The notes beneath the pieces were generated by a model. That model was not told where the DNA came from. It was given only the letters and a program-made list of their open reading frames with translations, and made no database searches. 64,000 nucleotides of DNA, taken from contig NZ_CP022098.1 in the NCBI RefSeq assembly GCF_002305875.1, positions 1,860,001 through 1,924,000 on the forward strand, written 5' to 3'. Every line of letters starts with the position of its first letter. Within the stretch, counting starts at the first letter, position 1. Position numbers and translations under genes: made by a program. This stretch comes from Cystobacter fuscus. GTDB lineage: Bacteria; Myxococcota; Myxococcia; Myxococcales; Myxococcaceae. Positions 1 to 64,000 of the stretch are shown one piece after another.

Positions 1-67
1 GCGCCGCCTCGCTTGCCTGGACGCCCCAAAGGTCAATACCCTGTCGCACTTGGTGGCCTTTCTCCTG

Positions 68-1821
68 CTAGAACACCGACCGATTTGATTTTTTAGTAAA
101 ATCAGGGATTTACGTGAGGGGATGGACAACAGGGGCTGAATTTGATCAGGTCGGCACATGACCTTAGCCGTCAGTCCGCCGAAGGTGACCGGAGAGATAG
201 CTCGATGGACTCCTCCGCGGGAGTTGAACGAGCAAGAGCAACAGATTGTCGAACGGATGAGCCGTAACGGCAAGCTGTTCGCTTTTCTGCGTCTGAATCG
301 GCACAAGCTGATGGATGAGGCTTTTCAGGCGGAACTGGCCTCCATGTACCGCCAGACAGGAGCAGGGAAAGTGGCTATAGCACCCGGGCTGATGGCAATG
401 GCAATACTCTTACAGGGATACATGGGAGTGTCGGATGCCACCCTGGTGGAACTGACGGTCTTCGACTTGAGAGTGCAGATGGTGTTGGGCTGGTTGGGTC
501 ACAGCGAGCCGGCGTTCTCCCAGGGCTCGTTGTATGAGTTTCGTCAGCGGCTGATGAGAAACCAAATGGACCGGCGCCTCCTGGAGAAGACAGTCGAGGT
601 GGCGCGGGAACAGAAAGAGTTCGGTGAGCGAAAGCTCAAGACGCTGTTGCGAGTGGCGATTGACTCAAAGCCACTGGAGGGAGCTGGCCGGGTAGAGGAC
701 ACCATCAACCTGGTAGGACACGCAGCGCGCAAGGTGATGATGTGCGTGGCGAAGCTGCTGGGATGTTCCAAGCAGCAGGCCTGCCGAGAGGCGGGTATTC
801 CCTTGTTGTTGGAAAAAAGTATCAAGAAGGGATTGGATGTGGACTGGAGCGAAGCGGGGCAGAAAAAGAAAGCGCTGCAAGCCCTGCTCGAGCAAGTGGA
901 AAGCATGATGTCCTGGCTAAGAAAGAATCTGGCAGAGGAGATGGAAGAGGAGCCTTTGAGGGAACACGTTCAGACTCTCGAGCAGATTCGCAAGCAGGAC
1001 CTGGAGCCGGACCCAGAAGGAGGAGGTGTCCGCGTTCGCCAGCAAGTGGCGGAAGAGAGACGAGTGTCGGTAGAAGATGGGGAGATGCGTCATGGACGCA
1101 AGAGCAAAAGCAAGCGCTTCAACGGATTCAAGCAGCATGTGGCCACGGCGCTGGACGAAGAACTCATCCTGGCATGTGCTGTGACGCCCGCCAACCGACC
1201 TGAAGCGGAGGCAACACCGGCGCTTGAGAAGGACATGGAGAAGCAAGGAGTGAAGATTGACGAGTTACACATAGACCGGGGGTATATCAACAGCAGTATC
1301 GTGGACAGCGTGCTCGAGGAGGGAGGGGAAGTGCTGAGCAAGCCGTGGAAGGCACGCAATGGGGAGTTGTTCGCGAAGTCAGACTTCAAAATAGATATGC
1401 GAAGCCGGACCATCACGTGTCCGGAGGGGAAGACAATGCGCTTCGAACTGGGAAAGACAGTCGAATTCGCGACAAAGGACTGTGAGACTTGTCCATTGCG
1501 CGAGAAATGTACACAAGCCCAGATAGGACAAGGACGGACTGTGGCAATCAGTGAAGATGAAGCGCTCCAGCACAAGTTGCGCAAATTAATGAAGACACCT
1601 GCTGGGCGAGAGCGACTCAGGAAGCGAGTAGGGGTGGAACATCGACAAGCCCATATAGCGCGACGACAGGGGCGTCGTGCGCGCTATCGGGGCGTGCGTA
1701 AGAACGTCTTTGATCTACGACGTGCGGCCAGCATCCAGAATTTGGAGACATGGCAACGCCATCTAGAGTTGTCCCAGCAGCAGGTGGGATGATGTGGTTT
1801 TTAAATCGGTCGGTGTTCTAG
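68..1821 (+). mobile_element. IS1182-family insertion sequence
   Basis: A complete element bounded by perfect 19-bp inverted repeats, ctagaacaccgaccgattt at 68-86 and its reverse complement at 1803-1821. One transposase gene fills it. The outermost four bases of each repeat, CTAG, are palindromic and may be the target-site duplication, so the true ends could lie four bases further in. The uninterrupted gene and exact repeats suggest an intact, recently active copy. Confidence 0.9.
158..1792 (+). CDS. IS1182-family DDE transposase
   Basis: A 544-residue transposase, full length for the family. The N-terminal part (about residues 20-130) is the DUF772-like helical domain typical of IS5/IS1182 enzymes. 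The catalytic core shows Asp in VAIDSKPLEG (about residue 169) and Asp in LHIDRGY (about residue 372). A Cys cluster (CETCPLREKC, around 450) and a basic C-terminus with RYRGVRKNVFDLR follow. It cuts and joins its own element ends. ATG 158 lies about 70 bp inside the left repeat. No frameshift is seen. Confidence 0.92.
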   Translation: MTLAVSPPKVTGEIARWTPPRELNEQEQQIVERMSRNGKLFAFLRLNRHKLMDEAFQAELASMYRQTGAGKVAIAPGLMAMAILLQGYMGVSDATLVELTVFDLRVQMVLGWLGHSEPAFSQGSLYEFRQRLMRNQMDRRLLEKTVEVAREQKEFGERKLKTLLRVAIDSKPLEGAGRVEDTINLVGHAARKVMMCVAKLLGCSKQQACREAGIPLLLEKSIKKGLDVDWSEAGQKKKALQALLEQVESMMSWLRKNLAEEMEEEPLREHVQTLEQIRKQDLEPDPEGGGVRVRQQVAEERRVSVEDGEMRHGRKSKSKRFNGFKQHVATALDEELILACAVTPANRPEAEATPALEKDMEKQGVKIDELHIDRGYINSSIVDSVLEEGGEVLSKPWKARNGELFAKSDFKIDMRSRTITCPEGKTMRFELGKTVEFATKDCETCPLREKCTQAQIGQGRTVAISEDEALQHKLRKLMKTPAGRERLRKRVGVEHRQAHIARRQGRRARYRGVRKNVFDLRRAASIQNLETWQRHLELSQQQVG

Positions 1822-1959
1822 GAGAGGGAGAGGGCTGGATCGGAGGGGCCGAGAAGGGCGGCAGCCGGGGCCAGCAAGGCCGCGCGCCGCGCCGGGACAC
1901 GGGACGGTGCAACCCCTTGGGGCACACCCCTGCCCTGGCTGCCCTCGCTTGCTGCCGGC

Positions 1960-2856
1960 TCACCGGTCGAGGGGCCGCCGGGCGAACACGTCGACGAGGT
2001 GGTCGCGCAGCGCGGTGACCTTGCGCGGCAGGTGCTGCGCCGGCGGATGCACGAAGTAGAGCGTCCCCACAGTGTGCTTCCAGGATGGGAGCACCCGCAC
2101 CAGGCGGCCCGCGAGCACATCCTCTTGTGCTAGGTGGTTGGGCAGCACGCTCAACCCCACGGCCCCACGGGTCATCCCTTGCGCGAAGAGGAGGTCGTCC
2201 GTAGCCACCCGCGTCGACGTCAGGGAGCGCAACACTGGCGGCAGTCGCGCCGGCCCCGAGAAGAGGACCCAGCGGTGCTGGGCGCACTCCGAGAGGGTGC
2301 GCGGCGCGCCGAACTGCGCGACGTAATTGGGGGCGCCGTAGATGCCCATCTCGATGACGCCCAGCCTGCGGGCGACCAGCGTCGAGTCCTTCAATTTGTC
2401 TGCGATGCGGAGCGCAACGTCGAAGGTCTCGCCCACCAGGTCAGAGATGCGGTTGGTAGGCCGCACATCGAGACTGACGCCCGGGTAGCGCAGCAGGAAC
2501 TGGGGCAGGACGCCGACCAGAAGCGTCAGTGCGACGTCGGCCGGCGCAGTAATGCGCAAGATTCCCGACGGTTCGGCCTCCTGCTCCGGAATGGCCCCGG
2601 TGAGCTCGCGGTAGGCCGCCAGGACGGGACGCGCCTTGTCGTAGAAGACCGTGCCCGCCGTCGTGAGGCGCACGTCACGCGTGGTGCGGTGGAAGAGCTG
2701 CACGCCCAGGGAGCGCTCGAGCGCGGCGACCCCTCGGCTGACGGACGACTTGGGGGCGCCCAGCTTGCGCGCCGCCTCGGAGATGTTTCCGCTCTCGGCC
2801 ACAGCGACGAAGAGCGGGAGTAGGTTCCAGTCTGGCGTTCCAGGCATGGAACGCAT
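1960..2856 (-). CDS. LysR-family transcriptional regulator
   Basis: A 298-residue LysR regulator. The N-terminal winged helix-turn-helix (about residues 10-65) contains FVAVAESGNISEAARKLG and SSVSRGVAALERSLG. A periplasmic-binding-like effector domain follows (about 95-290) with LRITAPADVAL and FDVALRIADK. It is divergent from a short redox-gene run at 2944 onward, the usual LysR arrangement, so those genes are its likely targets. An in-frame ATG at 2847 is an alternative start. A palindrome covers the start region and suggests autoregulation. The effector is unknown. Confidence 0.9.
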   Translation of the reverse strand: MRSMPGTPDWNLLPLFVAVAESGNISEAARKLGAPKSSVSRGVAALERSLGVQLFHRTTRDVRLTTAGTVFYDKARPVLAAYRELTGAIPEQEAEPSGILRITAPADVALTLLVGVLPQFLLRYPGVSLDVRPTNRISDLVGETFDVALRIADKLKDSTLVARRLGVIEMGIYGAPNYVAQFGAPRTLSECAQHRWVLFSGPARLPPVLRSLTSTRVATDDLLFAQGMTRGAVGLSVLPNHLAQEDVLAGRLVRVLPSWKHTVGTLYFVHPPAQHLPRKVTALRDHLVDVFARRPLDR

Positions 2857-2894
2857 TTACCACTCTTGGGCACCTAGTGCCGATTCTGGAACGC
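2835..2894. promoter_or_regulatory. Palindrome over the LysR start, probable operator
   Basis: The 20-bp palindrome GCGTTCCAGGCATGGAACGC (2835-2854) has perfect 8-bp arms around a 4-bp centre. A further half-site TGGAACGC lies at 2887-2894, 40 bp away. They sit at the 5' end of the LysR gene and in the gap before the divergent gene at 2944. Binding by this LysR protein is inferred. Confidence 0.5.
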
Positions 2895-2943
2895 CTTATT
2901 CTTCTCCGCGTTGCAGCGCACCCCTCGCAAGGAGAACGGGACA

Positions 2944-3207
2944 ATGGCCGCCACGAAGATTGCCATCATCGGCAACGGGAACGTCGGCAGCGCGCTGGAG
3001 AAGGGCGCGAAGAATGCCGGGTATGAAGTCCGCACCACGGGGGCCGACCCCAAGGACGTGCGCACCGCGAGCGCCTGGGGCGACTTCATCATCCTCACCA
3101 TCCCCGCCTCCGCGCGTCAGGACGCCATCAAGAACCTGGGCGCCACCCGGTACGGCGCGGACATCGGCTTCAAGGTCGTCTGGCTCGGGAAGGAGGTGCG
3201 GCCATGA
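2944..3207 (+). pseudogene. NAD(P)-binding F420-reductase-like gene, N-terminal part only
   Basis: ATG 2944 follows an AAGGAGA ribosome site. The 87-residue product starts with a Rossmann motif (KIAIIGNGNVGSALEKG) and continues as DFIILTIPASARQDAIKNLG, as in NADPH-dependent F420 reductase/NAD-binding-2 proteins. Those are about 200 residues or more, so only the nucleotide-binding half remains. The stop overlaps the next start (ATGA at 3204), a real junction or an operon relic. Probably inactive. Confidence 0.65.
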
Positions 3208-3353
3208 CCACCACCATCACTGCCGCCGTGGCCCGCGCCCACAAGGCGCCCTTCACCCTCGAGCCGCTCCACCTAGACGACCTGCGGCCCAACGAGGCGC
3301 GCGTGCGGACACCCCCGCAGCGCCCCAAGGGCGGGGAGCGGGAGACACCGTGA
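3204..3353 (+). pseudogene. Zinc-type alcohol dehydrogenase, 5' fragment
   Basis: A 49-codon reading frame begins at ATG 3204. Its first 35 or so residues (MTTTITAAVARAHKAPFTLE, then LDDLRPNEARVR) match the start of NAD-dependent aryl/medium-chain alcohol dehydrogenases. After that the sequence becomes low-complexity and stops, so over 85% of the gene is missing. It lies in an ATGA overlap with the preceding fragment, as in an original operon. Confidence 0.65.
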
Positions 3354-3418
3354 CCGTCGCGAAGACCTTCAAGAACTCACACCAGACACCGCGCACCTCG
3401 CGTGCGCTTGGAGCAAGC

Positions 3419-3907
3419 ATGACCTCGATTCGAATCCTGTGTGCCTCTCTCCTGCTCGCCACGGCGACCACTCCCGCGCTCGCCCATGCCAAGGACAGCG
3501 CGGACGAACGCGCCATCCGGCAGACCCTCGCTCGCTACGAGTCGGCCCTGAACGCTGCGGACACGGACACGATCGTGAGCCTCTATACCGAGCAGGGTGT
3601 CCAGATGGCACCCGATGCGCCTGCTGCTGTGGGCCGAGAAGCCGTCCGGGCCGCCTACGACGGCACGTTCAAGGCCATCTCGCTCAACCTCAAGTTCACG
3701 GTGGACGAGGTGAAGATGCTGGGCAAGGACAGAGCATTGTTGCGCAGCCACTCCAATGGCACGCTCAAGGTCAACGGCTCGGGCCAGCCTGCTGGGCCGG
3801 CTGCTTTCAAGGAACTCTTCATCCTGAGCAAGCAGAAGAGCGGAGAGTGGAAGTTCTCGCACTACAGCTTCTCGGCGGCGCCTGCTTCCGCGGGCAGCAA
3901 GAGCTAG
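3419..3907 (+). CDS. Secreted SnoaL/DUF4440-like (NTF2-fold) protein
   Basis: A 162-residue protein with a signal peptide (MTSIRILCASLLLATATTPA, cleavage after ALA near residue 26). The rest is a single NTF2-fold domain of the SgcJ/DUF4440 type: ADERAIRQTLARYESALNAAD at the start, then SLYTEQGVQMAPDAPAAVG and a C-terminal strand GEWKFSHYSF. Such domains bind small molecules or act as cyclases or isomerases; the substrate cannot be read here. ATG 3419 gives the signal peptide directly. It is followed 39 bp later by a hydrolase gene on the same strand. Confidence 0.8.
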   Translation: MTSIRILCASLLLATATTPALAHAKDSADERAIRQTLARYESALNAADTDTIVSLYTEQGVQMAPDAPAAVGREAVRAAYDGTFKAISLNLKFTVDEVKMLGKDRALLRSHSNGTLKVNGSGQPAGPAAFKELFILSKQKSGEWKFSHYSFSAAPASAGSKS

Positions 3908-3946
3908 GCCCGGGTCTGTGCCGCACCAGCGAACCTGACACCCCTC

Positions 3947-4810
3947 ATGACATCTTTCACCGACCGCATCCTCGAGACCACAGCAGGGCGCCTGTTTGCG
4001 CGCCTCTGGGGCGAGCCACAGCGCGACGCACCGACGCTTCTGCTCTTCCACGACTCCCTCGGCTGCGTGGAACTGTGGCGCGACTTCCCCGCGCGCCTGG
4101 CGGCCACCACGGGCCGTGCCGTCGTCGCTTACGACCGGCTCGGCTTCGGCCGCTCGGACCCCCACCCGGGCTGCCTCACGCCGGACTTCATGCGCGAGGA
4201 GGCACGCACCAGCGTCCCCGCGCTCATCTCGCAGCTCGGCCTCGGCGCGCTGGTACCCCTTGGCCACAGCGTCGGCGGCGCCATGGCCGTCGCCACGGCG
4301 GCGCACTTCCCAGAGGATTGCGCGGCCGTCATCACCGAGTCGGCCCAGGCCTTCGTGGAGGACCGCACCGTCGCGGGTATCCGCGCGGCACAGGCGGGCT
4401 TCACCGCGCCCGGCCAAGTGGAGCGCCTGGCGCGCTACCACGGGGACAAGGCGCGCTGGGTGCTCGACGCGTGGATTGAAACCTGGCTCTCCCCGGGCTT
4501 CGCCACGTGGCGGCTCGACGACGACCTGCGCGGGCTGCGCTGCCCGGTCCTGGCACTGCACGGCGACAACGACGAGTACGGCTCGCCCGCGCACCCCGAG
4601 CGGATTCGCAGCGTGCCAGCCGGGCCGGCGCATGCCATCCTCCTCGAAGGCGTCGGGCACGTCCCCCACCGCGAGCATCCCGAAGTCGTGCTGGCCCACG
4701 TGGCGGCGTTCCTGCGCGGCCTGCCGCCTCGCAGTGCCGCGAGGGAGCGGCCGGCGGCCACCATCACTCCTGAGGCGGACGGCATTCCCGCCGCAGGAGC
4801 GAGCCGCTGA
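3947..4810 (+). CDS. Alpha/beta hydrolase
   Basis: A 287-residue cytoplasmic alpha/beta hydrolase. The visible triad is Ser108 in the nucleophile elbow GHSVGG, an acid in LHGDNDEYG (about 206-210) and His in GVGHVPHREHP (about 243). HDSLGCVELW provides the oxyanion turn. The spacing fits the esterase/dehalogenase-like AB-hydrolase-1 family. The last 30 residues are Pro/Ala-rich and probably disordered. It may form a small operon with the NTF2-like gene upstream. The substrate is unknown. Confidence 0.85.
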   Translation: MTSFTDRILETTAGRLFARLWGEPQRDAPTLLLFHDSLGCVELWRDFPARLAATTGRAVVAYDRLGFGRSDPHPGCLTPDFMREEARTSVPALISQLGLGALVPLGHSVGGAMAVATAAHFPEDCAAVITESAQAFVEDRTVAGIRAAQAGFTAPGQVERLARYHGDKARWVLDAWIETWLSPGFATWRLDDDLRGLRCPVLALHGDNDEYGSPAHPERIRSVPAGPAHAILLEGVGHVPHREHPEVVLAHVAAFLRGLPPRSAARERPAATITPEADGIPAAGASR

Positions 4811-4978
4811 ACTCAAGGCGCGCGTCACCCGTCCACGACTTCCTGCAGGGCGGCGGTGCTGCACTCGGCCGAGGTCGTCCCGCTGTGGTACGTCGTGTGA
4901 GCTGCACCGTATTGGTAATCAAGCAGACATTGCATAACGAATAGCCGAAAAGAGCAACATGACAGCAGGGAGTGGATC

Positions 4979-6085
4979 ATGAAAATTCGACTGGCCACAG
5001 CGGCGCTTGGCACGTTGGTGATCGGTAGCGGTGCGCATGCGCAATCGCCCGTTTCTTACAGGATCGACCGCGGCAGCGCGCTCCCGCCGGAGGCGAACCA
5101 GGCGGCCGACCGCATGGTGGCCAAGGGGGCGGGCGGCTTTACCATCGCGACCGGCACGGGCGCCAAGGAAGTCTCGCGGGTCAGCTTCGGAGGCATAGCG
5201 CCCGATCAGCGCTTCCCCATCGCCTCGGCCTCCAAGTGGCTGACCGCCGCGACGGTGATGGCGGTGGTAGACGAGGGCAAGCTGTCGCTGGATCGACCCG
5301 TCTCGACGTGGCTCCCGAAGATCACGGGCGATGCGGGCAAGCTTACGCTCCGCCAGCTGCTGTCGCAGACGTCTGGCATCGTCGGCTCGCGCGCGGAACT
5401 CTACGATCTCGCGCAGGATCACCGAATCACGCTCGGGCAATCGGCCGAGGAGGTCACCGCTCGTCCGCTCGTCACCCGTCCGGGCGACGTGTTTGTCTAT
5501 GGCGGTCCGGGATTCCAGGTCGCCGGTGCCGCGGTGGAGGCGGCGACAGGCAAGCGCTGGGCGCAGGTCTTCTACGAGAAAATCGCCGGTCCCCTGGGCA
5601 TGACGCACACCTATTGGACACACCTGAGATTGGACCGGACGGACGAACTGCCGGTTGCGGAGACGCTGAACCCGGTGCTGCAGGGCGGTGCGGTCAGCAC
5701 TGCTGAGGATTACATGCATTTCCTCAGCATGCTGGCGCAGGGCGGGGCCTATCAAGGCAAGCGTATCCTGTCGCGCGCGTCCGTGGATGCGATGCTGTCA
5801 GATCAGACGCCGAGCGCCCGGATGACACCGACCGGCGCCAGCGTGCTGGAGGATGCACATTACAGCCTGGGCAGCTGGTGCGAGACCTGGAACGCACAAG
5901 GCAAGTGCGACCGCAACTCCAGCATCGGCGCATTCGGCGTCTATCCTTGGGTCGAGCGAAAGACGGGAGGCTACGGCATCGTCTTCCTCTATCTGCGCGA
6001 GGACGCCTTCCGCATGTGGCCCGAAATACAAGTCATCCGGGATGCTACGGGGCGGCGGACGACCGGGCGCGGACGTCCGCGGTGA
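4979..6085 (+). CDS. Secreted serine hydrolase (beta-lactamase/penicillin-binding class C fold)
   Basis: A 368-residue exported protein with a signal peptide ending AHA (about residue 21). The class C signature SxxK is Ser83-Ala-Ser-Lys86, followed by LRQLLSQTSGI and a YGG triplet (FVYGGPGF) where class C enzymes have YxN. Esterases, D-aminopeptidases and EstB-like enzymes of this fold often differ there, so beta-lactamase activity cannot be assumed. The last 15 residues (RDATGRRTTGRGRPR) look like read-through after the natural end at EIQVIRDA, hinting at a recombined 3' end. Codon use is less GC-extreme than the neighbours. Confidence 0.85.
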   Translation: MKIRLATAALGTLVIGSGAHAQSPVSYRIDRGSALPPEANQAADRMVAKGAGGFTIATGTGAKEVSRVSFGGIAPDQRFPIASASKWLTAATVMAVVDEGKLSLDRPVSTWLPKITGDAGKLTLRQLLSQTSGIVGSRAELYDLAQDHRITLGQSAEEVTARPLVTRPGDVFVYGGPGFQVAGAAVEAATGKRWAQVFYEKIAGPLGMTHTYWTHLRLDRTDELPVAETLNPVLQGGAVSTAEDYMHFLSMLAQGGAYQGKRILSRASVDAMLSDQTPSARMTPTGASVLEDAHYSLGSWCETWNAQGKCDRNSSIGAFGVYPWVERKTGGYGIVFLYLREDAFRMWPEIQVIRDATGRRTTGRGRPR

Positions 6086-6139
6086 CGCCCGCGCTGCAGC
6101 CAGCGGCAGCAGGCCGCGTGGGCCGTGCCCTGACAGGAC

Positions 6140-6742
6140 TTACTCCTGGTCGGGGCCCCACAACATCGGGATGGAGAGGGCATTGAACTCCAGGTGCAGC
6201 GTCACGTCCTGCGAGACGTTCTCGATGCGCACGGTGAACATGCTCGTGGCCAGGTTCGAGTGCACGGTGGCGCTGAGTATCGAGGACACCTCCGGCGCGG
6301 CGAAGCTCGCGCCAGTCTGCTTGGGGCTGGTGCGAGAACCGATGGTGGGCGCCTTGTCCTCCTCGGTGCCGACATACCGGAGCAGAATGCTTGAGGTGAT
6401 GTCCCCACTGATGGGAGTGTTGCTCTCGTACAGGTCGATGCCGCCCGGTGGGGTGATGAGCCGGTAGCCATTGTACTTGCCGAGCGCGAGCGTGGCGGCG
6501 AACTCGAGTTTCTGGCCCTCGTCCGCGGAGAAGGAGAACTCGCGGGCCTCGCCCGGGGCAATCAGGACCGGTTCGGCGCCGTCCACGCGGGCGTCGTAGA
6601 CGCCGGACGTGAGTGGAGTGAAGGAGGCCACGTTCTCCTGCCGCTCCTTGAAGGGGGTGGGAACGTTCTCCATCTGCTCGGGAGCTCCGCAAGCCGAGGC
6701 CACGAAGGTGGAGATCAGCAGGGTGGCGAGAGACGTGCTCAT
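6140..6742 (-). CDS. Predicted lipoprotein of unknown function
   Basis: From ATG 6742 the product is about 200 residues. It starts with a lipoprotein signal (MSTSLATLLISTFVASACGA, lipobox ASAC) and continues as a beta-rich domain (VLIAPGEAREFSFSADEGQK, SSILLRYVG, HLEFNALS) with no recognised family. The frame is open for another 43 codons upstream, but that part belongs to a different gene fragment, so 6742 is preferred. Probably anchored in the outer membrane or periplasm. Confidence 0.65.
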   Translation of the reverse strand: MSTSLATLLISTFVASACGAPEQMENVPTPFKERQENVASFTPLTSGVYDARVDGAEPVLIAPGEAREFSFSADEGQKLEFAATLALGKYNGYRLITPPGGIDLYESNTPISGDITSSILLRYVGTEEDKAPTIGSRTSPKQTGASFAAPEVSSILSATVHSNLATSMFTVRIENVSQDVTLHLEFNALSIPMLWGPDQE

Positions 6743-6802
6743 GGGTCTGGTTCCGAAGGAAGACGAGAGCGTCGCCCGCCAGGAATGGCGGCGACTTGTT
6801 GT

Positions 6803-6865
6803 CTTGACGTCCTGGACTTCCGCTGCCTCGTAGAGGGCGCGGATCACCTGTTCGTTCGTAGTCAT
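6803..6865 (-). pseudogene. SnoaL-like gene head fused in frame upstream of the lipoprotein
   Basis: The 21 codons from ATG 6865 (MTTNEQVIRALYEAAEVQDV and on) look like the first helix of a SnoaL/NTF2-like protein. The similarity stops and the frame runs on into the lipoprotein gene. It is a gene head left at a recombination junction. Any translation from here would hide the lipoprotein signal. Confidence 0.4.
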
Positions 6866-6871
6866 TGCCAT

Positions 6872-7155
6872 TCTCTCACCAGTTCATGGCCATGAGTGGA
6901 ACCATGTCATGGCGTGATTCAGAGGTATCCGCACGCCCATCTTTGCGAAAGAGAAAAACCTGCAAGTCATCGTTGCGGGATTGTTGGTGCCGGCTACTTC
7001 GGTTGTACGGGAGCCACCGCAGGGGTCCATTGGAGGGTCCGCAGCGTGCGTCCCTGGGTATCGAGGACCCTCGACCTTCCCGAGGAGCTGTCCGGTGCCC
7101 AGGTCCACCAGCGCTTGCTATTGGATGACGCAGCAGCTCTCCACGAAGAACCGAG
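6872..7155. other. No gene recognised
   Basis: About 280 bp between the SnoaL fragment and the kelch relic. Open frames exist on both strands. The minus-strand reading contains VDLGTGQLLGKVEG, which could be the end of an unidentified gene, but no start, ribosome site or full domain is visible. Confidence 0.4.
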
Positions 7156-7562
7156 CCGCGCCGACCCGCTCGGCGTCGATTGGGTGTGCTCGTGGCCGGC
7201 GGTGATGGCGCCAGGGCGAGCAGTTCGGCGGAGGTGTACGACCCGGCCACGGGCGCCTGGGCGGCCACCGGCAACCTGGGGACGTACCGCCGCGAGCACT
7301 CTGCGGTGCGGCTGGCGGATGGCCGCGTGCTGGTGACGGGCGGCCTCGGGCGGTGGGCGGCTATGATGACTCCACGGGCATCCACGCCTCCGCCGAGCTG
7401 TATGACCCGAACGCCGGGGCGTGGTGCACCACCGGCTCCCTGGGCCAGGACCGCTACGAGCACACCGCCACGCCGCTGCCGGATGGCCGGGTGCTCATCA
7501 CCGCGGGGTTCAGCAACGGCAGCTCGTACACGAGCGAAGTGTACGGCCTGGGCGGCAGGTAG
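7156..7562 (+). pseudogene. Kelch-repeat protein fragment with a frameshift
   Basis: Two to three kelch blades can be read: VLVAGGDG then AEVYDPATGAWAATGNL, and DGRVLVTGG then ASAELYDPNAGAWCTTGSL, DGRVLITAGF and SEVYGLGGR-stop. The frame changes near 7345-7355, where a GGGCGGTGGGCGG tract joins the two halves. The upstream blades of a normal multi-blade propeller are missing. Myxobacteria carry many such secreted kelch proteins; this is a 3' remnant. Confidence 0.7.
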
Positions 7563-7773
7563 TCCGCGCCCTCGCTGCTCGAGGGCCCGGGGGCCGTCTC
7601 CCCACGAGGGAGGCGGCCCCTTTCGTTCGTGCGCCTGATGGGTGTTGACGGACGCCTCTCCGGAGCCATCTCCACGATGGGGCCGAGGATGTCGTCGATG
7701 CGCTTCATCACGTCCGCGCTTTACTTCATGGGGTCCACGAATCGGGATGGCGACGGTCTCCGCGAACACCGCC

Positions 7774-7920
7774 ATGAAGAGCGCACTCATCGGTGCCACC
7801 GGCTATGTCGGCTCCAAGCTGCTGGCCGAGAGCCTCCACCGTGGCCACGAGGTCACCGCCATCGTCACGGACACCGCGCCGCTCCCCGCGCATGCCCGGC
7901 TCAGGGCGCTCCAGGGGGAC
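7774..7920 (+). pseudogene. NmrA-like NAD(P)-binding gene head
   Basis: ATG 7774 opens MKSALIGATGYVGSKLLAES and continues HEVTAIV to RLRALQGDA, a clear NmrA/SDR Rossmann start. The similarity ends where the 438-bp HxlR repeat begins (about 7904), with some shared bases at the seam. Only about 45 of more than 200 codons survive. Confidence 0.65.
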
Positions 7921-8287
7921 GCTCGCGGTCGTAGGCTTCCTGGTGCTTCTGGATCGTGTCGATGTGCGCGAGGGTCCAATCGTACAGTGCCGCGAACGGC
8001 TCCTGGAGCGATCTGCCAAGCGGGGTGAGCGAGTACTCGACGCCCGGCGGCGAGCCGCCGATGACGCGTCGGCGGACCATCCCGTTGCGTTCGAGCTTTC
8101 GCAGCGTCTGCGTTAGCACGCGCTGGGTGATTCCCTCGAGCCGTCGCTTGATTGCGTTGAACCGCCTCGGCGTGCGCACAAGCACGGCAAGGACCATCAT
8201 CGACCACTTGTCGCCGATCTGATCGAGGATCGTGCGGCTGGGGCAGTCGGCCCGGTAGATGGGATCGTCTTCAGTATCGCTCAGCAT
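7901..8287 (-). CDS. HxlR-family transcriptional regulator (copy 1)
   Basis: A 128-residue MarR-like winged-helix regulator of the HxlR type, with the diagnostic N-terminal Cys (YRADCPSRTILDQIGDKWSM) followed by RFNAIKRRLEGITQRVLTQT and LERNGMVRR. ATG 8287 is chosen because it gives the usual family length; the frame is open further upstream. It is divergent from an SDR gene, the typical HxlR-target arrangement. The single conserved Cys suggests electrophile or quinone sensing, inferred from the family. A near-identical second copy lies at 44808-45209. Confidence 0.88.
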   Translation of the reverse strand: MLSDTEDDPIYRADCPSRTILDQIGDKWSMMVLAVLVRTPRRFNAIKRRLEGITQRVLTQTLRKLERNGMVRRRVIGGSPPGVEYSLTPLGRSLQEPFAALYDWTLAHIDTIQKHQEAYDRERPPGAP

Positions 8288-8341
8288 ACCAAGGATGCTG
8301 AAGGTACGCTCTTGACCCCTGGTATGCAAGAGATACCTTCC
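7904..8341. repeat. 438-bp duplicated segment, copy 1 (partner 44826-45263)
   Basis: The segment carries the HxlR gene and its promoter region up to the ATACCTTCC sequence. It recurs at a constant offset of 36,922 bp with no indel and only a few substitutions (for example gagcgagtac versus gatcgcgtac). Copy 1 keeps the divergent SDR target; copy 2 does not. Confidence 0.92.
8321..8337. promoter_or_regulatory. Inverted repeat between HxlR and SDR genes, probable HxlR operator
   Basis: GGTATGCAAGAGATACC has 5-bp arms GGTAT/ATACC around 7 bp. It lies 34 bp from the HxlR start and about 75 bp from the SDR start. The arms are also preserved in the second copy of the segment. Confidence 0.5.
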
Positions 8342-8411
8342 GTGGCGTGACCCCTTTGCCTCTCTTCCCATCGTCACGACATGAGCCGTTCTCAAAGGAG
8401 ATGGAATCGAT

Positions 8412-9152
8412 ATGACGCGTTTCAAAGACAAAGTCGTGGTCGTCACCGGTGGAAGTGACGGCATCGGGCTCGCGACGGCGAAGGCCTTCGCTGCGCAAGG
8501 GGCCAATGTCTACGTCACCGGGCGCAGGCAAGAGAGGCTCGACGAGGCGGTCAACGAAATCGGTGGCGCCACCGTTGGCATCCAAGGGGACGTCAGTAAT
8601 CTCTCCGACCTCGAACGACTCTACGAGCGGGTCAAGCGCGACCACGGCAGGGTCGATGTCGTTTTCGCCAACGCGGGAATCTCCGAAACCGTGACGTTCG
8701 GTGCGCTCGACGAGGAGCACTTCGAGCGCGTGTTTGGCGCGAACGTGAAGGGCGTGGTCTTCAGCGTGCAGAAGGCGCTGCCGCTCATGACCAGCGGAGG
8801 TACGGTGATTCTCGCCGGATCGGCCAGCGGCAGCAAAGGACTCCCCGGGCTGTCGGTCTACAACGCGACCAAGGCCGCGATTCGCTCGTTCGCGCGAACC
8901 TGGACGACCGACCTGAAGAGCCGAGGCATCCGTGTCAACGTGGTTTCGCCGGGAGTGATTGAAACGCCCGCGATACAGACGTACCTCCATAACAACGCGG
9001 GGATGGAGGACGTGCTGAAACAGATGACGCCGCTCGGGCGGCTCGGTCAGGCGGAGGACGTCGCGAATGCGGTGCTGTTCCTGGCGTCGAACGAGAGCAG
9101 CTTCGTCGCGGGCGTCGAGCTCTTCGTGGATGGCGGTGTCATGGCGGTCTAG
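8412..9152 (+). CDS. Short-chain dehydrogenase/reductase
   Basis: A classical 246-residue SDR. It has the cofactor motif TGGSDGIG (residues 12-19), FANAGIS, a Ser in LAGSASGSKG, catalytic Tyr150 and Lys154 in YNATK, and the C-terminal LFLASNESSFVAGVELFVDGG. The AAAGGAGA site about 10 bp upstream fixes ATG 8412. Glycine spacing fits the classical family; Arg rather than Asp after the second strand (TGRRQERL) suggests NADPH preference. It is divergently paired with the HxlR regulator. The substrate is unknown, probably a reactive carbonyl or quinone-like compound. Confidence 0.9.
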   Translation: MTRFKDKVVVVTGGSDGIGLATAKAFAAQGANVYVTGRRQERLDEAVNEIGGATVGIQGDVSNLSDLERLYERVKRDHGRVDVVFANAGISETVTFGALDEEHFERVFGANVKGVVFSVQKALPLMTSGGTVILAGSASGSKGLPGLSVYNATKAAIRSFARTWTTDLKSRGIRVNVVSPGVIETPAIQTYLHNNAGMEDVLKQMTPLGRLGQAEDVANAVLFLASNESSFVAGVELFVDGGVMAV

Positions 9153-9192
9153 AACACCGAATGGTTTGAAGATACCGGAGCACCTTGGGCGC

Positions 9193-9220
9193 GACACCTT
9201 CCTCGAGACACCTTCCTCGG
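9193..9220. repeat. Tandem 14-bp duplication with GACACC
   Basis: gacaccttcctcga (9193-9206) is followed directly by gacaccttcctcgg (9207-9220). The same hexamer-led doubling is seen at 31001, 33279, 44728, 44799 and 60282, always next to REP-like or transposase remnants. Confidence 0.75.
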
Positions 9221-9449
9221 CACAACCCAATGGCATCCGGCGCGCCCAGCCAGTGAGGAGGCCACCCAAGGGATTGCGCGTTACCTCCCCGATGTGGGAG
9301 GCACCCCCTCACACGAGGCTCAAGGATTGGCGGGGATCACACGGAAGGCGACGGTGCCACTACACCCGGCAGTGTTTCAGTTTCTGATAATCTTAGCGGG
9401 CAGGACTTCCACACCGTACACGGGTGATAGGGCAAGCAATAACCAGCAG

Positions 9450-9512
9450 TACCGGACCTTCGCCGCGGCGTTCCGAGAGGCGGCGGCTCGCTGGGGGCGA
9501 GGGGCCTTCTCC
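9450..9512 (+). pseudogene. RAYT C-terminal scrap upstream of the NRPS
   Basis: Translation gives YRTFAAAFREAAARWGRGAF, nearly the same as YRAFVAAFREAAARWSRGDF in the two larger RAYT relics at about 30.9 and 33.2 kb. Nothing else of the transposase remains. It marks the left boundary of the NRPS block, about 100 bp before the first plausible NRPS start. Confidence 0.6.
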
Positions 9513-9610
9513 TTCAATGGTGCGCTGGAACGGGTAAAAGCGGAATTTCCTTTGTTCCAAAACATTCCGTGCTAGAAGAGCGACCCGCTGACCCACACAA
9601 GCTGTTGAGG

Positions 9611-20471
<10,861 letters not shown>

Positions 20472-20475
<4 letters not shown>

Positions 20476-22250
20476 TCGACTACCTGCCTGCAGGTGCCCG
20501 GGTGGTGGTGCGGCTGCCCAACGGACCGGGCCTGGCCAAGGCCCTGCTCGGCTGCTTCGACCGCGAGCTCGTCGCGGTGCCCCTGCACCCGCGCAGCACG
20601 GATACCGCGGTGCGCGGCATCGTCGACCGGGTCGCCGCCTCCGCCGTGCTGGACGAGCACGGGCTGCACGACACCGGCCACCCCGCCGAGCACCCGGATG
20701 CCGAGGGCCTGGCGTTCCTGATGTTCACCTCGGGCTCCACCGGTCCGCAGAAGGGCGTCATGCTCAGCCGGAAGGCGGTGCTGGGCAACGCGGCCAAGAC
20801 CGCCGCGCTCCACGGGCTCACCCCCGACCGGCCGCACGGCACCTGCCTGCCGCTGTACCACTGCAACGCGCTGGTCATGTCGTTGCTGGGCACGCACTTC
20901 ACCGGCACCCCGCTGGTGCTGCACAACGGCGCGGACCCGGCCGGGTACTTCGCCGCGCTGCGTGCCGCCGGGGCCCGGACCGCCTCCATCGTGCCCGCGC
21001 TGCTGGCCGACCTGCTGGATGTCTCACCGGAGTGGCCGGAGGACCTGGAGTACCTGATCACCGCGGCCGCGCCGCTGACTTCGGACCTGGCCCGCCGCTT
21101 CCACGACCGCTACGGCCCGAGGCTGCGCCAGGGCTACGGCCTGACCGAGGCGATGAACTTCAGCTTCACCACGCCCCTGCTCGACGAGGCCGCGTTCACC
21201 CGCCAGTACCTGGACCAGCACCCGCCGGTCGGCGTGGCGCTGCCGGAGACCGAGCTGCGGCTGGTCGACGGCGAGGTGTGGGTGCGGACCCCGGACATGA
21301 TGCGCGGCTACTGGCAGGACCCGGCGGCCACGGCGGCGGCGCTGACCGAGGACGGCTGGCTGCGCACCGGGGACCTCGGTGAGCTGCGCGAGGGCCTGCT
21401 GGTGCTGCGGGGCCGGGCCGGGGAGCGCATCGACCGGGGAGGGGAGAAGTACCACCCACTGGACGTCGAGCGGACCTGGCGCGAGGCCGGGCTCGGCGGG
21501 CGGTTCGCGGCGGTGGCCGTCGCCGAACCCACGCTCGGTCACGAGATCGGGCTCGTCGCCACGGACCAGCCGGTGGAGGCCGTGCGCGCGGTGTGCGAGA
21601 ACAGCCCGCTGCGGCCCGCCTCGGTGCAGTTCGGCGGATTCCAGGCCACCTCGACCGGCAAACCCCAGCGCAAGGCCATGGGCCGCTCGCTGGTCGCGCT
21701 GCGGTACGCGCCCGCCCGGTACGAGCGGCTGCTGCGGTACGCCTCGGCCACCGCGCACGACCTGCTCCGCTCCGGTGTGGACGATGCCGGGCTGCGTGCA
21801 CTGGCCGAGCACGTGGACGAGCCCGCGCGGGAGGGCGAGGAGGCGGTGTTCGAGGCGCTGGAGTTCATGCGCGCCCACTGGCACCGGCGTGCCGACCCCG
21901 AGCTGGCGGAGGCGAAAGCCCGCTGGCGCGAGCAGTTGAGCACCGAATGGCCACTGGCCGGGTACGCCGAACTCGCCGAGCGCCTGCGCGAGGCCCACCC
22001 GGGCGCGGTGGTGTCCAGCCACCTGCCCACGATCACGACCCTCGACGGATGCCCGTGGGCACTCGGCCCACTGCTGTCCTTTTTGGACTACCCCACCCAG
22101 GAGCCGGGCGACCGGTGGCACGGGCTCGCCGGACTGCGCGAGGCGGGCTTCGCCGTCGTCGGCTGCGCACTGCTGCGCGCGGGCCGCCACGACCTCGGCG
22201 GCGTGCTGTGGGCCCACACCCCGACCAGCGGAAACAGAGGCAACGAATGA
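20472..22250 (+). CDS. Acyl-activating (AMP-forming) enzyme with extra C-terminal domain
   Basis: A 592-residue ANL-superfamily enzyme. ATG 20472 overlaps the NRPS stop (ATGA) and has a perfect AGGAGG at 20461. The N-terminal 430 residues show [47 protein letters not shown] and the C-lobe TSTGKPQRK. It probably activates a carboxylic acid for the NRPS starter condensation domain; no carrier domain is attached. The last 150 or so residues (after [16 protein letters not shown]) are unrecognised and mostly helical, unusual for simple ligases. The N-terminus is shorter than usual. Same GC-rich style as the NRPS. Confidence 0.8.
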
Positions 22251-22978
22251 GCAGGATGAAGCAGGTCCCCGACCACGAGGACGAGGTGTTGGACCTGGAA
22301 CGCCACCAGGACCCCGGCCGCAACCGCATCACCCCGGTGCTGCAGCTGCCCCCGGAAGTCGCCCTGACCGTCGTGACCGCGCTCGCCGGGCTGGTCCGCC
22401 ACGCCCACCGGAGGGAACACGAGTCCCCCACCCCCCCCCGCGCGCTGAAGGAGGCGCAGTCGTTCGAGGAGGGCGACGTGTTCATGCTGGCCCCCCCCTT
22501 CGAGGGCTACTTCGCCGACCGCTACCTGATGGACTTCTACGACACCCGGGAACGCGGCATCTGCTCCCGCATGCACCTGCACACCGGCCTGCGCTTCGTG
22601 CGGATGATGACCGGCCCGGACACCACCATCCGCGTCTCCAGCCTGTCCCCGCTGACCGTCCGCTCCCGCCCGGACTGGACGACCCCGCTGCACGCCTTCG
22701 TCGACCGCCTGCCGGACACCCCGGAGGGCGTGCACCGGGAGCGGTACAACGTCGTCGTGCCACCGAACTGCTGGGTGGACATGCAGATCCCCCGGGGAGT
22801 CTCGCACCAGTTCAACGCGGTCGGGCCCCATGCGGTGATTGACTCGGTGCACCCGGAGGAGTCCATCGAAACCCTGCGCGAAGGCATGTCCGGGTACCGG
22901 ATGATGGCGCAGACCATCTTCCTGGCGGAGCACCGCAGTTCAGCCGCCACCTGCGAGGACACCGGCGACGGGGGCTGA
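22247..22978 (+). CDS. Cupin-like protein ending the NRPS operon
   Basis: A 243-residue protein, ATG 22247 overlapping the previous stop (ATGA). Two motifs suggest a metal-binding cupin barrel: SRMHLHTGLRFVRMMTG (about 100-118) and NVVVPPNCWVDMQIPRGVSHQFNA (split for length: NVVVPPNCW, then IPRGVSHQF, about 165-190). It may tailor or hydroxylate the peptide or its acyl group; that is inference from context. Two C-runs (near 22430 and 22493) are slippage-prone. Parts of this gene recur at 32423-32818 and 35339-35541. An ISAzo13 element starts about 70 bp after its stop. Confidence 0.7.
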   Translation: MSRMKQVPDHEDEVLDLERHQDPGRNRITPVLQLPPEVALTVVTALAGLVRHAHRREHESPTPPRALKEAQSFEEGDVFMLAPPFEGYFADRYLMDFYDTRERGICSRMHLHTGLRFVRMMTGPDTTIRVSSLSPLTVRSRPDWTTPLHAFVDRLPDTPEGVHRERYNVVVPPNCWVDMQIPRGVSHQFNAVGPHAVIDSVHPEESIETLREGMSGYRMMAQTIFLAEHRSSAATCEDTGDGG

Positions 22979-23046
22979 GGGCAGAAGAGGAGCAAGGAGC
23001 CCCCCACGGCATCGCGAACTTCCCTGTGCGCCGGGCAGGGAAGGCA

Positions 23047-24340
23047 CTGGAAAACAATAACTTGACCAACTTCATTCGGTGCGCCGCGGCTCCAAAAGGT
23101 AATTCCAGTCGCCATGGAAATCATCCTTTCGCAGCGCCAGTCGCTTCATTTCTGTCTTCGTGATCTCGACGCCCGTCGGATATTGCTTTTTGTCCAACCG
23201 CGTCTTGACGCGCAGACCTCTGGTAGTTCGCGTTCTTCCGATGAGATTGACGACTGTCTCAAAACTGGTCAGTGGCTTGCCCCTCCAGTTCTGGGTGATG
23301 TGGCAGAAGAGCCGATGTTCGATTTTGTTCCACTTGCTCGTTCCTGGCGGAAAGTGGCACACGTGGATGTTCAGCCCCGTGTCATCAGCCAACTCTTGCA
23401 GTTCTTTCTTCCAGGCACGTGTCCGGTACCCGTTGCTGCCGCCTGCATCTGCTGTGATGAGAAGTTCCGTCGCACTCGGATAGGCTGGCAAACCCATCGT
23501 TTTCCACCATTGTCGAATTGATGCGACGGCAAAAGCCGGTGTGTCATGATCTCGCCCGACGCTCACCCATGCCTCGTTTCGAGTCATGTCGAAAACTCCG
23601 TAGGGGATCGCCTTGCCCACCGCATCTTCGGGAAAGTCGTGGACGTTGACCTCCTCCGGCCGCCCCGTCGGTTGCCACTCACGGCCTACGTTCCTGAAGC
23701 TGCCGACGAGCTCCTTCTTCTTCGTATCGACGGAGATGACTGGCTGGTTTCGCGCCTGGAAGTCCTCCACCATCGCGCTGATGTGCTCGAATTGCGCGTT
23801 GCGGTCTGGATGAGACGTGCCCTCTTGGTTCTTGCGCAACGCGTGGAGGCTGTAGCCCAGCTCGTGCAGCTTCTTTCCGACGCTCATGTGGCTGACCACG
23901 AACCCCTCGTGCCGCAACTCCGCTGCCAGATTTCGCGTGCTCTTGCACGTCCATCGCAGTGGCGACATCGGATCCCCTCTCGTCGTCGGCGCAACCATAC
24001 GCTCGAGTGCCTCGACCCATCCTCCCTGTACCAAGGCAAGCGCCTTGCGGCCACCGCCAGGCCGACGCTGACGTTCAGTGACCGCTTCGCCTTTCTTCAA
24101 CTCCTCGCGGCCTGCTCGGATCGTCGCCCGCGCCAAACCAGTTGCGCTCGCAACCACCGCGTCGCCGCCGTAGCCTATCGTGAGCGACTCCGTCGCTGCC
24201 CACAATCGGCGTGCCCTCTCATTCAGGACTCCCTCAAGGGCGAGGTACTTGGCACGGATGGCCGCTTCCAGTTTCGAGTCGTGCCTCATGAGGAGGCCAG
24301 ATCACAAACCACAGAAGTTGGCAACTTTATTGTTTTCCAG
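23047..24340 (-). mobile_element. ISAzo13-family insertion sequence
   Basis: The left end ctggaaaacaataacttgac (23047) and the reverse complement of the right end (ccag at 24340) share ctggaaaacaataa exactly and the later block CCAACTTC, giving imperfect repeats of about 30 bp. A single transposase gene lies between them. No clear target duplication is seen. The element sits just after the NRPS operon; the same pre-insertion sequence (gtgcgccgggc) occurs without the element at about 32,808-32,818. Confidence 0.85.
23072..24289 (-). CDS. ISAzo13-family transposase
   Basis: A 405-residue DDE transposase with the family pattern: an N-terminal helix-turn-helix (SATGLARATIRAGREELKKG), RRPGGGRK, ISVDTKKKELVGSF carrying the first catalytic Asp (about residue 185), LLITADAGGSNGYR with the second Asp (about 275), and TSKWNKIEHRLFCHI with the Glu (about 320). 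Full length and uninterrupted, so probably functional. Confidence 0.93.
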   Translation of the reverse strand: MRHDSKLEAAIRAKYLALEGVLNERARRLWAATESLTIGYGGDAVVASATGLARATIRAGREELKKGEAVTERQRRPGGGRKALALVQGGWVEALERMVAPTTRGDPMSPLRWTCKSTRNLAAELRHEGFVVSHMSVGKKLHELGYSLHALRKNQEGTSHPDRNAQFEHISAMVEDFQARNQPVISVDTKKKELVGSFRNVGREWQPTGRPEEVNVHDFPEDAVGKAIPYGVFDMTRNEAWVSVGRDHDTPAFAVASIRQWWKTMGLPAYPSATELLITADAGGSNGYRTRAWKKELQELADDTGLNIHVCHFPPGTSKWNKIEHRLFCHITQNWRGKPLTSFETVVNLIGRTRTTRGLRVKTRLDKKQYPTGVEITKTEMKRLALRKDDFHGDWNYLLEPRRTE

Positions 24341-24346
24341 CGCCGA

Positions 24347-24420
24347 AGGTGTCAAAGGATTCGATCCACCCGCGACAACCCGGGCTTTCAAGACGAGCCA
24401 CTGAGAATCGTCTGACACCT
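24347..24420. repeat. REP-doublet (REPIN-like) hairpin
   Basis: aggtgtcaaaggattcg (24347-24363) and gaatcgtctgacacct (24405-24420) are imperfect inverted repeats 41 bp apart. Their ends GGTGTC/GACACC match the REP ends elsewhere in the window. It abuts the right end of the ISAzo13 element. Confidence 0.65.
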
Positions 24421-24607
24421 GCCCGGGCACATTGCCGGTGCTCCGTGAGGGCTGCCCGCGGGTTGTGATTGTCCTCATGGTTTGCCTGTGCGGGGCATCA
24501 CAGTGCGTTCCCTCCCCTGCTGCCACTGTGTGTCTCCATCGGCTTCGTGCTAACGACCCAAGAGCCGAGCTGATGTCGTCCAACCCGTTACTGAGGAGTG
24601 CGTTCCC

Positions 24608-26668
24608 ATGTCGATCAAAACGTTGAAGGCCGTATCCAGTGCCACGTGCATGACTATGGCCATCCGGCTGCTCACCGCTTGTGGCCACGAGGCAGGACAG
24701 CCGGAGCTGCGTCCGGCCTGGAGTGACCCCGAGAGCGCCTGGGTCCCCGCCCACTCGCCCGTGCTCGAGGGCTACGTCTGGAACGGGGCCCGAGAGCGGT
24801 TCGAGGCAGTGCGCTACGCCGACGTGGACGGGATGGCCGTGCTGGAGGGCGACATCCTGCTGGGGAGTGTGGAGCAGGTGAAGGCACACACTCGTGAGGT
24901 CCAGGCCCACGGAGGGCTCCAGCCCCAGGGCGTGCGGGCGCAAGGAGTGGCCATCAGCGGATTGCGCTACAGGTGGCCCGATGCGACGGTGCCGTACACC
25001 ATCGACCCGAGCCTCCCCAGCCAGTTCCGGGTAACAGACGCCATCGCCCACTGGCAGTCGAAGACGCCACTGCGCTTCGTGCTGCGCACGGCGAGCAACG
25101 CGGCGCTCTACCCCAACTACGTCACCTTCCGGCCTAACAACGGGTGCAGCTCGTCAGTGGGGATGAGGGGCGGCCAGCAGTTCATCAACCTGGAGGCCGC
25201 GTGCAGCACGGGCAACACCATCCATGAAATCGGCCACGCCATCGGCCTGTGGCACGAGCAGAACCGCGAGGACCGCGACTCCAACGTGCGCATCCTGTGG
25301 GAGAACATCCAGGCCGACTACGCGTACAACTTCGACCAGCACATCGGCGATGGCGACGATGTGTTCAGCTACGACTTCGGTTCCATCATGCACTACGGGG
25401 CCTATGCGTTCTCCTCCAACGGACTGCCCACCATCGAGACGCTGGGGGGCCAGTCCATCGGCCAGCGCGACGGGTTGAGCTTCGCGGACGTGAACGCCAC
25501 CATCAAGCTGTACTCGCGGCAGATTTTGGCCAACGAGTCCATCCCCAGCTTCCAAACCTGGGCTGCGCGGACTCGTACGGTGGTGACTGGCGACTTCAAT
25601 GGAGATGGGCGGACGGACATCGCAGCGGTGGGCGCTGACGGCTGGCAAGCCTTGCCCGTGGCGCTCTCCAACGGCAATGGCTCCTTCCGAGTGGTCAACG
25701 AGTCCATCCCCAGCTTCCAAACCTGGGCTGCGCAGACTCGTATGGTGGTGACTGGCGACTTCAATGGGGATGGGCGGACGGACATCGCAGCGGTGGGCGC
25801 TGACGGCTGGCTGGCCCTGCCCGTGGCGCTCTCCAACGGCAATGGCTCCTTCCGAGTGGTCAACGAGTCCATCCCCAGCTTCCAAACCTGGGCTGCGCAG
25901 ACTCGTACGGTGGTGACTGGCGACTTCAATGGGGATGGGCGGACGGACATCGCAGCGGTGGGCGCTGACGGCTGGCAGGCCTTGCCCGTGGCGCTCTCCA
26001 ACGGCAATGGCTCCTTCCGAGTGGTCAACGAGTCCATCCCCAGCTTCCAAACCTGGGCTGCGCAGACTCGTACGGTGGTGACTGGCGACTTCAATGGGGA
26101 TGGGCGGACGGACATCGCAGCGGTGGGCGCTGACGGCTGGCAGGCCTTGCCCGTGGCGCTCTCCAACGGCAATGGCTCCTTCCGAGTGGTCAACGAGTCC
26201 ATCCCCAGCTTCCAAACCTGGGCTGCGCAGACTCGTACGGTGGTGACTGGCGACTTCAATGGGGATGGGCGGACGGACATCGCAGCGGTGGGCGCTGACG
26301 GCTGGCAGGCCTTGCCCGTAGCGCTCTCCAACGGCAATGGCTCCTTCCGAGTGGTCAACGAGTCCATCCCCAGCTTCCAAACCTGGGCTGCGCAGACTCG
26401 TACGGTGGTGACTGGCGACTTCAATGGGGATGGGCGGACGGACATCGCAGCGGTGGGCGCTGACGGCTGGCTGGCCCTGCCCGTGGCGCTCTCCAACGGC
26501 AATGGCTCCTTCCGAGTGGCCAACGAGTTCATCCCGTACTTCCAAACCTGGGCTGCGCAGACTCGTACGGTGGTGACTGGCGACTTCAATGGGGATGGGC
26601 AGACGGACATCGCGGCAGTGGGCGGTGAAGGCTGGGGGACCTTGCCTGTAGCGCTCCTCGACTACTGA
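24608..26668 (+). CDS. Astacin-like (M12A) lipoprotein metalloprotease with FG-GAP repeats
   Basis: A 686-residue protein with a signal ending LLTAC, probably a lipoprotein. The catalytic domain (about 115-305) has the zinc motif HEIGHAIGLWHEQNR and the Met-turn SIMHYGAY, both diagnostic for astacins. From residue 309 on it consists of seven repeats of 55 residues, each with FNGDGRTDIAAVG, a calcium-binding FG-GAP/VCBS motif that may form a propeller-like binding module. The repeats are almost identical at the DNA level. GAGGAG lies about 12 bp before ATG 24608. Likely a secreted or surface predation enzyme; monocistronic. Confidence 0.88.
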   Translation: MSIKTLKAVSSATCMTMAIRLLTACGHEAGQPELRPAWSDPESAWVPAHSPVLEGYVWNGARERFEAVRYADVDGMAVLEGDILLGSVEQVKAHTREVQAHGGLQPQGVRAQGVAISGLRYRWPDATVPYTIDPSLPSQFRVTDAIAHWQSKTPLRFVLRTASNAALYPNYVTFRPNNGCSSSVGMRGGQQFINLEAACSTGNTIHEIGHAIGLWHEQNREDRDSNVRILWENIQADYAYNFDQHIGDGDDVFSYDFGSIMHYGAYAFSSNGLPTIETLGGQSIGQRDGLSFADVNATIKLYSRQILANESIPSFQTWAARTRTVVTGDFNGDGRTDIAAVGADGWQALPVALSNGNGSFRVVNESIPSFQTWAAQTRMVVTGDFNGDGRTDIAAVGADGWLALPVALSNGNGSFRVVNESIPSFQTWAAQTRTVVTGDFNGDGRTDIAAVGADGWQALPVALSNGNGSFRVVNESIPSFQTWAAQTRTVVTGDFNGDGRTDIAAVGADGWQALPVALSNGNGSFRVVNESIPSFQTWAAQTRTVVTGDFNGDGRTDIAAVGADGWQALPVALSNGNGSFRVVNESIPSFQTWAAQTRTVVTGDFNGDGRTDIAAVGADGWLALPVALSNGNGSFRVANEFIPYFQTWAAQTRTVVTGDFNGDGQTDIAAVGGEGWGTLPVALLDY
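25532..26665 (+). repeat. Seven tandem 165-bp repeats inside the protease gene
   Basis: Units begin (aacgag) at 25532, 25697, 25862, 26027, 26192, 26357 and 26522, exactly 165 bp apart. Units 2-6 differ by a handful of bases; the last is the most diverged and cut short by the stop. Two unit types (WQALPVAL and WLALPVAL) alternate, as expected from recent unequal crossover. Confidence 0.95.
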
Positions 26669-26802
26669 ATGCCTGCAAAAGGTGCTCGAGGGGTTCGGTG
26701 ACCGGGACAAACCGGAGAAGGCCGGTGTCCCTCGAGCGCATCAACCGCCGAGCCGGGCAGCTCGACCGTTCGCTCGCGTCCTACCTACTGAATCAGCAGT
26801 AG
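26669..26802. other. Intergenic hairpin region
   Basis: gctcgaggg (near 26686) and ccctcgagc (near 26732) form a 9-bp stem across about 40 bp, placed just after the protease stop. It may end transcription or be a repeat fragment. A short frame ending RINRRAGQLDRSLASYLLNQ may be the tail of a lost gene. Confidence 0.3.
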
Positions 26803-26882
26803 CGTCTAGGCAGGAGATAGGCCACGTGGAGGGGGAGGGCTGGTGCAGAGGGGACGAGGAGGGCCGCGGACGGGTGCCGGCC
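26803..26882 (+). repeat. Dispersed 80-bp repeat R2, copy a
   Basis: cgtctaggcaggag, then gggggagggctggtgcag and gaggagggccgcggacgggt. Near copies lie at 30197-30277, 38668-38730 and 48026-48105, all in the same orientation and downstream of plus-strand genes. A REP end (ggtgtcagacgattcg, 26896) follows closely. Confidence 0.75.
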
Positions 26883-26939
26883 GGGCTCCCGGAAGGGTGT
26901 CAGACGATTCGCAGGAAACGAGGTGTCGGAACGAGTCCT

Positions 26940-27660
26940 TTGAGTGATGCCTGGAGGCTGTCCATGGACCCATAGGGTGAAAGTCCCGAAGCGGGAGAAG
27001 GTCGAACCGCATAGCTTGGGTGGCACCGAGAGGGGAGAGCCCTGCGGTGAAGCCCACCGACAAAGCCCCGGAAAGCGGGGTGAGCGAGTGCGCGGGCCGC
27101 AACGATGAGTGAACGCCCGGAAGAGGCCTCGTGACTCGTCAACTCCGGGTGCCGAGCTGGCTCAAAGACGGCGAAGGCAGCAGGAACTCCCCGAAGACGA
27201 CCTTGGGGGGTCCACCCGGCGGGGTAGAGGGCGGCGGCACGTGAACAAGGCCATGGATGGAAACAGGGAAGGGCTCCTCGCCCCGCGGAGAAAGCCCGCG
27301 GAAGCAAGGTAGCCGCGCGAGCCGAGGAGGCGAAGTGCGGTGAAGGCGAGAGCCTGGCAGATGGGTCCGTAGTAGCGATGAAGCGGGGTAATGCCCGTGG
27401 AGCCAAGGGGCCCTGCCGGAGGCATTCGGAACGTGAGGTGAGGCGGGAGTGGGATGACAAGACCCACCGGAAATGCGCAGGAGCCTCGAATGAAGATGGA
27501 CCGCTGGGCGAAATCCGCCCCCGGCTGGCAGCGGTGGAGTAGGGGCGAATGGCTCCGAAAGTCGGCGGCCAGAAGGACGGAAGCATAACCCCGGCGGAGG
27601 ACGCCTCCGCGGTGAGCCGGATGCGGGAAACCCGCCCGTCCGGTTCGAAGTGGCGGGGGC
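26940..27660 (+). ncRNA. Group II intron ribozyme core without a reverse transcriptase
   Basis: The strongest sign is a domain V hairpin at 27614-27646: GAGCCGGATGCGGGAAACCC at its 5' side and CGTCCGGTTC at its 3' side, with the AGC catalytic triad and GAAA loop. Upstream are typical domain I strings (tagggtgaaagtcccgaagc, aagccccggaaagcggggtgagc). About 700 bp of structured sequence holds no reverse transcriptase frame, so it is either an ORF-less intron or one that lost its protein. The exact 5' and 3' splice ends are not resolved. Confidence 0.65.
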
Positions 27661-27924
27661 CGGAGACGGAGTGATGGTGAGCTCTAAACGGGCACGAAGC
27701 CGGAAACGGCGGAGACGGCCAAGAGCAGCCTGCACACCACCGCGCCGGCCCTCGACCCGATCACCATCCCCTGCGGAAGCCTCGACACTAGGCGCCCTGG
27801 GGTGGCTCTCGCGCCGGGGTCAGGCTCGCATCTGCCGTGGACAGTCCCAGGTGCTCCAAAATCGCTCGTTGGCCGCCCCGCATCCTATTCTTCAGGGCTG
27901 TTTCTCCTGGGGGAGGCCAACGCC

Positions 27925-29565
27925 ATGTCGAAGAAGCAACCGAATCCGACGGTGGGGAAGGGCGGCGGAACGCAGCTGGGGGTCCGGCGGGGCCCTCCAC
28001 GCTGGGCGCCGGCCGGGGCCCTCTGGCTCATTGTCCTGATTTTCCATGCGGCCTGCGCGTCGCAGGGGCCCGCGTCAAGCAGGGGGACCGGGGGTGGCCG
28101 GGCAGGTGACGAGGCCGCGGAGAGCGAGGCGCGAGCGGCGCCGAGGGAGCTGCAGCCGGTGCTGGTGGTGTACGCGGCCGAGGTGGAGGCGCGCGGCAGC
28201 ACGCGGGTGGTGGCCGTCACGCGGGAGGAGTATCAGCGTGCGGTGGCGCAACTCCTCCAGCACCACCAGGTGCACGGGACGCCCCAGGAGGCCGCCCAGG
28301 GGCTGCTCCAGGCCATGCCCGAGGAGGAGCTGCTCGCCGAGGTGTATCGGGACAGGGTCCTCACGCTGGTGCCCCTCATCGACAAGGGTTCGCTCGTCCC
28401 CGAGGCCGAGGCGGCGCTCAAGGCGAAGTACCTGCGGTGGTGCCAGCCACGCGGCGGCGGGGACTGCCTGGGCCTCTTCACGGATGGACCCTACCTGCGC
28501 ACCGACGACAGGCGCACCCTGGCGCTCGCCCTGGCCTTCGGAGGTGTGCTTGACGAGACGCGAGCGGCCCTTGGGCGCGAGCTCAGCCCTCAGGCACTGC
28601 TCTCCTCCCTGGTGTGGGCCGCGGGCCTGTACCTGGCCCTCTGGCTGCTACCCGAGCCGAGCACCAAGGCGGCCGCCGCCGCGCTCTCCGTGGTACTTCT
28701 GGCCTGGTTGGGGGTGGACGCCATGTGGGGCCTCATGGACGGGTGGGCCCGCATGGCGCACGCGGCGCACGAGGCCACCACGTTCGAGGAGCTGCGCGAC
28801 GCCGGCGAGGCCTTCGGCAAGCGGATAGGAATGGACGCGGCCCGGGCCCTCATTCTCGCAGTGGCCACCCTCACCGGACGAACGTTGGGCGAGGTGGCGA
28901 CGCACCTTCGCTCGCTGCCGAGGTTCAACCAGGTGCAGGCGCAGTGGGCGGCCCAGGGCATGGAGGGCTCGGTAGCGGTGGCGATGGAGGAGGCGGCCGC
29001 GGTGGAGGTGGTGGTGGAGCAGAGCCGCGCCCTCGTCGTCCTCACCTCCCCGCAGGCGCCCGTGGCCATCAACGTCCTGGCCAGGAGTGGCGGCTCGGGA
29101 GCTGCTCGAGGGCATGGGGGCACCGTGGCCATCCAGCACCGCGGGGGCAACAAGCAGGTCATCCTCGGCAACGGCGAGCGGTGGCACCTCCCGCGAGGCC
29201 AGAGCTACAATGACATACCGGCGGAAGACCGGCTCGGCGACGAGCTGCAGGCGGCCGTGAGGGAGGAGGCGGCGAGGTGGTCCCAGGCTGAGCTGTCAGT
29301 CGAGGAGCTGGAGGCGATAAAGAAGATGCGAGCAGCCGGCAAGGAGTACCGCGCGAATCTGCTGGAGCGGCAGGCCCGAGGGCGGTGGATCGAGAGACAG
29401 GTGGCCAACCGCTTCCCGCACCTATCCTGGAACAGCCGCGGCGTGGACGTCACCGGACCTGGTGGCCAGAGCTACCACTACGAGATCCTGTCGGGTACGG
29501 AGTCGAACTTCGCGCTGCACGGGCGCCGGATGGCGAGCACCTTCTTCCGCATGATCTTCTTCTGA
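27925..29565 (+). CDS. SitA-like polymorphic toxin lipoprotein
   Basis: A 546-residue protein from ATG 27925 (GGGGGAGG upstream). The signal ends FHAACAS, giving a lipobox and thus outer-membrane lipidation, as for the Myxococcus swarm-inhibition SitA toxins transferred by outer-membrane exchange. The middle has two hydrophobic helices (about 225-265). The C-terminal toxin part contains GRWIERQVANRFPHL, then GVDVTGPGGQSYHYEILSGT, a spacing compatible with a PD-(D/E)XK-type nuclease (inferred). The next gene starts seven bases after its stop and should give immunity. SitA5-like is my best family guess. Confidence 0.75.
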   Translation: MSKKQPNPTVGKGGGTQLGVRRGPPRWAPAGALWLIVLIFHAACASQGPASSRGTGGGRAGDEAAESEARAAPRELQPVLVVYAAEVEARGSTRVVAVTREEYQRAVAQLLQHHQVHGTPQEAAQGLLQAMPEEELLAEVYRDRVLTLVPLIDKGSLVPEAEAALKAKYLRWCQPRGGGDCLGLFTDGPYLRTDDRRTLALALAFGGVLDETRAALGRELSPQALLSSLVWAAGLYLALWLLPEPSTKAAAAALSVVLLAWLGVDAMWGLMDGWARMAHAAHEATTFEELRDAGEAFGKRIGMDAARALILAVATLTGRTLGEVATHLRSLPRFNQVQAQWAAQGMEGSVAVAMEEAAAVEVVVEQSRALVVLTSPQAPVAINVLARSGGSGAARGHGGTVAIQHRGGNKQVILGNGERWHLPRGQSYNDIPAEDRLGDELQAAVREEAARWSQAELSVEELEAIKKMRAAGKEYRANLLERQARGRWIERQVANRFPHLSWNSRGVDVTGPGGQSYHYEILSGTESNFALHGRRMASTFFRMIFF

Positions 29566-29572
29566 GGCCCGC

Positions 29573-30190
29573 GTGACTCCCAACATCCACTACGAGAATC
29601 GAGAGATTGAGGGCGAGCACCTGGAGCTGACCGATAAGACGGCCATCTACTGGCTCGGGCCAAACGTCACCCTCCGGGGCTGTACGCTGGTCACGAACGT
29701 TTCGGCGCGGTGGCTGCACCTGGTGTCGGGAACCCTGATCGACTGCACCATTCATGCGAAGAGCGAGCTGAAAACGCTACCGTGGGCAGCCATGAAGTTG
29801 AAGGGGTGCCGGTTCAAGGGCCGCTTCGGTGGAAACGACTTCGGGTTGCGCGAGGACCTGGACGAGAGGCAGAAGCTCGGAGGCATTGAGGACTGCGACT
29901 TCTCAGAGGCCCGACTCAACGGGTGCCGGTTCCGCAATTGCGACATGAAGACCATTCGCCTGCCGCGGTGGCCGTGCTTCACCTTCTTGGATCCCCTCAT
30001 GCACGTGGCGGAACTGCGCCGGCACGCTTGGCCCGGACTGGTCGGCAGAGCGACTGTCGAGGCTGTCTGCGAGTCGCCTGTCGGCACAGTCGCGGTGACC
30101 TGGCACGCACCCACCGTGGCCGAGAAGATGGACACGACGGTTGAGGAGCTGCGCGCCGCCCTGGAGACGGCCCCCGGGATTTTCATGTAG
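29573..30190 (+). CDS. Immunity protein of the SitA-like toxin (pentapeptide-like beta-helix)
   Basis: A 205-residue protein starting at GTG 29573, seven bases after the toxin stop, so the pair is co-transcribed. It has loose pentapeptide-type rungs (LRGCTLVTN, LIDCTIHA, LKGCRFKGRF, IEDCDFSEARLNGCRFRNCD), suggesting a right-handed beta-helix that could mimic nucleic acid or block the toxin. The C-terminal 60 residues are not repetitive. A relic of a related gene is at 36163-36300. Confidence 0.7.
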   Translation: MTPNIHYENREIEGEHLELTDKTAIYWLGPNVTLRGCTLVTNVSARWLHLVSGTLIDCTIHAKSELKTLPWAAMKLKGCRFKGRFGGNDFGLREDLDERQKLGGIEDCDFSEARLNGCRFRNCDMKTIRLPRWPCFTFLDPLMHVAELRRHAWPGLVGRATVEAVCESPVGTVAVTWHAPTVAEKMDTTVEELRAALETAPGIFM

Positions 30191-30196
30191 GGCGGG

Positions 30197-30277
30197 CGTC
30201 TAGGCAGGAGAGAGGCCGAGTTGAGGGGGGAGGGCGGGTGCGGAGGGGCCGGGGAGGGCCGCTGACGGGTGCCGGCT
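30197..30277 (+). repeat. Dispersed repeat R2, copy b
   Basis: gcgtctaggcaggagagagg, gggggagggcgggtgcggag and agggccgctgacgggtgccg match copy a at 26803 with about 10% changes. It starts seven bases after the immunity stop and runs directly into the REP end ggatggtgtcaaagg at 30282. Confidence 0.75.
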
Positions 30278-30283
30278 CGGGAT

Positions 30284-31028
30284 GGTGTCAAAGGACTCGA
30301 AACGCGGGACCCAGCCGGGATGGTGTCCGCCGGGATGGTGTCGCCGGGATGGTGTCAAAGGACTCGAAACGCGGGACCCAAGCCAGAACGAGACGTGGCG
30401 TGGACGGTGGAACCCACTCTCTTCAACTGTTTCTGCGGACTTGCGAGTTGGCGCGCGCGGTGCATCCGGCCTCGATGTGCTCACGAGGGGGGGGAAGGGG
30501 ATGGGTTGGCCGCTGAGGATGTTCCAGGAGGAGGGTGTCTATTTCGTCACGTCCAGGTAATTGGACGAAGCGCTGGAGCAAACGGGGAAGTGAGGACCTG
30601 GCGGGGGAGGGGCGCTTCGCACAGGAATGGGCCGAGCCAGTGGAACTGGAGCTCGCGCGACTGCCGTGCTGGGAAGGACTGAAGGAGGAGCAGAGGCAGC
30701 GAGCGGTACGGGGGATGGTGGAGCAAGAGGAAGCCAAGGCGCGAACCCGGGGCACGCCTGTGCTGGGAGCGCGAGCCGTGAAGGCGCAGCACCCGCATAC
30801 CCGGCCCGAGCACCTCAAGAGGAGCCCGAGGCCGTTGGGCCATGCCTCCACGCGGCAGGCATTGAAGGAGCTACGCGAGCACTATCGGGCCTTCGTCGCG
30901 GCATTTCGAGAGGCGGCGGCGCGGTGGAGTCGGGGGGATTTCCTGGCCTGCTTTCCTCCCTTCGCCTTCCCGCCGCGTGTCGCGCCTTCTCAAATTCTTT
31001 GACACCCTCTCGGCGACACCCTCTCGGC
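30284..31028 (+). mobile_element. RAYT-type element relic with REP ends
   Basis: The left REP end ggtgtcaaaggactcgaaa occurs at 30284 and 30351, separated by three copies of gccgggatggtgtc with small variation. The right end, tctcaaattctttgacacc (30988-31006), is its inverted match (GGTGTCAAAGAATTTGAGA). A deleted transposase lies between. The right GACACC is doubled as gacaccctctcggc at 31001 and 31015. The stretch from 30351 to 30557 recurs at 34990-35198. Confidence 0.65.
30501..31002 (+). pseudogene. REP-associated tyrosine transposase (RAYT), internally deleted
   Basis: ATG 30501 gives MGWPLRMFQEEGVYFVTSR then a stop at 30558, the start of a Y1-transposase/RAYT. A second frame (about 30586-31002) gives the RAYT tail with PCWEGLKEEQRQRAVRGMVE, RPEHLKRSPRPLGHAS and YRAFVAAFREAAARWSRGDF. 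The HUH/Tyr catalytic middle (over 200 codons) is missing. Family assignment rests on N- and C-terminal resemblance to myxobacterial RAYT proteins I recall. Confidence 0.65.
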
Positions 31029-31135
31029 CATGTGGAGGGAGCGGACTGGAGCCCGCCCGCCCAGAAGCGCCGGGATGGCAACAGCGACAGGACCTTCTGG
31101 GCTCAAGTCAGTCGTGCAACCGGTCCGAGGGCGTG

Positions 31136-31663
31136 TCATGGGAGCAATGGCTTGTTCGTGGAAGCCATCAGCTTGACGTGTCCCTGCCGTTGCTCGGCCA
31201 GGGCATGAGGCCCGACATGGTAGGGCCTATCTGGTAGCTTCTGGAGTGTCTTACGGGTGACCGAGAAAACTCTCTTTGCCCAGGCCTGAAAGGCCGCGGG
31301 TTTCTCCACCCAGGCACCATGTTCGGCGAACTGCCGTTGGTAGTACAACCGTCCCCTCCTGAGAATCTCGCCGTCGTAGTAGCAGCGGTCCAGCTCGATC
31401 ACCGGAGAACGGTCTGAGTCCACCGACCAATGACCTTGCTGAGGAATGTATCTCAGGATGACTGACTTCAGGTCCTCCGGCTGTACCAGGATGACCCTCA
31501 GCCGTGTCTTGCCGAACTCGGCGACCTCGAGGTCAGGGAGCTGTACGGGAGCAGAATCCCGCGACTCCCCATCCAGGAAGACCACCGGGCACTCTTCTCT
31601 GAGTCTCTTCTCGAGGAGCCGAGTGTCTTCTGGCATCAAGAAAAAATTGATCTGGTGCCCCAT
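31136..31663 (-). CDS. Probable immunity protein of the 31.7-kb toxin
   Basis: From ATG 31663 a 175-residue acidic to neutral cytoplasmic protein (MGHQINFFLMPEDTRLLEKR, LRVILVQPEDLKSVILRYIP, VIELDRCYYDGEILRRGRLY) with no family I recognise. It starts seven bases after the toxin stop on the same strand, the spacing of the other toxin/immunity pairs here. The frame is open 27 codons further, but those overlap the toxin gene. The role is inferred from position. Confidence 0.65.
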   Translation of the reverse strand: MGHQINFFLMPEDTRLLEKRLREECPVVFLDGESRDSAPVQLPDLEVAEFGKTRLRVILVQPEDLKSVILRYIPQQGHWSVDSDRSPVIELDRCYYDGEILRRGRLYYQRQFAEHGAWVEKPAAFQAWAKRVFSVTRKTLQKLPDRPYHVGPHALAEQRQGHVKLMASTNKPLLP

Positions 31664-31670
31664 GAGAGCC

Positions 31671-32090
31671 TTATTTGTTGTACGGATGGAACTCGGGGCG
31701 CTTGCCCTCGGCTTTCTGGATATCATCCAGGGCCTGCCGCTCACGTGTCACGGGTTGCCCCTTCTTCGTCTGGAGCCCCACCTGGTGCATTTCCTTGACC
31801 TCTTCTGTCTTCTTGTCAGTGCCCACGACATCGACGAACCGCTTGCTCTTGGTTCCCCCGGGTGTCTCAACCATATGCTCGGTCTTGGGCTGTAGTCCAC
31901 GCGCCTCGACCTCCTGGGCGACCTCCTTGACCTTCGCCTGATGCTCCGTCCCCCCCTTCCTTCCATTTGGATTCGGGGGAGTCTTCACGCTCTGGACGGT
32001 GGCCTTGTTTGGAACGGCCTTGGGGACTCGAGGGGCCGCCAGGGACAGGCCACACCACAGGAGCAAACTGACTGCCAGCAGTTCTTTCAC
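31671..32090 (-). CDS. Secreted PD-(D/E)XK-like nuclease toxin
   Basis: GTG 32090 with AAGGAG eight bases upstream gives a 139-residue protein. A signal peptide (VKELLAVSLLLWCGLSLAAP) is followed by a compact toxin domain: GGTEHQAKVKEVAQEVEARG, then SKRFVDVVGTD with the acidic residue, EVKEMHQVGLQTKKG with E-x-H-Q, and the terminal ALDDIQKAEGKRPEFHPYN. That order is common in myxobacterial polymorphic toxin tips. No long N-terminal delivery region is present. It pairs with the gene at 31136-31663. Confidence 0.7.
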   Translation of the reverse strand: MKELLAVSLLLWCGLSLAAPRVPKAVPNKATVQSVKTPPNPNGRKGGTEHQAKVKEVAQEVEARGLQPKTEHMVETPGGTKSKRFVDVVGTDKKTEEVKEMHQVGLQTKKGQPVTRERQALDDIQKAEGKRPEFHPYNK

Positions 32091-32111
32091 GGGGTTACTC
32101 CTTGGGTTCTG

Positions 32112-32214
32112 ATGCGCGGCAGGGTACCACCTCCCCACACTGAGACAGGCTGCCGTCCAACGCGGGCGTGAACGTGGAGAGTCCGGCGGGTGTGAGCCAC
32201 GGCGGGGCGTACCC
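32112..32214 (+). repeat. 103-bp duplicated segment, copy 1 (partner 35237-35339)
   Basis: Runs from atgcgcggcagggtacc to cggcggggcgtaccc and recurs at 35237-35339 with a single visible change (cca versus ccg). In both places a fragment of the NRPS-tail gene follows shortly afterwards. Confidence 0.9.
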
Positions 32215-32353
32215 CAGCGTCAACGCGAACTGCCTCGATGGCGCCGACCTCTCCGGCGTCCAGGTCACCTACCTCGACGGGCTCCACGACACCTGGGCGC
32301 GGCTCGTCGTCGCGCCGTATGTGAGCCCGTTCTCCGCCAAGGTGCGTGCCTGA
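32168..32353 (+). pseudogene. Unrecognised gene tail
   Basis: An open frame giving MNVESPAGVSHGGAYPSVNA, then CLDGADLSGVQVTYLDGLHDTW and ending SAKVRA. It looks like real coding sequence by composition but lacks a start context, and its 5' part lies in the 103-bp duplicated segment. Probably a 3' remnant of a secreted or surface protein gene. Confidence 0.35.
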
Positions 32354-32422
32354 GCGCACGCCACGCCCTCACCCCGTGGCGCGCAGGGCCGCCTTGAGCG
32401 TCGGGACGAAGGGTGGCCACTG

Positions 32423-32818
32423 GCGGGAACACGAGTCCCCCACACCGCTCCCGCCCGGACTGGACGACCCCGCTGCACGCCTTCGTCGACCGCCTGCCGG
32501 ACACCCCGGAGGGCGTGCACCGGGAGCGGTACAACGTCGTCGTGCCACCGAACTGCTGGGTGGACATGCAGATCCCCCGGGGAGTCTCGCACCAGTTCAA
32601 CGCGGTCGGGCCCATGCGGTGATCGACTCGGTGCACCCGGAGGAGTCCATCGAAACCCTGCGCGAAGGCATGTCCGGGTACCGGATGATGGCGCAGACCA
32701 TCTTCCTGGCGGAGCACCGCAGTTCAGCCGCCACCTGCGAGGACACCGGCGACGGGGGCTGAGGGCAGAAGAGGAGCAAGGAGCCCCCACGGCATCGCGA
32801 ACTTCCCTGTGCGCCGGG
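32423..32818 (+). pseudogene. Internally deleted copy of the NRPS-tail cupin gene
   Basis: gggaacacgagtcccccac (about 32424) matches 22414-22432. The sequence then jumps to cgctcccgcccggactggac (about 32449), matching 22663 onward, and runs to about 32818 with very few changes. So about 230 bp of the middle are gone. One C is missing in gggccc(c)atgcgg near 32610, shifting the frame. It includes the 3' flank up to gtgcgccgggc. Confidence 0.9.
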
Positions 32819-32937
32819 CCGAGGCAGAAGCCAGGCCGCCACCTTGGGCAGGCCTGTCCAGGCCTGCCGCCCAGGAGGGGCGCGGCAGGGGCACCAGGTC
32901 TCTGGGCTGTGTCGGCTTGCGTCTCAACACCAGGCGC

Positions 32938-33303
32938 GCTGCCGTGCTGGGAAGGACTGAAGGAGAAGCAGAGGCAGCGAGCGGTACGGGGGATGGTGGA
33001 GCAAGAGGAAGCCAAGGCGCGAACCCGGGGCACGCCTGTGCTGGGAGCGCGAGCCGTGAAGGCGCAGCACCCGCATACCCGGCCCGAGCACCTCAAGAGG
33101 AGCCCGAGGCCGTTGGGCCATGCCTCCACGCGGCAGGCATTGAAGGAGCTACGCGAGCACTATCGGGCCTTCGTCGCGGCATTTCGAGAGGCGGCGGCGC
33201 GGTGGAGTCGGGGGGATTTCCTGGCCTGCTTTCCTCCCTTTGCCTTCCCGCCGCGTGTCGCGCCTTCTCAAATTCTTTGACACCCTCTCGGACACCCTCT
33301 CGG
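32938..33303 (+). pseudogene. RAYT C-terminal relic, second copy
   Basis: From tgccgtgctgggaagg the sequence matches 30662-31007 almost base for base (for example gagaagcag versus gaggagcag). It codes for PCWEGLKEKQRQRAV through FAFPPRVAPSQIL-stop at 33280. The REP end tctttgacacc follows, with gacaccctctcg (33279) doubled as gacaccctctcgg (33291). No N-terminal part is present. Confidence 0.8.
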
Positions 33304-33461
33304 CTCGCGCTCCCCCTCTCGGCCTATCCCGCATCTGACCGGGTAGTACTAGGGGGGGCCGCAAACCCCTTTTTTTCGCCGGTTGACGCCCGAAACCCAC
33401 TGATTCTCATGAACTGTAAATTCAGGAATCAGTGTTTTACAGGCCCTCTGTAGCAGTTTCG

Positions 33462-34781
33462 TTAAGGCGTGTACGAGATGTTTAAGAACTGGTGAAGAAT
33501 CGTGTTCTTCGCAGGGTTGATGGCGGTGAACAAGGGCGTGTCGTTCACCACCTCAAAGTTGTCTCCCACATTCTGACTGCCACTTACATCGAAGAAGCTG
33601 TAGTACGCATTAAAGGGGATGTAGTTTCCAACTGCGGGAATGACTTGGGGACTTCTGGACTGGCCAGCGGCGGTTTTGTCTAGGAGTGCTGGATTGGCTA
33701 GCGAGTTAATCCATGAGTAAACTGCCTTGCCTAGAATATTGCCGTTTGCATCAACATCTGTGCAATACGCTGCCCCCAAGACAATCCACTTGCCGCTGCT
33801 GGCGTGTTTTCTAACATTGTGAGCGTACAAATGCGAGCACGCGTTGGTAGATTCCCAAAAAATGTAGGGCTGCTGAGGACCGCTATTACCTTGGTATGTC
33901 CCTTGATTCACTGTGGTCCACCCAGAGCCATTCCAGTACTGCCAGCCGCTGGAAGAAGCTAGATTTGACGTTCTGATTAGACTTACTCCGAGTGTTTGCT
34001 TGCCATTGGATTTTTGACCAACATTGGTCATGAATGCATAGTAGTAAATACCTTCCTTGACAATGTTGGAGGGATGCGAAAAGCCATAGAAATTGGGAAG
34101 GCTAGAATTCCATGGCTCTGGGATCAACACCATTCTGTTGGAGTTGCTGGGTGCGTTGTAGTTGATTGGATTCATGGCCCATGTATTTCCACCGTCGGCC
34201 GAGCTGATCCAGCCGAGACCCCAAACTGTGGTGGCACCAGGTGCCAGGAATGGTATTCCATTCACAAAACTAACCGATGAATACCATTCGTGGTGGGTGA
34301 GGCCGTAGATGTTTGGATACTGGACGTACGGTGAAAAAATCCAATTCCGCATTTGATAGTGGGATTGGTTGAGGTCTGAGTCCGCTGGGGTTATGGTGGC
34401 GCCGTGGACCGTGTTATTTGGCTCCATCTGCCAAAGATGGCGTGCACCCCAATTGTTTCCTGTAACTTTTATTCTGTAGTTTTGTGAGTGCGGAATTTGG
34501 AAGTAGGTCTCTGAACCAAATTTATAGGGGTTGATGGGGCCGTCGAACCAGGCTCCGTAGGATGGTCCCGATGCCACCGTTCCGTTGCATTGCTCACTGA
34601 TGTGCTTGTATCCGCAGTTCGCCGTCATTACTCCATAGTGATAGTTCCCTTCGATACCGAACATGGGGTCTATCGTGCCTTGGAAAGTAATATTCAATTG
34701 CTCGGCATGAGCAACGGACGAGATGGCGGTAGATGTCACCAAGATGGCTGATGCCATCGCAAAAGGTATCCTGAAACGCAC
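33462..34781 (-). CDS. Secreted protein of unknown function, AT-rich outlier
   Basis: A 439-residue protein with a clean signal peptide (ATAISS...AHA, cleavage near residue 26). Aromatic- and Asn-rich beta-type sequence, with ISSADGGNTWAMNP resembling an Asp-box/BNR blade, so a five-bladed-propeller glycosidase-like fold is possible but unproven. GTG at 34781 with AAGAGAG upstream. Base composition is near half G+C by eye, far below both neighbours, and wobble positions use A/T freely, so it was probably acquired recently. It stands alone between RAYT relics. No family recognised. Confidence 0.75.
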   Translation of the reverse strand: MRFRIPFAMASAILVTSTAISSVAHAEQLNITFQGTIDPMFGIEGNYHYGVMTANCGYKHISEQCNGTVASGPSYGAWFDGPINPYKFGSETYFQIPHSQNYRIKVTGNNWGARHLWQMEPNNTVHGATITPADSDLNQSHYQMRNWIFSPYVQYPNIYGLTHHEWYSSVSFVNGIPFLAPGATTVWGLGWISSADGGNTWAMNPINYNAPSNSNRMVLIPEPWNSSLPNFYGFSHPSNIVKEGIYYYAFMTNVGQKSNGKQTLGVSLIRTSNLASSSGWQYWNGSGWTTVNQGTYQGNSGPQQPYIFWESTNACSHLYAHNVRKHASSGKWIVLGAAYCTDVDANGNILGKAVYSWINSLANPALLDKTAAGQSRSPQVIPAVGNYIPFNAYYSFFDVSGSQNVGDNFEVVNDTPLFTAINPAKNTILHQFLNISYTP

Positions 34782-34986
34782 GGCGTTCTCTCTTTCAGTT
34801 GTGAGCAGTCACCTGACTGCTCAGGTGTTCTATCAGACGGGAATGAGGCTGTATTAACGGATCGAGGATTTTTTTTAGTTTATTACTGTGTTGTCCCCCC
34901 CCCCGCAAGGCGGTAGCGAGGTGGCGCCCGACAGAAAACCGAGGCGCCCCGATGGACCGTTCGCCAGCCTCGATGCGTGAACGCAG

Positions 34987-35226
34987 GATGGTGTCAAAGG
35001 ACTCGAAACGCGGGACCCAAGCCAGAACGAGACGGGGCGTGGACGGTGGAACCCACTCTCTTCAACTGTTTCCGCGGACTTGCGAGTTGGCGCGCGCGGT
35101 GCATTTCGCCTCGATGTGCTCACGAGGGGGGACGGGGATGGGTTGGCCGCTGAGGATGTTCCAGGAGGAGGGCTACTACTTCGTCACGTCCAGGTGCATC
35201 CAGGGGCGACTGCTGCTACGCCCAGC
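34987..35226 (+). repeat. RAYT upstream region and gene head, second copy
   Basis: gatggtgtcaaaggactcga (34988) through gcccagcgcgg repeats 30349-30557 with few changes. It contains the REP end and ATG 35137, coding MGWPLRMFQEEGYYFVTSR then CIQGRLLLRP, a slightly longer RAYT start than the copy at 30501. The rest of the transposase is missing; the 103-bp duplicated segment follows at 35237. Confidence 0.75.
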
Positions 35227-35236
35227 GCGGAGGTGA

Positions 35237-35339
35237 ATGCGCGGCAGGGTACCGCCTCCCCACACTGAGACAGGCTGCCGTCCAACGCGGGCGTGAACGT
35301 GGAGAGTCCGGCGGGTGTGAGCCACGGCGGGGCGTACCC
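35237..35339 (+). repeat. 103-bp duplicated segment, copy 2
   Basis: Matches 32112-32214. Here it is fused directly to the NRPS-tail fragment at 35339, whereas copy 1 is followed by about 200 bp of other sequence first. Confidence 0.9.
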
Positions 35340-35541
35340 TTCGTCGACCGCCTGCCGGACACCCCGGAGGGCGTGCACCGGGAGCGGTACAACGTCGTCG
35401 TGCCACCGAACTGCTGGGTGGACATGCAGATCCCCCGGGGAGTCTCGCACCAGTTCAACGCGGTCGGGCCCCATGCGGTGATCGACTCGGTGCACCCGGA
35501 GGAGTCCATCGAAACCCTGCGCGAAGGCATGTCCGGGTACC
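35339..35541 (+). pseudogene. Short fragment of the NRPS-tail cupin gene
   Basis: ccttcgtcgaccgcctgccg to ggcatgtccgggtaccg matches 22696-22899 almost exactly. It keeps the coding frame (ERYNVVVPPNCWVDMQIPRG) and runs in frame into unrelated sequence. The frame therefore stays open to 36515 as a chimera that is unlikely to be functional. Confidence 0.88.
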
Positions 35542-35774
35542 GCGGGATGCTCGCTGGCAGCGCGCGCCATCGGTGGCGGGTGCAGCGCACGAGTCCCAGG
35601 TCACAGGAGGGCGCTGGCCAGGCCCAGCGGGTGTCTTCAACGAGGACCGGGGCGGCCATTGCGGACACCGAGGGCACTGACGCTGGCACCGAGGCGCGCG
35701 AAGCCGCGGTCCCGACGGAGGTTGGCGCGGCCGAGTCTGCCAGGGCGCCGGAGCGGGCCCGGAATCGACCGCGC

Positions 35775-36112
35775 GGCGTGAGCGTGGTGGACGAGGAGGT
35801 ACACCCGGAGGGGAAGGGTGGTGGATGGCTGGATGGCGTGGGCGACGGGCGGCCGTTCGAGGTGCCCGTGACGCTCGACTACTTCCAGGGGTTCCTCGCG
35901 CAAGCTGGCGTGCCTGGCACTGCGTTGCCCAGGGATGGGCGCACACTGGCGCCTCAGCAGGCATTGGAGCTGGTGCAGCACCTGCTCTCCACTCCGGTGA
36001 CGCTGGGCAACTTCGGGCTGCGCCGCATGGCGGCGCACCTCCTCTTGGAGGTAGCCGCTAGCGGTGAGGGGGTGATGAGGGACGAAACCCAGAGCACCTG
36101 GCGCTCGGTCGC
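35775..36112 (+). pseudogene. Relic of a large myxobacterial surface or toxin-type protein
   Basis: The frame reads VSVVDEEVHPEGKGGGWLDG, then FEVPVTLDYFQGFLAQAGVP and LVQHLLSTPVTLGNFGLRRM to AAHLLLEVAASGEGVM. It has coding character and resembles mid-regions of large myxobacterial lipoprotein toxins (my recollection, not verified). It lacks both ends. The immunity-like scrap that follows suggests an old toxin/immunity locus. Confidence 0.4.
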
Positions 36113-36162
36113 AGGGTCCAGGAGGTGTTGGACGCGAAGGGCCTACTCCGCCCAGTGCTCTC

Positions 36163-36300
36163 ACTGTGACTTCTCGGAGGCTCGGCTCGACGAGTGCGTT
36201 TTCCACAGTTGCGACATGCGGACAATCAGGCTTCCAAAGTGGCCGTGCTTTACCATCTTGGAGCCCATCAAGCACGGTCGGGAGTTGTGGACTGGAGCGG
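36163..36300 (+). pseudogene. Immunity-gene scrap related to 29573-30190
   Basis: CDFSEARLDECVFHSCDMRT, then IRLPKWPCFTILEPIKH parallels CDFSEARLNGCRFRNCDMKT, IRLPRWPCFTFLDPLMH in the intact immunity gene (about residues 104-145). Both upstream and downstream parts are absent. Confidence 0.7.
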
Positions 36301-36663
36301 AGGGGCCGAGGAGCTGGAGTACTCGTCGCGGGGCGGCGCCGCCGGGCTGTTCTTCAGCAACGGGTGAGGCCGGGGCGCGTCACGCTCCTCTCCTCCCCAC
36401 CTGCTTGGGGGAGCCCAGGGCCCACGGGAAGGAAGTGGGGAGGGGAGAGGTGCTCCTTCGGCTGCTCGCCTCGAGGTCGACGGAACTCTCAGCCCGAGAC
36501 TCGTTCCTTCCCTGATGGGGTAGGACGGTCGCCAGTCTGGCTCCTCCCCGGCTCATTCCCGAGCACAACGGGTTGCCGGGAACGGGCGCGAGTGTTTGCG
36601 ATCCTTCACTCCGCCATGGGTACACCTGGTGCAATCGCTCGCGGCGGACACGGAGGTCCGAAC

Positions 36664-38667
36664 GTGAGTCGAAGACACGGCAGGGGGTGGTGGGGTGGGG
36701 TGCTGTCTGTGCTGTGGTTGGCGGGCTGTGGTGACATGGGGAGCCCGCGGGAGCTGGCCTCCGCGGGGGTGGGCGTCGCGTCCTCTCCAGTCCTGCCAGA
36801 GCGCTGCATGCCTCGCACGGATTCCTATGTGAACGCCTCCTCCCCATTCGAGGACAGCTACGTCTCCCAGCGCGAGCCCACCGTCAACTTCGGTACGTCC
36901 CCGGTGCTGATGGTGGATGGCTCGCCCCGGCTCGAGTCCTACCTGAAGTTCTCGCCCTTCAGTGAGGGCCTCGCCATCCGCGCGGCGCGGTTGGAGTTCA
37001 CCTCCGTCGATGGCACGTCGGACGGTCCACGCCTCTACCGTGCCGGCGATGACTGGACCGAGGGCGAGCTCACCTGGAACAACCGACCTCCCGTGCTGGG
37101 CGGGGTGCTGGGCGATCTCGGCGCCATCCACCCCAGTACGCGGGTGTCCTATGACGTGACGGGCGTGGTGACACAGGAACAGCCCTACAGCTTCGTCCTC
37201 CTGTCGGACTCGAGCGATGGCGTGGACTTCTATTCGAACGAGAGCGTCCAGGCGGAGCGCTTGCCCATGCTGGTCGTCACGACGGAAAGCCCTCCGTTCT
37301 GTTCCTACAGGGGCTCGGGCACGGGCGGCCTCAGCGCGTGGGTGCGGCAGCTTGGGGGGGCGGGCGCCGAGTCGGTGTCGGTGGTGGCCCCCCATCCCCA
37401 GGGCGGCTTCGTGGCCGCGGGCCTGTTCGGTGACGCGGTGTTCGCCGAGGGCGAGGGCCTCGCGCTCGCGCGCTACGGCGCGGACGGCACGTTTCAGTGG
37501 TCGAGCGTGGTGGCCACGAACGACGTGCTGGTGACGGACATCACCGTCACATCCCTGGGCAACCTCCTCGTGGTGGGCCGCTACCACAACGCGCCCGACC
37601 TGGGCACGGGCCCCTTTCCCTCCGCGCCGGAGGAGGAGGCGTGGATGGCCGGATTCTTCATCGCCAAGTTCTCCCCCGTGGGGCGGCTGGTGTGGGCGCA
37701 TGGCTTCGTGGCCCGGGACGCCACGGGCATGCTCCAGCGGGTGGCCCCGCAGGCGGTGGCCACCGATGCCCATGGCAGCCTCCTCGTCACTGGCGGCTTC
37801 TCGGGCCAGATGGACCTGGGGACGGGGCCGATCGATTCGGGCTCCACGGGCGAGCCCGGCTTCGCGATGAACACAGGGGGCTTCGTGGCGAAGTTCTCCT
37901 GGGAAGGCCAGCCGCTCTGGTCGCGGGCCCTGCGCACCCACCTGGCCGGGCAGTACGTCCAGGGCTGGACCGTGGCCGCGGACGCGGAGGACAACGTGCT
38001 CCTCGGTGGCTCGGCGAGCGCCCTGACGGACCTCGGAGATGGCCCGTTGGGGGAGGAGGGCTGGTTGGGCGACCCCGTGCCCTTCCTGGCGAAGTACACC
38101 CCCTCGGGCGATTTGTCGTGGAAGCGCGTGTTCAGCGGGGGGGCCGGCGAGGTGAGGGTCATCCAGCCGCAAGGCGCGGATCGCATCGCCTTCGGCGCCA
38201 ACATCGCGGGCTTCTTCACCTTCGCGGGGCACTCCTATGAAGGGGAGTTCCTGGAGACCCTGTCCGCCAGTGGCTTTCTCGGGGTCATGACAGCGACGGG
38301 AAGCGACGCATGGTTGCGTGCCGTGGGTGAGCCCGTCTCCCTCGGCGAGCTGGCCGTGGGGAACGACGGCTCGCTCGTCCTCTCCGGTGTGGGCCTCGAG
38401 GCGTTCGACGTGGGGGGTGGGGCGCTGGGCTTCGCCTGGGGCTCTCCCTTCGTCCCCACCAATCGGCCCTTCGTGGCGCGCTATACGGCACAGGGCGAGC
38501 ACCTCTGGTCCCGCTCCTTCGATCAGGGCCGCTCGCTGGATATGGCGCTGCTATCCGATGGGGGGGTGCTGCTCGGTATCTCCCTCCGGTGGAATTTCCA
38601 GCTCGATGGGCGCACCTTCACGCCCGTGGGCGGCGGCGACCTGCTCTACCTGATGCTCAATCCGTAG
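36664..38667 (+). CDS. Lipoprotein with DNRLRE domain and beta-propeller repeats
   Basis: GTG 36664 with GGAGG about eight bases upstream gives 667 residues; an in-frame ATG at 36616 is less well placed. The signal ends LWLAGCG (lipobox). Residues about 35-195 form a DNRLRE-type carbohydrate-binding domain (DSYVNASSPFEDSYVSQREP, NFGTSPVLMVDGSPRLESYL, WTEGELTWNNRP). The rest has repeating propeller blades (GGFVAAGLFGDAVFAEGEGL, NLLVVGRYHNAPDLGTGPF, SLLVTGGFSGQMDLGTGPI). Typical of large exported myxobacterial adhesin-like proteins. Function unknown. Confidence 0.82.
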   Translation: MSRRHGRGWWGGVLSVLWLAGCGDMGSPRELASAGVGVASSPVLPERCMPRTDSYVNASSPFEDSYVSQREPTVNFGTSPVLMVDGSPRLESYLKFSPFSEGLAIRAARLEFTSVDGTSDGPRLYRAGDDWTEGELTWNNRPPVLGGVLGDLGAIHPSTRVSYDVTGVVTQEQPYSFVLLSDSSDGVDFYSNESVQAERLPMLVVTTESPPFCSYRGSGTGGLSAWVRQLGGAGAESVSVVAPHPQGGFVAAGLFGDAVFAEGEGLALARYGADGTFQWSSVVATNDVLVTDITVTSLGNLLVVGRYHNAPDLGTGPFPSAPEEEAWMAGFFIAKFSPVGRLVWAHGFVARDATGMLQRVAPQAVATDAHGSLLVTGGFSGQMDLGTGPIDSGSTGEPGFAMNTGGFVAKFSWEGQPLWSRALRTHLAGQYVQGWTVAADAEDNVLLGGSASALTDLGDGPLGEEGWLGDPVPFLAKYTPSGDLSWKRVFSGGAGEVRVIQPQGADRIAFGANIAGFFTFAGHSYEGEFLETLSASGFLGVMTATGSDAWLRAVGEPVSLGELAVGNDGSLVLSGVGLEAFDVGGGALGFAWGSPFVPTNRPFVARYTAQGEHLWSRSFDQGRSLDMALLSDGGVLLGISLRWNFQLDGRTFTPVGGGDLLYLMLNP

Positions 38668-38730
38668 CGTATAGGCAGGAGCGAAGCCGAGTGGAGGGGG
38701 AGGGCTGGTGCAGCGTGTGTGGGGGCACGC
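38668..38730 (+). repeat. Dispersed repeat R2, copy c (shorter)
   Basis: gcgtataggcaggagcgaag and gtggagggggagggctggtg match copies a and b, then the similarity stops after gtgcag. It starts immediately after the stop codon at 38667. About 220 bp of non-coding sequence without a recognised gene follows before the hip operators. Confidence 0.65.
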
Positions 38731-38947
38731 TGGCTCGGCTGCCCGATGCCGCGCGACCGCAGCCGACCGGCAGCCATGGCCACGGCCTGTCCCTCGTCCG
38801 GGTGCGCTGCACGAACTGCGGGACGCTCGGGAATCCCTCCCTTCGACATTCGGCCCAACCGACTTTCCGTGGAGGCGGCGGCAATCGAAGCCGCCGCCTG
38901 GCACTCCCAGAGGGGGCCTGGCCGCACGCGGAACGCGCCCAGCGTAA

Positions 38948-39048
38948 ATACGTTATGCCGGATTAAACGTACCTCCAATGGGGTAGATAAACCGGTCCAC
39001 CGGATTAAAAAGCGCTGCCGACGCGATTTAAATCCGTTATAAAGGATT
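38948..39048. promoter_or_regulatory. Three HipB-type operators spaced 42 bp
   Basis: The E. coli HipB operator is TATCC-N8-GGATA. Here ATAC-N8-GGAT (38948-38963), AACC-N8-GGAT (38990-39005) and ATCC-N8-GGAT (39032-39047) occur with the GGATTA starts at 38960, 39002 and 39044, exactly 42 bp (about four helical turns) apart. The last site ends three bases before the hipA start, so bound HipB-like protein would cover the start region. Confidence 0.65.
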
Positions 39049-39050
39049 AC

Positions 39051-40184
39051 ATGCAGCTCCACCTCCAGGCACTGATCGACGGGTCGTGGCAGCGGGCAGC
39101 GCTGCTTGAGTTCCCTAGGGTTGGGGAGGGTCGACGCGGAGGTTGCACCTTCGAGTACGAGCACGAATACATGATTCGGTGGATCGCCGACCCGCCGCCG
39201 CTTGTGGCGGTCAGTCTCAATCTACCGGTCAAGTTCCACCCCAAGGTCTGGCACCACTGGCCCGCGTTCCTCGATGACCTGCAACCGATGGGGAGTGCCC
39301 GGCACTGGTGGCTGCGGCGACTGAGCCTCGCCGATGAGGGGGCGAGTGACTTCGACATCCTGCGGAGTGGCACGATTGCGCCGGTCGGCAATCTTCGAAT
39401 CGAGGAGTCGGTTCCCACGAAGAAGGAACTTCCCAAGCGGTTCCCTCGCCAGGCCGTCATCGACCGCGAGCACGCCTTCATCGAGTACGCCGCCAATGCC
39501 GGCGCGCAGGTCGGAGGCGCGACAGGTGCCGGCGGCGATTCGCCGAAGCTCCTGCTTCGCTGCGACGCCGCGGATCAGGTGTGGATCGACGTCTGGCAGG
39601 ATGACCCCGCCTGTCCAGATCGGCATTACCTCGTCAAGTTCGCGCGCAGCCGCAGCGAACGTGACCGGAACATCCTTCGCTCGGAGTACGTTTATTACAA
39701 AGCGCTCGCGGAACTCGGAGTCGAAACCATTGCGCAAGACGGGCTCGCGCTTCACGAAGGCCCCTCGGGCCCGAGCCTCTGGCTTCCCCGATTTGACGTC
39801 GCGCGCCGAGGTGGCCGCGAAATCCGGTACGGACTCGAATCCCTCTACCATTGCAGGAACATCGCCGTGCTCAAGACGGACAGTGCCGTCCGCCTCGCGC
39901 CCATCTTCGACTTCGCGCCGATGAGGATGGACCTCGATGGAATCACCCGCACCACGACGTGGGAGGGGTACGAAGCCGGCGGAGATGTCGACTGGGATGG
40001 GCTCCTGCGAAGCTTCGGCCCGGATGAGGCGTCGCTGCGCGAGGGCCTCCGCGATCTTGCTTCGCGCCTTCGCCATCTCCCCGAGTTGCTCGCGGGTCTC
40101 GGGCTGCCAGATGAAACGCTGAATTTCGCGGGGCTCGACCTCCGTGGCACCGAGAAGCGACTCCGCGCGTGGGGTCTCCTATGA
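39051..40184 (+). CDS. hipA: HipA-like toxin kinase lacking its catalytic loop
   Basis: A 377-residue HipA-family protein, shorter than the usual 410-440. The N-terminal and ATP-binding parts are present (SPKLLLRCD, HYLVKFARS, RNILRSEYVYYKALAELGVE, GPSLWLPRFDV). Normally the sequence goes on through the catalytic GNTDxHxRN segment. Here REIRYGLESLYH joins CRNIAVLKTDSAVRLAPIFDFAP directly, so about 50-60 residues including the catalytic Asp are missing in frame (near 39850). The metal-binding DFAP segment remains. It may be dead as a kinase. ATG 39051 has AAGGA close upstream. Confidence 0.8.
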   Translation: MQLHLQALIDGSWQRAALLEFPRVGEGRRGGCTFEYEHEYMIRWIADPPPLVAVSLNLPVKFHPKVWHHWPAFLDDLQPMGSARHWWLRRLSLADEGASDFDILRSGTIAPVGNLRIEESVPTKKELPKRFPRQAVIDREHAFIEYAANAGAQVGGATGAGGDSPKLLLRCDAADQVWIDVWQDDPACPDRHYLVKFARSRSERDRNILRSEYVYYKALAELGVETIAQDGLALHEGPSGPSLWLPRFDVARRGGREIRYGLESLYHCRNIAVLKTDSAVRLAPIFDFAPMRMDLDGITRTTTWEGYEAGGDVDWDGLLRSFGPDEASLREGLRDLASRLRHLPELLAGLGLPDETLNFAGLDLRGTEKRLRAWGLL

Positions 40185-40573
40185 AGCGCGCCGACGTCGC
40201 CCGGTTGACTGCGCTCGAACGCAAGGCGCTGCTGGAAGAACTCGCCGCGATGGTCGTCACCGGAGAGTTCGGCCTCGGAGATGCCGCGCGCATCCTCCGC
40301 GGCACGATGCTGGGGATGGACCGGAAGACCTTCGCACAAGCCGTGAGGCTCTCCACCAGCGTCGTCGCGACGCTCGAGGACGATCCGAACGCGAACCCGA
40401 CGCTCGAAACGCTCAACAAGGTCTTCGCGCCGTTCGGCGGAAAGGTCGTGTTGTCGTTTCCCCGCATCGAGGAGCCCCCGCCGCCCGACGATGCGGAGCG
40501 GCGTCGGCGAGAGATGCTCCGCGCCGCACTCGCGAAGAACAGGCGGCAGCGGCGGCGCTCGACAGAGTCGTAG
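40181..40573 (+). CDS. hipB: HipB-like XRE antitoxin/regulator
   Basis: A 130-residue DNA-binding protein, ATG 40181 overlapping the hipA stop (ATGA). The helix-turn-helix lies in TMLGMDRKTFAQAVRLSTSV, followed by TLEDDPNANPTLETLNKVFA, the XRE signature, and a basic tail (RAALAKNRRQRRR). The order hipA-hipB is the reverse of the classical operon. It should bind the three sites upstream of hipA and neutralise HipA; the toxin is probably inactive, so it may persist as a regulator. Confidence 0.8.
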   Translation: MKRADVARLTALERKALLEELAAMVVTGEFGLGDAARILRGTMLGMDRKTFAQAVRLSTSVVATLEDDPNANPTLETLNKVFAPFGGKVVLSFPRIEEPPPPDDAERRRREMLRAALAKNRRQRRRSTES

Positions 40574-40658
40574 CCACTCAGCGCTCTTCTCAGTCCACCA
40601 GCTTGCCCACCTTCTTGGACAGGTTGGTGCGCAGGTCCTGCATGAAGCCATGCAAAAA

Positions 40659-40682
40659 GGCCCACCTGGTTCCAGGTGGGCC
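40659..40682 (-). terminator. Intrinsic terminator of the M36 protease gene
   Basis: On the minus strand GGCCCACCTG-gaac-CAGGTGGGCC is a perfect 10-bp stem followed by TTTTT, about 35 bp after the protease stop. Confidence 0.85.
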
Positions 40683-40714
40683 TCTTCTCAACTCGAGCTA
40701 CAACGGACGGCCAA

Positions 40715-42847
40715 CTACCAGGTCGCCACCAGCGAGTACTTCCCGTTGGTCGAGCCGGTGCCGCCGCTGTAGTAGATCACCTTGACATAGAAGTCGGCCG
40801 ACGTCGTGCCGCTGTTGCTCCGGGTCACCGAGTCCACCGCGCCGGTACCCGCGGTGCTCGAGGTCAGCTTGGTGCCCGCGCTGTTGTACAGTTCCAGATC
40901 GTAGTCAGAGGTCGAGTTGGGCGTCATACTCGCGGTCAGGGTCTTGCCCGCCGGCAGGGTGACCTTGAAGAAGTCGACATCGCTGCGCGAAGCGATCGCG
41001 GCGTTGACGGTGGTGTTGGTGGTGGAGAGCTCGTTGGCCGTGGCCTGGGTGTCGTTGGATTCGGTCTCGTTGATGGTCGGGCCTGGGGGGACCGAGCTGA
41101 TGATGTTTTGCGCCTCGAACTTCGCCTTGAAGGTGTTCTCGTAGGTCACATCATTCGGGAACAGGTTGTGCGCGGCGTTGACGATGGCCGTTGCCATCGC
41201 CGGCATCTTCACGCCCGAGCCCAGGCCGAAGTGCGCCTGGAGGATGATCTTGTCGACATCCGCGCGGGACTTGCCGTTGGCCATCAGGCTGGTCAGCGCC
41301 TGGAACAAGGGCGCGGACCACAGCTCGTCGGACACGAAGGTGACGCCGCCCTCGGTGATCGACTGGTGCGCGCCATAGGTCCTGATGCTGTTGTACCTGG
41401 CATCGGTGCGGTTCAGCGCCCGGCCGCTCCAGCAGTTGCTGTGACCGTCCCAGCTGAACACCCACTCGGGGTGATACGTGGGGCCATTCGGCGTGCTGTA
41501 GGAATACGAAGCCGCCCAGTAGTCGCCAAAGCCCTCGCCCATGGCGCCGGTGTCGCCACCGGACCAGCTCGTGTTGATGTTGCGCTGGATGCCATGGCCG
41601 TACTCGTGGAGGATCACGTCGGCGTCTTCGCTGTCGTTGACGCAGCCATGACCGAAGGCCAGGTAGTCCGTGCTGCCGCCGTAGCTGTAGTGCGAGTTGT
41701 CGTCACCGTTGACACCGTTGGTGTCTACATCGAACGGACGGTTGATGATGTTGGTGAACCCGAGCGACTGGATGTAGCGCTGGTTCTGATCGAGCTGGAA
41801 GTAGACGTTGGTGTCGTCGAACGCATCACTGCCACGCTTGGCGGTCCAGGCGCCGTTGGTGGTGGTGGAAGGCGCGGTGTTCGGCGCTTCGATGTTCTTG
41901 ATGTTGACGTACGGGCCGGTGAGCGAATACACGCCGCCACTGAGCGAGATGTCGCGCAGCGGCTTGTTGAAATAGGCGCTCTCGAAGGCGGAAGCGGCCG
42001 AGGAGTCCGTCAGGTTGTCGTTGTTCAGCGTGGTGCGCGGATCCGGATCGAACACGAAGCCGGAGCCGTCGATGCCGGAGGGCACGAGCGAAGTCACCGG
42101 CTGGGCCAGGCGCGTCTGCCGCTCGATGGCGGCCGTCTCGGCCTTGCGATCCAGAGGCGAGCCGAGTGTCCGCTGGCGAGCGGCGAGGGTGCGCTCTTCG
42201 AACTTGCCGTTGCGCGGCATGGACGTGGAGTAGGAGTCGATCAGGCTGCCATCCTGGGCGTTGATGTATTGCACGAAGCCGCCGGTAGGCATCTGCGCCG
42301 AGATGGACACCTTGTACGCGAGCTGGAAGCCGTCCTTGACGGGGAGCCAGACCTGCTCGCTCTTGGGCAGGTCGACGAGGGGATTCTGGACCCTCATGTT
42401 GGTCCAGGCGCGATCGAGGGCGGACTCGCTGGAGAGCTGCGCCTTCAGATGCAGTTGGTTGACCGCCGCCTCCTCCATGTCCTCGCCGACATGCCGGCTC
42501 GTGTTGTGGATTTGCAGCAGCTGGCCGTCCTTGCCGATCGAGACAACGATCTCCGCGCCATCAACGGGCAGATCCAGCAACATCTGCTGGTAGTGGTAGT
42601 GCTTGCCGAGCAGGGATTCCTTCACCTGGACCAGGACCAGATTCTCGAGGCTGGCGGGCAGGCCGAAGCGCTCCGCGTTGTCGCGCAAGGCCTGCTCTGG
42701 AGAGGTGGCCCGCGCTCCTGAATACACAGTCAGGTTGTCTGTGGTGACGCTCTTGGCCGGGGCCAGGGCCGGGGCTTGGGCCGGGGCTGCTTCGGCGATT
42801 CCAAGAGTGAGAGAGAGGGCCAGAATCTGAAGACCAGGGCGTTGCAT
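40715..42847 (-). CDS. Secreted M36 (fungalysin-type) metalloprotease
   Basis: A 710-residue exported protease. A signal peptide (about 1-22) is followed by an FTP/PepSY-like propeptide (about 40-240; RATSPEQALRDNAERFGL, GKHYHYQQMLLDLPVDGAEI). The catalytic domain (about 290-590) has HEYGHGIQRN and the downstream Glu in GAMGEGFGDYWA. A C-terminal PPC domain (about 615-710; DVDFFKVTLPAGKTL, YDLELYNSAGTKL) is usually cleaved off. GGAGG precedes ATG 42847. A strong terminator follows. Probably degrades prey or environmental proteins; single gene. Confidence 0.92.
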   Translation of the reverse strand: MQRPGLQILALSLTLGIAEAAPAQAPALAPAKSVTTDNLTVYSGARATSPEQALRDNAERFGLPASLENLVLVQVKESLLGKHYHYQQMLLDLPVDGAEIVVSIGKDGQLLQIHNTSRHVGEDMEEAAVNQLHLKAQLSSESALDRAWTNMRVQNPLVDLPKSEQVWLPVKDGFQLAYKVSISAQMPTGGFVQYINAQDGSLIDSYSTSMPRNGKFEERTLAARQRTLGSPLDRKAETAAIERQTRLAQPVTSLVPSGIDGSGFVFDPDPRTTLNNDNLTDSSAASAFESAYFNKPLRDISLSGGVYSLTGPYVNIKNIEAPNTAPSTTTNGAWTAKRGSDAFDDTNVYFQLDQNQRYIQSLGFTNIINRPFDVDTNGVNGDDNSHYSYGGSTDYLAFGHGCVNDSEDADVILHEYGHGIQRNINTSWSGGDTGAMGEGFGDYWAASYSYSTPNGPTYHPEWVFSWDGHSNCWSGRALNRTDARYNSIRTYGAHQSITEGGVTFVSDELWSAPLFQALTSLMANGKSRADVDKIILQAHFGLGSGVKMPAMATAIVNAAHNLFPNDVTYENTFKAKFEAQNIISSVPPGPTINETESNDTQATANELSTTNTTVNAAIASRSDVDFFKVTLPAGKTLTASMTPNSTSDYDLELYNSAGTKLTSSTAGTGAVDSVTRSNSGTTSADFYVKVIYYSGGTGSTNGKYSLVATW

Positions 42848-42946
42848 ATGCCTCCGTGAGGGATGAACAGGGTGACACTATTTGATTTGGCTCAAGCCTC
42901 GCGGAAATAGACAGAGCTGTCAATAACTGTCTGAAGAGGGCTGCTT

Positions 42947-43426
42947 CTAGTCACCCAGGGCCAGCTCGCGCACCTGCTGCCGGTTGAAGGGCTTGCGCAG
43001 CTGGCGCAGGAGCCGGGACTCGCCGAACTCCGCCTGCAGCTCCGCCCAGGAGTAGTCCGAGTAGGCCGAGCAGAGCACCACCGGCAGCGTGGGGGCCACC
43101 TGCCGCAGGTGCCGCAGCGTCTCGGCGCCGTTCCAGCCCGGGGGCATCCGGTAGTCCAGGAAGACCAGGGCATAGGGCCGGCCCGCGGCCAGCGCCTCGC
43201 GCACCCGCTCCACGCCCTCCTCGCCCTGGTAGGCGGAATCCACCTCCACCACCGTCTTGCCCTCGCTGGAGCCCGCCGCCTCGGGACCGAAGAGCGCGTC
43301 GGCCATCAGGTCCAGCTCGCCCCGGCTCTTGAGCGGCTCGTCGGTGAGGATGCGGCGGAAGTCGGTGTGGATGGCCTCCGAGTCGTCGATGACGAGGAGG
43401 CGCCTGGGGTTCGGGTGCATGCTCAT
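42947..43426 (-). CDS. Response regulator (receiver domain only)
   Basis: A 159-residue protein overlapping the kinase stop (ATGA at 43426). Receiver features: LLVIDDSEAIH, the phospho-acceptor Asp in LVFLDYRMPPGWNG (about 108), VVLCSAYSDYSW, and Lys in LRKPFNR. An insertion of about 35 residues (SRGELDLMADALFGPEAAGS) between the first strands is unusual and is shared by a myxobacterial receiver class that partners with HNVGN-type kinases. No output domain, so it must act by protein contact or phospho-relay. Confidence 0.88.
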   Translation of the reverse strand: MSMHPNPRRLLVIDDSEAIHTDFRRILTDEPLKSRGELDLMADALFGPEAAGSSEGKTVVEVDSAYQGEEGVERVREALAAGRPYALVFLDYRMPPGWNGAETLRHLRQVAPTLPVVLCSAYSDYSWAELQAEFGESRLLRQLRKPFNRQQVRELALGD

Positions 43427-44523
43427 GTCTCCGCCTGGGCAGGGGGTGGGGGAATCACCAGCGTGAAGGTGGCGCCCCGGCCGGGGCCCTCGCTCTCCAC
43501 CCTGAGGGTACCGCCCAGTTCCTGGGCCGCCAGAGCGCTCGAGTGCAGGCCAAAGCCATGCCCCTCCTCGCGCGTGGTGAAGCCATACTGGAAGATGCGC
43601 GTGAGCAGCTCGGGCGCGATGCCCATGCCGTTGTCGCGCAGGGCGATGTGGATGGAGCCCTCGGCGGAGCGTTGCAGCAGCACGACGAGGCGCCGCGAGT
43701 CCTCGGGCACGGGATCCAGCGCGTACTTGGCGTTGCTCACCAGGTTGACGAGGATCATCAACAGCTTGTGCTTGTCCGTGACGAGGGGCGGCACGGGCTC
43801 CAGCCGCCGCTCCACCGTCACGTGGTGGCGCGTGAGGCCCGCGGCGTTGATGCGCAGCGCGTCCTCCACCAGCTCCGAGAGCACCACCGGCTCGTACAGG
43901 CGCGGCGTGCGGGCGTAGTCCTGCTGCACCTTGACGATCTCCCCGATGTGCTCGGTGTAACGGCCGACGTCCTCCAACAGGGAGATGACCTCCTGGCGCT
44001 CGTCCATCAGGTTCTGGCCGAGCTTGTCGAGAAAGGGCGTGAGCAGCTTGCCCCGCTCGTCCTCGGTGAGGAAGACGGCGAGATTGGCCTGCCGCGCCTG
44101 GAGCATCTGGGCCACCCGGCTCACATGGTCCAGGCGCATGCCCAGCACGCGCTCCTTGGCGACCTGGGAGGACGTGTAGACGCTGTTGAGCACGTTGCCC
44201 ACGTTGTGCAGCACGTTGGTGGCGATCTCCGCCATGCCCGTGCGCCGCGCCGTCTGCACCAGCTGCTGGTGGACCGACTTGAGCTCGCGCGTGCGCTCCT
44301 CCACGCGCTGCTCGAGCCCCTCGTTGGCCGCGCGCAGGTCCTCCTCGCGGCGGCGCAGCCGGGTGGCCATGGCCTCGAAGGCCTTGGCCAGCTGGCCCAG
44401 CTCGTCCTCGCGCGCGGTGTCGCTGAAGAACGTCGACAGCGCGATGACCACCGCGATGCGCACCCCCATCTTGATGAGCGTCGAGCGGGCCAGGGGTGAA
44501 TGCGGAGGAGGCAGGTGTGGCAT
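43423..44523 (-). CDS. Sensor histidine kinase, sensor region lost
   Basis: From ATG 44523 a 366-residue kinase. One hydrophobic helix (IKMGVRIAVVIALSTFF) leads straight into the second half of a HAMP domain (DELGQLAKAFEAMATRLRRR), then a coiled coil (about 60-95), the His box ATNVLHNVGNVLNSV, and the ATP domain with NLVSNAKYAL, DNGMGI and GFGLHSSALAAQELGG. Normal relatives have two membrane helices and a periplasmic sensor, absent here, so an in-frame deletion is likely. It overlaps the response regulator gene by four bases. The ligand cannot be predicted. Confidence 0.85.
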   Translation of the reverse strand: MPHLPPPHSPLARSTLIKMGVRIAVVIALSTFFSDTAREDELGQLAKAFEAMATRLRRREEDLRAANEGLEQRVEERTRELKSVHQQLVQTARRTGMAEIATNVLHNVGNVLNSVYTSSQVAKERVLGMRLDHVSRVAQMLQARQANLAVFLTEDERGKLLTPFLDKLGQNLMDERQEVISLLEDVGRYTEHIGEIVKVQQDYARTPRLYEPVVLSELVEDALRINAAGLTRHHVTVERRLEPVPPLVTDKHKLLMILVNLVSNAKYALDPVPEDSRRLVVLLQRSAEGSIHIALRDNGMGIAPELLTRIFQYGFTTREEGHGFGLHSSALAAQELGGTLRVESEGPGRGATFTLVIPPPPAQAET

Positions 44524-44679
44524 GGTGAGCACGTGTCTGGCTGACGGCGGCGCGGATGTGCACGATCGCATCCGACACGAAAAAGGACTTAGGTATTCCC
44601 CTCGGCCCGCCCGGGCGGCGCCGGACGCGCGCAACGCCCCCGCCCGGCGCGCGAGCTCCACGCACCCCAAGTAGCCTGA

Positions 44680-44753
44680 GAGGTGTCAGACGATTCGTAG
44701 GCGGCGAGGGAGCGGAACAAGTTCTCTGACACCTCCTGGAGACACCTCCTGGA
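44680..44753. repeat. 56-bp REPIN with one-sided tandem flank
   Basis: gaggtgtcaga (44680-44690) and tctgacacctc (44725-44735) are perfect 11-bp inverted repeats. The interior (cgattcgtaggcggcgaggg and on) is nearly identical to that of the copy at 60234. On the right only, gacacctcctgga is doubled (44728-44740, 44741-44753). Confidence 0.8.
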
Positions 44754-44768
44754 GTTTCTTACGAATCG

Positions 44769-44824
44769 TCCGTACAAATCGTCCCGTACAAATCGTCTGA
44801 CACCTTCTCAGGACACCTTCTCAG
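44769..44824. repeat. REP end with doubled inner and outer units
   Basis: cgtacaaatcgtc occurs twice in tandem, then aaatcgtctgacacc, a REP end. It is followed by gacaccttctcag twice (44799-44811, 44812-44824). The second unit runs into the HxlR copy and supplies the stop codon of that gene. Confidence 0.75.
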
Positions 44825-45209
44825 GGGGCGCTCCAGGGGGACGCTCGCGGTCGTAGGCTTCCTGGTGCTTCTGGATCGTGTCGATGTGCGCGAGGGTCCA
44901 ATCGTACAGTGCCGCGAACGGCTCCTGGAGCGATCTGCCAAGCGGGGTGATCGCGTACTCGACGCCCGGCGGCGAGCCGCCGATGACGCGTCGGCGGACC
45001 ATCCCGTTGCGTTCGAGCTTTCGCAGCGTCTGCGTTAGCACGCGCTGGGTGATTCCCTCGAGCCGTCGCTTGATTGCGTTGAACCGCCTCGGCGTGCGCA
45101 CAAGCACGGCAAGGACCATCATCGACCACTTGTCGCCGATCTGATCGAGGATCGTGCGGCTGGGGCAGTCGGCCCGGTAGATGGGATCGTCTTCAGTATC
45201 GCTCAGCAT
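44808..45209 (-). CDS. HxlR-family transcriptional regulator (copy 2)
   Basis: A 133-residue protein from ATG 45209, identical to copy 1 at 7901-8287 over nearly its whole length (one visible change, EYSLTPL to EYAITPL). The C-terminus differs: after ERPPGAP it adds PEKVS, coded by REP sequence. Promoter and operator are copied too, but the divergent SDR is replaced by a truncated pectate lyase, so it has no obvious local target and may act on copy 1's promoter. Confidence 0.88.
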   Translation of the reverse strand: MLSDTEDDPIYRADCPSRTILDQIGDKWSMMVLAVLVRTPRRFNAIKRRLEGITQRVLTQTLRKLERNGMVRRRVIGGSPPGVEYAITPLGRSLQEPFAALYDWTLAHIDTIQKHQEAYDRERPPGAPPEKVS

Positions 45210-45263
45210 ACCAAGGATGCTGAAGGTACGCTCTTGATCCCTGGTATGCAAGAGATACCTTCC
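44826..45263. repeat. 438-bp duplicated segment, copy 2 (partner 7904-8341)
   Basis: Collinear with 7904-8341 without indels. The left edge is the REP tandem at 44824; the right edge at 45263 is the point where the pectate-lyase tail begins. Confidence 0.92.
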
Positions 45264-45733
45264 CGCAAATCGTTCAGGGCGGCGTGAAGACCGTGTGGTG
45301 TGCCCAGCATGATCCGGTCAGTTACGCTCCGAAGGGAGCCCGGGCCTATGCGCTGCCTTCCAGGAGCGGCAACGAATCGGTGGGGATCGTCACCTTCTTG
45401 ATGACCCGTTCGCAGACCACCGAGGTCAAGGTCGCTGTCCGGGCCGCGATTGCCTGGTACAAGAAAAGCACGGTCAAGGTCGCCAACACAGCCTATGTGA
45501 ATCGACCCTCGGGCAACACCAACGACTCCTACAACCCGATCCAGATCAAGGCCGGCAGCATCATGTGGTACCGCTTCTATGATTTAAACGAGGACAAGGG
45601 CATCTTCAGCGACCGCACCGGCAGCATGTTCTACAGCATCATGGACATCGAGGCCGAGCGCCGCTACGGCTACGAGTGGGGCGGCAACTACGGCACCAAG
45701 CTGTTCACCTACAGCGACTCGGTGGGCTACTGA
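45264..45733 (+). pseudogene. Pectate lyase (PL10-type) C-terminal fragment
   Basis: In frame from the junction: QIVQGGVKTVWCAQHDPVSY, ARAYALPSRSGNESVGIVTF, then SIMWYRFYDLNEDKGIFSDR and the terminal ERRYGYEWGGNYGTKLFTY. These are hallmark C-terminal parts of PL10 pectate lyases. About 155 of over 350 residues remain. The 5' cut coincides to the base with the end of the HxlR duplication. Confidence 0.8.
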
Positions 45734-46066
45734 AGCCGCCTCCCCTCCGCCAGATGCGCGACAGGCGGCCCAGGCGCAGTCGCTGTCACGGCGGCCGTAC
45801 CTGGGCGGAGTTGGACGTCCGGTGACCCGCCCGGCAAGACCGGACGGAGCGAAGGCATCGCCACTGCGGGAGCGGGCACCCACCTGGAGGTGGGGCTCGA
45901 CGCGAAGAACATACCGGATGCGACCCCTCGTCGGGAAAGCCCGGCGCCACCTGCTTCTGAATGGGGAATGGACAGTTTCGTCCGGGTCCCGTCACGAATG
46001 GTCGGATCCGTCCGTCTAGCATTTGCCCTACACGTGCCTCCGAGGAAAAACCTCTCCATGTTTGAT
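45734..46066. other. Non-coding stretch
   Basis: About 330 bp with short open frames but no recognisable protein, ribosome site or repeat. GC falls towards the end, as expected for a promoter region. Confidence 0.5.
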
Positions 46067-46082
46067 TGGCATATAGATTGCT
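46067..46082 (+). promoter_or_regulatory. Possible sigma-54 promoter
   Basis: TGGCATATAGATTGCT matches the sigma-54 consensus TGGCAC-N5-TTGCW, with GG and GC separated by the required 10 bp. It lies in AT-richer sequence about 310 bp before the lipoprotein gene at 46390. A single match, so tentative. Confidence 0.4.
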
Positions 46083-46389
46083 GGGAGATATCGGCTTGTG
46101 CTTGGCCACCCTCATCAAGGAACGATGCTTCTTAAAAATCGCCTGAAGAGGACGACCCACAACTCCCTGCTGCTCTCCTCAAGCCAGGGTGGCCAGGGCC
46201 GCCGTGTGCCCCATGGGGTGTTCTCTCACCCCTCCACCGGCGCCGCATCCCTGCACCCGCCCTCCGCCTATACTTCACGAGCGCTTGCGTCCTTTGGACG
46301 TGCCTCACCGTGTCAGAGGTGTGAACGGGGTTGGAAAGTTCTTTAATTCCTTTAAGCTGTCATGCCAATCCTGTCCAGGAGGCGTTTCC

Positions 46390-47838
46390 ATGAAAATGAA
46401 GAGCGGGGGTTCTTGGCGTAGCTCACTCTTGTCCTGCCTGATGTTGCTCGTCGGATGTGGGCAAGCCATTCAAGATGACGTCGGTTCCGGGAGCACTGAG
46501 GTGGGGTCACCGTCGATGAATTCCCCGGGCGAAGAGGCTGTGGTCTCATCCACAGCCAACGCGTCCTGGTGTCCCGCGTCCTCGACGGCCTCTCCCCTCA
46601 CGCCCCTGCCGTTCCGGAGTACCCTCGAGGGAGGAAATGCCACTGGCGTCCATGCGTGTGGCTCGAGCAGATACGTTCAATACGAACAGTCCATGGGGAG
46701 TGGAGCGCAGCTCCATGTCATCGGCATCTATCAAGCCGCGCTGGGAGCGGATGGCACTCGGAGCGTCCAGGTACGGGTCACGCGTGCTGGCTCCTCGGTG
46801 CTTGTGCTGTCCGCGTACACGGCCACCACCTGGAACGTGAAGGTCGAGCCCGGCGCCAACGTGGAGCGCATCATCGTGAATGGCTACCACGCTCAGAAGG
46901 TCTCGGCGCCGGCGGGAGTGCCCGTTGAGATCCGCAGCTACGAGCAGACCCAGAACTATGTGGGCCCCTTCGCCTATGAGTGGCCAGCCTACAAGTCCAC
47001 CCAACTCGTCAATGCCGCCGAGGATCTCGTTGAGCGCAATCTGTCCTCCTTCCGCGGATGCTACGAGGCGGCCAGCTTCGAGATCGGCGAGCCGGGAACG
47101 TTGCGGCCCGAGAACACGGTGTCCACCGCCTCCGATCCAGTCGTGCCCAGAGGGTGTGAGCAGCTCACCACGGAGTCTGCCTATTGCATGACCCTCAACT
47201 ACAACACCCCCACCGTGGTGGGGCTGGACAGTGGACGGACGTGCGCTGGCGTGCCCTCCAAGCTTTCCAGTTTGTATGATGTCTCCTCCCTGGCTTGGAA
47301 TGGCAATTACCTCTACGGCTGTATTCACGACCGGGGTCTGGCGCGCATCTCCCTCGTGGATGGAAGCACGGACATCGCCCCCATCGCTTGCCAAGCGGTC
47401 ACTTCGTACCGCAATGGATTGCTCACCCTGCTCGACTACGATGGCACCAACACGTCCGTGTTGAACACGCCCGTCCAGTTCGACTCCTTCCGGAACGCGG
47501 CGCGGCATGTGACCTCGTGCACGCTCAACAACCGTCCTCATGCCAGCAGGATGGCGGCTGGGGGAGACCGCGGGTATTTCGCGTGGCACTCCACGGACTC
47601 GATCGAGACCTTCGCGCTGAATCGCACGGAGAGCCCCCAGACGATCAAGCTCGAGGGTTACAGCGGCTGGATCATGGGGATGGACGCCACCGAGGATGGC
47701 CGTCTGCTCATCCTGGGCAACAATCCCGAGCTGCTCTCATTCAACAGCACGACGGGGGTGGCTCTCGGGAAGAAGGCCCTTCCCTTCCGCGCCAACGGTC
47801 TGATCTGCAAGACACGCAGCGCAACGGTCATCCCCTGA
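46390..47838 (+). CDS. Secreted lipoprotein of unknown function
   Basis: A 482-residue protein. AGGAGG ends about six bases before ATG 46390. The signal ends LMLLVGCGQ, a lipobox. The N-terminal half is beta-rich (SVQVRVTRAGSSVLVLSAYT); the C-terminal half has propeller-like blades (LYDVSSLAWNGNYLYGCIHD, GLARISLVDGSTD, GWIMGMDATEDGRLLILGNN). Several paired Cys residues suggest an exported, disulphide-bonded fold. No family recognised. Terminator-like hairpin right after the stop. Confidence 0.8.
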   Translation: MKMKSGGSWRSSLLSCLMLLVGCGQAIQDDVGSGSTEVGSPSMNSPGEEAVVSSTANASWCPASSTASPLTPLPFRSTLEGGNATGVHACGSSRYVQYEQSMGSGAQLHVIGIYQAALGADGTRSVQVRVTRAGSSVLVLSAYTATTWNVKVEPGANVERIIVNGYHAQKVSAPAGVPVEIRSYEQTQNYVGPFAYEWPAYKSTQLVNAAEDLVERNLSSFRGCYEAASFEIGEPGTLRPENTVSTASDPVVPRGCEQLTTESAYCMTLNYNTPTVVGLDSGRTCAGVPSKLSSLYDVSSLAWNGNYLYGCIHDRGLARISLVDGSTDIAPIACQAVTSYRNGLLTLLDYDGTNTSVLNTPVQFDSFRNAARHVTSCTLNNRPHASRMAAGGDRGYFAWHSTDSIETFALNRTESPQTIKLEGYSGWIMGMDATEDGRLLILGNNPELLSFNSTTGVALGKKALPFRANGLICKTRSATVIP

Positions 47839-47840
47839 GC

Positions 47841-47870
47841 CAAGGAGGGAGTTGAGGGTCCCCTCCTTTG
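47841..47870 (+). terminator. Terminator-like hairpin
   Basis: aaggaggg (47842-47849) and ccctcctt (47861-47868) form an 8-bp stem just after the lipoprotein stop, followed by tgtttg rather than a full T run. Confidence 0.5.
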
Positions 47871-48025
47871 TTTGGGGGCCCTCGCTCACCGCGGCGCGGA
47901 GCGTGCCGCCTGCTCCAGCTCGGCACGCAGCAGGGGAAGAACGGACTGCTGAAGCGACGAGTCCCTCCCCCCACCCGCTGCTCGACATTGGTGCCTCATC
48001 CACCCAAGGTCGCATCCGAGATCCA

Positions 48026-48105
48026 ACGCATAGGGCGAATAGAAGGCCTGTTGAGGGTGAGGGCTGGTGCAGAGGGGCTGAGGAGGGCCGCTGACGGGTG
48101 CCGCC
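48026..48105 (+). repeat. Dispersed repeat R2, copy d
   Basis: acgcatagggcgaatagaag, gagggtgagggctggtgcag and aggagggccgctgacgggtg match copy a with scattered changes. The rest of 47871-48230 shows no gene; a tail fragment or untranslated region of the monooxygenase may lie at 48106-48230. Confidence 0.65.
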
Positions 48106-48230
48106 GAGTTGTGCGAAGTATAAAGTATAGGACGGATGGGGGCCCTTTTGGGCTTGCCCCGGTTACATGGCTCTCCCGCAGTTTGTGTGCATCCCCGGAG
48201 ATTCGGCTGGCCGCACGAGAGAAGCTTGCT

Positions 48231-49757
48231 TCATGCCGTCCTCACTTCTGCTCCTTCGACCGCCAGACCAACCCCCGCGAGATAGCTGTCGAGCGTATGG
48301 GCCTCCTCGGAGGCGACGATCGCACCGACATAGCCATCTGGCCGCACGAGCACCCATTCGCCAGGAGCAAGACCGTAGGCCTCGCGCAGATGCCCCGCTT
48401 CGTCCGACAGCTCGCGGCCGACCCCGACCTTGTGGATGCGCAGTCCGCGTCGTGGCACGACGATGTCTGACTTTGTCTCGAAACCCACCAGCGTCCAGTG
48501 TGGGCCAGCGAACAGCTCGAACAGGCGTCGGGAGCAGCCAGCGGCTCCGCGCAGGGGCGCGTCCGGTGCACGAGCTCCGGCCAACAGACCACCGGGACGC
48601 GCGGATGACCCGAGGGCCAGCGACGATTCCGGGTAACCGATGTCGAGCTGACGGACGTCGCGGGTTCGACGGTTCACTCCGCGCTTCATCGCGTCGAGCA
48701 GGCGGGTCGAAAGGCCGAGCATCGCCTCCGCGACCGGGCGCCGCTCCTCCTCATAGCTGTCGAGCAGGCGCTCCGAAGCGCCGCCGAGCACCGCCGCGAG
48801 CTTCCATCCGAGATTGTAGGCGTCCTGGACGCTGGTATTGAGGCCCTGTCCTCCCGTCGGCGGATGGATGTGGGCGGCATCGCCGACCAGGAACACCCGA
48901 CCGACGCGATAGCGCTCAGCGAGCCGCGCATTCATCGTGTAGGCCGACGCCCACGACACGGACTGTACGCGGATGCCGCTTCGACCGGTGCGACTGGCGA
49001 CCATCCGCTCGAGCCCCTCGGTCGAGAGGTCGAACTCGCCCTCGAGCGGGATGGGTGCCTGGAGCTGGAAGAGGTCGGTTCCGGCGAGCGGGCAGACAGA
49101 AACCTGCCGCTCCATGTCACCCCTGTTGAACTGGTGCCAGGCATCACGGTCGAGCCCGGTCAGCAGGACATCCGCCACCATGGCGCGCACGCCCAGCGTC
49201 TTGCCGGGAAAATCCACGCCGAGCGTGCCTCGCACGAAGCTGCGCCCTCCGTCCGCCCCAACGAGATAGCGGGCGCGCACGGTCTCCTCTCCCGCGGGAC
49301 CCACGAGGCGCGCCGTCACCCCGCCCTCGTCCTGCTCGAACCCGACCAGCTCGCATCCGAACTCGACATGATGGCCGAACTCGGCGAGCCGCTCGCGCAT
49401 CACCCGCTCGGTCAGGAACTGCGGGACCATCAGCGCGAGGTGGTAGGGCTCGGCCGGTGTCGGCTCGTGCGGCTCGACCACGTCCGATTCGGCATGGCTG
49501 CCGTCGTCGCGATATTCCCGCGACGGCGGGTAGAGGCCGCCGGCCGCCACGAGCCGGTCGATGATGCCGAGATCCTCGAACACTTCCTGCGTCCGCGGCT
49601 GGATACCCTTGCCCCGCGAACCGGGGAACGGACGATCCATCTTCTCGATCAGCCGGAATGACACACCCCGTCGTGCCAGGTCGATGGCGAGGGTGAGACC
49701 GGCGGCACCGGCACCGCAGATCAAAACCGCGATCGGGCTTTGCTCTTCCACAGTCAC
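48231..49757 (-). CDS. FAD-dependent aromatic/polyketide-type monooxygenase
   Basis: A 508-residue class A flavoprotein hydroxylase. The FAD Rossmann motif is VLICGAGAAGLTLAIDLARR (about 12-31). The mid motif is RYLVGADGGRSFVR (about 165-178), and GDAAHIHPPTGGQGLNTSVQ (about 290-309) binds the FAD ribose. The C-terminal thioredoxin-like domain (about 400-508) is typical of phenol-hydroxylase/RdmE-like enzymes. It uses NAD(P)H and O2 to hydroxylate an aromatic ring, possibly for detoxification. Divergent from a MarR gene with two palindromic operators in between. Confidence 0.9.
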   Translation of the reverse strand: MTVEEQSPIAVLICGAGAAGLTLAIDLARRGVSFRLIEKMDRPFPGSRGKGIQPRTQEVFEDLGIIDRLVAAGGLYPPSREYRDDGSHAESDVVEPHEPTPAEPYHLALMVPQFLTERVMRERLAEFGHHVEFGCELVGFEQDEGGVTARLVGPAGEETVRARYLVGADGGRSFVRGTLGVDFPGKTLGVRAMVADVLLTGLDRDAWHQFNRGDMERQVSVCPLAGTDLFQLQAPIPLEGEFDLSTEGLERMVASRTGRSGIRVQSVSWASAYTMNARLAERYRVGRVFLVGDAAHIHPPTGGQGLNTSVQDAYNLGWKLAAVLGGASERLLDSYEEERRPVAEAMLGLSTRLLDAMKRGVNRRTRDVRQLDIGYPESSLALGSSARPGGLLAGARAPDAPLRGAAGCSRRLFELFAGPHWTLVGFETKSDIVVPRRGLRIHKVGVGRELSDEAGHLREAYGLAPGEWVLVRPDGYVGAIVASEEAHTLDSYLAGVGLAVEGAEVRTA

Positions 49758-49762
49758 CTCCT

Positions 49763-49828
49763 ATGTGTATTATGCACATATCTACAGGAGATGAGTGCGT
49801 GTCAACGAAAAATGTGCATGATGCACAT
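49763..49828. promoter_or_regulatory. Two MarR-type palindromic operators
   Basis: ATGTGTATTATGCACAT (49763-49779, one mismatch) and ATGTGCATGATGCACAT (49812-49828, perfect 8-1-8) are the same palindrome, 49 bp centre to centre. The first covers the monooxygenase start region; the second lies inside the MarR reading frame (codons for NVHDAH), so binding would block both genes. Confidence 0.75.
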
Positions 49829-50284
49829 ATCAAGGCGTCCCTACCCGAGCTGCATCGAGCGCTGATCGACATCGTGAGCGTGATGAACCGCCCTGAGCGC
49901 GACGTGGTGATGCTGGAGATGGCGGGCCTGAAGCTCGAGCGTGCGCTCTTCCCGCTCCTCGTCCTGGTCGAGCGGCTGGGGCCGATCGGCGTGGGCGATC
50001 TCGCTGGTCGCGTCGGGCGCGACTACACCACCGTCAGCCGCCAGGTGGCGAGGCTGGAGGAACTCGGACTCGTCGACCGCCGCGCGGGCTCGGCCGACAA
50101 AAGGGTACGCGAGGCGATCATCACCCCGCGTGGGAAGGCGGCGACGGACGCCGTCGATGCCGCCCGCGAGGAAATGGCATTGACCTTGTTCCGCGACTGG
50201 ACGCTCAAGGACTTCAACGAACTGGTCCGGTTGATGCGGATGCTGGCCGACGTCATGAGCGAGAAGCCGACGGCCGCCCCTTGA
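49799..50284 (+). CDS. MarR-family repressor
   Basis: GTG 49799 with AGGAG nine bases upstream gives 161 residues. The winged helix shows IGVGDLAGRVGRDYTTVSRQ, VARLEELGLVDRRAGSADKR and EAIITPRGKAATDAVDAARE. Divergent from the FAD monooxygenase and flanked by two copies of its presumed operator, so it probably represses both and releases on binding an aromatic ligand. Its 3' end overlaps the convergent TetR gene by 32 bp. Confidence 0.88.
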   Translation: MSTKNVHDAHIKASLPELHRALIDIVSVMNRPERDVVMLEMAGLKLERALFPLLVLVERLGPIGVGDLAGRVGRDYTTVSRQVARLEELGLVDRRAGSADKRVREAIITPRGKAATDAVDAAREEMALTLFRDWTLKDFNELVRLMRMLADVMSEKPTAAP

Positions 50285-50996
50285 CGGAGTGGAGGTCCTT
50301 CTGTCCTCGTTGCTTCTCGTCCGCCTCGGGGCCGATGTTCATGGGTCGGACGCGTCTCGCTCCAGTGCGGCTGCTCCGGCGATTCGCCGGGGAGGGGGTT
50401 TCGTGGGCGTTCAGGATGCTCATCGACAAGGTCACCGTGCCGAGGAGCTCCTCGCGAGAGGCTCCATCCCTGGCCCGTAGCGACAAGCCCTGCATGACGG
50501 TGCAATAGAAGGCGGCCAGGGCCTTCGTGTCGACGTGGGCGGGCAGGTCTCCGTCCCGCACTCCCCGCTCGACTCGCTGCTGGAGCCGCCTGAAGGTGGT
50601 GTGCCTCATTTCCGCGAGGTGACCGCCGAGCGGCGCGTTGTCCGGAGCGCAGTTGACGAGCCCCAGGACAACCAGACAGCCCTTCGCGTGGGGTGCGGCC
50701 AGTGCGCTCTCCACGCTCTCCCTCAACATGGCCTCGATGGCCTCCTGGACTGTCGCCACCTCGTCCAGGACTCGCATGCTGCCGGCGCCGGACGTGCCCA
50801 GATACAACTCGAGCGCCTCGCGAAAAGCGGCCTCCTTCGAACCGAAGGCCGCGTAGAAGCTCGGTGGATTGATTCCCATGGCCAAGGTGAGATCGGCGAT
50901 CTGTGCGCCTTCGTACCCCTTGGCCCAGAACACCTCCAACGCGCGCCGCAGGGCGAGATCGCGATCGAAACTCCGGGGTCTTCCTCGATTCGACAT
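50253..50996 (-). CDS. TetR-family regulator
   Basis: ATG 50996 gives 247 residues; the frame is open further but MSNRGRPRSFDRDLALRRAL is the usual start. The helix-turn-helix is TLAMGINPPSFYAAFGSKEA; a ligand domain follows (about 75-195). The last 50 or so residues (NRRSSRTGARRVRPMN...) exceed the family norm and run into the MarR gene, so the original stop may have been lost. Divergent from the SnoaL-like gene at 51091 with repeated operators in between. Confidence 0.88.
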   Translation of the reverse strand: MSNRGRPRSFDRDLALRRALEVFWAKGYEGAQIADLTLAMGINPPSFYAAFGSKEAAFREALELYLGTSGAGSMRVLDEVATVQEAIEAMLRESVESALAAPHAKGCLVVLGLVNCAPDNAPLGGHLAEMRHTTFRRLQQRVERGVRDGDLPAHVDTKALAAFYCTVMQGLSLRARDGASREELLGTVTLSMSILNAHETPSPANRRSSRTGARRVRPMNIGPEADEKQRGQKDLHSVKGRPSASRS

Positions 50997-51002
50997 GTCG
51001 GC

Positions 51003-51078
51003 CCTATTTCTGTAGCCGGGATTATAGAATCTCTTGACGCTCCCCATCAAGCTCCCTATTTCTGTAGCCGGTTCTACA
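51003..51078. promoter_or_regulatory. Repeated TetR-type operators
   Basis: cctatttctgtagccgg occurs at 51003-51019 and again at 51055-51071, 52 bp apart. The second is part of the palindrome TGTAGCCGGTTCTACA (51063-51078); the first has a weaker partner (tatag, 51024). They lie between the TetR start and the gene at 51091. Confidence 0.65.
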
Positions 51079-51090
51079 TAAAGAGGCGAT

Positions 51091-51933
51091 ATGGCGGAGC
51101 AACCCGACAGCAACAGCCGGTTGAAGGCGGTCCAGGACTATTTCAGGAAGGCGGATCGCAGAGACCCTGGACTCATGGAGCTCTTCACTGACGACGTGCA
51201 GTTTTTCTTCCCCAAGTTTGGCGTGAGCCGAGGCAAGGCCGAGCTCGCACGATTCTCGCAGATGCTCACGAGCTACCTGGAAAGCATCGAGCACGATATC
51301 GAGGGCTTCCGTTACGTGGTCTCGGGCGACAGCATCGTGGTCGAGGGGACGGAGCGCGGCGTGACGCGCGGCGGTGTGCACTGGCCGGACAACGAGATAT
51401 CCCAGGGCCGCTTCTGCAATGTCTTCGAGTTCGATGGGCCGCTGATCCGGCGCGTTCATATCTATGTCGATCCGGACTTCACCAGCGCGGACCTGGAGCG
51501 CGTCCGGCTCCTACGGGGCAAACCCGCGGAACACCCGGATACTCGCGCCATCGCCGGCGCCTATTTCGCACGCCTGCGAGCGGGAGCGGAGCCGGACGCC
51601 ATCGCGTCGCTGTTCAGTGAGGAGGTCGACTGGGATATCCCAGGCGACACCCGGAGGGTCTCCTGGATAGGGAGAAGAACGGGGCGGGCTGGCGTTGCGG
51701 ACTTCTTCCGCTCGCTTCGAGAACAGGTCGAACCGCTCCGCTTCGAGGTCCGCTCGCTCGTCGTCGACGGCGACGAGGCCGTGGCGCTGGGCGCGCTGGA
51801 ATCACGCGTCAAGCGCACAGGCAAAATCATCGAGAGTGAATTTGCCTTGCACATGACGATACGCAACGGCCTGATCGTTCGTTACCGGCTCTTCGAGGAC
51901 AGCTTCGCGGTGGCAAGGGCGACAGACCCCTGA
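51091..51933 (+). CDS. Tandem SnoaL-like (double NTF2-fold) protein
   Basis: A 280-residue protein with two NTF2-like domains. The first (about 8-135) has LKAVQDYFRKADRRDPGLME, LFTDDVQFFFPKFG and FEFDGPLIRRVHIYVDPDF. The second (about 150-275) has AIAGAYFARLRAGAEPDAIA, SLFSEEVDWDIPGDT and LIVRYRLFEDSF. AAAGAGG lies before ATG 51091. Such proteins act as cyclases, isomerases or binding proteins for aromatic ligands. Probably controlled by the divergent TetR. Confidence 0.85.
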   Translation: MAEQPDSNSRLKAVQDYFRKADRRDPGLMELFTDDVQFFFPKFGVSRGKAELARFSQMLTSYLESIEHDIEGFRYVVSGDSIVVEGTERGVTRGGVHWPDNEISQGRFCNVFEFDGPLIRRVHIYVDPDFTSADLERVRLLRGKPAEHPDTRAIAGAYFARLRAGAEPDAIASLFSEEVDWDIPGDTRRVSWIGRRTGRAGVADFFRSLREQVEPLRFEVRSLVVDGDEAVALGALESRVKRTGKIIESEFALHMTIRNGLIVRYRLFEDSFAVARATDP

Positions 51934-52015
51934 CTCTGGCAGGGGCGGCCGGCATCAATCCCTTCGGCCTTCGTTCCGCACGAAGGCCAGCAGAAGAGCC
52001 CGAGCGATACCCATC

Positions 52016-52909
52016 CTACGCCCCGATATAGGCCGCCAGCTCGTCAGGCGTTCCTCTAGGAAAAGCTTCCTTCAAATAGTCGAGGAAGGCGGATACACGA
52101 GCGCTCAGCAGCCGCCGCGATGGATAGAGCGTCCACAGGACGATGTCTGGCCCGTCTGCATCACCCCAATGCACCAGCGTGCCGGCAGCCAGATCGTGAC
52201 TGACGAGTGACACTGGGAGGCGTCCGGCGCCGACGCCCGCTCGGACAGCATCGCGGACCATGACGAGTGATGACAGGCGAAGGACTGGCTCTATCGCGAT
52301 GCGTGATCTTCCAGTTGGCACCAGAACATCCCAGGCCGCGGTCCGGTCGCCCGCCCCCCGCACTACAGCCGGAACAGCGACATTGGCCGCCGGTCGAGCG
52401 AGGCCCGGACTCGCGACGACTATCAGCCGATCGCGCAGAAGGATTCGTCCGACAAGGCTTTCATCCGGATTCGGATTGACCCGGATGACCAGATCATAAC
52501 CTTCCTCTACGATGTCGACGGTCCGATCTTCCGTCGTGATCTCGAGCCGGACCTCCGGATATTTCAGCGCGAAGCCGGCCGCGAGCTTACCCATCGCGGT
52601 CTGCGAAAAGAGCAGCGGCGCGCTAATCCGCAACTTGCCTCGCGGCCTTTCCCCACCCGAAGCGATCGCTGCCGCGGTCTCGTCGAGCTCGGTAAGCAAT
52701 GCCCCCGCTCGCTCGAAGAGCGCCCGTCCTTCCTCGGTGAGCTTCAGTGTGCGCGCCCCGCGCTCGAACAGGCGCAGGTCGAGGCTGGCCTCCAGTTCCG
52801 CGACCCGGCGGGACAGGGTCGCCTTCGGGCGCCCAGCGGCGCGTGCGGCTCGTCCGAACCCTCCGTGCCGGGCGACGAGATTGAAATCAGCGAGGGCAAG
52901 CAGATCCAT
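52016..52909 (-). CDS. LysR-family transcriptional regulator
   Basis: A 297-residue regulator from ATG 52909 (MDLLALADFNLVARHGGFGR). Helix-turn-helix AARAAGRPKATLSRRVAELE; effector domain (about 90-285) with LRISAPLLFSQTAMGKLAAG and YDLVIRVNPNPDESLVGRIL. This subclass often controls a divergent reductase gene; here the divergent gene at 53031 is collapsed. An inverted repeat GACCGT (52925-52930)/ACGGTC (52943-52948) lies near its start. Confidence 0.9.
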   Translation of the reverse strand: MDLLALADFNLVARHGGFGRAARAAGRPKATLSRRVAELEASLDLRLFERGARTLKLTEEGRALFERAGALLTELDETAAAIASGGERPRGKLRISAPLLFSQTAMGKLAAGFALKYPEVRLEITTEDRTVDIVEEGYDLVIRVNPNPDESLVGRILLRDRLIVVASPGLARPAANVAVPAVVRGAGDRTAAWDVLVPTGRSRIAIEPVLRLSSLVMVRDAVRAGVGAGRLPVSLVSHDLAAGTLVHWGDADGPDIVLWTLYPSRRLLSARVSAFLDYLKEAFPRGTPDELAAYIGA

Positions 52910-53030
52910 TCGTTCCACCAGGGAGACCGTTCCACCAGTGAGACGGTCCGTCCAAAGATACCATCTGTCGGCCCACGTGTGGATCGCTCATTTATAGGGT
53001 GTCTTCTGACTCGAACCCGGAGTGAGCCCC

Positions 53031-53111
53031 ATGACCCTCCTCGTTACCGGCGCAACCCGTCCCCTGCGCTCCTATCGCGACTTCGCCTCCAAGAGCGCGG
53101 CCTCGGCCTGA
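53031..53111 (+). pseudogene. Collapsed NmrA-type reductase: head fused to tail
   Basis: ATG 53031 codes 26 residues: MTLLVTGATR joined to PLRSYRDFASKSAASA-stop. The first part is the cofactor-binding start and the second the natural end of NmrA-like reductases. More than 200 codons between are missing, in frame. It was the likely LysR target. Confidence 0.6.
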
Positions 53112-53154
53112 CGGCACAGGCCATACGGCAACCCCAACAACAAGGAATTCCATC

Positions 53155-53628
53155 ATGATCTATTCAACCGCCACGGTTCCGGTGAATCCGGAGGGCGAGA
53201 CCCCGCTGACCCGCGCGCAGGCATGGAAAGGCCTGGTCCTCAAGGCCCGCGACGCCCGCCTGTTTCTCCCGCCCAACGTCTGCACCCGTTGCGAGGTCGT
53301 GGAGGAGCGCGTGACGCACATCGTGCGTGAAGCCACGATCGCAGGCGATGATTTGCGCGAAATCATCACCTTCGAGCCGGAGCGCAAGGTGACCTTCTTC
53401 CAGGTCACCGGTCCGCGCGAAGGCGCGATCATCAACGAGCTGTTCGAGGACGAAGCCGGCGCGCTTCAACTTCGGTTCTACTGCTATCTCGGCCTGCGCG
53501 GCAAGAAGCCGAACGGCCCCGAAGAGCAGGCCGAACAAGAATGGATGAACAGCGACAAGGGCTACAAGAGCGCCTTGCTGTCAACGCTGAAACGGACCCG
53601 CGGCCTGCTCGCGGAGGGCCGGCTCTAA
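53155..53628 (+). CDS. SRPBCC (START-like) family protein
   Basis: A 157-residue protein, AAGGAA before ATG 53155. The helix-grip fold of the AtaL/DUF1857 type is suggested by ETPLTRAQAWKGLVLKARDA, CTRCEVVEERVTHIVREATI, EIITFEPERKVTFFQVTGPR and the long C-terminal helix. These bind hydrophobic ligands and occur next to NmrA-like reductases and LysR genes, as here. Cytoplasmic, function unproven. Followed 67 bp later by an NmrA-like gene, probably one operon. Confidence 0.82.
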   Translation: MIYSTATVPVNPEGETPLTRAQAWKGLVLKARDARLFLPPNVCTRCEVVEERVTHIVREATIAGDDLREIITFEPERKVTFFQVTGPREGAIINELFEDEAGALQLRFYCYLGLRGKKPNGPEEQAEQEWMNSDKGYKSALLSTLKRTRGLLAEGRL

Positions 53629-53695
53629 TCATCACCCGGGACATGAACGACGGGACTGCCTCCCAGGAGGCGTCCCGCTTTCCGAGGTAGCTATC

Positions 53696-54364
53696 ATGCG
53701 AGATTCCGTAACCAACAACATCCGGACACCCCAACCGAAGATACTGGTTCTTGGCGCGACTGGCGGCACCGGCCGCCTGATCGTCAGTCAGGCAGTGGCG
53801 CGAGGGTATGACGTCACCGCGCTCGTGCGCTCAGCCGAGAAGGCGAGTGAGCTCAAGGGGGCGACGCTCATCGTCGGAGACGCCCGCGACGAGATGGCCT
53901 TGCGCCAGGCGCTCAAAGGCCGGGACGCCGTCGTCAGTGTACTCGGCACACCGGCCAGCCCGTTCCGCGAGGTGACGCTTCTCTCGACCGCGACGCGGGC
54001 GCTCGTGAGCGCAATGAAGATCGAGCAGGTCTCACGTCTGGTCTGCATCACAGGGATTGGCGCCGGTGACAGTGCTGGGCACGGCGGCTTTCTTTTCGAC
54101 AACCTGATCTTCCCGCTTCTCTTGCGCAAGGTGTACGCCGACAAGAATCGGCAGGAGACCATCGTCAGGGACAGCGGGCTCGACTGGGTTCTCGTTCGCC
54201 CCTCCGTCCTGACCAACAAGCCCAGCCGCGACACGATCCGCGCGCTCACGGATCTCTCCAGCTTCCATGGCGGAGCCATCTCGCGAGCAGACGTCGCGAG
54301 GTTTGCTTTGGACCAGGTGCGTGACGACACCTGGGTGCATCGCTCCCCGTTGATCTCCTGGTGA
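53696..54364 (+). CDS. NAD(P)H-binding NmrA-like oxidoreductase
   Basis: A 222-residue Rossmann protein: ILVLGATGGTGRLIVSQAVA (about 16-35), then GDARDEMALRQALKGRDAVV, SRLVCITGIGAGDS and LDWVLVRPSVLTNKP. It resembles BVR-B/NmrA-type reductases or sensors. A small fragment matching its last 18 codons recurs at 60311-60367. Codon use resembles the proteobacterial-type neighbours rather than the NRPS. Confidence 0.85.
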   Translation: MRDSVTNNIRTPQPKILVLGATGGTGRLIVSQAVARGYDVTALVRSAEKASELKGATLIVGDARDEMALRQALKGRDAVVSVLGTPASPFREVTLLSTATRALVSAMKIEQVSRLVCITGIGAGDSAGHGGFLFDNLIFPLLLRKVYADKNRQETIVRDSGLDWVLVRPSVLTNKPSRDTIRALTDLSSFHGGAISRADVARFALDQVRDDTWVHRSPLISW

Positions 54365-54439
54365 AAGTCACTCAGCGAGCCATCAGACCCGTGGTCCCTC
54401 CATGCGAGTGACCACGGGAGCGCGCCGCCAGAGCGGCTA

Positions 54440-55645
54440 GTGGACTGTAAACGAAGTAGTTGGACATAGTCGCGGGGGATGAATAGCTCTGGTGGATGAG
54501 AAGACGCCCTCCACGACTCGTCCACCTGTCGCCAGAAGAGGCCTCCTACCTGGAGAGACTGGTGCGGGATGGACGCACCGAGCAGCGCATCGCCCGGCGA
54601 GCGCGAGTCCTGCTGGCCATGGCTGACCCGGCCACCCTCGTGTCGGAGCTGGCTGACCGGCTCGAATTGGACCGCAGAACCATCTGGGCGCTCTGTCGTC
54701 GCTTCGATGAATTGGGCGTCGACGTGGTGATGGATGCTCCCCGTTCCGGTCGCCCGCGGGAGCTTTCCCCCCCCTCCAGCGCGTCGGGGTGGTGCGGCTG
54801 GCGTGCTGTGAGCCGGCCGGAGTCGGGCTGCACATGACGCACTGGTCCACCCGCAGCCTGGCACGTGCCGCCCAACTGCGGGGCATTGCTCCAACCATCT
54901 CCCACTCCGAGGTGGCGCTCATCCTTCGCACGGCCGACCTGCAACCGCATCGCTCCCGCTACTGGAAGACACCGACTCCGGATGACACCTTCCGACACAA
55001 GGCGGCATCCATCCTCTGGTGCTACGAGCGTGCACGGACTCTGGCCGAGCGCGGCGAGGTGGTGCTGTGCCTGGACGAGAAGCCCAACATCCAGGTGTTG
55101 GAGCGTCGCTGCTTCACGCGCCCCATGCGTCCTGGGCTCATGAGAAGCGTGAGTTCGAGTACATCCGGCACGGCACCGTGAACTTCCTGGTGAAGCTGGA
55201 GGTCCACACCGGCCAGATGCGCGGTTGGTGCCTGGAGCGCAATGACGCGGCGTGCTTGCGCGCAGTGCTCCCCGAGTTGCTTGGGGAGTACAGGCAACTG
55301 CGACGCATCCACCTCATCTGGGACAATGGCTCCAGTCACATCGCCCAGGAAACACGCGCCTTCCTGCGGCACAACTACCCACGTGTCCGGGTGCTCTTCA
55401 CCCCGGCGCATGCCTCCTGGCTCAACCAGGCCGAGCTGCTCCTGCGCGCCTTCGCCGCTCGCTATCTGCAACGGGGAGACTGGGCCAGCCGCTCCGAATT
55501 CATCGCCCACCTCGAAGCGAGCTGGCCCGAGTACAACCGCCTCTACGCCCACCCCTTCACCTGGTCCTGGACCCGTCCCAAAATGCATGAGTGGGTGGAG
55601 CGACATCGCTCCTGACTATGTCCAATAACTTCGTTTACAGTCCAC
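54440..55645 (+). mobile_element. IS630-family element with TA target duplication
   Basis: Terminal inverted repeats of about 33 bp: gtggactgtaaacgaagtag at the left and the complement of aacttcgtttacagtccac at the right (two mismatches). Flanking TA dinucleotides at 54438-54439 and 55646-55647 are the IS630 signature. The transposase inside is frameshifted, so it can move only with help. Confidence 0.92.
54496..55615 (+). pseudogene. IS630 transposase with two frameshifts
   Basis: Three frames must be joined. Residues from ATG 54496 give the helix-turn-helix (ATLVSELADRLELDRRTIWA). A shift near 54770 in a run of eight C leads to HWSTRSLARAAQLRGIAP and VVLCLDEKPNIQVLER (first catalytic Asp). 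A second shift near 55130 leads to HLIWDNGSSHIAQETRAF (second Asp) and ASWLNQAELLLRAF (Glu). All motifs survive, so the inactivation is recent, unless the shifts are programmed as in some IS630 members. Confidence 0.85.
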
Positions 55646-55670
55646 TAGAATAGCAGGAAGGGAGACCAAC

Positions 55671-55781
55671 ATGTCTGTCATCAAGCACGAAATCAGTTCA
55701 TCGGACGCGCAGGCCCTGCGCGCCATGTTCGCCGGGGCGCCGAAGCCTGTCGTTCTGTACCTGCACGGCGGCGGCTATGTG
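55671..55781 (+). pseudogene. Alpha/beta hydrolase gene head
   Basis: ATG 55671 (GGGAG upstream) gives MSVIKHEISSSDAQALRAMF, then PKPVVLYLHGGGYV, the HGGG oxyanion motif of hormone-sensitive-lipase-like hydrolases. It ends there abruptly at a junction; the catalytic Ser region is missing. Confidence 0.65.
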
Positions 55782-55933
55782 AGACGGCTGGCGCAAAGGC
55801 GGCGGAGGTGGAGGTGCCGGACGAGGCGGTGAAGCTGCTGCCCCTGCGCAAGGAGCGGCTCTTCCACGGTGTCAGCCACGCACTGGGCTACCTGCTCGGA
55901 GACGCGCTCTGCCGGGGCTTCGACGGGACCTGA
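55781..55933 (+). pseudogene. Unrecognised gene tail
   Basis: A 50-codon open stretch (ETAGAKAAEVEVPDEAVKLL, then LRKERLFHGVSHALGYLLGD and ALCRGFDGT-stop) without its own start. Coding character is clear; it looks like the end of a myxobacterial accessory protein. Six bases later another small frame starts. Confidence 0.4.
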
Positions 55934-55939
55934 TTGACC

Positions 55940-56071
55940 ATGAGCGCCCGGGAGGAGCCTCTCATTCCCAACAACCCCGAGAAGTTCTGCGTCTATAGCG
56001 ATGGCGTCACGGGTGAATGTTGGTGCCAGGAGCCCATCAACCGCTGGGGCCGCGGGCGTGTGACTGAGTAG
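55940..56071 (+). CDS. Small 43-residue protein
   Basis: ATG 55940 gives MSAREEPLIPNNPEKFCVYS and DGVTGECWCQEPINRWGRGR. The Cys-x8-Cys-x-Cys spacing could hold a metal or disulphides. It is close behind the preceding gene tail, as in an operon. No family recognised; it may be a complete small gene or another fragment. Confidence 0.4.
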   Translation: MSAREEPLIPNNPEKFCVYSDGVTGECWCQEPINRWGRGRVTE

Positions 56072-56283
56072 CCGTGATGCAGCCCCGGCCTGTCGTTCGT
56101 GTGAAGGTGCGTGTTGGCGTGCAGGGAGAATCCCTCCAGGACGGCGCACCGGGGTTGCTTTCGGGGAGGGGGGCCGCAAGTCCACCTCCGCCCAACGCAG
56201 CCGTTGCTGCGGCGACTGCGCCTGGTTCGCCTGCTGTGCATCCTCGGGTCCTCGCGCGGGCAGAGCCCCTGAGTTCGAGTTTC

Positions 56284-56655
56284 GGTGCGCCAGGCTAAGC
56301 TTGGGTGAGGAGGAAGGGATGTAGAACGGAAACCTCACGAGTAACCCAGCAGGAGCGAGTCCTGCCCGGCAAAGGAGGCCACCAGCCGGAAGCGAGTCTT
56401 GCGTGGTGCCGGGGTAACCCGGGCTGCGAAGCGTAGACGGCAAGTGGGTGGGCCGCGTGATTGAGCCCCGAAAGGAACCTGTCGCGAGAGCCGACGCCAT
56501 CGAAACAGCGGAAGGCCGCATCGGGAGGTTGCACAGGCCTGACCTCCCGGTCTCGCCGGGGTCGGAGAGCGGGGCACGTCCACAGAGGGTTGCCCAGGAA
56601 CCTGGGAGGCCCTGACGTTTCCATGACAGGAGACCGGTTGGGGAAGCCGGAGAAC
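56284..56655 (+). ncRNA. Structured sequence, possible group II intron 5' part
   Basis: It begins gtgcgccaggctaagcttgg, resembling the GUGCG 5' end of group II introns, and holds many short GA-rich loops and hairpins (gaggttgcacaggcctgacc, gggcacgtccac). No reverse transcriptase and no convincing domain V are present. Directly downstream a coding region starts in mid-gene, so this sequence interrupts or replaces the 5' part. Confidence 0.35.
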
Positions 56656-57074
56656 AACCCTGGCTCGAGCTGGAGGGGGCCGGGGTCGTGGCGTTCAAGC
56701 CGCTTGTCAGACTGACGGATCAGCCAGCCAACGCGCTGCGGCTTGATGAAGCCTGGAGCTACAGCTACACGCCCACGGACGAGATCCACCCGGCAAGCGT
56801 GGCTGTGCGGCTGCGCCTCTTAAACCCCGGCGCCGAGCCCTGGACGCTGGCGGGGGCCGCGCTGGTGGATTCGACGGGTGAGCAGGTGGAGCTTGCCCGG
56901 TGGCCACTGGCGCCCATTCCCGCGAATGGGGCCGGTGCCGTCGTGGTGGGCATCGAGGGGGAGCGCGCGCAGCTCGGCTGCCCCTGCACCCTCAAGCTAT
57001 GGGAAGCACAGGGGCCGCGCACCTTCACCCTTGAGAACGTCACCTTCCCCGAGGGGAAAGCGAAGGGGCCCTGA
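56653..57074 (+). pseudogene. DUF2381-like protein, C-terminal part
   Basis: Open in frame from about 56653 (WLELEGAGVVAFKPLVRLTD). It continues with EIHPASVAVRLRLLNPGAEP, WTLAGAALVD and PCTLKLWEAQGPRTFTLENV, resembling the C-terminal half of the Myxococcus DUF2381 paralogue family, which has a signal peptide and is about 290 residues. The start is missing; GTG 56688 could only give a truncated product. Confidence 0.6.
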
Positions 57075-57102
57075 GTGCGGCCAGCGCGAGCCGTGCCGAG
57101 CC

Positions 57103-57858
57103 TCAAGGTGTAGCGCGCCCGCCAATCTCCGGGAAGCGCTCGTAGGCCCGTTTAAGCGCGTCCAGGTGGGCCGGGTTGTCCAGGTCGAGCGGCGCATCCG
57201 TGAGCTGCACTACCCACCCGCCCGTCGCGGTACGCCGTGAGCGTGACAGCAACTCCGCGTCGCGGGAGGGGTCCGGAAAGCCGATGGCCCGTGCCGCAGC
57301 GGCCGACCAGTAGTTCAACCATCCAAGGTAATAGGGAATCTCTGGCGAGCGGATGTGCTCGAAGAGTTTCAGGGCGGGCAACCCCCGGCGTGGGGACGGC
57401 GGCCCTCCCCGCGTGGGTGCTGTCTGATACGCGATATCCCCCGCAGCGTCGTCTGGCGTCGCCTCCCCCCAGAACGCACGCGCCCCCTCCGCCACGCCCT
57501 CAAGCACAGCCGCCGCTGCCGCGATCACAGGCTCGTCCAGTGGCAGTTTTGCATGCACTTCAAACTGGTCCTGACCGCCTGGGCTGAAGAGTCCCGATTT
57601 TCCCATTCCCCAAACCGTCACGGGGTGACTCTCGTCCCCGTTGCACACGAGAGGGAATCCCCCGTCCTCAATGTTTTCTACGAGCCACGCATCGCGCTGC
57701 GGCAACACAGCAAGCCGCCGCCTCTCGGTAACTCTCCACTCCAGGCGCAAGCCGGGGAGCGCCCTTTCCATTCCATGGACGCTATCGAGCGCGCGGCGGT
57801 CGTTGCCCACGAGCGCAGGCGCGTAGACGATAATTCCGAGTCTTTTCCGCTTGGTCAT
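57103..57858 (-). CDS. Probable immunity protein partner of the DUF6310-like toxin
   Basis: From ATG 57858, overlapping the toxin stop (ATGA), 251 residues without signal peptide: RLGIIVYAPALVGNDRRALD, ERALPGLRLEWRVTERRRLA, then ALKLFEHIRSPEIPYYLGWL and AELLSRSRRTATGGWVVQLT. It resembles a family (DUF5953/Imm52-like) seen next to such toxins in myxobacteria, from memory. Cytoplasmic and tightly coupled to the toxin, consistent with immunity. Confidence 0.65.
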   Translation of the reverse strand: MTKRKRLGIIVYAPALVGNDRRALDSVHGMERALPGLRLEWRVTERRRLAVLPQRDAWLVENIEDGGFPLVCNGDESHPVTVWGMGKSGLFSPGGQDQFEVHAKLPLDEPVIAAAAAVLEGVAEGARAFWGEATPDDAAGDIAYQTAPTRGGPPSPRRGLPALKLFEHIRSPEIPYYLGWLNYWSAAAARAIGFPDPSRDAELLSRSRRTATGGWVVQLTDAPLDLDNPAHLDALKRAYERFPEIGGRATP

Positions 57859-58871
57859 CGTTTGCACCCCGTGACGACTGCATTAAGGCGCCGGTCTTCT
57901 CGCAGCAGCGCGTCTTTGTGCGCTTCGGTGCTCACCCCAACGACATAGTCATATCCACATGCCGCCGCAGCTTTTCGCTGCCTGTCCAATTGCTTCATTT
58001 CCTTCTCAATCTCCCTATCCTGGATAAAGTCAGGGTACGTGTCGAATCGATGGGTCTTGATTTCCCACAGCACACGCACGCCGACTTGCAGTGCATCGAA
58101 GCTCACGCCGTCCACGAGCACATCCATTCCGGGATAACGGTTGGGCGGAAACTGATCGGCGCACTTGTTATGCGCGTCATCCTTGCCCTCGTGCGGCACC
58201 GGGATGGGTTCGCACCTGCGGCGGCGCTCTCGCTCCGTGACTTCGGGTGGCTCCAGCGGCGGGAAAAAATCCGGCCCCTTGGGCTCCGGCTTGGGCCCTT
58301 TTTCCGGCGAAGTCTCCTGCGGGGCGGGCTTCGTTACAGGCACGGGCTTCGTTACAGGCACGGGCCGCGCTTCCGGCACCGGCCGCGTCTCCGGCACCGG
58401 CCGCGTCTCCGGCACCGGCCGCGTCTCCGGCACCGGCAGCGTAGTAGGCGGCGGCCGAACCTGGGGACGGCCCCTCTTCTCGTAAGCCTCCAGGGCCTCT
58501 TTGATGGCGAAGCCCACCACCACCACGCCCGCCACAACTACCGCGCCCACCACAAGCTCCGGCGCCGCGAGGACGCAGACCCCGAGCCCCATGGCCGCAG
58601 CGCCCGCGGAGGCCAACGCGCATCGTCCCGTGAGGTCGTGAAACTCGAGCCGGTCATGGTCGAGGGCCTGATAGCACCGCTCCGCCAGCACGGGCCAGGG
58701 CTCGGAAGCTTCGCGGACGGCGCACCGCCCCCCGTCCGTCCAGGGCAGCTTCGCCGCTCGCTGGAGGTTGGCATACCTCGGGTCCCAGTCCACGGGCTCT
58801 TCCGGGCTCGGCGCTGACGTAGCGCAGGCGGAGACGTAGCGCAGAAGTGCGATGCACGCTCGAAGGCGCAT
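57855..58871 (-). CDS. DUF6310-like lipoprotein nuclease toxin
   Basis: A 338-residue protein. The N-terminus MRLRACIALLRYVSACATSA has a lipobox-like VSAC. A hydrophobic helix pair (about 90-125) precedes a Pro-rich hinge of PVPETR-type hexads (about 143-190). The C-terminal domain (about 230-338) has AHNKCADQFPPNRYPGMDVL, SFDALQVGVRVLWEIKTHRF, a D...E-x-K arrangement typical of PD-(D/E)XK nucleases. The architecture fits contact- or exchange-delivered toxins. Its partner gene overlaps by four bases. Confidence 0.75.
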   Translation of the reverse strand: MRLRACIALLRYVSACATSAPSPEEPVDWDPRYANLQRAAKLPWTDGGRCAVREASEPWPVLAERCYQALDHDRLEFHDLTGRCALASAGAAAMGLGVCVLAAPELVVGAVVVAGVVVVGFAIKEALEAYEKRGRPQVRPPPTTLPVPETRPVPETRPVPETRPVPEARPVPVTKPVPVTKPAPQETSPEKGPKPEPKGPDFFPPLEPPEVTERERRRRCEPIPVPHEGKDDAHNKCADQFPPNRYPGMDVLVDGVSFDALQVGVRVLWEIKTHRFDTYPDFIQDREIEKEMKQLDRQRKAAAACGYDYVVGVSTEAHKDALLREDRRLNAVVTGCKR

Positions 58872-59099
58872 GGTCGGGTCCTCTGTCGAAGCGAGGACCC
58901 AATGGGTCCTGGCGGGGCCGTTCGGAGTATGTCAGCGCGCTCCGACAGCGACGAACGAACACGCGAGGGGGTCGGCTCCGCCATGTCGCGCATATGTCGC
59001 ATGAGCCTGCGGAACGGCCTGGAACGGGGCGGGACAGGGCGGGACGCGGCGGGATGACGACTCCCAAGCATTCCGGGCGGTTACAAGGTAAGGGCGCGA

Positions 59100-59152
59100 A
59101 TCTGCTAGAGGTTTCGCACCGCCCGGCGCGGGTTCGATTCCCGCCGCTTCCA
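59100..59152 (+). other. 3' end of a tRNA or tmRNA, possible attachment site
   Basis: gcggg-ttcgatt-cccgc (59128-59144) is a perfect T-arm, followed by cgcttcca, a plausible acceptor 3' strand. No matching 5' acceptor (ggaagcg) or cloverleaf is found upstream, so only the 3' end is present. The ending resembles tmRNA, a common phage and island attachment target. Read as an att remnant; not a working RNA gene. Confidence 0.45.
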
Positions 59153-59160
59153 GTAGAGTT

Positions 59161-59598
59161 TCAGTCGTCGTACAACCCGTCCATGAACTCCTGGAAGCTG
59201 TTGGCGACGGGGTGGACGGAGCCCTCGACGGAGACGAGGACGATGCGAGGCTGTTCGGGCGAGCCTCGGTAGTCAAAACACAGGTCCTCTCCACCAGGGG
59301 TTCTGGCGAAGGGGAAGATGCCCGATGGGACATGGGAGCGAATGACTTCGTATGAGTTGAGGATGGAGTAGCTCTCCCTCCCCTCGTGTTCGGAAACTGT
59401 CAGTAGCACACCCAATGCATTGTCGCCTCTTCCAACCCTGAACCCATTGGGCTCGGGGGCCATGCCCTGATACATGGATACAACCCGCTTGTAGTCATCG
59501 GGAAGTTTGACTCCCCATGCGGACTCGAGCCGCTCCAATTCATGTGGACTGACGGAACCTGGCGCTTTCAGGACGTGCGGTCTCCATTGAACACTCAT
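59161..59598 (-). CDS. SMI1/KNR4 (SUKH) immunity protein
   Basis: A 145-residue SUKH-fold protein: VSPHELERLESAWGVKLPDD, YKRVVSMYQGMAPEPNGFRV, GIFPFARTPGGEDLCFDYRG and IVLVSVEGSVHPVANSFQEF. This is the commonest bacterial immunity fold against nuclease toxins. Its ATG overlaps the upstream toxin stop (ATGA). Intact although the toxin is frameshifted, so the locus could give protection without attack. Confidence 0.85.
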   Translation of the reverse strand: MSVQWRPHVLKAPGSVSPHELERLESAWGVKLPDDYKRVVSMYQGMAPEPNGFRVGRGDNALGVLLTVSEHEGRESYSILNSYEVIRSHVPSGIFPFARTPGGEDLCFDYRGSPEQPRIVLVSVEGSVHPVANSFQEFMDGLYDD

Positions 59599-60132
59599 TT
59601 GAACTCCTCCATCCGAAAATCTATTGGTATCCGCCTCCCCAGATGGACATCCCTCCGGTAATGCATCCTGTGGCTGCTGCTCCCGATGTGGACGTCATCA
59701 ATGAGCGTCTCGAACTTCGTCTCGAACTCGGCGAAGCCGTGCTTGTCGAAGCGGACGGTCTCCCTCCCGTTCGTCACCGTCTTGCCTGTACGGTTGCGTC
59801 CGAGAATGGCAATGGGTTGAGGCGGCTGCCTTGTCCCCTTGTAGGGCAGCACTCGGCCGTCCGAGGTGAGCCTGGGCTTGAGACAGGGCGGGGAGCACCA
59901 CCTGTCGGCCCTCCGCCTCGAGCACCACCCGCGAGGGCCCGGCCACCGACTCGCAGGACTCCTCCGCCACCGCTCTGGCGGGCTCCTGCTCCCACCGCAT
60001 TCCATCGTCCGTTGCGCATGCGGTCAAGGCCAGTACCAGCGTCACTGTCCACGGGCGCAGCCCTTGAAGGGCTCGGCTCGTGCGCTCATGGCTCGGTGGC
60101 GGCTTGCGCCCTCTCTTGATCGTGGCCGACAT
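59595..60132 (-). pseudogene. Frameshifted lipoprotein toxin
   Basis: The N-terminal frame from ATG 60132 gives a signal with lipobox (TVTLVLALTACATD) and AEESCESVAGPSRVVLEAEG. The continuation is in another frame (LKPRLTSDGRVLPYKGTRQP onward, from about 59880). The toxin tip GKTVTNGRETVRFDKHGFAE, then SSHRMHYRRDVHLGRRIPID, resembles small RNase-type tips. Joined, it would be only about 175 residues, shorter than usual SitA-type toxins. A frameshift or deletion near 59875-59890 inactivates it. Confidence 0.6.
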
Positions 60133-60233
60133 GGGCGCGGAGCATGGTCCACATCATTTGATTGGGACAAGCCGGCGCGCGAGCGGAGAACTCAGCCGCT
60201 CTCAGCTGCTGGCGCCAGGCAGCCCCCCGCTGA

Positions 60234-60307
60234 GAGGTGTCAGACGACTCGTAGGCGGCGAGGGAGCGGAACAAGTTCTCTGACACCTCCAGGAGACACC
60301 TCCAGGA
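60234..60307. repeat. REPIN copy with one-sided tandem flank
   Basis: gaggtgtcaga (60234-60244) and tctgacacctc (60279-60289) enclose the same interior as 44680-44735 with one change (cgactcg for cgattcg). On the right gacacctccagga is doubled (60282-60294, 60295-60307). Within the doubled unit the bases after GACACCTC differ from the other copy, so the doubled part is flank, not element. Confidence 0.8.
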
Positions 60308-60310
60308 AGC

Positions 60311-60367
60311 CTTGGACCAGGTGCGCGACGACACCTGGGTGCATCGTTCCCCGTTGATCACCTGGTG
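60311..60367 (+). pseudogene. Tail of an NmrA-like gene, paralogue of 53696-54364
   Basis: cttggaccaggtgcgcgacg onward codes LDQVRDDTWVHRSPLITW-stop, matching the last 18 residues of the intact gene (SPLISW). It abuts the REPIN tandem, and a further GACACC follows at 60373. Confidence 0.75.
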
Positions 60368-60505
60368 AGACTTCGCCGGACACCTTCCCCAGGAGTAGGC
60401 CCCCACCCGACGAACCGAGTACCTCCTGGAAGTCAGGCGCGGTCCATGCGAACACCATGGCTCCTGGCCACCAGCAGGCGGGAGGTCAGGGCGGGAGGAG
60501 CACTC

Positions 60506-61285
60506 ATGGATGAGGAGAAGAAGTCCGAAGCGAGCGGGGAGGAACCGGAGCGGTTGGGGCCGTACGTGATTCAGGAGCAGGTGCAGCAGTCCCATGACAG
60601 CCAGGAGGAACTCTACCTGGCCACGCACGAGACGAGCGGGGCCACGGCACTGGTGCGCAAGCACGCCGCCAAGGAGGACGCGGCAGCGCGCAAGGACTGG
60701 AGGGTGATGTTCGGCTCCTGGGCCTCACGGGGCTACTCCGCCATGGAGGTGGAGCACACCGACTGGGCCAGGGCCCTGGACAGGCAGTCGGCGGAGTCGC
60801 TGCTGCTCACGTTGGAGAGTGTGCTCGAGGAAGTGCGGCGCATGGCCCGCGCCGTCGCCGACACCCACGAGCCCCGCCTCCGGTGGCGCCTGGGGTTGGG
60901 TATGGCGAGCGCCGCCATGGTGTGCGCCCTTCTCTTCGCGCTGGTGCGCCCGCCCTCGGTGTCCCAACCCCCGAGCGCCCCGCCCGCGCCTGGGCGCCAC
61001 GAGGAGCCCGCGGCGGGCGAAAATCCGGACATGCCCGCCCATGGCGTGCTCGTGGACACCGCGGACGCGGGGCAATCCGTACTCGCCCGTCCGCTGCCGC
61101 GCGAGCCCTTCAAGGGACAGAAGCGCCCTCCCTGCCATCGCTACGCCGAGGTCGAGTTGGTCGGTGCCTGCTGGATGCCTCACAAGTTGAAGGCCCCGTG
61201 CCCGGACGTGCTCTATGAGCACGAGGGGGAATGCTACTCGCCCGCCTTCAGCGCGAAGCAGCCGCCCTCGTCGCTCGGGCAGTGA
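60506..61285 (+). CDS. Membrane-anchored Ser/Thr pseudokinase remnant
   Basis: ATG 60506 with GGGAGGAG upstream gives 259 residues. The N-terminus (LGPYVIQEQVQQSHDSQEEL, ATHETSGATALVRKHAAKED) looks like a decayed kinase N-lobe, but there is no HRD or DFG. A membrane helix (GMASAAMVCALLFALV, about 137-153) is followed by a Pro-rich linker and the Cys-rich tail CHRYAEVELVGACWMPHKLK, then CPDVLYEHEGECYSP, which is characteristic of myxobacterial receptor kinases. Cannot phosphorylate; may be a binding or decoy protein. Confidence 0.7.
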   Translation: MDEEKKSEASGEEPERLGPYVIQEQVQQSHDSQEELYLATHETSGATALVRKHAAKEDAAARKDWRVMFGSWASRGYSAMEVEHTDWARALDRQSAESLLLTLESVLEEVRRMARAVADTHEPRLRWRLGLGMASAAMVCALLFALVRPPSVSQPPSAPPAPGRHEEPAAGENPDMPAHGVLVDTADAGQSVLARPLPREPFKGQKRPPCHRYAEVELVGACWMPHKLKAPCPDVLYEHEGECYSPAFSAKQPPSSLGQ

Positions 61286-61355
61286 GGAGCGCGGAGCCCC
61301 TGGCGCTTGGCAACCGGGTTCGCTCGCCCATCCGAGCAAATCGTCTGACACCTTC

Positions 61356-62579
61356 TCAGGGCCTCACCAACCCCTCGTAGTCCTTGAGCTCGAACGGCAG
61401 TGTCAGTGCACCGAAGTCGGGGAGGCCATCCGCGGCGCCGTTCTCTTCTTCGTCCGACGGCTCGCCGACCGTCGGCGCTTGCAGACCGGCGTTCTGCTCG
61501 TGCTGCTTGACCGCCATGTCCTGATTGCGAATCACGTAGTCGCGCAGAGCGCTTTCATACGAGGTGATGCCACTCGCCAGGTCATCCTTGTGCTTGGCGA
61601 GTTCACCGGCGAGAACGTACGCGCCCACCATTGCGACCGACGTGCCCTGTCCCGACGCCAGTGCGACGCTGTATCCCGCGTCGCCGACGAGCACGATGCG
61701 TCCGCGTGACCAACCCTCCATGCGGATCTGGCTGATTGAATCGAAGTGGAAGTCGGGCGCCGTCATCATGTGCTCGACAATCCGTGGTAGCACCCACCCG
61801 CCGCCCGAGAGGCGCTCGGCCATGAGGCGCTTCTGAGCCACGATGTCACGGTAGTCGTACTCGATAGGCTCGGCGGCCGTGAAGCCGACATACGCCCGCG
61901 CGTTGGCATCCTTGCGTAAGGCCATGACCATCGCGCCGACACCGGTTCCCTCGTCCTGGTACATGACCTCCCAGCGCTCGAGACCGAGGAAGTTCGGCAT
62001 GCCGAAGACCGCGATGTACGAATTGCCAAGACGACGGAGGAACCGCGGCTCGGGGCCGAACGCGAGCTTCCGCACCCGAGAGTGCAGGCCGTCTGCGCCT
62101 ACGATGAGCTCGAAGCGGCGAGAAGCTGCGCGCTCGAACGTCACGTCGACCCCCGACGTGTTCTGAGTGAGCGACGCGACCGAATCGTCGAAGAGATACT
62201 CCACCCGGTTGCCCACGACCTCGTGCAGCACGCGGCAAAGGTCGTCGCGCATGATTTCAACATCGGGGCTCTCGAAACGCCCGCCCGTGAGGGTGCGCTC
62301 CTCGCTTCGGTGTGTCTCCTTGCCGTTGGCGTCGACCATCGAGAACCCCGTCAGCCTGGTGCTGTGCTCGCGGAGCCTGGCGAGGATGCCCATACGTTCC
62401 GCGACCGTGAGCGCCGGCCCACGCACGTCGAGCGCCTGCCCACCCGGACGCAGGTGTGGCGCACGTTCGACGACGGTGATGTCGAAGCCGTAGCGCGCAA
62501 GCCAGTAGGCGATGGTGAGACCGGAGACGCTGGCGCCGGATACCAGCACGCGGGGGATCCTTGGAGTCGTAGAGGACAT
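61356..62579 (-). CDS. FAD-dependent monooxygenase (TetX/PHBH-like)
   Basis: A 407-residue flavoprotein: VLVSGASVSGLTIAYWLARY (FAD dinucleotide motif, about 11-30), VVERAPHLRPGGQALDVRGP, FELIVGADGLHSRVRKLAFG (about 155-174) and GRIVLVGDAGYSVALASGQG (about 285-304). The third Gly of GxGxxG is replaced (GASVSG), as in many of this subclass. Oxidises a small or drug-like substrate with NAD(P)H and O2. Divergent from a LysR gene 84 bp away, the likely regulator. Its 3' end lies against a REP end (61347-61360). Confidence 0.88.
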   Translation of the reverse strand: MSSTTPRIPRVLVSGASVSGLTIAYWLARYGFDITVVERAPHLRPGGQALDVRGPALTVAERMGILARLREHSTRLTGFSMVDANGKETHRSEERTLTGGRFESPDVEIMRDDLCRVLHEVVGNRVEYLFDDSVASLTQNTSGVDVTFERAASRRFELIVGADGLHSRVRKLAFGPEPRFLRRLGNSYIAVFGMPNFLGLERWEVMYQDEGTGVGAMVMALRKDANARAYVGFTAAEPIEYDYRDIVAQKRLMAERLSGGGWVLPRIVEHMMTAPDFHFDSISQIRMEGWSRGRIVLVGDAGYSVALASGQGTSVAMVGAYVLAGELAKHKDDLASGITSYESALRDYVIRNQDMAVKQHEQNAGLQAPTVGEPSDEEENGAADGLPDFGALTLPFELKDYEGLVRP

Positions 62580-62663
62580 GGACCCTCAGGTACACTTCCG
62601 GAATCGAACCGTCCAAGACATTGATTGAACGAATATGATACCTCTTGAGCAACGATAGAACTC

Positions 62664-63617
62664 ATGGAACTCCGACATCTGCGCTACTTCGTCACCATCG
62701 CCGAGGAGCAAAGCTTCCGTCGCGCGGCCGGGCGACTCCACGTCTCGCAGTCGCCGCTGAGCCGGCAAATGAAGGACCTCGAGGACGAGATGGGCGTTGA
62801 ACTCTTCGCGCCCGAGGGGCGAGGAATCAAGCTCACGGCTGCTGGGAAGGTTTTCGCGGAGAGAGCCAGAAGCATCCTTGGGAGCGTCGACACGGCCATT
62901 GAGGAAGCCAAGGGAATCGCCGAAGGCAGACTTGGCACCGTGGTCATCGGCTTTGAAACGGGGACGACCTTCGTGGGTGCATTGTTGTCCCTCGTCGCGG
63001 CGCTTCGCCGACGAACGCCCCGTGTCGGCCTGCAACTCGTCCCCATGAGCAGCCTCGAGCAGTGGACGGCGCTGAGGCAGGGGACGATTACCTTCGGCTA
63101 TGGTGCATACGCGCCCAGTGACGACTCCTTGGGTCACCTGGAGATGAGCCGTGACCGGCTCGGGGTGCTTCTCTCCTCTGAGCATCGGCTCGCACGACTT
63201 GGGAAAATCCGGCTTCGAGACCTTGAGAACGAGCGCGTGCTACTCCAGCCACGTCATCTCTATCCGCGGCTCCACGCGGACATCATCATGGCGGCGCGCG
63301 CACAGGGCGCGACGCTGCACGTGACGGCGGAGGTGCTCGACCTGGAGGCGCTCCTGGCACTGGTCGTTATCGGCGACGCGATTACCTTCCTGACGGAGAA
63401 GTTCTGGGAGCCAGCATCGCAAGCCTCGTTGATGTGGCGGCCCGTGGAGGACCTCCACATCAACCTGAGTGAGTTCGTCACATGGCGCGTGGAGGACGCC
63501 GATACGCCCGTGGTGCGAGCGCTGCTCGAGAGTGCACGCGAAGTGAGTCCGTTCCCGCAAGGCACCGCGGACCGCACGCGCTCCTCCAAGGCTAGGCCGC
63601 GGCGGAAATGCTCTTGA
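62664..63617 (+). CDS. LysR-family transcriptional regulator
   Basis: A 317-residue regulator: MELRHLRYFVTIAEEQSFRR, AAGRLHVSQSPLSRQMKDLE (helix-turn-helix), and an effector domain with GTVVIGFETGTTFVGALLSL. The start is the consensus LysR start (MELRHLRYF). It is of the CatR/BenM-like subclass that responds to aromatic compounds, in keeping with the divergent monooxygenase. Its 3' end overlaps the convergent glycosyltransferase gene by 26 bp. Confidence 0.92.
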   Translation: MELRHLRYFVTIAEEQSFRRAAGRLHVSQSPLSRQMKDLEDEMGVELFAPEGRGIKLTAAGKVFAERARSILGSVDTAIEEAKGIAEGRLGTVVIGFETGTTFVGALLSLVAALRRRTPRVGLQLVPMSSLEQWTALRQGTITFGYGAYAPSDDSLGHLEMSRDRLGVLLSSEHRLARLGKIRLRDLENERVLLQPRHLYPRLHADIIMAARAQGATLHVTAEVLDLEALLALVVIGDAITFLTEKFWEPASQASLMWRPVEDLHINLSEFVTWRVEDADTPVVRALLESAREVSPFPQGTADRTRSSKARPRRKCS

Positions 63618-64000
63618 CGTCCACGTTCCCCTCGAAGGCCAGCTTCTCGAGGGCGCGCGCGGCGACCTGCCCGCTCTTGAGCTGCTGAATCTCCGAGGAG
63701 ACCTTCCGGGCGCGGGCTCGCAGCGACTCGTCGGCCAGGAGTGCCTGCAACTCGGCGCGGATCCGCTCGGGAGTCGCCTTCTCCAGGGGCAGGTAGCGCC
63801 CGAGCCCCGCGCGCTCGACCAGCGACGCGTTGAGGGTCTGGTCTCCAACGAGGGGGATGACCAGCATGGGCAGACCCGTGTACAGGGCGCGACCCACCGC
63901 GCCCCAACCCCCGTGGGTGATCAACGCCCGGGCCTTGGGGAACACCTCGTCGTGGGGAACGTAGCGCTCGATGCGGATGTGGGAGCCGAGCCCGGAGGGA
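63592..64000 (-). CDS. GT1-family (macrolide-type) glycosyltransferase, C-terminal part
   Basis: The gene enters from beyond the window. The visible 135 residues hold the sugar-nucleotide signature: VPHDEVFPKARALITHGGWG, then LYTGLPMLVIPLVGDQTLNA and SLVERAGLGRYLPLEKATPE, as in MGT/UDP-glucosyltransferases that inactivate or decorate antibiotics. Ends at TAG 63592. The N-terminal acceptor domain is not visible. Confidence 0.88.
   Translation of the reverse strand, partial: PSGLGSHIRIERYVPHDEVFPKARALITHGGWGAVGRALYTGLPMLVIPLVGDQTLNASLVERAGLGRYLPLEKATPERIRAELQALLADESLRARARKVSSEIQQLKSGQVAARALEKLAFEGNVDVKSISAAA

Follow-up and report, generated by a model that had tools for sequence, protein, structure and literature searches.

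The pieces of a cupin-type gene scattered downstream of an NRPS cluster in Cystobacter fuscus are probably the leftovers of two successive direct duplications that later decayed by deletion in an unstable genomic island. The window, that is, the whole 64,000-nucleotide stretch analyzed here (positions 1860001-1924000 of a single 12.35-Mb contig), contains the parent gene, copy A, and two partial copies, B and C (Table 1). We propose a history of three steps. First, in an ancestor of the island of the present genome and of the congener G001, a segment extending from about 22405 through the stop codon into the dispersed repeat R310 would have been duplicated directly, yielding copy B; the shared B junction is observed, and the mechanism is our interpretation of it. 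Second, in the present genome, the neighborhood of B would have been duplicated again, as order and orientation suggest, giving a further 103-bp segment and copy C in the original order. This second unit was possibly a tandem one of ~2.28 kb (30655-32933), with the second copy beginning at 32934 at the RAYT-like 3' end; alternatively, the RAYT-like pieces and a low-G+C insert would have arrived separately. Third, deletions with overlaps of ~1-3 bp at their joints, as read by eye, would have removed most of the copies, insertions adding to their breakup; the products are observed, their order is deduced and the loss of the remainder of the unit is assumed. Exchange between A and B by gene conversion, which a few sites suggest, could have kept these two alike. 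The claim of the initial annotation that the cluster end was copied and shredded stands, and several steps were involved.

The cupin scraps and the repeat pairs at the locus are beyond chance. The 384 kb around and including the window contain 27 repeat pairs of at least 80 nt and at least 95% identity (7 labelled tandem), versus 2 at the same threshold in six 80-kb control windows (480 kb). Pairs not labelled tandem in the 384 kb are direct or inverted at ratios of 60/6 at 80% identity or more, 19/1 at 95% and 12/0 at 98%; these pairs are not independent and include RAYT-like copies and one unlabelled tandem-array pair (1885531/1886191). The direct-strand excess is no mark of this locus because the control windows behave likewise, with 34 direct and 0 inverted pairs at 80% or more, tandem pairs included.

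Table 1. Coordinates of the duplicated pieces and of neighboring elements within the window
Feature	Position	Strand	Remarks
Cupin-type ORF, copy A (parent)	22247-22978	+	open, 243 aa, last gene in the NRPS cluster
Stretch of A represented in copy B	22405-23036	+	includes 58 bp 3' of the stop codon; left edge +/- ~10 bp
RAYT-like element 'a'	30273-31028	+	internally deleted, about 420 bp missing relative to G001
103-bp segment, first copy	32112-32214	+	from self-comparison; present in G001 too
Gene 3' tail	32201-32353	+	homologues 80-84% elsewhere in the present genome, G001 and G003; 73% in G002
Copy B left junction	32403-32435	+	cupin 5' stub attached to flank of other origin; junction shared with G001
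Copy B body	32445-32819	+	99.2% to 22660-23036; after ~224-bp internal deletion
R310 middle part	32807-32941	+	after copy B; R310 last part at 27773-27868
RAYT-like 3' piece	32934-33304	+	98.7% to 30655-31028; ends at element 3' end
Low-G+C insert	33305-34985		~1.7 kb, about 50% G+C; between RAYT 3' end and RAYT 5' end
RAYT-like 5' piece	34986-35237	+	94% to 'a'; starts at element 5' end; broken inside ORF
103-bp segment, second copy	35237-35339	+	offset 3125
Cupin copy C	35338-35542	+	205 bp; offset 2858 from B

The parent gene and copy B

The label 'cupin' is that of the initial annotation; searches of Pfam and NCBIfam with protein A gave no match, and no family was found for it. Of 18 loci returned by a protein search, 17 are actinobacterial; the other, in Sorangium cellulosum So ce26, is 93% identical. 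At the DNA level, the gene has strong matches in 6 of 98 genomes, the present one included; at E <= 0.001 there are matches in 27 of the 98, and the remaining 21 are short and weak. The same six genomes were recovered at E <= 1e-20 among 195 genomes, a set that overlaps the first (5 candidates were scored per genome in the 98-genome set and 2 in the 195-genome set). A second copy was found in two of the six, the present genome and G001. Among the best 40 candidates per genome, G001 has two cupin matches and G002, G003, G046 and G017 have one each, and no second copy was found in these four. The best 40 candidates were likewise scored in the RAYT search and both R310 searches, and all copy counts are lower bounds.

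Copy B consists of a 5' stub near 32417-32435, a clean internal deletion of ~224 bp and the body, the alignment following the stub to about 32436 and resuming at cupin position ~22658 with a 2-bp overlap at the joint (read by eye). Over 377 columns, the body differs from A by one substitution and two 1-bp gaps, and a single C at about 32616 is missing relative to both A and C. The initial annotation had described two near-identical cupin fragments, one cleanly deleted and one short, and self-comparison of the window retrieves both, at 99.2% (B) and 99.5% (C); the sizes given for them need correction, from about 230 to ~224 bp for the deletion and from 203 to 205 bp for C. Copy B runs 58 bp past the stop codon, on into R310, and short R310-like pieces likewise follow the gene in G001 and G003; what was copied was therefore one uninterrupted stretch of DNA.

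The chromosome carries some dozens of incomplete copies of R310, a repeat of ~310 bp: at least 32 matches to its first part (best 40 of 106 candidates) and at least 9 to its middle part (best 40 of 80 candidates), with the parts joined together in several copies. In the window, R310 parts occur at 26795-26893, 27773-27868, 30196-30281, 32807-32941, 38664-38713 and 48050-48103. In both G001 and G003, R310 sequence lies to the left of the cluster, and to its right are short R310 fragments of 50 and 38 nt.

How old is copy B? The initial annotation held that the copies are too similar to be old, and the comparison with G001 does not support this. Copies A and B of G001 sit on one 1.6-Mb contig, and the left junction of B is the same, matching 32403-32441 with 1 mismatch in 39 positions. 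G001 copy B retains the 224 bp that are absent here and stops earlier, at cupin position 22725. The flank at 31115-32241 is 98.3-99.1% identical between the two genomes, above both control stretches described below, and thus differs by 0.9-1.7%. Copy B is not private to the present genome and, given the shared left junction, was in place before the two lineages of the island parted; the idea that B arose recently and in this genome alone was rejected.

The near-identity of B and A is best explained by A-B exchange, that is, gene conversion, as far as few sites can indicate. Within the B body, eight substitution sites distinguish A of the present genome from A of G001; B of the present genome matches its own A at seven of the eight, and B of G001 matches its own A at three of the four within the stretch that it covers. 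Sites 22412 and 22840 speak against exchange, since there B of the present genome carries the G001 state and not that of its own A. The C that B and copy C share at 22840 was considered as proof that copy C derives from B and was rejected: five of six other genomes carry C at this site and one carries T. Because C prevails there, A of the present genome is probably the changed one.

Upstream of the junction, the sequences at 31053-31096 and 32201-32334 are ~430-460 bp apart in G001, G002 and G003 and 1.1 kb apart here, a spacing that would fit the interruption or replacement of a gene. Judged by comparison with relatives, the intervening sequence between A and B has been replaced.

The second block and the RAYT-like elements

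Self-comparison of the window recovered all reported pieces, and the two cupin pairs, the 103-bp pair and the two RAYT pairs among the downstream pieces are all on the plus strand with E <= 4.4e-49. The two 103-bp segments are 99.0% identical over 103 columns, and copy C matches A (22695-22899) over 205 columns. The initial annotation linked both cupin fragments to the 103-bp segment. The segment does recur. In block C it abuts the cupin fragment with nothing in between; in copy B, by contrast, it lies ~200 bp upstream with the gene tail in between. Alignment of 30655-32933 with 32934-36200 yields three pieces that keep the original order, the RAYT 3' end at offset 2279, the 103 bp at 3125 and cupin C at 2858; over 682 columns in all, there are 3 substitutions and 4 gap positions. 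All copies thus have the strand and order of their parent, which argues for duplication. The 265 bp between the 103-bp and cupin parts (32215-32479) have no match in the second block, and alignment of 31029-32111 against 33305-36200 revealed no trace of it. By eye, the joints overlap by ~3 bp (R310/RAYT), 1 bp (RAYT/103 bp) and 2 bp (103 bp/cupin). A counterpart of copy C was looked for in G001, G002, G003, G046 and G017 and found in none, so that of the junctions sought in related genomes, the left one of B recurs (in G001) and those of C do not. Whichever origin holds for the RAYT block, the 103 bp plus cupin C is, on these alignments, a direct and colinear copy of the B neighborhood minus 265 bp. 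An open frame at 35373-36515 leads from fragment C, in the cupin frame, into sequence that is 77% like 29892-30005 of a pentapeptide ORF; it may be due to chance in G+C-rich DNA.

The first piece of the second block (32934) abuts the end of the 30655-32933 unit (32933/32941), and since it starts where the first unit ends, the arrangement suggests a tandem duplication of about 2.28 kb. The RAYT-like 3' piece could be either the start of such a second unit or a separate copy of the element. It aligns with 30655-31028 over 374 columns, and its next best copy in the chromosome reaches 95% (best 40 of 141 candidates). Two findings count against the 2.28-kb unit: no trace of 31029-32111 was found in 33305-36200, and the RAYT-like 3' piece stops at the element 3' end, as a separate element copy would (33302-33306 in the two longest of four matches to long chromosomal copies). 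The RAYT-like 5' piece begins at the element 5' end (34972-34989 in four of five matches to long copies); it aligns with 30347-30558 through 34986-35195 over 212 columns at 94.3%, and this lower identity to 'a' counts against duplication in that the piece needs a separate origin. Because both pieces end at element ends beside the insert, the 2.28-kb unit, and with it slightly the reading as decayed duplications, is weakened, and two rivals, RAYT-driven copying and a templated insertion, gain a little.

The low-G+C insert contains an ORF of 439 aa on the minus strand (33462-34781, 49% G+C), for which a family search and a structure comparison gave no family and no convincing structure match. 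Both RAYT-like elements bordering the insert are broken on their outer sides. With an element end on either side, the insert may have arrived together with the RAYT pieces as a single block, possibly through a RAYT-type insertion.

Block C could also have arisen by a one-step templated insertion, in which a polymerase engaged in break repair beside a resident RAYT piece took its template from 3 kb upstream, first 103 bp and, after omitting 265 bp, another 205 bp. Two short pieces in the template's order and strand, joints with 1-2 bp overlaps and the missing match for the intervening 265 bp are all consistent with such an event, but it leaves the nearby 98.7% RAYT 3' copy to a separate event, which the element-end data allow. 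We regard this origin of block C as conceivable, if doubtful.

The initial annotation attributed the copying itself to template switching or recombination around RAYT/REP sequences. RAYT remnants do lie near the scraps, as it stated, in the form of three RAYT-like pieces, and a fourth stretch of 60 bp (9445-9504, 82%) is located upstream of the cluster. The term 'RAYT-like' is used throughout because matches to the family models fall below cut-off: two full-length ORFs elsewhere in the chromosome score 50.1 and 48.4 bits against NF047646 (REP_Tyr_transpos; curated cut-off 80; E 2.5e-13 and 8.7e-13) and 20.6 and 19.7 against Pfam Y1_Tnp (cut-off 23). Both ORFs contain, as read by eye, the sequence HFH, which corresponds to the HUH motif. 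As for flanking REP palindromes, visual inspection gave no more than a terminal GGTGTCAAAG/CTTTGACACC pair.

In a RAYT-driven scenario, an HUH-type nuclease or single-strand intermediates would have caused template switching, by which parts of the cluster end were copied and joined together. In its favor are the three RAYT-like pieces found amid the scraps, the two joints within RAYT ORFs, the insert with a RAYT 3' end on one side and a RAYT 5' end on the other, and the 1-2 bp overlaps at which the RAYT, 103-bp and cupin pieces of block C meet. However, the joints of the cupin and 103-bp copies fall away from element ends, and RAYT ends were rejected as the joints of these copies; RAYT-like sequence is 1.4 kb upstream of the A-to-B joint in the present genome, where another stretch lies 0.5 kb downstream, and 1.1 kb upstream in G001. 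The copies are all direct, and none of the three elements at this site is intact, although the chromosome has full-length ORFs in other places. We therefore consider a RAYT origin of the scraps unlikely. A part for RAYT in the insert is possible, and the element ends at its borders and the two joints within RAYT ORFs speak for some such part. Template switching is possible for block C, given its joints with 1-2 bp overlaps.

The NRPS cluster and its surroundings

The NRPS cluster (9506-22978, ~13.4 kb) has sharp edges, and its NRPS part has a G+C content of 74%. Its identity to the present genome is 97.8% in G001, 97.4% in G003, 95.4% in G046, 94.8% in G017 and 93.8% in G002; in Sorangium, the 10.7 kb compared are 96.8% identical. 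The main pieces of two 6-kb control stretches, a small sample, are 88-93% identical in G001, 92-96% in G003 and 77-82% in G002, and G046 and G017 gave short control matches of 73-74%, the second stretch having been compared in G001, G002 and G003 only. Because the cluster identity exceeds that of the control stretches, the cluster is judged to be horizontally transferred; the case is clear where the genomes are distant and less so in G003. The flanks of the cluster are mostly unlike between genomes; a right flank is common to G046 and G017, at least ~100 bp of left flank are common to G001 and G003, and that of G002 on the right is 94.8% like window 42947-44419.

The large NRPS ORF shifts frame at about 10800-11335 in the present genome and is open over 3627-3654 codons in G001, G002, G003, G046 and G017; the frame change, present in this one of the six genomes whose cluster start was compared, is either a frameshift or a sequencing error. 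A 438-bp direct repeat (7904-8341 and 44826-45263, 99.3%) brackets a 36.5-kb region with the cluster. To the right of the cluster lie an ORF for an astacin-type protease (24608-26668) with 165-bp tandem repeats (FG-GAP; 25527-26651, copies 92-98% alike), a group II intron-like element at 26931-27765, a sitA5-like polymorphic toxin gene (27802-29562), preceded by the R310 last part, and, up to 30190, an ORF with a weak pentapeptide-repeat match. At Rfam gathering scores, 22000-46000 gave a group II intron only (RF02003 at 26971-27107), and G001 has an inverted copy of the 26931-27765 element near its copy B (94.4%).

The evident movement of the cluster between genomes bears on two further explanations. 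Copy B could be what is left of an additional copy of the cluster, acquired on a separate occasion, all the more as B includes the right edge of the cluster. However, B differs from A by less than A does from the alleles of the five other genomes (93-98% identity), and although conversion could hide such an origin, we consider it improbable. The cluster might also be mobile between myxobacterial families and orders with no transposase of its own: it would recombine at the dispersed R310 repeats, which flank it in part on both sides in two congeners, and would leave partial copies of its right end at each passage, so that the scraps would be its footprints; this more far-reaching idea is likewise improbable. 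That the scraps are an assembly artefact is very improbable: near-identical copies, long C runs, the frame change private to this genome and the C joints seen in this genome only would fit one, but the sequence is one contig and the B junction recurs in G001.

Relation to known systems and significance

Tandem duplication followed by deletion is a known kind of event in bacteria. The present locus resembles such cases in the direct orientation and colinear order of its pieces, in its short-overlap joints and in the loss of most of the second copy; it differs in that only scraps and no intact amplification are left, the borders are partly deduced and the timing comes from one congener. Bacterial tandem duplication is treated in PMC12607827 and PMC13423834. 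According to PMC5562445, the sitBAI loci and Mx-alpha of Myxococcus xanthus form a similarly variable region that contains imperfect repeats as well as mobile elements and SitA-type genes, and SitA loci are reported in or near prophage-like and other mobile elements, which fits the mosaic at the present locus; here, unlike there, an NRPS cluster adjoins. RAYT/REP systems (PMC2817692 and PMC3116915) share RAYT-like ORFs with the locus, with a REP_Tyr_transpos match that stays below cut-off here, but differ in the position of joints relative to element ends. The transfer of the indigoidine cluster into myxobacteria (PMC12766979) is similar in that a Streptomyces-related cluster occurs in scattered myxobacteria, but it concerns another cluster, and the word cupin is absent from that text. 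Among the titles listed by literature searches made without a locus name, none points to scraps of this type.

No function of the scraps is evident. The event is ordinary in kind, with a local history that is documented by the congener G001. Of greater interest than the scraps is their neighbor, the NRPS cluster, with its sharp borders and high similarity in distant myxobacteria. The scraps together with the G001 intermediate show how duplications beside a newly acquired biosynthetic cluster arise and erode, and the near-identity of two copies is no proof of recent copying: the junction can be old and the sequences kept alike.
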